From IMG/VR virus record IMGVR_UViG_3300046517_001855, positions 1-27,566 of that record: 27,566 bases of DNA; one strand, 5' to 3'. This stretch comes from a virus. The position numbers and the translations under genes are program-made. The notes beneath the pieces are model-generated. The model was given only the letters and a program-made list of their open reading frames with translations, was not told where the DNA came from and did no database searches. Of the stretch, positions 1 to 27,566 are shown in pieces. Each line of letters begins with the position of its first letter. The stretch's first letter is position 1.

Positions 1-106
1 GCTTGTCACCAATGAACCGACCGAGCTGTCGCACATGCACGTTGACGAAGACCGGCGTGCCTACGACGAAGGTGACCTGAACCAGGCGATCAGTTGGTGT
101 CGTCAC
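1..106 (-). CDS. Partial CDS, N-terminal 35 codons, unknown
   Basis: The last gene of the leftward operon, cut off by the window edge. The GTG start shares bases with the TGA stop of the upstream gene (a GTGA overlap), which supports translational coupling. The visible peptide begins MTTPTDRLVQVTFVVGTPVF and continues with alternating hydrophobic residues, so it looks like beta-strands. Too little is visible to assign a family. Confidence 0.6.
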   Translation of the reverse strand, partial: MTTPTDRLVQVTFVVGTPVFVNVHVRQLGRFIGDK

Positions 107-1089
107 TGCTTCACCGCGTAGACTTTGTCGAGCACCGGCTTGTCACTCGGGCCTTTCAAATACGGCGCGATCCACTTCACCCGGTGCGCCTGCTCGGAGG
201 CATACCACTGCGCTCGGTGGTGCCCGGTCACCCACCACTGGTGTTTCCATTCGCGGCTGCCGGGCTCGGCCGTGCTCGTCGTTGGCTTCGACGGGCGGCG
301 CAGGGTGACCACCCGTATGGTCTTCTCAGCTTCCTCGGGGCTGACCCGCGCGCAGCGCCGTCGCACCGCACGCTCGATCCGCTCCTCGTCCGACTTGATG
401 TAGGGCGAGTTCAGGAACGACAGGTGCTGCAGCACGATGCCCCCCAGCGACTCCGGCTCGATCTCCTCGGGATACCGGGTGCCGTAGGCGATCGTGCGGC
501 TGAGGACCTCAGACTCCCGTCCATTCGCATCGACGCAGCAGATCAGGACGAAGGACGTGCCCTGGTCAAGCAGCAAGAAGAACTCGATCGCGACCGTGAC
601 GTTGGTCAAGGTCATCATTGACCACGGCGTCTCCAGAGCCCAGAACATCTGGGGGAACGGCAGGACCGACCGGCTGACGACGTGCGGGGGCAGCTCTGGC
701 GCGGCGTGGATCGTCGCCGAGACCGCATCTGACCAGAGGTAGGGGGTCGCCTGGAGCGTGCTTGTCGCCAAGCGCAGCGCGGTGGTCTCGTCGATGTCTG
801 TTGACACTCTGCGCCCTTCCAGCTCGCACAACAGCTTGAAGGGACGGGTCTCCTCGGTGTAGCGCCCCATGGCGATCCCCGCGAAGCTCGCGGCGGTGAC
901 GATCTGTTCCCCGCGCGCGTGCCACCCGGCGACGTTTGGCCGGTAGACCATCGTGGTGCGGTTGGACTCCGTCTCCCACTTCGGGAAGCGATAGCGGTAC
1001 CACTCGTAGCCGATCGGGAGTTCTCGACAATGGGCGTAGAGCGCCGCCGCCGCCAGGCGTTGCTGTTCGTTCAGTTCCGGTGTCGTCAT
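103..1089 (-). CDS. Conserved phage protein of unknown function, 328 aa
   Basis: I cannot assign a function. The C-terminus carries the pattern W-x2-QWWVTGHHRAQWY followed by WIAPYLKGP. I recognise a similar signature (W, GH, R, QWY, then WI-PY-KGP) from uncharacterised phage and actinobacterial proteins. The N-terminal 230 residues show no obvious motif. I chose the ATG at 1089 because it overlaps the TGA of the upstream helicase gene (ATGA) and has GAGG 8 nt upstream. A GTG six bases earlier is too close to that site. Its place after the Pif1-like helicase suggests it is an early gene, but that is inference. Confidence 0.8.
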   Translation of the reverse strand: MTTPELNEQQRLAAAALYAHCRELPIGYEWYRYRFPKWETESNRTTMVYRPNVAGWHARGEQIVTAASFAGIAMGRYTEETRPFKLLCELEGRRVSTDIDETTALRLATSTLQATPYLWSDAVSATIHAAPELPPHVVSRSVLPFPQMFWALETPWSMMTLTNVTVAIEFFLLLDQGTSFVLICCVDANGRESEVLSRTIAYGTRYPEEIEPESLGGIVLQHLSFLNSPYIKSDEERIERAVRRRCARVSPEEAEKTIRVVTLRRPSKPTTSTAEPGSREWKHQWWVTGHHRAQWYASEQAHRVKWIAPYLKGPSDKPVLDKVYAVKQ

Positions 1090-2528
1090 AGCCACGCCCT
1101 CAGCTTCGGGTCACTCACGCACCGCTCGATCAGCACCTTCGGGCTCCCGACCAGCCGCAGCCCCTCCGCGGTCCGCGCCCGGCTCAGCGCCACATACAAC
1201 ATCCCCGGCGTGCCAAAGAACGCATCTCTGATGTTGACCTGCACCTTGTCCAGGCTCAGCCCCTGCGACTTATGCACGGTGGATGCATATGCCACCCGCA
1301 GCGGCATGTACACCACGTCGCCCACGATCTCCCACTTGCCGTCGACCTTGTCGCCTTCGCCCTTCGCCAGCAGCTCTTTCCTTCTAGCCCCATCGGCGGG
1401 AATCTTCAGTTCACGCCGCACCCGGCTGACCTCGACCGCGCCGCCGGTGCGCTGCAGCTGCACCCAGGCGGTCGTGTCGGTCGCGTCGACCAGCGTGCCC
1501 AGGTCGCCGTTGACATACACCAGCTGCCCGGTGTCGGGGTCGCGATAGTTGTTGAGGATCATCACCAGCGCCCCGATCTTCAGCACCAGCTCCGGGGGGA
1601 CCTGCGAGGTCCACTCGCCGCGCTGCTTGCCCCAGCGGCTGGAGTCGAAGCGCACTTCCTTGCCCTGCACCGCGGCCATGCGCAGGTAGTTATGCCGGTC
1701 GACGTGCTCGTTCCTGGCGACGATGGTCGGCCCCTCGAAGTGGTTGTCGGTCTCCTGCTCGATCAGCCCGCGACTGACGAAGTAGTCCGCGACCTGCTCC
1801 CCCTGGGCCGCCCGCGCCGCCCGCAGCATCTGGATGAAGTCGGCGTCGGCCTGGCGGCGGATCTCCGTCAGGGTTATTAGTGACTCCGCGAACGGCCGCC
1901 ACTCCGGCGAGGTGAACGCATACTCGGCCTTGACCGGCGCCAGCTGCAGGAAGTCACCGACCAACGTCAACCCCATGGCGGGCTGCGGCGTCTCACCGTC
2001 GTCGACCCACTTGCTGATCACATAGCCCCGCCCGTTGACCTCCTCGATCGCCTTGACCAGATAGGTCAGCTGGTCGGCGTCGAGCATCGAGACCTCGTCG
2101 AGGACGAGCCGCCGCACGCCGACCTTCCACAGCCTGCCCAGGCGCGCACTGAGAAACCCGTCCTGGTACTTCTGCCGCATCGAGTCAGTGTCGAAGTAGC
2201 CCAGGACCGAGTTGATGGTCTCGCCGCCCGCGTTGATCGCGGCGATGCCGGTGGTGGCGCAGAGCAGCAGGCCCTTCTCCTGCGCCGCCCACTCCCGGGT
2301 CTTGTAGGTCTTGCCACTCCCCGCCGCTCCGGCGAGGTAGGTATAGGTCGGCACCGGCGACGACCACAACCCGACGTCCGACACCCCTGTGGACGCGGGC
2401 GTGACACTCATCGCCGGTACCAACCGCTCGGGCACTACCACGCGCGACCGGCGCGGTGACACCACCGGCGGGGCAGGCAGCCACCCGAACGTCAACGCAG
2501 GGTCAGGGGGGCTGGCCTGGCGCTGCAT
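1086..2528 (-). CDS. Pif1/RecD-like superfamily 1 DNA helicase, 480 aa
   Basis: ATP-driven 5'-3' DNA helicase by family, probably acting in phage replication or recombination. Walker A GAAGSGKT is at about residues 67-74, followed by an ATTGIAA segment (motif Ia-like) near 91-97. Walker B LVLDEVSM is at about 141-148. Near the C-terminus, VHKSQGLSLDKV and MLYVALSRA match the UvrD_C_2 motifs V and VI. The first 60 residues are Pro/Ser-rich and probably disordered. The length is near that of compact Pif1 proteins. The ATG is preceded by GAGGAG about 8 nt upstream and lies 3 nt after the stop of the cold-shock gene. The stop overlaps the next gene (ATGA). It could be named RecD2-like or Dda-like; the helicase assignment is firm. 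Confidence 0.93.
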   Translation of the reverse strand: MQRQASPPDPALTFGWLPAPPVVSPRRSRVVVPERLVPAMSVTPASTGVSDVGLWSSPVPTYTYLAGAAGSGKTYKTREWAAQEKGLLLCATTGIAAINAGGETINSVLGYFDTDSMRQKYQDGFLSARLGRLWKVGVRRLVLDEVSMLDADQLTYLVKAIEEVNGRGYVISKWVDDGETPQPAMGLTLVGDFLQLAPVKAEYAFTSPEWRPFAESLITLTEIRRQADADFIQMLRAARAAQGEQVADYFVSRGLIEQETDNHFEGPTIVARNEHVDRHNYLRMAAVQGKEVRFDSSRWGKQRGEWTSQVPPELVLKIGALVMILNNYRDPDTGQLVYVNGDLGTLVDATDTTAWVQLQRTGGAVEVSRVRRELKIPADGARRKELLAKGEGDKVDGKWEIVGDVVYMPLRVAYASTVHKSQGLSLDKVQVNIRDAFFGTPGMLYVALSRARTAEGLRLVGSPKVLIERCVSDPKLRAWL

Positions 2529-2531
2529 GAC

Positions 2532-2813
2532 TCACATCTCCTCGCGATGGATCTGCTCGGCCCGCTTGCCCTTGGGGACGTAGCTCGGCGTGAAGCGGAC
2601 GATCGAGCCTTCCTGCAGGTCCTTGATGTCGTAGTCCACCAGGCCCGACTGGTGGAAGAAGAAGTCCTGCCCGAGGTCGTCGGCGTGGCCCTCGGTGCAG
2701 CGAATGAACCCGAACCCCCGCTCGGGGTAGACCCGCTGCACCCGCCCCCGGCTGGGAACAGGCGTGGCGGGGGGCCGGGGCGTAGCACGCGATGCGGTCG
2801 ATCCACTGGGCAC
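2532..2813 (-). CDS. Cold-shock-domain (CspA-like) nucleic-acid-binding protein, 93 aa
   Basis: Single-stranded nucleic-acid-binding OB-fold protein. RNP1 appears as ERGFGFI near residues 31-37 and RNP2 as DFFFHQS near 50-56. A C-terminal strand FTPSYVPKGKRAEQIH matches the usual end of the domain. Residues 1-20 are a Ser/Pro/Arg-rich extension not found in bacterial CspA, which is normally about 67-70 aa. An acidic insert, TEGHADDLGQ, lies between RNP1 and RNP2. The GTG start is supported by a strong AGGAGGAGG about 6 nt upstream. It sits just before the helicase gene, so a role as an ssDNA/RNA chaperone in replication is likely. An RNA-level role for host or phage mRNA is an alternative. 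Confidence 0.9.
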   Translation of the reverse strand: MPSGSTASRATPRPPATPVPSRGRVQRVYPERGFGFIRCTEGHADDLGQDFFFHQSGLVDYDIKDLQEGSIVRFTPSYVPKGKRAEQIHREEM

Positions 2814-2852
2814 GGTATGGCCTCCTCCTGCGCGAAACGTCGGCGTCGTCGA

Positions 2853-3074
2853 TTAGTTTGCCGTCTGTGCCCCGGCGGTACCGGGACTGTCGAGCGGCAG
2901 CTGGGTTGGCAGGCCCGAGCGCTTGCGATGCGGCGCAGACTTGCGCGGGGCGGCCACCGGCTGGCGGCTGCGGACGATCTCCTTGATGATGGTCACGGCC
3001 TGGTTCGCCTGCACCAGGTCGGTGGTGGTGAAGTAGTTGATGATCACAGCGAGCGGGTCACGTTTCTTTGACAT
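2853..3074 (-). CDS. Small hypothetical protein, 73 aa
   Basis: Not recognised. The N-terminal half (MSKKRDPLAVIINYFTTTDL) is predicted helical. The C-terminal half is rich in Arg, Pro and Ser and is probably disordered, with several basic residues that could touch nucleic acid. I chose the ATG at 3074 because AAGGAG lies 7 nt upstream; an ATG eight codons earlier has no such site. It overlaps the 3' end of the upstream gene by 17 bases in another frame. It lies between a DUF669-like gene and the cold-shock gene in the replication operon. Confidence 0.7.
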   Translation of the reverse strand: MSKKRDPLAVIINYFTTTDLVQANQAVTIIKEIVRSRQPVAAPRKSAPHRKRSGLPTQLPLDSPGTAGAQTAN

Positions 3075-3294
3075 GCGGATCTCCTTCACGAACGGCATCG
3101 AGTAACTCGGGTCGATCGAGCGCGAGCTGCAGCCCGTCCCACAGCCCTTGCAGGTAGCAGCTGCGGCTCACACTCTCGACGATGTTCTGGTCATAGCAAG
3201 AGCGGCGGACGATGGCGGCGACGCGAGCGTCGGCGAAGGCGACATACTCGTGTGGGAACTCAATCGTCTCGGTCTCCGTCTGGCGTCTCGCCAT
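3058..3294 (-). CDS. Small hypothetical protein, 78 aa
   Basis: Not recognised. Mostly helical and mixed in charge, with two cysteines in similar SCY contexts (RRSCYDQN and SRSCYLQG). It has no membrane segment or known motif. The start is supported by GAGGAGG about 6 nt before the ATG. The 24 bases before it contain AAAGCATATG, a match to the box found in the accessory-region promoters, but there is no -35/-10 pair here. It is part of the leftward replication operon. Confidence 0.7.
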   Translation of the reverse strand: MARRQTETETIEFPHEYVAFADARVAAIVRRSCYDQNIVESVSRSCYLQGLWDGLQLALDRPELLDAVREGDPHVKET

Positions 3295-3318
3295 CGCCGC
3301 CTCCTCACATATGCTTTA

Positions 3319-3984
3319 TTAGGCCCGCATGTTGTCCAGGTTGCCGAACGCCCGCAGCAGCGCGCCGCAGCTGCCGCAGTTGATCTCGTAGGGCACCTCG
3401 CCGTTAGGCCCCTTGGGGACGTCCTCCTGGTAGTAGCCCTCGCCGCAGCCCTTCTTGCCTTCGACGACCTGGACCTGCCCCGAACCATCCCGGGCGCGGA
3501 TGTCGCGGTCCTTGCTGCAGCGCCAGCTGTAGCGGATGTCGGCGCTGAACTCCTTGCCCGCGTGCTTGGCGATGGCCTGCATGTAGCCGCGGTTGTTGCC
3601 TGGCTTGCCCTTGTCGCCGAACGCGCGCAGCAGGTAGTCGAGGTCACTCGCCACGACTTCCTTGCCCTTGCCTCTGCCCCGCTCGTTGTTGGTGAGCTTG
3701 GTCTCGAAGGGTTCGCCGTTGCTCGCGCCCTTGGGTGACTGGACGATCAGCAGCGGATGGTCGCGGTCGAAGTTCGCCCGCACGCGCTGCGGTGGCTGCT
3801 TGTCGGGGACGTCGATCAGGTCCCAGATCGCTGACAGGTCCATCGGCAGCTTGAACCGATAGGCCCCGGGTGGCGGCGGGGGCGTGAAGCCGCCAAACGT
3901 CGGCAGGTCGTCGAGGTCCTGCCCGGCGGTCGGCAGCGGTTCGTCTTTGAGCAGGCCCGCGAGTTCTTGCAGTGACTTTCCCAT
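3319..3984 (-). CDS. DUF669-like putative ssDNA-binding protein with zinc site, 221 aa
   Basis: Probable OB-fold single-strand-binding accessory protein. After an acidic, proline-rich N-terminus comes PPPPPGAYRFKLP (about residues 35-47), the strand layout typical of phage DUF669-type proteins. It is followed by a basic TKLTNNERGRGKGK stretch and DLDYLLRAFG. Four cysteines (about C156, C180, C203, C206, the last pair in NCGSCG) probably bind zinc. Genes of this type usually sit beside a RecA-like phage ATPase and a PD-(D/E)XK nuclease, as here, which supports a recombination role. AAGGAG lies 7 nt before the ATG. The family name is by resemblance only; ssDNA binding is inferred. Confidence 0.72.
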   Translation of the reverse strand: MGKSLQELAGLLKDEPLPTAGQDLDDLPTFGGFTPPPPPGAYRFKLPMDLSAIWDLIDVPDKQPPQRVRANFDRDHPLLIVQSPKGASNGEPFETKLTNNERGRGKGKEVVASDLDYLLRAFGDKGKPGNNRGYMQAIAKHAGKEFSADIRYSWRCSKDRDIRARDGSGQVQVVEGKKGCGEGYYQEDVPKGPNGEVPYEINCGSCGALLRAFGNLDNMRA

Positions 3985-4122
3985 AACGATGCTCCTTGAT
4001 GCACGGATGTACGGGTGGGCGGAGTGCCCACACGCGCGTCGTCGTCATCGTCGGAGTCGTCATGGTGATAGTCATGGTCGTCGTCGTCGCCGGTCGGGAA
4101 AACTCGAGAAGCCTATGCTTTC
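3985..4122 (-). other. Intergenic leader with ACG/ATG-rich low-complexity tract
   Basis: A 138-bp gap between the ATPase gene and the DUF669-like gene. It holds a CCTATGCTTTC box (4113-4123) identical to one in the 19.1-kb promoter. It also holds a run of cgtcgtcgtc/gtcatggtc repeats at about 4035-4092. No convincing -35/-10 pair is visible. A short open frame through the repeats runs out of frame into the next gene and is not supported as a gene. Confidence 0.4.
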
Positions 4123-5559
4123 TTATGGCACCGTCGTCAGCCGCTGGGGTGGTCGTCCAGGCGGCGGTGGTGGTCCGCCTGCCACAGGCCTCGTATCACC
4201 CACTAAGGCCGTCGGCACCAGAACGCCTGGCTCCTCGACGACCGCCGCGGCCTCGATTCGTGGGCGGACCTTGGGCCGCACGGTCGGCACCGCGGTCGCA
4301 GCAGGCGGCGTGAACGGGGGCGCGGTGGGCATGACCGGCGCCGCCACCGGCACCCGCATTGGCGCCAGCTCCTGGCTCGCCGCCGGGGCGGTCGCCGCCG
4401 CGACGCTGAAGCCCTCGCCATACTCGCTGGGCGTGCCCGCCAGCCCCGGCGCGCCGACGATCTCCTCGGCCATGGCGCGGCGCAGGTCGGCATCGAGCAG
4501 CGTGAAGACCAGCCCCAGGTTGGCCTGTGACCAGGGCGCGTCGAGCGGGTCAATCAGCACGTCGGGCAGGCCTTGCGGCGAGGCGGAAGTCTTGAGCAGG
4601 TGGCGGCGGTTCTGGGCGTCGATGAACGGGCGCAGGAACAGCGCGAAGTGCTCCCGACCCGCGTCGTCGGTGGTCTTGCCCATCTCGGCGACGTTGCCGA
4701 ACCAGGAGCTGGCCTCGTCGGTCGCAGCGCGGCCTGGGAGCTTGGCGCCGACGACCCCTAAGCCGCCTTCATCGGTCGCCTCCATCGCCAGTGCGGTGAA
4801 CACGGGTCCCTCGACCAGATACGGGATCGACAGCGAGTTGTTGACGAACTGCTGGCCGCGTGACTGCCCGAAGCCGACATCGGCGCGGTTGTTCCCGCCC
4901 AGCTTGATCGAGCCGGACACCACGATGCCGCCGAAGGCTGGTTTCTCGCCGCCTATCTGTCCGGCGCCCCTGGCGTGGTCCATATGCTCCATGACCACGT
5001 TGGTCATGCTGGTCAGGCCGTCGTAGGCCACCCCGCCGACCAGCTCGAAGCCCTTGGTGCGATGCACGTCCTCGACCACCGCCAGCTCATTGACCGCGTG
5101 CAGCGTCTTGCACGGCGTGCAGTAGGTGGGGCCGACGAGGTGCCGCGCCGGTAGGTGCGCCAGCGCCTCGCCGGTGGCCTTGCAGCTGACGCGATAGAGC
5201 GTGGTGACGGGCGGGACGAGGTCGACCGCCGGGGAGGTTTCCCCCGTCTCGGCGTTGATCGAGCGTGGCCAGTAGCCCCGCGTGGCGAGATACAAGGTCT
5301 CGATGCCCAGCATCTCGGCACTCCTGGTGCGGGCGCGCCAGAAGCGGACCAGGCCCTGCTTCATCAGCTTCTGCAGCTCGGTCGGGATGGCGCCGCCGTC
5401 CCAGGAGTAGAGCAGCAGCACGCGGTGGTAGCTCTCCCAGAGGTAGCGGGCGAAGCTGGCGAGGAGGGACGTCTTCCCCGCTCCCGGCACGCCGAGGACC
5501 ATGGTCGCGGTGAAGATGCGGCGGGGCGGAGACTCTACGATCAAAGTCGGGTCAGCCAT
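4123..5559 (-). CDS. RecA/AAA_24-type phage ATPase, Sak4-like, 478 aa
   Basis: P-loop ATPase likely to act in single-strand annealing or recombination. Walker A GVPGAGKTS is at residues 23-31. The Walker B candidate is GVAYDG (D180), with the LTSM that commonly follows in phage AAA_24/Sak4-like proteins. Between them is an inserted segment with C126, C147 and C150 (TYCTPC), a possible zinc site. Residues from about 385 onward form an Ala/Pro/Val-rich tail that is probably disordered. Sak4 proteins are usually about 200-300 aa, so this one is long. The start overlaps the stop of the Acb2-like gene (TGATG). Neighbours (nuclease, DUF669-like protein) match a phage recombination cassette. ATPase is certain; the Sak4 role is inferred. 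Confidence 0.82.
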   Translation of the reverse strand: MADPTLIVESPPRRIFTATMVLGVPGAGKTSLLASFARYLWESYHRVLLLYSWDGGAIPTELQKLMKQGLVRFWRARTRSAEMLGIETLYLATRGYWPRSINAETGETSPAVDLVPPVTTLYRVSCKATGEALAHLPARHLVGPTYCTPCKTLHAVNELAVVEDVHRTKGFELVGGVAYDGLTSMTNVVMEHMDHARGAGQIGGEKPAFGGIVVSGSIKLGGNNRADVGFGQSRGQQFVNNSLSIPYLVEGPVFTALAMEATDEGGLGVVGAKLPGRAATDEASSWFGNVAEMGKTTDDAGREHFALFLRPFIDAQNRRHLLKTSASPQGLPDVLIDPLDAPWSQANLGLVFTLLDADLRRAMAEEIVGAPGLAGTPSEYGEGFSVAAATAPAASQELAPMRVPVAAPVMPTAPPFTPPAATAVPTVRPKVRPRIEAAAVVEEPGVLVPTALVGDTRPVAGGPPPPPGRPPQRLTTVP

Positions 5560-5780
5560 CAGTACTTCCCCTTCAGGGCAATCGCGGCGTTGGCGATATG
5601 CACCGCCACACGCAGGTAACGCAGCGCGCTCGACTGGTCCGGCGAGGCCGGGGTCAGGTCGATGATCGCGTTGGCGAAGTCCTTCGCGGCGCTGCGCAGC
5701 TTCTCGTACGCGACCTGCTGGTCCGGCGTCGGCGGGTGGTACGTGAAGATCTCGGTGATGTCAGCGTGATTGAACGGCAT
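5559..5780 (-). CDS. Acb2/Tad1-type hairpin-domain protein, likely cyclic-nucleotide sponge
   Basis: A 73-aa protein matching the Acb2/Tad1 helical-hairpin domain in nearly its whole length. It has FTYHPPTPDQ (residues 12-21), YEKLRSAAKDFA (25-36), a short loop TPASPDQSSA, and the second helix LRVAVHIANAAIA (56-68). In this family the conserved Tyr of YHPP and the Lys of the first helix help to bind cyclic nucleotides. Acb2 sequesters cGAMP and related signals of CBASS, and Tad1 sequesters the gcADPR signals of Thoeris. The short single-domain length fits Acb2 better. GAGG lies about 7 nt before the ATG, and the gene overlaps its upstream neighbour by 20 bases and the ATPase by one. Ligand choice cannot be told from sequence. 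Confidence 0.88.
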   Translation of the reverse strand: MPFNHADITEIFTYHPPTPDQQVAYEKLRSAAKDFANAIIDLTPASPDQSSALRYLRVAVHIANAAIALKGKY

Positions 5781-6351
5781 GGGCGTCCTCTTCCTCTCTC
5801 ACTCCAGTGAGCGTTTCCTGCAGCTGGGCGATCACCGCGTTGGCCTCCTCGACGCTGAGCCACTCGCCGGTGCGGACTTCCTCGGGCTTCCCCGCCAGGA
5901 ACTGGTCGCGGAAGTAGCTGAGCGCGGCGACCAGGGTGCGGTAGGTCTTGCCCTCGGGGGCGTGAACCTCACGGGCTGGGGGCTGGCGCTCGGCCCGGCG
6001 GGCGGCGGCGATGCCCTCGACGTAGCCTGCCATGTAGGCGTCCTCCAACGTGGCGTGGGGCTGCTGAGTGACCCAGGCCTGGTACTCCGGCAGTGACTGC
6101 GCCTGATTCGAGCCGGAGGAGTAAGTCGGCTCGCCCAGCTCGTAGGTCGAGCGCGGCTCGTAGCGGCGGTCGGGTGCAGGCGCTGGGGCTGGGGCTGGCG
6201 GCGGCGGTGGTAGCGGCTTCCCCGCTCCGCACAGCTGACAGCCCTGGGTGAGCGGCCCGGCGTTGTCGGCGCCGCAGCTCGGGCAGCGCCACATGCCGAT
6301 GTCGCCCAGGCCGGGCCCGCCGTAGTGACGGCTGCCGCCGACCGGGCTCAT
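5761..6351 (-). CDS. Zinc-ribbon protein with proline linker, 196 aa
   Basis: Unknown function. The N-terminus has a RanBP2-like zinc ribbon: W21-x-C23-x2-C26-x3-N30-x7-C38-x2-C41. A run of Pro/Ala (about residues 46-61) then leads to a helical C-terminal domain with YMAGYVEGIAAARRAERQ and a glutamate-rich end. The start overlaps the stop of the upstream gene (ATGA). The layout suggests a nucleic-acid- or protein-binding ribbon tethered to a second domain. It lies between the nuclease and the Acb2-like gene. Confidence 0.78.
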   Translation of the reverse strand: MSPVGGSRHYGGPGLGDIGMWRCPSCGADNAGPLTQGCQLCGAGKPLPPPPPAPAPAPAPDRRYEPRSTYELGEPTYSSGSNQAQSLPEYQAWVTQQPHATLEDAYMAGYVEGIAAARRAERQPPAREVHAPEGKTYRTLVAALSYFRDQFLAGKPEEVRTGEWLSVEEANAVIAQLQETLTGVREEEDAHAVQSR

Positions 6352-6572
6352 GGCGTGCGCCTCGTCGGCGTGCTGGTGGTCGGGACCGCGTGCAGCCGCT
6401 TGCCGATCTCGTCGATCGTCTGCTGGGCAACCTGCGTCTGGATGTCGCTGAGCAGGCGCATCACCCGCAGCGTCGCGTCATGCTCGCCTGGCGACTTGAT
6501 CACCGCCTGCACGATCTCGGTGGCCCAGCGCTCGATGCGGTTGAAGTCTTCGTCTCGTATCGGTGCGGCCAT
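6348..6572 (-). CDS. Small helical hypothetical protein, 74 aa
   Basis: Not recognised. The sequence MAAPIRDEDFNRIERWATEI and what follows is almost entirely predicted helix, possibly a helical hairpin, ending in a Thr/Pro/Arg tail. The ATG overlaps the TAA of the nuclease gene (TAATG) and has a long run of GGAGG repeats upstream. The stop overlaps the next gene (ATGA). Tight coupling suggests it is made in proportion to the nuclease and may be a partner, but that is only inference. Confidence 0.75.
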   Translation of the reverse strand: MAAPIRDEDFNRIERWATEIVQAVIKSPGEHDATLRVMRLLSDIQTQVAQQTIDEIGKRLHAVPTTSTPTRRTP

Positions 6573-7960
6573 TACTCCTCCTCCTCGACCGTCTCGGCCT
6601 GCTCGGGTAACAAGCCCCGCGCCACGGCCTGCACCCGCTCCGGCTCGTGGTGCGGCAGCCTCGCCTGGTAGCCGTTCGCCATCGGGTCGTCCCACCCGTT
6701 ATGGCGGTGGCAGACCGGCACGAACTCACACTGATTGTCCTTGCCAAAGGGTCTGCACGCCCAGCTGCAGGGCACCAGGCGGTCGAGCGCGGCCTGGAAC
6801 GTCGGACTCGACCAGGTGTGCCCCAGCTGCTGCAGCTGATACAACGTCCAGAGCGCCTCTTGCCAGCGGGTCTCCTCGCCCTCGAAGCCGCGCAGCAGCG
6901 ACTTCAGCTGCTCGGCCTGCGGGTTCATGGGGCCGAGGATGAAGCAGATCTTGTCGAGGACACTCGGCGGCAGCATCCGGGTCCAGAACTCCCCCGGTGT
7001 CAGGTCTGGGTCTTGCCCTTGATACGCGCGCCAGGTCGGCCAGTCACTCTCCTCCAGCAGCCACACGCCCGCCCGCTTGTGCATCTTGGAGGCGTGCTTG
7101 GTCTCGCCCTCGGGGTTGACCCACTCGTAACTGGGGAGCCAGTCATCGCTGGCGAAGGGTGGGTTGCCAGGGCGGCGATACCCGTAGCAGAGCGGCGACT
7201 GCTGCTTCTTGCGCGGGTCGTCCGGCGTGTAGCGGTCACGCACCCTGCGGCCCTTGTTCAATCCCACGATGTAGATCTCGGTGACCTCGGTGCCCCACAG
7301 CTCGCGGGCGTCGACCGTGCCCAGGGCGAGCTGCGCGTCGGTCTCCCACTGCTCCGCCCAGGCCTCGGACTCCCAGCCGGTGGTCTTGCACTCGAAGTAG
7401 GCCAGGCTGTGGCCGCTGCGCCGCTCGGCCAGGAGGTCCGTGCGCAGCATGATCGCCTGGCCCTCGCCTAGCATATGCAAGCGTTCTTCCTCAACCCGCA
7501 CGACTTTGTACTGCGCGTGCAGCCAGGGCAGGAACTTCAGCCGCAGCACCCAGGCCAGGCCCGCGACCAGCGCGCACTGCTCGACGATGGTCTCTTCTGT
7601 TTGTGGCCCGCCGAGGATGCCGCGGTAGCCGCGCGCGTCGACCCGCCCCAGGTAGTCGCGGGTAATGGCGCCGATCATCTCGCGCATCTCGACCAGGTCG
7701 GGCAGGCGGTCGAACCGCTGCAGGATGCGGGCGCAGGCTTCGAGGATCTGATGCACCGCGATCCCCGTGACCAGTGGCAGCGCCTCGCGGCGGGCGGTGA
7801 AGCCGTAGCCGGTCGGACCTGCGTGGTAGCCGAGATACCGCGCGCGGGGGCAGCGGGAGATGCCGACCTTGAAGCGGGAGCGGTCGGTGAGCCAGAGGTC
7901 GAGGGGGCTAGAGGTTGGCGCCAGGGTCGGTGTCGTCGTCGGGGTCGTCTCGTCGGACAT
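6572..7960 (-). CDS. Cas4/RecB-like PD-(D/E)XK nuclease with Fe-S-type cysteines, 462 aa
   Basis: Probable exonuclease of the PDDEXK_1/Cas4-AddB type, acting in phage DNA recombination. The active site is visible as RTDLL (D175) and FECKTTG (E190, K192). An upstream cysteine (C37 in ISRCPRARYLGYH) and a C-terminal cluster (C398, C402, C411, C417) match the layout of the 4Fe-4S clamp in Cas4 and AddB. HQILEA (about 70-75) resembles motif I of this superfamily. The first 20 residues are a Thr/Pro/Ser tail. I chose the ATG at 7960 (MSDETT) because GGAGG lies 7 nt upstream; longer frames upstream run into the HTH gene. It overlaps that gene by 53 bases. Confidence 0.88.
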   Translation of the reverse strand: MSDETTPTTTPTLAPTSSPLDLWLTDRSRFKVGISRCPRARYLGYHAGPTGYGFTARREALPLVTGIAVHQILEACARILQRFDRLPDLVEMREMIGAITRDYLGRVDARGYRGILGGPQTEETIVEQCALVAGLAWVLRLKFLPWLHAQYKVVRVEEERLHMLGEGQAIMLRTDLLAERRSGHSLAYFECKTTGWESEAWAEQWETDAQLALGTVDARELWGTEVTEIYIVGLNKGRRVRDRYTPDDPRKKQQSPLCYGYRRPGNPPFASDDWLPSYEWVNPEGETKHASKMHKRAGVWLLEESDWPTWRAYQGQDPDLTPGEFWTRMLPPSVLDKICFILGPMNPQAEQLKSLLRGFEGEETRWQEALWTLYQLQQLGHTWSSPTFQAALDRLVPCSWACRPFGKDNQCEFVPVCHRHNGWDDPMANGYQARLPHHEPERVQAVARGLLPEQAETVEEEE

Positions 7961-8219
7961 GCTGCGCCTCCGTCGTCGTCCTGGTCTGCGTCTTCGTGGT
8001 GGTGGTCGAACGCCGCCGCCGCCGCCGGACAAAGCTATTGGGGGCCACGCCCAGCAGGTCCTCGATCGCGGTCGCGACGTCGAGACCGGGCTTGCGAGTG
8101 CCCTTCTCATACATCGCGATGGTGCTCTGGGTGACGCCGAGCTTGCTCGCCAGGGTGGCCTGTGACCACTTTCTGGCGAGACGCGCGGAGCGGAGGGTCG
8201 TCGGGGGTCGTGTGGGCAC
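7908..8219 (-). CDS. XRE-family HTH transcriptional regulator, 103 aa
   Basis: DNA-binding regulator, probably a Cro/CI-like repressor. Residues 9-62 form a clear HTH_XRE domain: LRSARLARKWSQATLASKLG, then VTQSTIAMYEKGTRKPGL containing the recognition helix, then an AIEDLLGV helix. The domain is followed by RRRRRR, a Thr-rich run and an acidic end, with no oligomerisation or peptidase domain. I chose the GTG at 8219 because GGGAGG lies about 7 nt upstream; an in-frame ATG at 8297 has no good site. Three lambda-like operators lie 140-220 bp upstream, so autoregulation is likely. It leads the leftward replication operon. Confidence 0.9.
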   Translation of the reverse strand: MPTRPPTTLRSARLARKWSQATLASKLGVTQSTIAMYEKGTRKPGLDVATAIEDLLGVAPNSFVRRRRRRSTTTTKTQTRTTTEAQHVRRDDPDDDTDPGANL

Positions 8220-8361
8220 CAGCCGTCCTCCCGTCAAGCGCGAGGGGCGAGTCTGCCCCCCGCCGGGACCGAGGTCAAGTGAACCGCGTCGACCCATGCC
8301 GACCTGTCGCCCGAGTGCGTCCAGGGCCGCTAGGAGACGCTAAGCGGCGTGGACTTTCGCC

Positions 8362-8435
8362 TATGACTAGGGGTCATAAGCCGGGTGCGGTAGAGCTATC
8401 ACACCAGGTCATATTTTTCATCACCAGGGGTGATA
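8362..8435. promoter_or_regulatory. Three lambda-like 17-bp operators
   Basis: Three related dyad sites: TATGACTAGGGGTCATA (8362-8378), TATCACACCAGGTCATA (8397-8413) and CATCACCAGGGGTGATA (8419-8435). They share half-site TATSAC and its complement around a 5-bp centre, the same size and half-site type as lambda OR/OL operators. Centre-to-centre spacings are 35 and 22 bp. They lie upstream of the HTH gene with no other gene between, so that HTH protein is the likely ligand. Binding is inferred. Confidence 0.72.
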
Positions 8436-8460
8436 CTGGCTGTCGGGGATCCCCTGACAA
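8430..8460 (-). promoter_or_regulatory. Possible promoter for the HTH-led operon
   Basis: On the minus strand, TTGTCA (8455-8460) is followed after 18-19 bp by GTATCA or TATCAC (8430-8436), which overlaps operator 3. Repressor bound there would block it. The -10 is poor, so this is tentative. A GGGGATCCCC palindrome lies in the spacer (8445-8454). Confidence 0.35.
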
Positions 8461-8550
8461 CGCACTTTCTCTGTGCAAGTTAGGGCATGGGGTCGGGTGG
8501 GGCAGGCTGCCGGGCCATTCGGGGGGCTAAATAGGGGCCAGAAGGCGGCT

Positions 8551-8579
8551 CCGAGGCGCGGGAACGACACACGCCTCGG
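8551..8579 (-). terminator. Hairpin beyond the 8.6-10.5 kb operon, weak terminator
   Basis: An 8-bp perfect stem, CCGAGGCG/CGCCTCGG, with a 13-nt loop, about 60 bp past the stop of the last gene of the leftward 8.6-10.5 kb operon. There is no T run after it on the minus strand, so it may be Rho-assisted or merely structural. Confidence 0.3.
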
Positions 8580-8638
8580 CGAGGGTTTCCCTCTGGTGCG
8601 CCTGACTTTCGTCAGTAGTTCACTGTAGGCGGGTCGCG

Positions 8639-9349
8639 TTACGCGGTGTACACCTTGGCGGTGCGCAGGTAGCCGTCGCCCTTGCGCTTGATGTAGCCGT
8701 AGCGCGACAGCGGCGGGATGGCGCGCATCTCGGCGGCGGTCACGCCGACGTTCAGCGGCGTCAGGGCGCTCTCGGTGTTGAAGCGGGCGAGCAGCGCGGC
8801 TGAGGCCGCACGCTGCGCCTTGATCTCCTGGGAGTAGTGCTTCTTGGACGCCTTCTTGTGGCGGGGCGTGACCGTGGGCTCCGGCGCATGTGCCTTCGGG
8901 GCGGTCTTCTTGCGTGGTCCCCGCGTGACTCGCAGGCGCCAGACGGCGCTGTGGCCGTGCCCGCTCATGTAGACGTCACGCATGTCGCCCAGGAGCTTGG
9001 TCAGCCAGCTGCGGCTCATCCCCTCCCCGTGTTCGGCGAGGATGTCCAGGAGCCGCGTCGACGAGAGCGGCCCGTCTGCGAGCGTGGTGCGGATCAGGGC
9101 CTCGCGGTCGACTTCCCCGCCGATCGCCCCGCCAGCAGCCTCCTGGGCCGGTCCTGCGCCATTCTGGTGCCCGTTGGTTGTGGCGCGCTGCTGCTTGCGC
9201 AGGGCGATGGCCTGGTCGAGCGCGCCTGGGAACAGCGGCGCCTTGTTACTCGCCGCCTGGTCGGTCATCTCCGCCGCCGCGAGGCGGAGCGCCTGGGCCC
9301 GGCGCTCCAGGTCTTCGGCCCGCGCGATCATCTGCTGTGTTGTCGGCAT
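8639..9349 (-). CDS. Possible winged-helix DNA-binding protein, 236 aa
   Basis: Function unknown. A Met/Gln/Ala-rich helical N-terminus is followed by a domain that reads like a winged helix: REALIRTTLADGPLSSTRLL, then EGMSRSWLTKLLGDM, then a beta-rich wing. Next is a basic Lys/Ala/Pro linker (GPRKKTAPKAHAP) and a second helical region ending in SRYGYIKRKGDGYLRT. The layout suggests a DNA-binding regulator or nucleoid-like protein. I chose the ATG at 9349 because AAGGAG lies 9 nt upstream; an earlier ATG extends into the previous gene. It is the last gene of its operon. Confidence 0.72.
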   Translation of the reverse strand: MPTTQQMIARAEDLERRAQALRLAAAEMTDQAASNKAPLFPGALDQAIALRKQQRATTNGHQNGAGPAQEAAGGAIGGEVDREALIRTTLADGPLSSTRLLDILAEHGEGMSRSWLTKLLGDMRDVYMSGHGHSAVWRLRVTRGPRKKTAPKAHAPEPTVTPRHKKASKKHYSQEIKAQRAASAALLARFNTESALTPLNVGVTAAEMRAIPPLSRYGYIKRKGDGYLRTAKVYTA

Positions 9350-9363
9350 CGTCGTCGTCTCCT

Positions 9364-9741
9364 TCAGTGGGTGGTGGGGGTGGATGGGGCGGCGTTCACC
9401 CGCAGGCACATCCCGGCCAGTAGGCCGATATGCCAGTACAGGAATAGCCGCGGGGTGCGGTCGGCGCGGTCTGCGTCGCGATAGTAGCCATGCACGAGCT
9501 GCGCGAAGAGGCGAGAGTCATCCAACGCGAGCGCATCCCGAGTCGTGGCGAGCGCCTCGCGGTCCTCGTCGGTCAGGCTGGGGGTAGTTTCCGGCGTGGG
9601 CTCTAGTACCGCGGCATAGGCGATGCGGCGCAGTTCCTTCAGCTCGGCGACCAGCTGTCGGCAGACCGCCGCGCGCAGCACCACGGTGCCCTCGCCCTCG
9701 GGGGTGAGCTTCGCCAGCCACTCTAGGTCGACCAGGCTCAT
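9364..9741 (-). CDS. Hypothetical protein, 125 aa
   Basis: Not recognised. Predicted mainly alpha-helical and acidic, with helices around VVLRAAVCRQLVAELKELRR and ALDDSRLFAQLVHGYYRD. The C-terminal stretch LFLYWHIGLLAGMCL is hydrophobic enough to be a buried helix or a marginal membrane segment. The start overlaps the stop of the upstream gene (ATGA), indicating coupled translation. Confidence 0.72.
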   Translation of the reverse strand: MSLVDLEWLAKLTPEGEGTVVLRAAVCRQLVAELKELRRIAYAAVLEPTPETTPSLTDEDREALATTRDALALDDSRLFAQLVHGYYRDADRADRTPRLFLYWHIGLLAGMCLRVNAAPSTPTTH

Positions 9742-10241
9742 GCGCCGCCGCCTGCGGCCCGTGCCTCGAAGCGCTCAACGCGTAGCTTGTGGGCCTGGTC
9801 CCGCCGCTGCCCCTTGCGCTTCTTCGCGGCCTTGCGCGCCTCGGCCTGCTCCTGCTCCTCGTGGTGTTTCAGCGTCGTCCAGGTCACCAGCGCCTGGTCC
9901 GGCTCGTTGTGCTTCTTCACGTAGGCCTCCAGCGGCTCGGTCCCCCCGATCCCCTTGGCCTCGAAGCACGCGCCCAGCACCGCCAGGCTCACCGTCCCGA
10001 CCCTCGGCAGCGCCAGCGCCGTCCAGGGCACCTCGTCATACAGCTGCTTGAGGCTCTTCACCGTGACCGCCGCGTTGACCCGCGCGCTGAGGTTCTTGGC
10101 CGCCATGAAGTTGTAGCAGCCCACGCGCGCCAGGTCGCCCCGCGTGAGCTTGTCACTCCCGAACTCGACCACCGCCGCGCGAGCGGTTTTCTGCAACTGC
10201 TCGACGGCTGTGCTGCCTAGGATCGAGGTGCTGAGATTCAT
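9738..10241 (-). CDS. Hypothetical basic protein, 167 aa
   Basis: Not recognised. The first two thirds are a mixed alpha/beta domain (MNLSTSILGSTAVEQLQKTA ... VKSLKQLYDEVPWTALALPR). The last 50 residues are highly charged and basic (EARKAAKKRKGQRRDQAHKL), suited to nucleic-acid binding. I chose the ATG at 10241 because it overlaps the TGA of the upstream gene (ATGA) and AAGGAGG lies about 10 nt upstream. Both ends are coupled to neighbours. Confidence 0.75.
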   Translation of the reverse strand: MNLSTSILGSTAVEQLQKTARAAVVEFGSDKLTRGDLARVGCYNFMAAKNLSARVNAAVTVKSLKQLYDEVPWTALALPRVGTVSLAVLGACFEAKGIGGTEPLEAYVKKHNEPDQALVTWTTLKHHEEQEQAEARKAAKKRKGQRRDQAHKLRVERFEARAAGGGA

Positions 10242-10555
10242 ACGCGTCTGCCCTCCTTCTTCGTCTTCGTGGTGGTGGTGGTCGTCGTCGTCGGCATGGC
10301 CTGCAGGCGTCGAGTCACTTGCTGGGGGCCGCACCGGGTGAGCGTCTCGAAGAACGTGCGCAGCGCGTCGCGGGCCGCGAGGGCCTCGGCGGCGGACTCG
10401 CACACCATGGTCCAGCTCACGCCGCGCCAACTGCGATACTGGCCGTTCGGCGCCATGATCATCGGCTGCACCCGCATCCGCACGGGCCCGGGGCGCACGG
10501 CGGCGTCCCGAATCGGTTTGTCGAGGTCGTCGATCTGCGAGAACTCACTGAGCAT
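10238..10555 (-). CDS. Hypothetical protein with C-terminal Thr/Lys tail, 105 aa
   Basis: Not recognised. A small alpha/beta domain (VRMRVQPMIMAPNGQYRSWR, then AAEALAARDALRTFFETL) ends in an eight-threonine run followed by KTKKEGRR. The tail comes from an ACG/ACC repeat that also carries the ribosome-binding site of the next gene. A similar Thr-rich tail is found in the HTH regulator. It is the first gene of the leftward 8.6-10.5 kb operon, about 40 bases from a good promoter. Confidence 0.75.
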   Translation of the reverse strand: MLSEFSQIDDLDKPIRDAAVRPGPVRMRVQPMIMAPNGQYRSWRGVSWTMVCESAAEALAARDALRTFFETLTRCGPQQVTRRLQAMPTTTTTTTTKTKKEGRRV

Positions 10556-10598
10556 CGGTGTCGGCTCCCTTCCATCGTCTGGTCGTTTTCACGACGGC

Positions 10599-10628
10599 AC
10601 CCTAGCCCAGCGGCTCCCGCCGTGTCAA
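10599..10628 (-). promoter_or_regulatory. Sigma70-like promoter for the leftward 10.5-kb operon
   Basis: On the minus strand, TTGACA (10623-10628) is followed by an 18-bp spacer and TAGGGT (10599-10604). The predicted start is about 35-40 nt before the ATG at 10555. The spacer length matches three other promoters in this window. Confidence 0.75.
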
Positions 10629-10658
10629 GTTGTGGGATTGTTTTGTTGTGCAAACCGT

Positions 10659-10672
10659 CCCTAGATCTAGGG
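10659..10672. promoter_or_regulatory. 14-bp palindrome between divergent promoters
   Basis: CCCTAGATCTAGGG is a perfect palindrome lying between the -35 of the leftward promoter and that of the rightward one. Its placement suits an operator that controls both. The protein that binds it is unknown. Confidence 0.5.
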
Positions 10673-10707
10673 GTGTCGCACGAGGGCGTCACCACCTGGG
10701 GGGAGGC

Positions 10708-10737
10708 TTGATCTGGCCGGACGCGCTGCGATAGAAG
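10708..10737 (+). promoter_or_regulatory. Sigma70-like promoter for the RepA-like helicase gene
   Basis: TTGATC (10708-10713), 18-bp spacer, TAGAAG (10732-10737). It would give a 5' leader of about 90 nt that includes the hairpin at 10763-10799. The hexamers are a weaker match than those of the divergent promoter. Confidence 0.5.
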
Positions 10738-10762
10738 CGGGGCTTCCCCAACCGGTGTGAGT

Positions 10763-10799
10763 TGGCGACCCCCTCGCCCCAACAGCAGGAGGGTCGCCA
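10763..10799 (+). promoter_or_regulatory. Hairpin in the 5' leader of the helicase gene
   Basis: TGGCGACCC (10763-10771) and GGGTCGCCA (10791-10799) form a perfect 9-bp stem with a 19-nt loop, inside the likely untranslated leader. It could be a translational or attenuation element, or an operator. The ribosome-binding site lies outside it. Confidence 0.45.
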
Positions 10800-10833
10800 G
10801 AGCATCTAGGCTGGAACAACAGAGGAGGTCTTC

Positions 10834-11820
10834 ATGTCTGCCACACGTCGCGCTGGAAGTCAAGCCCTGTCTGCCCCGACCATTCTCCTCACCGACGACT
10901 ACCCTGACGAGCGCATCGACCCCATCCCCAGGATCATCCCGGCGGGTGGGATCTCACTCCTCGCAGGCGGGCCCAACGTCGGCAAGACGGCGCTGCTGGC
11001 TGGCATGATGCACGCGCTCAAGCACGGCCTGCCGATCTTCGGCCATCAACCCAACCCGGTCGAGGCGATCGGCATCGTCGCCGCCGACCGCAGCTGGAGC
11101 CGTGGCGCGGGCGAGTGGTTCCACCGGGCAGGCTACCCGGACATCCGCCACTACGCGATGGTCGACGACCGGCACTTCGACCCGAAGACCTTGCGCCGCA
11201 AGTTCGAGCGCACGGCCAGGCTCATGGAGATGGCCGACCGCCTGGCGCTGCCCAAGCACAGCCTCCTCCTGGTCGACCCGATCGGCTTGTTCTTGGGCGG
11301 CAATTTGAATGATTACGATTCGTGCGCCGTCGCCTGCCACGAGATCCGCGCCATGCTGCGCGACCGCACCTGGACGATCCTCGCCACGGCGCACTCGGCC
11401 AAGCTCAAGGCCGACAAGCGCGAGCGCTACCTGCGCCTGCAGGACCAGCTGCTGGGCTCAACCGCCATCGCCGGGTTCGCCGACACCCAGATGTACCTGG
11501 CCAGCCCCGAGGAGATCGCCAAGCCGTACTACGCCTTCCTCTGGCATCCCCACACCAGCCCAGCGGAGACGTTCTACTTGGAGCGCGACGAGCAGGGGCT
11601 GTTCGTGCCCTACAGCGGCGCGGACCAGGGCAACTGCACGCGCGTGCTGGCGCTCTTCCCCGAGGACGGCAGCGAGATCGAGCTGGCCGCGCTGCGCGAG
11701 CTGGCGGGGGGCATCCCGGTCAGCAAGACCACGCTCTACCGGGTGCTGGAGACGCTCCTTGAACGGGACCGGATCGTCAAGGTGCGGCACGGCGTCTACG
11801 CGCGGGTCATCCTGCACTGA
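10834..11820 (+). CDS. RepA-like hexameric helicase/AAA_25 ATPase with winged helix, 328 aa
   Basis: RecA-fold NTPase of the AAA_25/RSF1010 RepA type, probably the phage replicative helicase or its loader. Walker A GGPNVGKT is at 45-52 and Walker B LLLVD at 144-148. A conserved ATAHSAK motif with H187 and the glycine-rich GGNLNDYDS segment both suit the RepA family. Residues about 270-328 form a winged-helix-like domain (ELAALRELAGGIPVSKTTLY, then HGVYARV). AGAGGAGG lies 6 nt before the ATG. It is the only rightward gene in the left half, has its own promoter, and is followed by an iteron-like region, as expected for a replication initiator module. Confidence 0.88.
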   Translation: MSATRRAGSQALSAPTILLTDDYPDERIDPIPRIIPAGGISLLAGGPNVGKTALLAGMMHALKHGLPIFGHQPNPVEAIGIVAADRSWSRGAGEWFHRAGYPDIRHYAMVDDRHFDPKTLRRKFERTARLMEMADRLALPKHSLLLVDPIGLFLGGNLNDYDSCAVACHEIRAMLRDRTWTILATAHSAKLKADKRERYLRLQDQLLGSTAIAGFADTQMYLASPEEIAKPYYAFLWHPHTSPAETFYLERDEQGLFVPYSGADQGNCTRVLALFPEDGSEIELAALRELAGGIPVSKTTLYRVLETLLERDRIVKVRHGVYARVILH

Positions 11821-11823
11821 CTC

Positions 11824-11846
11824 TATGGGCAACCCATACGGCTTTT
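11824..11846 (+). terminator. Probable intrinsic terminator after the helicase gene
   Basis: TATGGG-CAA-CCCATA (11824-11838) forms a perfect 6-bp stem four bases past the helicase stop and is followed by CGGCTTTT. The stem is short and the T run has four bases, so it is modest. Confidence 0.5.
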
Positions 11847-11861
11847 CCTGGGGGACGTGAT

Positions 11862-12012
11862 CTGTGGGACTATGGCACCCAACCCCTTGTACGTACAAGA
11901 GATATTAAAAGTCCCATGTTTTTCTAGAAGTGGGACTTTGGGGCTTCAAAGTCCCATAGTCCCACAGAGTCCCAGTACATGCGGGACCAGATAACCTGTT
12001 GTACTGGTACAA
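11862..12012. repeat. Iteron-like array, candidate replication origin or operator cluster
   Basis: Six copies of GTCCCA or its complement lie in 110 bp (11865, 11911, 11931, 11951, 11959, 11969); three are exactly 20 bp apart. AAAGTCCCA/TGGGACTTT form a 9-bp inverted repeat (11908-11939), and CTGTGGGACTATGG (11862-11875) is inverted at 11954-11967. Two dyads, CTTGTACGTACAAG (11886-11899) and TTGTAC-TG-GTACAA (11999-12012), flank the array. Local A/T-rich stretches lie between. It adjoins the RepA-like gene, as plasmid and phage iterons often do. Confidence 0.55.
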
Positions 12013-12051
12013 GTTAGCCAGAAAGTCTCTCTCTTTTACCCCCTACGCGGG

Positions 12052-12492
12052 CTACACGGGGAACCCATGTACCGGACAGCCCGCGTCCCAGGACCTGGGC
12101 GGGCAGACGCACGGGCTCTCGACCGCCACGTTGACGGGCGCCTTCGGCTCGTAGGCAGGCATCACCCAGGCGCCCCCGAGGCGGCGCAGCGCCATGCGCT
12201 CCTCCCGCGTCGGCTGGGTATCGGGCGGGGTCAGCTCCTGGCGGCCTGCGCGCATCCCCGCTGGGTACAGCAGCAGCCCGACCACGAAGCAGGCGCGGCA
12301 TCCCGGGCAGCGCAGCCGCTGGGTGAACGGGTTCCAGGTCATGCGGTTCTTGATGGCCGTGCGGCTGCTGCCGTGCCGGTTGTGGTCGTAGTCGGAGGAG
12401 ATCGCCTGCCCACAGGCCGGGCACGCGCAGCTGAAGCGCTCGATGTGGGCGAAGACGCGGTCGAGAGGCGGCAGGTTCGGCACCTTCGGCAT
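12052..12492 (-). CDS. Cysteine-rich zinc-binding protein, 146 aa
   Basis: Unknown function. The N-terminal part has C22-x-C24-x2-C27 and C62-x2-C65-x2-C68 (RCPGCRACF), a zinc-ribbon layout. Between them is a DYDHNRHGSSR segment. A second Cys/His cluster (CVCPPRSWDAGCPVHGF) ends the protein. GGAG lies about 8 nt before the ATG. It is the last gene of the leftward accessory region and converges on the helicase gene across the iteron-like region. Confidence 0.75.
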   Translation of the reverse strand: MPKVPNLPPLDRVFAHIERFSCACPACGQAISSDYDHNRHGSSRTAIKNRMTWNPFTQRLRCPGCRACFVVGLLLYPAGMRAGRQELTPPDTQPTREERMALRRLGGAWVMPAYEPKAPVNVAVESPCVCPPRSWDAGCPVHGFPV

Positions 12493-12549
12493 GACGGGCT
12501 CCGGTGAGGTGAGCTGGGTTAGTTACGCGATGGTCGGCGCTATGTACCG

Positions 12550-12645
12550 CAGGTACACAGGTACGTACGGTCGCCCCCTGTACGGTCGCCCCCTGTGTAC
12601 CTGTGCCCCTGTGGGCTTGCGGCATGCGGCCTTGCGGCATGCGGC
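12550..12645. repeat. Two 15-bp tandem duplications and nested inverted repeats
   Basis: TACGGTCGCCCCCTG is repeated in tandem at 12566-12580 and 12581-12595, and CTTGCGGCATGCGGC at 12616-12630 and 12631-12645. CAGGTACAC (12550-12558) pairs with GTGTACCTG (12595-12603), and CACAGGTAC (12556-12564) with GTACCTGTG (12597-12605). They fill the 154-bp gap between two genes. No promoter is visible. Confidence 0.75.
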
Positions 12646-12646
12646 C

Positions 12647-12790
12647 TCAGCGGGCCAGCCAGAAAGACGCCAGCGCGAGCAGGCCGCCGACCACGACAGC
12701 CCCCGCCAGCAGCAGGATGAGGCAGCCCGCGCCTTCCGCGTCGGGGTGGATGTGGTCGTGGTCGCGGACACGCAGGCGGTCTGGTTTCAT
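12647..12790 (-). CDS. Small single-TM protein, 47 aa
   Basis: Begins MKPDRLRVRDHDHIHPDAEG and then has one long hydrophobic segment (about residues 22-44: CLILLLAGAVVVGGLLALA and on), ending in a short SFWLAR. The N-terminus is charged and His-rich, and the segment is long enough to cross a membrane once. The start overlaps the stop of the upstream gene (ATGA). It could be an unusual holin-like or inner-membrane accessory protein, but no lysis genes are nearby, so its function is unknown. Confidence 0.72.
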   Translation of the reverse strand: MKPDRLRVRDHDHIHPDAEGAGCLILLLAGAVVVGGLLALASFWLAR

Positions 12791-13275
12791 GACAGCTCCC
12801 TCTGTAGCTGGGCGACGAGGTCGGCGTGGCCCTGCGCCGCCTCCTCCCAGGTGCTGTAGCGCTGGGTGGGCTGCTCGTGCGCAGGCGCGCCGTCAGCGGT
12901 GAAGACCATCGTCTCGAAGACCAGCGGCGGGGCGTCAGGGTGCCATTGCAGGTTGTGGCCGATGAACACGGTCGAGACCTGATACGGCCCGACCTGGTCG
13001 AGCCCGACGCGCTGCTGCTCGGGCCGGTCGGGTCGCTCGATCCAGGCCGCCCAGGCCAGTGGGTCCTGGTCGGCGACCGGCGTGTGGCCGTCGAGGCGAT
13101 AGAGCAGCGGCATCGCCCACAGGCGGGCCAGGTAGCCCTGCACCTCGACGCGCTTGACCGCGGCCGAGAGGCGTAGGTAGTAGCGGCGCACCAGCTTCCA
13201 GTGGCGCAGGCGAGCGGCCGTGCGGCCCGGCTGCTGGGCGTGCTTGACGCGGCGCGGGATGCGGGCGCGGCTCAT
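12787..13275 (-). CDS. Conserved phage protein of unknown function, 162 aa
   Basis: The N-terminal 60 residues are basic and helical. The C-terminal half contains VSTVFIGHNLQW, then FETMVF and RYSTWEEAAQGH. I recognise this V-TVF-G, FETMVF, RY-TW-EA-GH pattern from uncharacterised proteins in many unrelated phages. I chose the ATG at 13275 because it overlaps the TGA of the upstream zinc-protein gene (ATGA); longer frames add out-of-character Arg/Ala-rich sequence. No function is known to me. Confidence 0.82.
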   Translation of the reverse strand: MSRARIPRRVKHAQQPGRTAARLRHWKLVRRYYLRLSAAVKRVEVQGYLARLWAMPLLYRLDGHTPVADQDPLAWAAWIERPDRPEQQRVGLDQVGPYQVSTVFIGHNLQWHPDAPPLVFETMVFTADGAPAHEQPTQRYSTWEEAAQGHADLVAQLQRELS

Positions 13276-13457
13276 GGGTTGGGCTCCCGCTTGCGGGGTG
13301 TCCAGTTCTCGGCGATCAGGCGCTGGCAGGGCTGGCACATCGCCGTGCCGTTGGCCTTGTAGCCGCAGTAGTGCTCGCAGGTGCGCCGCCCGCAGTTGCG
13401 GCACAGCCATGTCGCCACCTTGCAGGCGTGGCAGATCTTCGGCTCGGTGGACGTCAT
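13272..13457 (-). CDS. Small zinc-finger protein, 61 aa
   Basis: Eight cysteines in ordered pairs (C9-x2-C12, C19-x2-C22, C27, C31, C41-x2-C44) plus a histidine suggest two zinc sites, perhaps cross-braced. The rest is short and basic, ending TPRKREPNP. Such proteins can bind nucleic acid or act as adaptors. The start overlaps the upstream stop (ATGA), and the stop overlaps the next start. Confidence 0.78.
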   Translation of the reverse strand: MTSTEPKICHACKVATWLCRNCGRRTCEHYCGYKANGTAMCQPCQRLIAENWTPRKREPNP

Positions 13458-13690
13458 GGCGTACGCGCCCCTGGTCCCGGCCCCGGCGGCACGTCGCGCA
13501 GCCGTAGGTGCAGGTCAGGCCCGCGCTCGCGGATCGCCGCCGCGATGTCGGCCAGCCGGGCGTCGAGGGGGTGCAGCGGGACCAGGGTGACCACCGGGTG
13601 GCGGCGCGCCCGCCACTTGTCCCAGACGTCGTGGAGGCGCAGCCCCAGGGCGAGCAGGCCGGTCAGGAAGGCAATGAGCGAGAGGATCAT
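13454..13690 (-). CDS. Small membrane-anchored protein, 78 aa
   Basis: An N-terminal hydrophobic segment, MILSLIAFLTGLLALGL, is followed by a charged stretch HDVWDKWRARRH and an alpha-helical soluble part. It resembles a signal-anchored protein with its C-terminus in the cytoplasm or periplasm; orientation is not clear. It overlaps both neighbours at ATGA and lies beside another single-TM protein. Function unknown. Confidence 0.7.
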   Translation of the reverse strand: MILSLIAFLTGLLALGLRLHDVWDKWRARRHPVVTLVPLHPLDARLADIAAAIRERGPDLHLRLRDVPPGPGPGARTP

Positions 13691-13776
13691 GACAGCCCTC
13701 GGACGAACAGCCAGAGGGTCAGCACGACCAGGAGCAGGTCGACGAGCAGCTCGACGACGTCGCGGGTGCGGATCAT
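13687..13776 (-). CDS. Tiny single-TM protein, 29 aa
   Basis: After MIRTRDVVE it is almost wholly hydrophobic (LLVDLLLVVLTLWLFV), ending RGLS, so a single membrane helix is likely. Both its start and its stop overlap neighbouring genes (ATGA at each end), which is the main evidence that so short a frame is translated. Function unknown; it may partner the adjacent membrane protein. Confidence 0.6.
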   Translation of the reverse strand: MIRTRDVVELLVDLLLVVLTLWLFVRGLS

Positions 13777-13970
13777 GGGCGGTCTCCCGTGGGCTGCGGG
13801 TGGTCGAGGGGCGGCCGGGCGGCCAGGACCGCCACGAGCTGACGCGCCAGCTCGTGGAGGTCGGCCTCGGACAGGTCGAAGGTCAGGCGGTCGACCGTGA
13901 GGCGCGCCCCCGAGGGTCGACCGAGCAGGCGCCCCACTCGTACGCGGGCGTGGCGTGGGAGGCGGGCCAT
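13773..13970 (-). CDS. Small hypothetical protein, 65 aa
   Basis: Not recognised. The Arg-rich N-terminus is followed by LTVDRLTFDLSEADLHELAR, a strand-helix unit, and a Pro-rich end. The ATG overlaps the stop of the upstream gene (TGATG) and the stop overlaps the tiny TM gene (ATGA). The larger open frame in this phase extends far upstream but is Arg/Pro-rich and unsupported. Confidence 0.65.
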   Translation of the reverse strand: MARLPRHARVRVGRLLGRPSGARLTVDRLTFDLSEADLHELARQLVAVLAARPPLDHPQPTGDRP

Positions 13971-14479
13971 CAGCGGGGCCCTCCTGCTGGACGAATATCC
14001 ACTTGGGGATATTCCGGTGCCCTGGGCGGCGTGCGGACCATGCGATACCCGGCATCGAACGCGCGCCGGGCGAACCACTGCATGCAGGCCACCGTGCAGA
14101 AGCGCTCCGGCCGGGCGCGGTCGACGCTGGCGGTGTAGCCCTGCCAGCGCTCGAAGACGCGGGCGACTACCCGGCCCCCCGGCCCCCAGGTGTCGCGCGT
14201 CTGGACCCGCAGCGGCTTGTTGCACTTCACACACCGCGGCCGCTCGCCCTCGGGGATACCGGTCACCTCGACGCGCTTGCTGGCGGCGACGCGGCGCAGC
14301 TCCGCGGTCGGCAGCGTCGTGCGCTCCTCGAAGCGCCAGCTGCCGTCGGGGTGAACCTCGGCGAGGTCCGCGGCCTCCGGGGCCTCCTCGCCGCGGGCCG
14401 CATACACGTAGAGCACCCGGTAGCGGGTGCCCTCCGCGCTGACGACGTGTTGCTCGGTCTTGAGCAGGCCTGGCTTCAC
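13970..14479 (-). CDS. Zinc-binding hypothetical protein, 169 aa
   Basis: A beta-rich N-terminal domain (TRYRVLYVYAARG ... WRFEERTTLP) precedes a zinc site, C83-x2-C86 (RCVKCNKPL) with C128-x3-C132 (RFCTVACMQWF). The FC-x3-C part resembles FCS/TRASH-type fingers. The GTG start overlaps the upstream TGA (GTGA) and follows GGAGG. Its 3' end contains an A/T-rich 8-bp inverted repeat (13993-14014) that stands out from the surrounding GC-rich sequence. Function unknown. Confidence 0.76.
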   Translation of the reverse strand: MKPGLLKTEQHVVSAEGTRYRVLYVYAARGEEAPEAADLAEVHPDGSWRFEERTTLPTAELRRVAASKRVEVTGIPEGERPRCVKCNKPLRVQTRDTWGPGGRVVARVFERWQGYTASVDRARPERFCTVACMQWFARRAFDAGYRMVRTPPRAPEYPQVDIRPAGGPR

Positions 14480-14730
14480 AGGACCACCTCCCCTTCGGCC
14501 CCGCCGCGGGCGTGCAGGTAGCCGACGATGTAGGCGTAGGCCACCTGGTAGCGGTGCGTGCGGACGTGTTGCGGCGGGGTGGTCTTGGTGCGGACCAGGA
14601 AGTCGCCGTCATGGCTGATGTGCAGCACCTCGCCCGCCAGGCGCTGCAGGCGCTCGACGTCGCGCTGGTGGTGGTAGGCGGTGCGCTTGCTGGGGGGCAG
14701 CAGGGCTGAGGCGGCGATGCGGGCGGCCAT
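14476..14730 (-). CDS. Small hypothetical protein, 84 aa
   Basis: Not recognised. MAARIAASALLPPSKRTAYH is followed by a helix (VERLQRLAGEVLHI) and a beta-rich end with a YQVAYAYIVGYLHARGG segment. The ATG overlaps the upstream stop (TGATG) at one of three near-identical junctions, with the motif GGTGCTCTGATGGC. Longer in-frame sequence upstream is Arg/Pro-rich and unlikely to be translated. Confidence 0.7.
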   Translation of the reverse strand: MAARIAASALLPPSKRTAYHHQRDVERLQRLAGEVLHISHDGDFLVRTKTTPPQHVRTHRYQVAYAYIVGYLHARGGAEGEVVL

Positions 14731-14966
14731 CAGAGCACCGCCTTTCGCACGGGCTTCCTGATGCCGATCGCGACGTGCCGCCCGACGCCCTCCGCGGCCC
14801 AGTCGGGGATGAACCGCAGCGGGCTGCGGGCCTGGAGCTTCGGCATGCAGGCCGGGTGCGCCAGGACGCTCCAGGCCACACCGTCGGCGTCGTGCAGGAC
14901 GTAGGCGAAGACGCCCGCGCCGTGGTGGCAGCGCAGGCACTTACGAGCGCGGGGACGGGCGGCCAT
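14730..14966 (-). CDS. Small zinc-binding hypothetical protein, 78 aa
   Basis: Begins MAARPRARKCLRCHHGAG, with C10-x2-C13-H14 and a later HPAC (H37, C40), a probable single zinc site. The rest is a mixed fold ending GIRKPVRKAVL. The start and stop junctions both carry the repeated GGTGCTCTGATGGC sequence. Function unknown. Confidence 0.72.
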   Translation of the reverse strand: MAARPRARKCLRCHHGAGVFAYVLHDADGVAWSVLAHPACMPKLQARSPLRFIPDWAAEGVGRHVAIGIRKPVRKAVL

Positions 14967-15310
14967 CAGAGCACCTCCGGCAGCGGCCAGAGGCTGCGGG
15001 GGAAGCCCCAGCTCGCGCTGCCGTCGAGATACACCAGGTCGGTGGTGTGGTCCCAGACGGCCAGGATGCCCTCGCCCGAGCCCTCAGGCCGGGCGCTGAC
15101 GGCGTCCTGGGCGCCGACGTCGGTCTCCGCCTCGGCGAGCAGGACGTCGAAGCGCGGGACGACCTCTTCGTCCGAGAGGGTGAGAGTCGGGTGGACCGAG
15201 TAGCGGGCCCGGCCGACGACGTGGGCGCCGTCGCTGGCAGGCGGCAGGCCCTGGGGGTCGAGCGCTCGCCCGGCGGCGAGCACCTGGTCACGGGTGAAGC
15301 GGCGCGCCAT
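14966..15310 (-). CDS. Hypothetical protein, 114 aa
   Basis: Not recognised. Begins MARRFTRDQVLAAGRALDPQ and continues as an acidic alpha/beta domain (LTLSDEEVVPRFDVLLAEAE) ending in WGFPRSLWPLPEVL. I chose the ATG at 15310 because it overlaps the upstream stop (TGATG) with GGAGG 10 nt before it. It is the first of three consecutive genes joined by the same GGTGCTCTGATGGC junction. Confidence 0.72.
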   Translation of the reverse strand: MARRFTRDQVLAAGRALDPQGLPPASDGAHVVGRARYSVHPTLTLSDEEVVPRFDVLLAEAETDVGAQDAVSARPEGSGEGILAVWDHTTDLVYLDGSASWGFPRSLWPLPEVL

Positions 15311-15723
15311 CAGAGCACCTCCGCCGGAAGGTCCGCGATGCACGCCTGCGCCAGGTCGGGGTAGCCGATCAGCCGGGCGACCTGCTTGATCGCCTCGACC
15401 GTGGCCGCGTTGTCGCCCAGGCTCAGCTCGTCGCCGCGCGCCAGCTCCTCGGCCGTGAGGTCCCCAGGAGCCGCGACGATGACCCCAGCGCGGGGCGCGG
15501 GCTCGCTGATGTATTGCGTGGTCGTGACGCCGTAGACCAGCCTACGGCCATCCTGGTGCTCCCTGACGTAGATCCTGGCCGTGCGGGGCGACTGGCGCTC
15601 GAACTCGCCCTGCCAGTGCTTGGCGATGGCGATGACCGGCCAGTCCACCTCGCGGATCATGACCGGGGGGCGGTCGGTGAGGGTGATCGTGCGCTCGGCG
15701 GGGGCGGCGGGGGTGCGGTTCAT
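15310..15723 (-). CDS. Conserved phage hypothetical protein, 137 aa
   Basis: The core (DRPPVMIREVDWPVIAIAKHW, then RTARIYVREHQDGRRLVYGV) resembles a family of small phage proteins of unknown function with a W-P-VI-A, R-W/A-x-VR-H-DGR-VYG pattern. The C-terminus is helical. The ATG is preceded by the repeated leader CAGGAGACACGACC. A strong hairpin terminator lies about 40 bp upstream, so this gene starts a new block, yet no promoter is visible in the short gap. Confidence 0.78.
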   Translation of the reverse strand: MNRTPAAPAERTITLTDRPPVMIREVDWPVIAIAKHWQGEFERQSPRTARIYVREHQDGRRLVYGVTTTQYISEPAPRAGVIVAAPGDLTAEELARGDELSLGDNAATVEAIKQVARLIGYPDLAQACIADLPAEVL

Positions 15724-15761
15724 GGTCGTGTCTCCTGTGTCTGCTGTGGACGTGTGCCGGG

Positions 15762-15802
15762 TGAAACACAAAGCTGGGCGCCACAGGATTGTGGCGCCCA
15801 GC
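15762..15802 (-). terminator. Strong intrinsic terminator on the minus strand
   Basis: GCTGGGCGCCACA (15773-15785) and TGTGGCGCCCAGC (15790-15802) form a perfect 13-bp stem with a 4-nt loop. On the minus strand it is followed by TTTGTGTTTC. It lies just past the stop of the 15820-16095 gene and would end transcription from the 16.75-kb promoter, fully or in part. Confidence 0.75.
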
Positions 15803-15819
15803 AGGTCGAGTCGTTGGTG

Positions 15820-16095
15820 TCAGCGTCGGGCGGCCTCGCCCTGGAGCTGCAGCGCCAGGCGCCAGGCGCGGCGTGCGGTGTGCAGCATGTCGCCGACCGC
15901 GCGGTCGACGTTCTGCCGCCAGTAGGCGGCGTTGGTGGCATCCACGCCCGCCTGGTCGGCGAGCTGCTGCCACTGGTCCGCCTGGTGCTGGTAGGCCAGC
16001 ACCTGGCGCAGGTAGGTGATGGCGTGCTGGCCCTGGCGGCGCGCCACGGCGCGGGCTTCCCTCTCGCTCCAGGTGAGCTGCGGGCGGCGGTTCAT
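15820..16095 (-). CDS. Small helical hypothetical protein, 91 aa
   Basis: Begins MNRRPQLTWSEREARAVARR and is almost entirely predicted helix, Gln- and Ala-rich, possibly a three-helix bundle or coiled coil (TYLRQVLAYQHQADQWQQLA). The ATG overlaps the stop of the upstream gene (ATGA). Last gene before the strong terminator. Function unknown. Confidence 0.72.
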   Translation of the reverse strand: MNRRPQLTWSEREARAVARRQGQHAITYLRQVLAYQHQADQWQQLADQAGVDATNAAYWRQNVDRAVGDMLHTARRAWRLALQLQGEAARR

Positions 16096-16547
16096 GATGC
16101 CGCCTCGACCGAGAGCCCCTCGGCCTGGATGCCTTCGACGAGCTGGTCGAGCAGCCGCGGCTCGACGGCGAACGAGCGGCCGAGCCACTGCCAGGGCTCC
16201 AGGGCGACGTTCTCGTCGACCCAGTTGCGCGCGTCGGTGGTCTCGGGCGTGAGCAGCCAGACGCTGCCGTGGTTCTCGACGGTGAAGTCGGCGGGGGCGG
16301 CGCTCGGTGCCTGCACCGCCTGGCCCGTGGTGGCCTGGTGGCGCTCGACCCTGAACCCGCCGGTGATCAGCGCCTCGATCGTGAAGTGCTCGCCGCTCGG
16401 CACGCTGACGATGTAGGGGTCGCCGAGACCCTTCGGGAGCCGGACGTAGTCCAGGCCGTGGCCCGCCAGCCAGGCGCGCGTGGCGGCGTGGGTCAAGACG
16501 ACGGGATAGAGCGGGATGGGCTGCGGGGACGAGCTGTGGTGCGTCAT
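16092..16547 (-). CDS. Conserved phage hypothetical protein, 151 aa
   Basis: The C-terminal half, ADFTVENHGSVWLLTPETTD, then ARNWVDENV, WLGRSFAVEPR and LVEGIQAEGL, is a domain I recognise as recurrent in phage genomes with no known function. The N-terminal half is a separate beta-rich part. It has the repeated leader AGGAGACACGACC before the ATG. The stop overlaps the next gene (ATGA). Confidence 0.8.
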   Translation of the reverse strand: MTHHSSSPQPIPLYPVVLTHAATRAWLAGHGLDYVRLPKGLGDPYIVSVPSGEHFTIEALITGGFRVERHQATTGQAVQAPSAAPADFTVENHGSVWLLTPETTDARNWVDENVALEPWQWLGRSFAVEPRLLDQLVEGIQAEGLSVEAAS

Positions 16548-16583
16548 GGTCGTGTCTCCTCTGTGGTCGTGTGGGTGAAACGG

Positions 16584-16703
16584 TTACAGGCTGCGCAGCC
16601 AGGCGATCAGCGGCTCAGCGGCAGCGCGGGCGGCGTCCGGCTTGTTGCAGGCGAGGTAGGCGAACACCTTGGCGAGGCTGCGGGCGGCGTCTGTGCGGTC
16701 CAT
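16584..16703 (-). CDS. Small conserved phage protein, 39 aa
   Basis: MDRTDAARSLAKVFAYLACN, then KPDAARAAAEPLIAWLRSL: two short helices. I recognise the pattern (VFAYL-CGK-x-A-A ... L) from small phage proteins of unknown function. The leader AGGAGACACGAC precedes the ATG, and it is the first gene after the 16.75-kb promoter, about 45 nt from the predicted transcription start. Confidence 0.72.
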   Translation of the reverse strand: MDRTDAARSLAKVFAYLACNKPDAARAAAEPLIAWLRSL

Positions 16704-16754
16704 GTCGTGTCTCCTGCTGTGGGCGGCTGTGTCGGTGCCGCGGTCGAGGACTAG

Positions 16755-16792
16755 AGTCTACCATGCATATGCCCGAAGGTGTCAAGCATATG
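16755..16792 (-). promoter_or_regulatory. CATATG-box promoter at 16.75 kb
   Basis: On the minus strand, TTGACA (16780-16785), 19-bp spacer, TAGACT (16755-16760). CATATG boxes lie in the spacer (16766-16771) and just upstream of the -35 (16787-16792), 21 bp apart. Each box is part of a longer ATGCATATGC palindrome. It would serve the 39-aa gene and those after it. Confidence 0.72.
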
Positions 16793-16814
16793 CATGGCAG
16801 GGGGCTGGCGCCGG

Positions 16815-17378
16815 TCAGCCGACCGGGTTGTAGGCCAGGACGTCATGGCCGTGGATGACGGTGTAGCTGGCGACGATGGCCCCAGCGCGCACCAGGCGGG
16901 CCAGGGCGTTGTAGACCTCGCGGCGGCGGCGGTTGCGGGTCAGGTCGCCCAGCCACTCCGGCAGCGCGCCCAGCTGGTCGAGGTAGTCGGTGACGCTGGC
17001 CGCGGTCAGGACCGGCTCCTTGCGGCCCACCACCTCGGCGAGGCGGTAGGTCTCGCGCAGGTAGCCGAGCACCAGCTGCTCGACGGCGACGCGCTCGCCA
17101 TGGCGCTGGTCGGCAGCCGAGGGCGGCAGCGCGACGCTCGGCCGCACCGGCTCGGGCTCGACGACGGGCTCGACGGCCACGCCCAGGCGCTCGCCCTGCT
17201 CGGCGGTCATGACGAAGCTGCGCACCGCCTCGCGGCTCAGCTTCTGCAGCTGCGCGACCTGCTGGCTGATGGTCTGCCAGTCCCGGTAGTCGAGCGGCGG
17301 GGCGTCGAGGCGGGCGGCCAGGACGTGGACGAGGGCGAGGGCCTGGACGCGTAGGGGGGTCGATGTCTGGTGCTTCAT
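16815..17378 (-). CDS. Hypothetical protein, 187 aa, possible winged helix
   Basis: Unknown function. An N-terminal helical region (LALVHVLAARLDAPPLDYRD) and a Val/Pro/Glu linker (VVEPEPVRPSVALPPS) lead to a C-terminal domain of helices ending RRREVYNALARLVRAGAIVA with a short beta wing (YTVIHGHDVLAYNPVG), reminiscent of a winged-helix DNA-binding fold. The repeated leader CAGGAGACACGACC precedes the ATG. Last gene of the block that begins at 19.1 kb. Confidence 0.74.
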   Translation of the reverse strand: MKHQTSTPLRVQALALVHVLAARLDAPPLDYRDWQTISQQVAQLQKLSREAVRSFVMTAEQGERLGVAVEPVVEPEPVRPSVALPPSAADQRHGERVAVEQLVLGYLRETYRLAEVVGRKEPVLTAASVTDYLDQLGALPEWLGDLTRNRRRREVYNALARLVRAGAIVASYTVIHGHDVLAYNPVG

Positions 17379-17418
17379 GGTCGTGTCTCCTGTGGCTGCT
17401 GGGGGCGCCTGACCAGCC

Positions 17419-17439
17419 CGCCAGGCGTCATGCCTGGCG
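17419..17439. other. GC-rich hairpin between genes
   Basis: CGCCAGGC/GCCTGGCG, a perfect 8-bp stem with a 5-nt loop, in the 78-bp gap before the leader of the 187-aa gene. No T run follows on either strand. One of several hairpins placed at gene-block boundaries. Confidence 0.6.
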
Positions 17440-17456
17440 AGCGGGGGCGGCTGTGG

Positions 17457-17912
17457 TCAGAACACGCGGCGCAACACGGCGACCGCGTCGCGGAAGCTGT
17501 CGCCGTCCGCGGGATACACGGTCGAGATGCTGCTGTCGCTGTAGGGGGTGCCGAGCGGATGGACGTCGACCGCGAAGCCGTTCTGCTCAGTGGCGTACTC
17601 GCGCAGCACCTGCTCGGCGAACGCGCGCCCGACGAAGTAGGCCGGGATGTCGACACCCAGGACGCGCAGGGCGAAGAGCTGCTGCGCCTCGGTGAGCACC
17701 CCGCCGTCGGCGTGATACTCGGTCACCACGCCATCCCGGTCGAGGATGGCGGCCAGGCGGGTGCTCAGCACGGTGAGGTGCGCGCTGCGCTCGCGGCCGA
17801 TCGCCTCGGCGGCCTCGCGGCTCTCGGCCTCGACGACGTAGCCGCTGGTGTAGACGTGGGCGTGGTTCTCGTCGGCGCGGGTGAAGGTCTGGACGAAGTT
17901 GAAGCTGTGCAT
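17457..17912 (-). CDS. Hypothetical protein, 151 aa
   Basis: Not recognised. Begins MHSFNFVQTFTRADENHAHV, beta-rich, then a helical part (AESREAAEAIGRERSAHLTV) and an alpha/beta C-terminal half ending FRDAVAVLRRVF. The first 20 residues suggest a small sheet that could bind a partner. The leader CAGGAGACACGACC precedes the ATG, preceded in turn by a 13-bp tandem duplication. Confidence 0.74.
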   Translation of the reverse strand: MHSFNFVQTFTRADENHAHVYTSGYVVEAESREAAEAIGRERSAHLTVLSTRLAAILDRDGVVTEYHADGGVLTEAQQLFALRVLGVDIPAYFVGRAFAEQVLREYATEQNGFAVDVHPLGTPYSDSSISTVYPADGDSFRDAVAVLRRVF

Positions 17913-17930
17913 GGTCGTGTCTCCTGTGTG

Positions 17931-17956
17931 GCTGCTGTTGACTGCTGCTGTTGACT
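17931..17956. repeat. 13-bp tandem duplication in a gene leader
   Basis: GCTGCTGTTGACT is repeated exactly at 17931-17943 and 17944-17956, just upstream of the Shine-Dalgarno leader of the 151-aa gene. It looks like a recent slippage of the leader's CAGCAG segment. Confidence 0.8.
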
Positions 17957-17970
17957 GCTGTGGTGACCGG

Positions 17971-18246
17971 CTACCGGCCGCCGTTGCTGCCCTGCTCGAC
18001 GACGCCCCGGTGCATCACGAGCAGGTCCTCGCCCACCTGGCGCAGGGCCTCCAGGCGCGCGTCCATCTCCGCCCGGGCGACGCGGTAGGCGCTCTCGCCG
18101 CCCGGCTGGACGTAGTAGTCGCGGCCGTGGACGGTGACCTGGCGCAGGGCGTCGACCGCCGCGATGACTGCGCTGTGCGCCGCTTCCAGCTCGCCGAGCA
18201 GGCTGCTGCGGCCGGTGCCGTTGCTGTGGATCGTCGGAATCATCAT
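17971..18246 (-). CDS. Small conserved phage hypothetical protein, 91 aa
   Basis: Begins MMIPTIHSNGTGRSSLLGEL, then a helix, then VHGRDYYVQPGGESAYRVAR and a second helix. The H-GRDYYVQ-G-ayr-AR pattern recurs in small phage proteins of unknown function. Two adjacent ATG codons are possible; GAGG lies 9 nt before the first. Its leader has diverged from the CAGGAGACACGACC form. Function unknown. Confidence 0.72.
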   Translation of the reverse strand: MMIPTIHSNGTGRSSLLGELEAAHSAVIAAVDALRQVTVHGRDYYVQPGGESAYRVARAEMDARLEALRQVGEDLLVMHRGVVEQGSNGGR

Positions 18247-18280
18247 GGTCGGTGCCTCGTCAGGGGCGTTTGGTCGCCCG

Positions 18281-18309
18281 ACGCCCTGGCTCGCGGGTGG
18301 CCAGGGCGT
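18281..18309. other. Strong GC-rich hairpin between genes
   Basis: ACGCCCTGGC (18281-18290) and GCCAGGGCGT (18300-18309) form a perfect 10-bp stem with a 9-nt loop in the 72-bp gap between two leftward genes. There is no T run on the minus strand, so it may stabilise or process mRNA rather than end it. Confidence 0.65.
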
Positions 18310-18318
18310 TTCGTACAC

Positions 18319-19065
18319 CTACCGCCAGCTCTCGTGCCAGTCGCCGTGCGGCCCGTCGTGGCCCGCGTCCTTGCGGCAGGAGACGCCGACGCCGCCGGGC
18401 GCGCCGCAGACCTCGACCTGGCGCTCGGCGTCCATCTCGGCCTGGCGGGCGGCCAGCGTCGCGCGGATACGGTCGCCGACGCTGGCGGGGAGCGGTTGGC
18501 GCTCGACGGGCTCGGGCGCGACGACCGGCCCGGCCAGCAGCGCGAGCACCGCCACGGCCTGCGCCTCACTCAGGCCGTTGAGGCGCATGGACACCTCGAC
18601 GTCGCCGTTGGGGCGGCTGTCGCCCTCCAGGCGCGCGACGGTCAGGACGCCGCTCTTGACCAGCTCGTTGATCGCGTTGGCCATGGGCTGCAGGCGGGCG
18701 ACGACGGCCTTCTCGCGCAGCAGCTGGGCGTCGAGCTGCGCCTGGGCCGCCTTGGCCGAGGCTCGGGCCACGCGGTCCTCGCCGACGATGCGAATGAGCT
18801 GCCGGGCGATGTAGGTGACGTCGGCGACCTTGGTGAAGCGGTGAATGCCTGCGTGGCGGGCGCGGTCGGCGTAGCTGCCGCGGACCTCGACGCTGCGGAC
18901 CTGGCGCAGGCTGTTGGTGTCGAGGTAGACGGCGATCGAGCTTCCGGGGAAGGACAGGCTGTTGCTGGAGGTGTTGACGGGCAGCGGCGCGAGCTGCTCA
19001 CGCAGGGCGGCGATGTACTGGGCGGCGGTCAGGGTGCTGGCGGCGGGGGCGGACTGTCTGGTCAT
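18319..19065 (-). CDS. Hypothetical protein with C-terminal Cys/His motif, 248 aa
   Basis: Unknown function. It has a helical N-terminus, a Ser/Val-rich central part (SSNSLSFPGSSIAVYLDTNS) and long helices (ASAKAAQAQLDAQLLREKAV). The end, VCGAPGGVGVSCRKDAGHDG then PHGDWHESW, has a C, C, GH, GPH, W arrangement found at the ends of many phage and actinobacterial proteins and probably binds zinc. The ATG follows AGGAGACACGCAC, a variant of the repeated leader. First gene after the 19.1-kb promoter. Confidence 0.76.
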   Translation of the reverse strand: MTRQSAPAASTLTAAQYIAALREQLAPLPVNTSSNSLSFPGSSIAVYLDTNSLRQVRSVEVRGSYADRARHAGIHRFTKVADVTYIARQLIRIVGEDRVARASAKAAQAQLDAQLLREKAVVARLQPMANAINELVKSGVLTVARLEGDSRPNGDVEVSMRLNGLSEAQAVAVLALLAGPVVAPEPVERQPLPASVGDRIRATLAARQAEMDAERQVEVCGAPGGVGVSCRKDAGHDGPHGDWHESWR

Positions 19066-19116
19066 GTGCGTGTCTCCTGTAGCTGCTGTGAACGTGTCTC
19101 GAATGAACCGGTCTTC

Positions 19117-19159
19117 ATTCTACTTGCATATGCTTTTCGGTGTCAAGGCCTATGCTTTC
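19117..19159 (-). promoter_or_regulatory. CATATG-box promoter at 19.1 kb
   Basis: The best promoter in the window: on the minus strand, TTGACA (19141-19146), 18-bp spacer, TAGAAT (19117-19122). CATATG lies in the spacer (19127-19132), and a one-mismatch box, CCTATG (19149-19154), lies upstream of the -35, 22 bp away. Predicted start is about 45 nt before the ATG at 19065. Confidence 0.8.
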
Positions 19160-19169
19160 CCACACCACA

Positions 19170-19202
19170 ATGGGGGGCCAGGCCTGGTGCCCAACCCCCC
19201 AT
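19170..19202 (-). terminator. Hairpin separating two leftward transcription units
   Basis: ATGGGGGG (19170-19177) and CCCCCCAT (19195-19202) form an 8-bp stem around a loop that contains the CCAGGCCTGG palindrome. It lies just past the last gene of the 20.8-kb unit and before the 19.1-kb promoter. No T run, so termination is a guess from position. Confidence 0.45.
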
Positions 19203-19224
19203 GGGTGTCGACGCGGCTCTCCGC

Positions 19225-19437
19225 TCAGAAGGCGCGCGGGTGGCGCCTCGCGAAGGCCAGGTAGTGCGCCGCCCAGGTCCTGGCCGCGTCCCAGTCCTCA
19301 CGCGGCAGCAGCCTCGCCTGGGCGTCACTCCCCGGCCGCCACTGGATCTTGGAGAGCAGCCGGTAGCCCCGCGACCACTGGCCCGAGTGCATGCGCGCCG
19401 CAACGTAGGCGAGCCCGATCAAGCGGTCGGCGTCCAT
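19225..19437 (-). CDS. Small hypothetical protein, 70 aa
   Basis: Not recognised. MDADRLIGLAYVAARMHSGQ, then WSRGYRLLSKIQW and a helix with WDAARTWAAHYLAFARRH. Trp-rich and basic. The ATG overlaps the upstream TGA (TGATG) at a junction with sequence GAAGGTGAAGTGATGG, nearly identical to the next junction upstream. Last gene of its unit. Confidence 0.68.
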   Translation of the reverse strand: MDADRLIGLAYVAARMHSGQWSRGYRLLSKIQWRPGSDAQARLLPREDWDAARTWAAHYLAFARRHPRAF

Positions 19438-19634
19438 CACTTCACCTTCTGGCCAGCGGCTTCGTTGAAGGACGCGGCGAGTTCCCGGCACTCCTCCGGG
19501 GTGAGCGCGACGGTGAGCTTGGTTTTCCCCCCACCGTGGTTGTACCGGATGACCGTGAGGATCGCTCCGCGCATGGCGTGGACGTTGATGATGACCTTGC
19601 GGTGGTTGCCGTCGATCGTGGAGACGAGGGCCAT
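19437..19634 (-). CDS. Small hypothetical protein, 65 aa
   Basis: Not recognised. Beta-rich: MALVSTIDGNHRKVIINVHA, then ILTVIRYNHGGGKTKLTVAL and a helix TPEECRELAASFNEA. The C-terminal GQKVK mirrors the GQEVK end of the upstream protein because the two junctions are near-copies. The ATG overlaps the upstream stop (TGATG) and follows GGAGG. Confidence 0.68.
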   Translation of the reverse strand: MALVSTIDGNHRKVIINVHAMRGAILTVIRYNHGGGKTKLTVALTPEECRELAASFNEAAGQKVK

Positions 19635-20062
19635 CACTTCACCTCCTGGCCGTCGAGCGTGTAGACCCGCACGTCGAGCTGCGTCTCGGCGGTCTTGCTG
19701 GCGAGCTTCCTGGCCAGGTCCAGCCTCCCGCACCAGCCGTGGCAGCCATGCACCGACGCCGCCGAGGCGGCCAGCGTCGCCGCCAGGCGCTCCTCGTGGC
19801 AGGCGATCTCCTGGCGCACCCGGGCCAGGTACTCCGGGTAGAGGCTGCGCTGCTCCTCGTAGATGGCCCTGAGGGGCCCACCGGCGACCACCGCGGCGTA
19901 GTCGCGCTCCTGCTCCAGGTAGTAGGCCAGCTCGCGAGCCAGGCGCGCTCGAATCCAGCTGGGCTTGCCGCCGCGGGCGACGACAATGTGGGAGTAGGTG
20001 CGGTCGGTCGACCGCGAGAAGACGCCGACGGGGGTCGTGACGACGAGCTTAGGCTTGGCCAT
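19634..20062 (-). CDS. Conserved phage hypothetical protein, 142 aa
   Basis: The N-terminus MAKPKLVVTTPVGVFSRSTD, then RTYSHIVVARG, is a pattern I recognise from short phage proteins of unknown function. The middle is helical and charged (LEQERDYAAVVAGG ... YPEYLARVRQEIA) with a CHGWCG cysteine pair near residues 106-110. The gene overlaps its upstream neighbour by 14 bases. The end, VYTLDGQEVK, forms part of the repeated junction. Confidence 0.76.
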   Translation of the reverse strand: MAKPKLVVTTPVGVFSRSTDRTYSHIVVARGGKPSWIRARLARELAYYLEQERDYAAVVAGGPLRAIYEEQRSLYPEYLARVRQEIACHEERLAATLAASAASVHGCHGWCGRLDLARKLASKTAETQLDVRVYTLDGQEVK

Positions 20063-20258
20063 GGGTCCAGCTCCTCAGAGAAGCGCCGCCGAGCGCCAGG
20101 CGCCCAGCGGCCGGGTTGACATACTCGCGCGTGAACAGCAGGCGCCAGCTGGCCTGGCCGCGACGGCTCCAGGCGCTGACGACCAGGCGCCCGTCTCGCG
20201 TCCAGACCTGGGCCAGGCGCACGCTGACGTGGGCAGGGACGGGCTTAGAGGCGGCCAT
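20049..20258 (-). CDS. Small beta-rich protein, paralogue of the next gene, 69 aa
   Basis: Contains SVRLAQVWTRDGRLVVSAWS, then ASWRLLFTREYVNPAAGRLA. Compared with the adjacent 73-aa protein it shares the order RLAx-VW/VE-G, SxW, W-L-F-EYV and an Ala-rich helix at the same spacing, so the two are probably a diverged tandem duplication. Function unknown. It overlaps the next gene by 14 bases. Confidence 0.68.
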   Translation of the reverse strand: MAASKPVPAHVSVRLAQVWTRDGRLVVSAWSRRGQASWRLLFTREYVNPAAGRLALGGASLRSWTHGQA

Positions 20259-20466
20259 CGACCACGTCCTTCCCGGCCAGGAAGCGGCGCCGAGCGGCCT
20301 TGGCGGCCGCCAGGGTGACGTATTCCAGCTCGAACTGCAGCTGCCAGGGGCCGGTCGCGCCGCGTACCCAGCCCGACAGGTAGGCGCGACCGCCCTCCGC
20401 CTCGACCAGCTCAGCCAGGCGCATGACCAGGGGCTTGCCGTCGTCGACCAGCTCGGCGGCCTTCAC
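20245..20466 (-). CDS. Small protein, paralogue of its neighbour, 73 aa
   Basis: Contains VMRLAELVEAEGGRAYLSGW, then GPWQLQFELEYVTLAAAKAA and a basic end. The alignment with the 69-aa neighbour is described there. The GTG start overlaps the upstream stop (GTGA). Function unknown. Confidence 0.68.
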   Translation of the reverse strand: MKAAELVDDGKPLVMRLAELVEAEGGRAYLSGWVRGATGPWQLQFELEYVTLAAAKAARRRFLAGKDVVDGRL

Positions 20467-20774
20467 GAGCGCACCCCCGCCAGGTAGGCCGCGACGTTGC
20501 CGGGCGCCTCGACGACGCTGTACTCCCCGGTGCAGACGGCGACGTAGCCGTGGCCCAGGCCGCCGACGTGCCAGGCGCCATACCGGTCGCCCCGGCTCGC
20601 GTCGTGGAACCAGCCGAGCTTGGCGATCAGGGCGCGGATGGCCCGGATGTGGTTCGCCTCGCTGCCCAGGCTGTAGTCGTAGCCGACGGTCAGGCTCCCG
20701 GCCTCGCAGGACGCCTTGATCCGGGCGCCGCGGTGGTTGGTCGGACCGTGATACTTGGTCGAGATGGCTTGCAT
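20463..20774 (-). CDS. Conserved phage protein of unknown function, 103 aa
   Basis: MQAISTKYHGPTNHRGARIK, then ASCEAGSLTVGYDYSLGSEA and NHIRAIRALIAKLGW: I recognise this signature (MQAI-TKY-GPTN-RG-RI-A, YD ... NH-A-ALI-KLGW) from small proteins common in accessory regions of unrelated phages. Function unknown. AGGAG lies about 8 nt before the ATG, in a variant of the repeated leader. First gene after the 20.87-kb promoter. Confidence 0.82.
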   Translation of the reverse strand: MQAISTKYHGPTNHRGARIKASCEAGSLTVGYDYSLGSEANHIRAIRALIAKLGWFHDASRGDRYGAWHVGGLGHGYVAVCTGEYSVVEAPGNVAAYLAGVRS

Positions 20775-20858
20775 GGCGTGTGCTCCTCTGTGCCGACTGT
20801 GCTGGCGGCTCGTGTCCCGCGGCGCGCGTCGTGCCCGCCGCGTCGAGACCAGGACACT

Positions 20859-20917
20859 ACCTTACTACCATATGCAAGTGGCTGTCAATACATATGCCTG
20901 TGCGCGACAAGCATAGG
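20859..20917 (-). promoter_or_regulatory. CATATG-box promoter at 20.87 kb with three boxes
   Basis: On the minus strand, TTGACA (20883-20888), 18-bp spacer, TAAGGT (20859-20864). Boxes are CATATG in the spacer (20869-20874), CATATG upstream of the -35 (20891-20896) and CATAGG farther out (20912-20917), spaced 22 and 21 bp, on one face of the helix. It drives the 20.8-19.2 kb unit. Confidence 0.75.
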
Positions 20918-20968
20918 TCCAGACGCCCAGCACTCACAGCTCGACCACATACCTCGACCATCTCACCG

Positions 20969-21211
20969 TAAGTGAGGCAAAACTCGAGACCCCCGAAAAC
21001 GCGCTGGCGCCACGAACGCAGGCTCGGTCGACCGAACCCCGCGGAAAACCGGCGGCGTCGCTCCTGAGGCATCCTCGTGGCTCCTAGGGCCTGTGGAAAA
21101 GTGACCTTTTTGCCTCACTTAGCCTGTGCATAACCTGTGGACGTGCCTGTGCAAAACGCATTACAGATTGTAATATCGCGGTATTCGCTCAGTGTTTCCG
21201 CGTGGTTTCGC
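20969..21211. other. Candidate origin: inverted repeats and DnaA-box-like sites
   Basis: TAAGTGAGGCAAAA (20969-20982) and its exact complement (21108-21121) form a 14-bp inverted pair 125 bp apart. Between and after them CCTGTGSA occurs at 21090, 21123, 21134 and 21146. On the minus strand these read TTTTCCACA, TTATGCACA (a perfect TTATNCACA DnaA box), a poor copy, and TTTTGCACA. A/T-rich dyads ATTACA-GAT-TGTAAT and AATATCGCGGTATT follow at about 21160-21185. Origin function is inferred. Confidence 0.5.
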
Positions 21212-22096
21212 CTGCTTTCGCCCCGTCTGGCCTTGCGGCTGGGCTGGCAGGGTTCAGCTGGCTGGCCAGCTCAGCTTGGTGTGCAGCTATGGCAACCGTT
21301 GCCATAGCTGGCCAGGTTGACGGCCGAGTCGCTTGGCGGGCGTTCGAGGGCGGCGTGGAGGGCGGTGTATCGAAGCCCAGCTCAGCAGGCGGCCCGTGGC
21401 CAGGCGCCAGCTCAGCCGTAGCGGCCAGCTCGACCGTAGCCAGCTCAGCCGTAGTCACAGCCGAGCTTCAACCTCGACCACAGCCACAGCCGGGCTTCAA
21501 CCTCGACCGTTCCAGCTCGACCGGTCGGCGGCGCCTCGACGCGCGCGACCAGGCCCTGGCCCGCCTCGACGCCCTGGCACGCCGCTTGCCGCGAGCCGCG
21601 ACAGCCTCAGTGTCTGATAAGAGTTATTATGTTAACTAGCAAGTCGTTGCAAACAAAGGACTTAGCCCTGCTGAGCTACGGATCTGGCCTCACTTTCGCC
21701 TCGCCAGGCGCTCGAACGGCCGCGGCGCCGCCCTCGACGAGGCGCCCGCGCGAGGCGTCCTGGCCCGCCAGCCCCCCAGCCCAGCCGCACACCAGCCCAG
21801 CAGCACACCAGCTCAGCCGGGCAGCAGCTCATCCGTTCCTACGGCTGGGCTTGTAGCTCGACCGCGGCCACGGCAGAGGTTGTAGCTCAGCCATTGTCCG
21901 CGGGCACCCGGCCCCAGCTCCTAGGAGCAGGCGCACCCGACTCCAGCTATATTTTTTTCACTAGAATTTTTCCCCTTGGGCAAGCCCACACGACCACATC
22001 TGGTCGTCTCGCCTTGCCTTGTGACCTCCCCTGTCACGCCTCCAGGCGCAGGGGGGACTAGACAAGCCTGCAGCTCTGCGTGGACGCTGGTCCCTC
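21189..22096. repeat. AGCT-rich non-coding repeat field at the strand switch
   Basis: About 900 bp between leftward and rightward genes with no supported gene. Eighteen AGCT tetramers lie in 21241-21960, where about three are expected by chance. Units include GCCAGCTCAGCCGTAG (21406-21421, 21439-21454), a variant GCCAGCTCGACCGTAG between them (21424-21439), and GCTTCAACCTCGACC (21465-21479, 21494-21508). A/T-rich patches occur at 21615-21660 and 21948-21975, and GCTCCTAGGAGC and ACGACCA-CATC-TGGTCGT dyads occur toward 22.0 kb. No convincing rightward promoter was found. Confidence 0.7.
21284..21310. promoter_or_regulatory. 27-bp near-perfect palindrome, likely operator
   Basis: Two perfect 13-bp arms (CAGCTATGGCAAC and complement) around a single central C. 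This is the longest dyad in the window and lies inside the repeat field, clear of any promoter I can see. It could bind a dimeric protein or form a cruciform. Confidence 0.65.
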
Positions 22097-22468
22097 ATGT
22101 TCAAGGCACTCACCTCCGCGCTCCTGCTCCGGCGCACCGTGGCCGCCCTCGACCGCATCGCGGCCACCCTCGACCGCCAGGCCGCCGCCCTCGACCGCCT
22201 GACCGACCGCTTCGCCCCCGCGCTCCCCCTCGACGACTCCACGGCCACCCGCGCCCGCATCCGCCGCGACACCGGCCTCAGCCACGTCGACCCCGACGAC
22301 CTCGCGGCCGCCCTCGCCTACGTCACCCGCACCGAAGCCGACACCGGCCACACCCCCGACGAGGAGGAGATCATGCTGCACCTGGGCGACGAGCGCACCC
22401 GCGACCTCGCCGAGCGCCTGACCAGCCGCGAAGACGACCTCGCTCGCCTCGCGGAGGCCCGCCGATGA
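22097..22468 (+). CDS. Small hypothetical protein, 123 aa
   Basis: Unknown function. A helical N-terminus with a repeating LDR-A-LDRQ pattern (VAALDRIAATLDRQAAALDR) suggests a coiled coil. The acidic C-terminal half includes DEEEIMLHLGDERTRDLAER. It is the first gene of the rightward packaging region. There is no clear Shine-Dalgarno site before this ATG, so the start is less certain. It ends in an ATGA overlap with a 25-aa mini-gene. I recognise the N-terminal pattern as common in phages near head genes, no more. Confidence 0.68.
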   Translation: MFKALTSALLLRRTVAALDRIAATLDRQAAALDRLTDRFAPALPLDDSTATRARIRRDTGLSHVDPDDLAAALAYVTRTEADTGHTPDEEEIMLHLGDERTRDLAERLTSREDDLARLAEARR

Positions 22469-22542
22469 CTCCAGCGATGTTCGAACGCCCACGCCGCGCA
22501 TCTTCGAAGATCCTGCGGATGCGCCTGGAGGCCCGCCGATGA
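22465..22542 (+). CDS. Mini-gene, 25 aa
   Basis: Encodes MTPAMFERPRRASSKILRMR then LEARR, short and very basic. Both ends overlap neighbours at ATGA. The two junctions share GGAGGCCCGCCGATGAC (22453-22469 and 22527-22543), so both carry a well-spaced GGAGG. Translation is likely from these signals, but it could be a by-product of a duplicated junction rather than a functional protein. Confidence 0.5.
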   Translation: MTPAMFERPRRASSKILRMRLEARR

Positions 22543-22724
22543 CCCCCGACGACCCCAAGCACGCGCCGCCCTACGCCGTCCCGCCGGTCGACCGCGCCGA
22601 GGTCGCGCGCTTCCTGCGCGAGCAACCGCCGCTCGACGTCCCGCGGCGCCAGATTGACCGCCCGGTGCCGGGCCTGGTCGCCGCTGGCCTGCTGGGCGGC
22701 CGCATCGTCCGGCGCTTCGAGTAG
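22539..22724 (+). CDS. Small hypothetical protein, 61 aa
   Basis: Not recognised. Pro-rich N-terminus (MTPDDPKHAPPYAVPPVDRA), then EVARFLREQPPLDVPRRQID and a short hydrophobic end (LVAAGLLGGRIVRRFE). GGAGG lies 7 nt before the ATG in the duplicated junction. It precedes the candidate small terminase gene by 11 bases. Confidence 0.66.
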   Translation: MTPDDPKHAPPYAVPPVDRAEVARFLREQPPLDVPRRQIDRPVPGLVAAGLLGGRIVRRFE

Positions 22725-22735
22725 GAGCCAGGCGC

Positions 22736-23500
22736 ATGCCCAAGCCGCAGAAGCGCTCGCCGGTCGCCAAGGTCGCCCCACGCGCCCCACGACAGTCCAC
22801 CGCGCTGACGTCCCAGGAACTCGACCTCTCGGACGCCGCGGTCGACCTCTTCACCCGCGCGGTCGGCGGGCGCCAGAAGCTCATGGCCACCCTCGCGGTC
22901 GCCGACACCGACGGCCACGTCGACAAGGTCATCAACTGCCTGCTCGACCCGGCCTACCAGGCCTGGCCCCTGCGCAAGATCTGCATCTACGCCGGGATCA
23001 CCGTCGCCGACCTCTTCGCCAGCTACAAGCGCGCCCTCTTCGTCCAGGCGCACATCGACGCCGCGCACCGCATCATCACGCAGCTGCCGCCGGTGGTCGA
23101 CGACGTCATGCGCCGCGCCGCCCCGCAGCCCATCCCCTGCCGCTGCCAGGCCGCCCCGCCACCACCGCCCGACAGCCCGCCCGCGAAACCCTGTCTTGAC
23201 TGCGGCGGCACCGGCACCGTCATGACCGAGCCCAACGTCGAGCGCCAGAAGCTCGCCCTCCAGCTCGCGCACCTCATCGAGCCGCGCGCGGGTGTCATCG
23301 TCCAGCAGAACGCCATCGCCGCCGGGTCGACCGCCCTCGCCTCGACCGCCCCCGGCAGCCTCGAACAGCTGCAACAAGTGGTCGGCGACCTCCTCTTCAC
23401 CCCTGGCCGCGTGCGCGCCGCCGCCCCCGGCGGCTCCGCCACCACCATCGACGTCACGCCCACGCCCCAGACTCCTGCTCCCCACGAGGCGACGCCATGA
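22736..23500 (+). CDS. Candidate small terminase subunit, 254 aa
   Basis: Position two main genes before the large terminase and a central helix-turn-helix-like stretch (RKICIYAGITVADLFASYKR, about 80-99) suggest DNA recognition for packaging. A later zinc-like site, C135-x-C137 and C153-x2-C156 in CLDCGGTGT, resembles a DnaJ-type zinc ribbon, unusual for small terminases. The last 60 residues are Ala/Pro/Thr-rich. AGGAG lies about 9 nt before the ATG. The name rests on position and HTH; a transcription-factor-like or scaffold role is possible. Confidence 0.55.
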   Translation: MPKPQKRSPVAKVAPRAPRQSTALTSQELDLSDAAVDLFTRAVGGRQKLMATLAVADTDGHVDKVINCLLDPAYQAWPLRKICIYAGITVADLFASYKRALFVQAHIDAAHRIITQLPPVVDDVMRRAAPQPIPCRCQAAPPPPPDSPPAKPCLDCGGTGTVMTEPNVERQKLALQLAHLIEPRAGVIVQQNAIAAGSTALASTAPGSLEQLQQVVGDLLFTPGRVRAAAPGGSATTIDVTPTPQTPAPHEATP

Positions 23501-23997
23501 CCAGCCCCGAGCCCGAAGACCCCGCGATGCTGAGCCCCTTCTCGCCTCAGCCCCGCGGCACCCGCGTCCGTATCCTCCCCGCCGACGAGTGGGACCGCCT
23601 GCTGCCGATCGAGCCCTTCGCCACCCGCGGCCTCCCCGACGACCCCGGCTGCTGGGCCGTCCTCGTGGTCGAGCAGGTCGGCCTCGACGGCGAACCGGTC
23701 ATCGTCGGCACCTGCTCCCTCTTCACCGCCATGCACTGGGACGCCTGGTGGGTCGACGACACCCTCCCCGGCGGCACCCGCGGGGTCGTCCTGCGCCAGC
23801 TCCTCACCGCAGGCCTCCAGTCCTTCAAGGACGCCGACATCCAGCAGGTCTACTGCGGCGCCGAAGACGCCACCCCCGAGGTCGCGGCCCTCCTCGAACG
23901 CTTCCGCTTCACGCCCGCCGCGGGTCGGCTCTTCGTCCTCCAGGTCGCCGACGCCCCCGGGGCGCTCCGCCTCGGCTCACTACAGGAGGGACACTGA
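23497..23997 (+). CDS. GNAT-like acetyltransferase-fold protein, 166 aa
   Basis: Residues from about 60 read like a GNAT domain: VIVGTCSLFT (beta4), WWVDDTLPGGTRGVVLRQLL (a GTRG loop where the acetyl-CoA pyrophosphate loop normally lies), then QVYCGAED and TPEVAALLERFRFTP near the end. The first 40 residues are Pro/Glu-rich. The usual Q/R-x2-G-x-G/A motif is only approximate, so catalytic activity is uncertain. It overlaps the upstream gene (ATGA). Role in phage unknown; modification of a protein or a structural use of the fold are both possible. Confidence 0.5.
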   Translation: MTSPEPEDPAMLSPFSPQPRGTRVRILPADEWDRLLPIEPFATRGLPDDPGCWAVLVVEQVGLDGEPVIVGTCSLFTAMHWDAWWVDDTLPGGTRGVVLRQLLTAGLQSFKDADIQQVYCGAEDATPEVAALLERFRFTPAAGRLFVLQVADAPGALRLGSLQEGH

Positions 23998-23999
23998 CC

Positions 24000-24074
24000 A
24001 TGCGCGCCAGGGACACCCCGAAAACAACCCCCCGCGTTTTCCCACCCTGTCCGTTGACAGGGACCCGAGGTTAG
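24000..24074 (+). CDS. Possible mini-gene or leader peptide, 24 aa
   Basis: MRARDTPKTTPRVFPPCPLT then GTRG, preceded by AGGAGG about 10 nt upstream, in the gap before the Gly/Pro-rich protein. Its 3' end holds a hairpin, CCCTGTC-CGTT-GACAGGG (24045-24062). It could be a leader peptide, or the strong site may be incidental. Confidence 0.3.
   Translation: MRARDTPKTTPRVFPPCPLTGTRG
24045..24062 (+). promoter_or_regulatory. Hairpin before the Gly/Pro-rich gene
   Basis: CCCTGTC/GACAGGG, a perfect 7-bp stem with a 4-nt loop, 16 bases before the ATG at 24079. There is no T run, so it is not a clear terminator. It may affect ribosome access to the next gene. Confidence 0.45.
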
Positions 24075-24078
24075 GTCT

Positions 24079-24753
24079 ATGGGCGCCATGGCTTCAGCCT
24101 TTCAAGGACTCGCGGCCCCCGGCTCCGCCAGCCAGAAGGTCGGCCAGCTGGGCACCATGGGCCAGCAGGTCGGCGGCTTCGGCACCGGCAAGGGCGGCAA
24201 CGGCCGCGGCGTCCCTGGCTTCCAACCCAAACGCCCCGGCCTGAACCAGGTCGCCGGACAGCTCGGCCAGCTCGGCCAGCAGGTCGCCCCGCAGCTCGCG
24301 GGCGCGGCCCAGGGCGCGCTGCCGGGCGTCCAAGGCGCAATGGGCGCCGCAGGCACCGCGCCCACCCCTGGTGTCCAGCCCCAGCCCGCCAGCGCCCCCG
24401 GCATCGCCCCCGGCATCGCCCAGCTCGTCGGCGCGATGCAGCCGCAGCCCCAGGTCCAGCCCGGCGGCGCGACCGCCCCGCTCACGCCTGGTGCCGCGAT
24501 GGGCGGCGCCGGTCCGATGGCTCCTGGCCAGCGCTTCGCCCGCGGACGCCTCGGCGGCGGCGGCTTCGGGCCTCCCGGCACCTTCGGCGGTGGCTTCACC
24601 GGGCGCGCCCCCATGCAGGGTGGCGGCCTCGGCCAGGCCGCTCCGGCTACCTACCCAGCCCCCGAGCAGGCCCCCGCGGCCGCAGGCGGTGACCAGCCGC
24701 AGACCGCTCCCTGGTTCACCAAGATGGGCATGCCGCCCGGCGTCGTGTACTAG
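24079..24753 (+). CDS. Gly/Pro/Gln-rich low-complexity protein, 224 aa
   Basis: Made almost wholly of Gly, Ala, Pro and Gln, with repeated units such as QLGQLGQQVA, APGIAPGIAQ and GQRFARGRLGGGGFG. It has no membrane segment and no known domain, and is probably disordered. The C-terminus, PWFTKMGMPPGVVY, is the only ordered-looking part. It lies directly before the large terminase. Possible roles are a packaging accessory, a scaffold-like protein or a condensate-forming protein. GAGG lies about 10 nt before the ATG. Not recognised. Confidence 0.75.
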   Translation: MGAMASAFQGLAAPGSASQKVGQLGTMGQQVGGFGTGKGGNGRGVPGFQPKRPGLNQVAGQLGQLGQQVAPQLAGAAQGALPGVQGAMGAAGTAPTPGVQPQPASAPGIAPGIAQLVGAMQPQPQVQPGGATAPLTPGAAMGGAGPMAPGQRFARGRLGGGGFGPPGTFGGGFTGRAPMQGGGLGQAAPATYPAPEQAPAAAGGDQPQTAPWFTKMGMPPGVVY

Positions 24754-24771
24754 CCCAGACCTGAGCCCTGC

Positions 24772-27114
24772 ATGTATCACCCCGACCTCATCGCCGAGGA
24801 CGAAGCCGAAGTCACCACCCGCTTCGCCTCGGTCTTCCAGGGCCCGCTGCCCTGGTACTCCCCCGACGACTCCGCGGGCCTGACCGCCCTGGTCACTAGC
24901 GCCTGGGACGAGGAGAAGGGGGCGCTGACCCGCGCGCTCGACTCCGAGGAGCAGCGCTTCGTCTCGGCGACCAAGCTGCGGGTCATCTTCGACTACCCCT
25001 ACTTCGCCGAGCGCTTCTGCTGGATCGACGAAGAGGGCCACGGCCTGCGCCGCCTCTGTCCGCTCTGGGAATCCCAGCGCCTGGTGCTCGACCAGCTCGC
25101 CCGCTACGAGCTGGCCAACGTCCAGTCCGGCAGCCCCGACGGCCTGCTCTTCAACATCCTCAAGGCGCGCCAGCTCGGGGTCTCGACCTTCGCCGAGTCC
25201 CTCGTCTTCCACCGCGTCGTCACCCGCCACCACGTTCGCGCCCTGTGCGGCGCCGACGTCGAGGACCAAGCCGGTTACCTCTTTCGCATGGTCGTGCGCC
25301 TCTACGACCAGCTGCCCTGGTTCCTGCGCCCCGGCAAGGTCTACTTCACCAAGAACCGCGAACTCAGCCTCACCAACCAGTGCTACCTCAAGACCGCCTG
25401 GGGCAAGTCGACCCGCGGCGCCCTGGCCTCGGTCACCGGCCAGGAAGGCAACAAAGGCTCAATCGGCCGCGGCCAGACCTTCAGCGTCGTCCACATCTCC
25501 GAACTCCCCACCTGGGAGAACCCCGAGCAGCTCGACACGGCGCTCCTGCCCGCCATCCCCTACGCCCCCGACACCCTGGTCCTCTACGAGGCCACCGCCG
25601 AGTACGCCGGGGACTGGTGGCACACGCACTGGCTGGCCAGCGGCGAGGGCGAGGGCCGCTTCCGCAACATCTTCATCCCCTGGTCGGCCGAGCCTTCCAA
25701 GTACTCGCTCCCCGCGCCGCTCGACTGGTCGCCCAGCTCCGCCACCCTGGCGCACGCCGTCAAGTGCGAGCGCGACAGCCCCAAGTGGTATGGCGGCAAG
25801 ACGGTCACCCTCGACCGTAATCAGCTCTACTGGTACGAAACCACCCGGCGCTTCTACGAGAAGAAGGGGCAGCTCTACAAGTTCCTCAAGGAGTATCCGG
25901 CCGACGACCACGAGTGCTTCCAGTACTCCGGCCGCTCGGTCTTCACCCTCGAACAGCTCGAACAGATCGACGAGGCAGGCTCGATCCGCAAGCTCAAGGA
26001 CGTCTGGGTGGTCGAGCCCGCGCTCGACGTCGCCAAGCTGCGCCGCGACACCCTGGCCGCCGACGCGGCCGAGGCCGACACGACTAATGCCGAGACTAGT
26101 GGCTCGCCGGACATCCAGCCCAAACGCCCGGTCCCGCCGCTCTCGCCGCACGCGGGCCTGCGTGGCTCCGCCATCGCCCACGAGACCAACCCGGTCCCGC
26201 CCGGCTACGGCTTCCGGCGCCTCGACAAGGCGCAGCTCGCCCAGCTCCCCAACCTGCGCCAGTCGGTCCTCTCCATCTGGGAATACCCGCGCCTGCGCGG
26301 CCACCGCCGCTACATCATCGCGGTCGACGTCTCTGACGGCCTGGGCCAGGACTACTCGATCGTCGATGTGATCCGCCAGCCGACGATCGAAGAGCCCGCC
26401 GAACAGGTCGCCCAGTACTGCACCAACAAGCTCGACCCCAAGGCCCTGGCCTTCATTGTCGACGCCATCGGCCGCTACTACTGCGACGCCGACGGGGTGG
26501 AAGCGATGGCCGCGGTCGAGACCAACAACCACGGCTTGGCCACCCAGGACACCCTCCAACTGCACCTGGGCTACGCCCACTTCTACGTCTGGGAATACGC
26601 CGACGCCGCCAGCGTCGAGCGGCGCTACTCGACCCGCATCGGCTGGATGACCAGCCCGCGCACGCGCCCGCTCCTCCTCGCCAGCTACTACGGTGCGATC
26701 ACCACCTTCGACCCGCTCTCCCAGATGCCGGACCTCATCCTCAACTCCCCGATCACCAGGGGGGAATTGCGCCACTTCATCACCCAGTCGACAATCGGCG
26801 AAGCCCAGGCCGCCCGCGGGCAGCACGACGACGCGGTGATGGCCTCAGCAATCGGCTACTACGTCGCCTGGCGCATGGCAGGCGGCGAAGTCGAACCGGT
26901 GGCCGAGCGTCGCCGCCGCAAGGCCGCGCTCGACCACCTCAATCAGCAGAAGGGCGTGGAGCGGCCTGACTTCCGCAACTCGCCCATGACCGCCGAAGAA
27001 GCCGACGAGACGGAGCCCGACTATGGCGAAACCATCCGCGATGATGCCTATGACCTCACTGAGTCCGACACCGGGAGCAGCCTCTACTTCGGGGACGAAC
27101 GCAACCGGGCGTGA
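24772..27114 (+). CDS. Large terminase subunit (TerL), 780 aa
   Basis: Motor and nuclease of DNA packaging. The ATPase domain has a variant Walker A, KARQLGVST (131-139), as is usual for TerL, and Walker B with catalytic Glu in FSVVHISEL (237-245). The RNase H-like nuclease has D519 (IIAVDVSDG), E583 (AAVETNNHG) and D686/D687 (GQHDDAVMAS), the acidic triad. Residues about 430-480 are an Asp/Ala/Pro-rich inserted linker between the domains. At 780 aa it is longer than most TerL proteins (about 450-650). Its 3' end overlaps the next gene by 92 bases. Only a weak ribosome site precedes the ATG. Confidence 0.95.
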   Translation: MYHPDLIAEDEAEVTTRFASVFQGPLPWYSPDDSAGLTALVTSAWDEEKGALTRALDSEEQRFVSATKLRVIFDYPYFAERFCWIDEEGHGLRRLCPLWESQRLVLDQLARYELANVQSGSPDGLLFNILKARQLGVSTFAESLVFHRVVTRHHVRALCGADVEDQAGYLFRMVVRLYDQLPWFLRPGKVYFTKNRELSLTNQCYLKTAWGKSTRGALASVTGQEGNKGSIGRGQTFSVVHISELPTWENPEQLDTALLPAIPYAPDTLVLYEATAEYAGDWWHTHWLASGEGEGRFRNIFIPWSAEPSKYSLPAPLDWSPSSATLAHAVKCERDSPKWYGGKTVTLDRNQLYWYETTRRFYEKKGQLYKFLKEYPADDHECFQYSGRSVFTLEQLEQIDEAGSIRKLKDVWVVEPALDVAKLRRDTLAADAAEADTTNAETSGSPDIQPKRPVPPLSPHAGLRGSAIAHETNPVPPGYGFRRLDKAQLAQLPNLRQSVLSIWEYPRLRGHRRYIIAVDVSDGLGQDYSIVDVIRQPTIEEPAEQVAQYCTNKLDPKALAFIVDAIGRYYCDADGVEAMAAVETNNHGLATQDTLQLHLGYAHFYVWEYADAASVERRYSTRIGWMTSPRTRPLLLASYYGAITTFDPLSQMPDLILNSPITRGELRHFITQSTIGEAQAARGQHDDAVMASAIGYYVAWRMAGGEVEPVAERRRRKAALDHLNQQKGVERPDFRNSPMTAEEADETEPDYGETIRDDAYDLTESDTGSSLYFGDERNRA

Positions 27115-27499
27115 AGACACGCCCACCGGCGGTGCTAGCGCACCACCGAACCCCGCAGGGCCGCGGGAACCGGCCGCGGTCGTCAGCGAGATCCAGCGCC
27201 TCGCCTGGTCGCTGGTGCGCCACGCGCCCACCCTCACGCCCGGCCTGCACCTCTCTCGCACTGAGTGCAACCACCTCGAAGCCTACACCGGCGTGGGCAG
27301 CACCCGCACCCCCGACGAGTTCACCCGCGCCGTCAGTCGCCTGGCCTCGATCTGCATTGGCGACATCCGCATCCCGTTCACGCCGGGGCAGCTCGCGGAG
27401 CTGGCGCACCGCGCCCACAAGCGCGGGCGGTCGGTCGAGGAGGAGATGCGCGCGGTGGTCAGCCGGATCGAAGACGAGCTGTTCTACAAGGGAGGCTAG
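27023..27499 (+). CDS. Hypothetical protein after TerL, 158 aa
   Basis: The first 50 residues are Ser/Thr/Pro/Ala-rich. The ordered part includes VSEIQRLAWSLVRHAPTLTP, TECNHLEAYTGV, then FTPGQLAELAHRAHKRGRSV and a helical end. GGAG lies 7 nt before the ATG at 27023, which supports this start despite the 92-base overlap with TerL. A later start would remove only the low-complexity part. Not recognised; position suggests a packaging or portal-linked accessory protein. Confidence 0.72.
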   Translation: MAKPSAMMPMTSLSPTPGAASTSGTNATGREDTPTGGASAPPNPAGPREPAAVVSEIQRLAWSLVRHAPTLTPGLHLSRTECNHLEAYTGVGSTRTPDEFTRAVSRLASICIGDIRIPFTPGQLAELAHRAHKRGRSVEEEMRAVVSRIEDELFYKGG

Positions 27500-27501
27500 C
27501 G

Positions 27502-27566
27502 ATGCCGACCGAACGCAAGTCTCGCCCCGAGCCGCCCTCTGTGAAGTCGCTCCTGACCGGCCGACC
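27502..27566 (+). CDS. Partial CDS, first 21 codons, possibly portal protein
   Basis: ATG at 27502 follows GGGAGG about 7 nt upstream and lies 2 bases after the previous stop. The visible peptide is MPTERKSRPEPPSVKSLLTG and on, cut off by the window edge. In tailed phages the portal gene usually follows TerL, so that is the likely product, but nothing in these residues proves it. Confidence 0.5.
   Translation, partial: MPTERKSRPEPPSVKSLLTGR

Follow-up and report, generated by a model that had tools for sequence, protein, structure and literature searches.

In a 27,566-bp virus record, the whole of which we call the window, a cluster of short repeated words lies directly behind a gene for a RepA-like ATPase. 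We propose from the sequence that these words are iterons for the C-terminal winged helix of that protein, and that the array is most likely the replication origin of the phage, a reading to which we assign a probability of about three in four. The features on which the argument turns are these:

10834-11820, + strand: RepA-like ATPase, with AAA_25 at residues ~24-191 and a C-terminal GntR/IclR-like winged helix at residues ~270-325
11725-11742, + strand: codons 298-303 (KTTLYR), the recognition-helix positions found by column scans to track the array word, 299 and 302 foremost
11821-12051, no strand: non-coding, GC-poor gap of 231 bp, bounded by the 3' ends of repA and of the zinc-ribbon gene and holding the whole array
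11865-11916, no strand: inverted word pair with a 52-bp outer span around an AT-rich dyad
11865-11874, + strand: word 1, TGGGACTATG
11887-11898, no strand: TTGTACGTACAA, a perfect palindrome at the start of the AT-rich stretch that the first inverted word pair encloses
11907-11916, - strand: word 2, TGGGACTTTT
11931-11940, + strand: word 3, TGGGACTTTG
11947-11956, - strand: word 4, TGGGACTTTG
11955-11964, - strand: word 5, TGGGACTATG
11965-11974, - strand: word 6, TGGGACTCTG
11999-12012, no strand: TTGTACTGGTACAA dyad, whose conservation in relatives is not evident
12052-12492, - strand: zinc-ribbon protein, which bounds the array in 14 phages and served as the control protein, not as a likely binder

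An earlier sequence-only reading of this DNA had described six GTCCCA/TGGGAC hexamers in 110 bp, and all six could be relocated, at 11865(+), 11911(-), 11931(+), 11951(-), 11959(-) and 11969(-); three of them are indeed exactly 20 bp apart (11911, 11931 and 11951), in alternating orientation. The cluster is far beyond chance: the remaining 12 TGGGAC copies of the window are scattered across 27.4 kb, a Poisson estimate that allows for the number of windows gives ~1e-8 for six copies in 110 bp, and none of 500 dinucleotide shuffles of the gap produced a hexamer with six copies. The word extends to ~10 bp, TGGGACTTTG, which at <=1 mismatch is found in the array and nowhere else in the window. The inverted pair, previously given as 14 bp, is real and longer, with 18-nt arms (11861-11878 / 11951-11968) that are 94% complementary. 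Both TTGTAC dyads lie where they had been placed (11887-11898 and 11999-12012), and only the first is part of a motif that recurs, namely the AT-rich dyad of GTAC type that the first inverted word pair encloses. The gap had rightly been called locally A/T-rich, its GC being 0.502 versus 0.693 for the window and 0.42 over 11880-11960.

The gene just before the array is RepA-like, as had been read: its product matches Pfam AAA_25 (E 3.6e-12) and has a Walker A motif and a RecA-fold ATPase of the AAA_25/RepA type. The AlphaFold (AF2) model of the protein is usable, with a mean pLDDT of 80, and in a fold search with the ATPase model RSF1010 RepA took ranks 1-3 (Z 18.6-18.9), with the DnaB, RadA and KaiC folds scoring only slightly below; the nearest predicted phage structures were mostly prim-pol/primase-helicase proteins. 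Since folds of the RadA/KaiC type are nearly as close in this modelling, the ATPase could be a motor of recombination rather than of replication. The C-terminal winged helix matched curated models only below threshold (IclR HTH at 0.0044; FadR, HutC and others). By eye, its recognition helix aligns to that of FadR without gaps, with residue 299 opposite Thr46 and residue 302 opposite Arg49. In FadR, Thr46 makes base-specific contacts, and its place, HTH position 39, correlates with operator bases (PMC4494728); Arg49 of FadR contacts the backbone only. The GntR regulators, similar as their winged-helix sequence is, differ from the RepA-like protein in that they mostly act on palindromic operators of cellular genes and are not fused to a RecA-fold ATPase.

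Searches of viral contigs yielded 22 distinct phages with a repA gene, namely that of the window and 21 more, and annotated phages, plasmids and bacterial genomes yielded no relative, with either the window protein or alignments as query. One distant member, L064, has matches to 'RecA-like recombinases' of Microbacterium phages that are confined to its ATPase part. The terminase is below 60% identity to any of 50,697 phage records, among which there was also no repA relative, and the phages bearing repA probably constitute an undescribed family-level group. A word array follows repA at the same place in all 22, displaced in L015 by 1.3 kb, where an inserted gene pair pushes it away and both the array and its AT-rich dyad are kept. 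Absence of the array from close relatives that keep the helicase had been named beforehand as evidence against an origin; every relative with the gene has the array, and the proposal thus passed this test. The word itself differs in most phages, being TGGGACTTTG in the window and TGAGAC, TGAGCC, TGACACTCTT, TGTCCAGA, TGATAGAA and others elsewhere. Tested one by one, 14 of 17 arrays were significantly enriched in a hexamer (L016, L019 and L164 were not), the gap was one of the three spots lowest in GC in 11 of 12 genomes, and AT-rich/GTAC dyads occupy the position of TTGTACGTACAA in most relatives.

The variation of the word among these phages allowed us to ask which part of the protein varies with it. 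Array similarity was expressed as the cosine of repeated k-mers, for which motif alignment is unnecessary, and was compared with the similarity at every RepA column and 6-residue stretch after removal of ATPase-domain similarity (partial Mantel). The recognition helix gave the top 6-residue windows (at 297-299) with 13, 16 and 22 phages alike, and in most settings the best single column was 299. With 13 phages, the family-wise permutation P was 0.0004 for 5-mers, and for 6- and 7-mers the window test was significant and the single-column test was not; with 16 phages, three measures gave family-wise P of 0.0008, 0.039 and 0.001; with 22 phages, residue 299 explained word similarity best in the whole protein (family-wise P 0.0002 for 5-mers and 0.024 for 6-mers). 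The zinc-ribbon control, available in 14 phages, had no significant column (FWER 0.16-0.50), while on those same phages RepA windows were significant (0.005 and 0.017). When the words are set in a TG frame, Ala or Thr at 299 goes with G at base 4 and Arg or Lys with C, in 16/16 of the rule-deriving set, and at 302 Ala, Ile or Tyr goes with A at base 5 and Lys, Gln or His with C or G, in 15/16. The exception, L017, is the only phage with Asn at 303 and has the only word with GT instead of TG. Three phages with ATPases 76-78% identical (L017, L018 and L023) have three words and three helices, and the distant L064, L015, L023 and L161 share both helix type and word. Residues 298-303 read RATVAR in L018 and AATVKR in L161. 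Helix class and word class each require five changes on the ATPase tree, and because only two tree-independent pairs fall on well-supported branches, the phylogenetic replication is modest. The array word nevertheless varies in step with the recognition helix, from which it follows that the array is very probably RepA's own landing site; judged from these sequences, we are confident that the protein reading the words would be the RepA-like ATPase itself.

Words could also be predicted from helices, with mixed success. A first rule written beforehand, x[A/T]T[V/I/L]KR -> TGAGCY, then agreed with L064 and L015 (TGAGC(C/T)), and the literal prediction for L077 (TGGACA) failed, the word found being TGACCC. 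After this miss the rule was recast in the TG frame and fixed, and was then applied to six distant relatives whose arrays were unseen, one of which (L164) was left out of the word predictions. Both bases matched in L161 (predicted TG?GC, found TGAGCC), L166 (TG?GA, found TGAGAR) and L162 (TG?CA, found TGGCAGT); base 4 was missed in L165 (TG?G, found TGAT, TGATAGAA) and in L163, which had been declared low-trust beforehand. With three distant members predicted correctly, one wrongly and a further one missed at low trust, the helix-word rule is informative and incomplete.

The arrangement of the words has a recurring element of its own. Facing words (+ followed by -) that measure 48-52 bp from outer end to outer end occur in 13/16 arrays (permutation P 0.0002) and this span was seen again in 3/6 later phages; many such pairs bracket an AT-rich segment with a GTAC-type dyad, the window pair at 11865-11916 enclosing TTGTACGTACAAGAGATATTAAAA, and several arrays have a second inverted pair of this kind at the far end. 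The words otherwise stand in mixed orientation with no strict helical spacing, and are not direct repeats at near-constant spacing, whereas those of classical iteron plasmids are direct repeats.

The surroundings of the array were traced with a 67,441-bp contig (G001, locus L005) that is identical to the window around repA. When this contig is joined end to end, the spacing from repA to the terminase gene matches that of the window to within a few bases, and the gene order can therefore be followed round the genome. The early genes form a ~29-kb block on the - strand, from ~+9 kb to -20 kb as counted from the end of repA, within which repA is the sole + strand gene; the structural genes are on the + strand. 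Among the replication-type genes are one for a DNA polymerase A that bears a uracil-DNA glycosylase domain at its N-terminus, one for a helicase resembling Dda and one with a weak match to Sak4; in the set of genes tested, no further initiator or primase could be recognised. In L025 the family-A polymerase (16380-19394, - strand, 1004 aa) lies ~15.4-18.5 kb left of the repA end and has an N-terminal UDG (E 8e-18) on one chain with DNA_pol_A (E 7.7e-21). The early - strand block of the window also encodes a small Cro/C1-type HTH protein (7908-8219; HTH_3, E 7.5e-16), a possible regulator.

Cumulative GC skew, which the sequence-only reading had put forward as a check, did not point to the array. 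In most genomes the detrended maximum falls 3-14 kb to the right of it, and in most the minimum falls at +30-40 kb; since the extremes are off the array and roughly follow gene orientation, the skew test gives the origin no support; nor were DnaA boxes found by the array, within 9 kb at <=1 mismatch. The iteron part of that reading is strongly supported, by the word array beside the repA gene, by the AT-rich segment and, indirectly, by the helix covariation; the reading falls short as to direct repeats, DnaA boxes and skew. What argues for an origin is the layout: a RepA-type helicase with iterons and an AT-rich dyad just downstream matches the SaPI, SCCmec and pRN1 replicons, which by analogy would make origin the most likely function of the array.

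Other explanations have to be weighed against this one. The covariation speaks for binding and not for replication, the winged helix resembles those of GntR-type transcription regulators and the skew extremes lie elsewhere, all of which would suit an array that RepA binds as a control, copy-number or partition site, acting in transcription regulation or genome pairing. We consider such a site unlikely, since the array is flanked by the 3' ends of two genes, has no promoter-like site and is 1 kb away from the repA start, the divergent region upstream of repA has no array, and the AT-rich dyad inside the inverted pairs looks like an unwinding element; a RecA-fold motor of the RepA type, moreover, is not known as a partition ATPase. 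It is distinctly less probable that replication starts elsewhere and the array is secondary. The candidate would be 21092-21156, in the non-coding 1.3 kb that separate early from late genes, where TTTTCCACAGG, TTATGCACAGG and TTTTGCACAGG are DnaA-box-like and all on the - strand. This cluster has three to four such sites within 65 bp, and the detrended skew maximum of the window's phage (+9.6 kb from repA) is nearby. Such a maximum is usually the sign of a terminus, however, and here tends to follow the switch in gene orientation; nearly all relatives lack the cluster, every one of them has the array, and the cluster was rejected as a common origin for want of conservation.

That the link between word and helix is an artefact of ancestry or alignment, with another protein binding the array, gains some credit from the small number of well-supported independent contrasts, the two missed predictions and the failed literal one. 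We regard it as very improbable in view of the partial Mantel correction for ATPase similarity, the close ATPases of L017, L018 and L023 with their different words and helices, the sharing of both by distant phages, and the negative zinc-ribbon control. Lastly, the gene ends are convergent and inverted words can pair (e.g., 11930-11946 / 11949-11965), as in a terminator or RNA element whose repeats are by-products of a hairpin. A scan of the gap for terminator-like and promoter-like sites, tRNA and Rfam elements found none, and all four were rejected as identities of the gap; many words share one orientation, and an RNA hairpin has no reason to track the recognition helix of RepA, which leaves this the least probable of the explanations.

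An origin with RepA as its initiator has parallels in several known systems. According to PMC7581432, which cites Ubeda 2007 on this point, the C-terminal domain of the SaPI Rep and SCCmec Cch2 helicases recognises multiple short iterons directly downstream of their own gene, and repeat binding has been demonstrated for the Cch2 domain (PMC7581432). The phage protein is alike in having its putative iterons right behind its own gene, its specificity being suggested here by covariation; it differs in its motor, which from sequence is an AAA_25 RecA fold of the RSF1010-RepA type and not AAA+/DUF927 or D5 (Primase_C-terminal) as in SaPI Rep and Cch2. P4 alpha and pRN1 ORF904 are helicases with a C-terminal winged helix; P4 alpha binds repeats at its origin, and pRN1 has its origin just downstream of the ORF904 gene, with a stem-loop and not iterons (PMC4234260). 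Both are SF3 helicases fused to a primase, whereas the RepA-like protein has no primase domain. Because the motor type differs, it is not a member of the SaPI Rep, Cch2 or P4 alpha families. RSF1010 offers the closest ATPase fold (PDB 1g8y, 1nlf, 1olo) and an iteron origin (PMC4234260); there the iteron binder RepC and the helicase RepA are separate, and the phage protein seems to join both functions on one chain. As for the words, the abstract of PMC12548392 describes for geminiviruses short iterons that vary among close relatives and correspond to the Rep of each; geminiviruses are ssDNA plant viruses with unrelated Rep proteins and rolling-circle replication. The best reading by analogy is that the RepA-like protein would work as a self-loading initiator helicase in the manner of SaPI Rep, Cch2 and P4 alpha, with RSF1010 RepA as its closest motor.

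We infer that direct binding, strand opening, loading and the start of synthesis take place at the array. The RepA-like ATPase would contact the words with residues 298-303 of its recognition helix and gather on the array, notably at the inverted pairs 48-52 bp apart that bracket the AT-rich dyad; it may help to open the AT-rich DNA at the dyad and load itself there as a hexameric helicase, whereupon the phage's own family-A polymerase would start synthesis. In a wider and tentative view, which we hold at somewhat less than even odds, an undescribed phage group (~67-76 kb, with no close relative among the annotated records) uses as initiator an RSF1010-RepA-type helicase fused to an iteron-binding winged helix, and has repeatedly switched origin identity through two or three co-changing helix residues together with the whole iteron set, perhaps avoiding cross-firing with co-infecting relatives or origin-parasitic satellites. 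We found no published description of the fusion, the phage group or the fast-changing word set in a search that covered few subscription journals. The phages amount to a natural series of putative initiator-origin pairs, the word sequence being tracked by a few residues of a single helix, so that origin specificity in tailed phages becomes directly testable through the exchange of a few residues. Initiator and RepA-type helicase would share one chain in them, a task for which RSF1010 needs two proteins. They also raise the question of why close relatives change their origin words so fast.

Some further observations concern the neighbours of the array and the contigs. The zinc-ribbon protein has several CxxC/CxC-type motifs, is conserved and adjoins the array in most relatives, with no family match. 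It was rejected as the binder, having no covariation signal, and the array persists where the ribbon gene is not adjacent (L015 and L064). The gene between repA and the array in L015 (6917-7975; repA end +11 to +1069 in G005) encodes 352 aa and looks glycosyltransferase-like by eye. In the 69,814-bp contig of L020 (G010), the array, the ribbon gene and the next small genes are duplicated in tandem (repA end +89 to +3450), the ribbon copies having diverged and the array words being the same; one copy starts at the contig end, so assembly could contribute to the duplication. The contigs of L015, L017 and L019, though listed as linear, have identical 109-123 bp at both ends, and the assemblies thus close into ~70 kb circles, which points to near-complete genomes.

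Follow-up and report, generated by a model that had tools for sequence, protein, structure and literature searches.

The CATATG-type boxes of this phage are very probably the dispersed operators of a small, autoregulated, phage-encoded ribbon-helix-helix (RHH) repressor of the Arc kind, a reading drawn from sequence comparison. It is favoured because box and regulator gene occur together, the box lies in the regulator's own promoter, box and DNA-reading strand change in matched fashion, and both the spacing of paired boxes and a box inside a gene are conserved. The box/RHH set would be a variant form of phage repressor-operator system, and both the candidate regulator and its operators were identified from sequence alone, in a clade of ~70-kb soil phages for which no cultured member was found. 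The DNA analysed is a stretch of 27,566 nucleotides (the window) from the same phage as the 67,441 bp record G001, with 6 mismatches over the shared 27.5 kb. Since the window joins both ends of G001 with 23 extra bases, the genome of ~67.5 kb is essentially known.

Boxes and promoters in the window and its relatives

Three leftward promoters (P1-P3; Table 1) combine TTGACA, an 18-19 bp spacer and TAnnnT exactly where the original prediction had placed them, at 16.76, 19.13 and 20.87 kb. Each also carries the predicted pair of CATATG-type boxes, one in the spacer and one upstream of the -35, with spacings of 21, 22 and 22 bp for P1, P2 and P3, respectively, and the extra third box 21 bp beyond the pair is present at P3. 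The copy of P1 in G001 is identical, with its boxes at 59788/59809, and in a scan of positions 9000-27566 the promoter closest to consensus was P2 (11/12). P3 is the first leftward promoter and adjoins the divergence from the rightward structural genes, a position that makes it a plausible main early promoter. Six accessory genes have a nearly identical leader right before the start codon on the minus strand, (CAGCAG...)ACAGGAGACACGACC-ATG, at window positions 15721, 16545, 16701, 17376, 17910 and 19063; this leader exceeds a bare ribosome site and is a repeated translation-start cassette.

Table 1. Promoters, boxes and genes discussed in the text (window coordinates unless a G001 position is given)
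Feature	Position	Strand	Description
Promoter P1	16755..16793	-	TAGACT 16755-16760, 19-bp spacer, TTGACA 16780-16785; read directly
P1 boxes	16765-16772; 16786-16793		GCATATGC in spacer; GCATATGC; spacing 21 bp
First gene after P1, 39-aa ORF	16584..16703	-	repeated AGGAGACACGAC leader before gene; read from sequence
Promoter P2	19117..19155	-	TAGAAT 19117-19122, 18-bp spacer, TTGACA 19141-19146
P2 boxes	19126-19133; 19148-19155		GCATATGC in spacer; GCATAGGC; spacing 22 bp
First gene after P2, 248-aa ORF	18319..19065	-	Pfam/PHROG: no match
Promoter P3	20859..20918	-	TAAGGT 20859-20864 (weak -10), 18-bp spacer, TTGACA 20883-20888
P3 boxes	20868-20875; 20890-20897	+	CCATATGC in spacer; ACATATGC; 22 bp apart, one mismatch each
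P3 third box	20911-20918	+	GCATAGGT, degenerate; 21 bp farther out
First gene after P3, 103-aa ORF	20463..20774	-	PHROG 3199
Junction box	3307..3314		ACATATGC between TAA stop and ribosome site of next leftward gene; promoter search: none
Helicase-gene box	1285..1292		perfect GCATATGC inside gene, codons GCA TAT GCA of VAYAST
Box inside ORF 6572-8110	7471..7478		perfect; relatives have boxes elsewhere within same gene
HTH_3 (XRE) protein	7911..8297	-	sole obvious regulator in the window
RHH-like protein, 72 aa	G001 34613-34831	-	outside the window; MPKKPYSYDYTARANPRRYLLSGIPPTLWERVRSRARREGISVRQLILQLVEAWAARPEGADEVVLPSAVAD

In this window of 69% G+C, CATATG occurs 9 times, whereas 100 shuffles average 1.48 and peak at 5 (0/100 reach 9), and TGCATATGCA with at most one mismatch occurs 5 times for ~0.25 expected. 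Relatives were collected by searching viral contigs with the terminase (window 24772-27114), which gave 52 loci, most of those other than G001 being 59-83% identical in this protein; kinship among the records inflates all counts. That related phages would retain both the boxes and their spacing was borne out: pairs at 20, 21 or 22 bp are found in G003, G004, G010, G022/G023 and G037, in the same neighbourhood as P1-P3, 3-9.5 kb upstream of the terminase gene. Partners (at most one mismatch) of the 67 perfect boxes lie 20-24 bp away, plus one at 28 bp, the outliers being 24 bp in G013 and 28 bp in G001; half-boxes 11 bp apart occur in G016.

The boxes are rarer in coding sequence, as had been anticipated. 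Perfect boxes are intergenic in 39/52 cases (nine box-bearing records tested), although intergenic DNA makes up only ~8-19% of these genomes, and 23 control palindromes matched in composition gave corresponding counts of 0-7. Box-less records contain two perfect boxes in total. A blind count of intergenic 8-mers placed the box or words overlapping it among the top motifs in eight records (G001, G003, G011, G012, G013, G022, G023 and G037), and it was not among the top words in G002, G029, G015, G017, G020, G030, G032 and G007. The fuller consensus is the palindrome WWGCATATGCWW, found at 43 of the 54 intergenic sites. A recognisable promoter surrounds 15 of these 54 perfect boxes, compared with 39/2100 random intergenic positions, a 20-fold enrichment by odds ratio. 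Three relatives without GCATATGC (G040, G032 and G015) have recurrent intergenic words of their own, CATAACCG, with GGTTAACA/ATGTTAAC in addition in G040; these are possibly operators of another regulator.

The RHH-like protein and its putative reading strand

The proteins of all records were clustered by similarity, and those families were listed that accompany the box and are missing without it. The top family in this comparison is a small RHH-like protein. In G001 its gene closely follows the DNA polymerase gene and belongs to an operon that has a promoter of its own. Among records of at least 65 kb, G001, G013, G016 and G037 have both GCATATGC enrichment and the RHH protein, G002 and G029 have neither, and G040 has a divergent RHH protein together with a different CATATG box. 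Several box-bearing records are fragments without the RHH region, in which co-occurrence is uncheckable; G011, with boxes and no RHH gene, is a contig that stops inside the polymerase gene, before the expected RHH place.

A second search of viral contigs, with the RHH protein as the sole query, returned 15 loci, several of them outside the terminase set. GCATATGC is located upstream of the RHH gene in 15/15, at a distance of 280-1630 bp, the expectation being 0.08-0.21 per whole locus. Most of these loci show the arrangement TTGACA-(1-3 nt)-GCATATGC-(~8 nt)-TAnnnT with a TTGACA-like -35, and in some a second box overlaps the -10 with the same 21-22 bp spacing; the -35 beside the box is poor in L145, L149/L151 and L152. 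G029, which is without the RHH protein, still has the operon's first gene and, at the same place, a TTGACA-18-TATGAT promoter from which the box is absent. Several promoters of G029 (L119-L122; upstream of 23447 and two others) have CGGTGCGACCG-like repeats around TTGACA, where other phages have the CATATG box, and these perhaps represent a replaced repressor and operator set.

The regulator appears to be an Arc-like RHH protein, an assignment of fold assembled from sequence and model evidence that is weak singly. Four members of the family match the Arc-like repressors of PHROG 6506 (E 3.7e-5 to 5e-3). A Pfam search gave nothing above the cut-off, ParG at 0.011 lying below it, and a search of the PDB gave ParG at 0.25. 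The list from a fold search consists mostly of RHH proteins (Arc, CopG, ParG, MatP, PutA), all with E-values >1. In the predicted monomer, two confidently modelled helices (residues 26-39 and 43-55) come right after the segment RYLLSGIP; the ribbon is not formed as a strand in this model, which does not fix the strand position that would face DNA, and we propose no residue-by-residue recognition code.

Divergent members of the family came from a wider, mixed-alignment search, the G040-type protein as a lone query having returned only its own contig. In promoters upstream of the RHH gene, the strand LLSGIP goes with GCATATGC, LLDSIP and LLDKIP with TCATATGA (G040, L161), LLDQIP with ACATATGA (L159) or TCATAGGA (L158), and LLDLIP and LLDGVP with CCATATGG (L160, L162). 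The CATATG-like core is constant and the outer base pair varies with the strand; the association has a Fisher p of 8e-5 for 11 S-type versus 6 D-type distinct loci, relatedness being ignored. In the RHH superfamily strand residues determine the operator sequence, and here, by comparison, strand and box change together over 17 distinct loci. Four further loci (L163-L166; strands LLARVP, FTVTDIP and FKVRRIP) lack a CATATG-type box upstream, and no other motif could be established in its place. The short natural series of matched changes (strand residue S or D; outer base G, T, A or C) makes RHH recognition directly testable. The accessory genes had been proposed to form one regulon. The notion of a single regulator is supported, the RHH gene standing beside a box-bearing promoter in every case and box and strand covarying, but the limitation to accessory genes has to be given up, as the RHH operon, sites at late-gene junctions and sites inside genes would also belong to the set.

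Boxes outside promoters and the proposed mechanism

The box is not confined to promoters. Outside any recognisable promoter lie 39 of the 54 intergenic boxes, most of them no more than a few tens of bases from a start or stop codon, late genes included; because the gaps between late genes are short, this nearness is not evidence in itself. The ten perfect boxes of G001 comprise four in promoters, four at gene junctions and two in genes, and its relatives are similar. The box in the helicase gene is formed by GCA TAT GCA in 6/6 box-bearing genomes compared (G001, G010, G011, G013, G037 and L151, the codons of G010 being read from sequence context), whereas G002, G029 and G040, which have no LLSG-type RHH protein, encode the same residues as GCC TAC GCA or GCG TAT GCG. 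These are rare codons, and from codon usage GCA TAT GCA together is expected at <0.001. The A/T flanks are kept in 9/13 intragenic boxes, and in both G001 and G022/G023 a box occupies the corresponding position ahead of rightward (late-arm) genes of one family. On this evidence these sites look selected, and the window boxes at 3307, 1285 and 7471 are probably real sites.

The two-stranded ribbon of an RHH dimer would read the palindrome WWGCATATGCWW, the mode of DNA reading described for such proteins (PMC3325190). With boxes spaced by 21-22 bp, a pair of dimers would sit on the same side of the helix, over the -35 and spacer region, so that RNA polymerase would be excluded by the bound dimers; cooperativity of this same-face binding is suggested by the spacing only. 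The RHH protein would repress its own operon and the leftward promoters P1-P3 of the accessory region; the other boxes, scattered over gene junctions and gene interiors, may be sites of its action as well. That the protein binds the boxes, that it represses instead of activating, and that the sites outside promoters have any function are what we infer from these patterns. By analogy with mycobacteriophage L5 (PMC9283540), the dispersed sites may affect elongation, or they may have an organising role.

A more far-reaching possibility, which we consider less likely than not, is a genome-wide, stoperator-like silencing, in which all boxes, whether at promoters, at late-gene junctions or within coding sequences, would be bound, initiation and elongation would both be stopped, and immunity in this clade would be diversified through substitutions at one or two residues of the strand, matched by a change of the outer base pair in every box. 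Cluster A mycobacteriophages (L5 gp71; TipsytheTRex repressor) carry >20 stoperators in each genome, both at promoters and within short intergenic gaps; each is a 13-bp asymmetric site in fixed orientation, and the repressor that reads it is a monomer combining an HTH with a stoperator domain (PMC9283540, PMC6550527). The present boxes resemble them in being many, dispersed and located at promoters and short gaps, and in a consensus that changes with the repressor. They differ in being 8-12 bp palindromes, of which G001 has about ten perfect copies, in including a conserved site within coding sequence and promoter sites paired about two helical turns apart, and in going with an Arc-like RHH protein of 57-115 aa. 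The box, being a palindrome, has no orientation with respect to transcription, and the protein is RHH-like instead of a homologue of L5 gp71; on account of this symmetric site and unrelated protein, the set is not an L5-type stoperator system, although it may work like one. If the dispersed sites act as roadblocks, the mycobacteriophage stoperator strategy would have been invented independently by a far simpler protein.

The proposed RHH repressor shares with P22 Arc/Mnt, CopG, AmrZ and MetJ its small RHH-like form and predicted ribbon-strand reading, and with AmrZ its proposed autoregulation, but its sequence is too distant for family assignment (PHROG Arc-like E 3.7e-5 at best), and its sites are dispersed through a phage genome and combine a CATATG core with a variable outer base pair. 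The MrpR repressor of SPbeta has a tyrosine-recombinase fold and a 15-bp motif, SPBRE, at about ten promoters (PMC10516654). It likewise joins one phage repressor to repeated intergenic sites in one genome, whereas the protein here is RHH-like and many of the sites lie outside promoters. MatP is an RHH protein with dispersed palindromic sites, matS, which organise the Ter domain of the bacterial chromosome. An RHH-like protein and dispersed palindromes are common to both systems and MatP tops the fold list, but here the boxes show a strong association with promoters and go with a much shorter protein.

It is worth weighing whether the boxes are sites of a DNA-organising or partition protein, ParG/centromere-like or MatP/matS-like, and overlap promoters through autoregulation only. 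The best fold matches include ParG and MatP, Pfam has the weak match to ParG, and the sites are dispersed, at gene junctions and within genes. Such a role is nevertheless improbable, given the promoter enrichment of the boxes, their fixed position relative to the -35 and -10 and the integrase that many relatives carry instead; a partition system was rejected on the absence of ParA, the ParA-type ATPase PF13614 being found in 0/25 records (controls 14/14).

Other candidate regulators and phage context

A different reader of the boxes was also considered in place of the RHH protein, namely the Cro/CI-like HTH_3 (XRE) protein of the window or a second HTH protein of G001 (40985-41314). The former is a clear member of its class (Pfam E 1.2e-15; transcriptional repressors in PHROG), is encoded in the same genome and is of a kind that binds palindromes near promoters. 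Its weak homologues (29-37% identity), however, are found in box-bearing and box-less relatives, for example G002, the presence/absence comparison picked the RHH protein instead, and its own promoter has no box, the nearest perfect one lying inside the following gene, so that we give a regulator of this type only a slight chance. The window XRE/HTH protein was rejected as the box regulator, as its homologues do not track the box. The second HTH regulator of G001 lies near the polymerase gene, where most long relatives carry a tyrosine integrase. A host transcription factor, the regulon of which the phage would have adopted, is very improbable: the CATATG core is simple, but box identity tracks a phage gene, changing with the RHH reading strand and being absent in relatives without the RHH protein.

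Searches of genome contigs with the terminase and the RHH protein found no relative, and the best terminase of a named phage is only 28% identical. Among RHH-bearing relatives with long records, the majority encode a tyrosine integrase, near the polymerase gene. This enzyme is absent from G001 (the present phage) and G040, and a search for a serine integrase found none. Because an integrase is carried by most long RHH-bearing relatives but not by these two, the RHH system may have a function in lysogeny. A further palindrome, GTACGTAC, has 12 occurrences, all intergenic, in box-bearing and box-less genomes alike.
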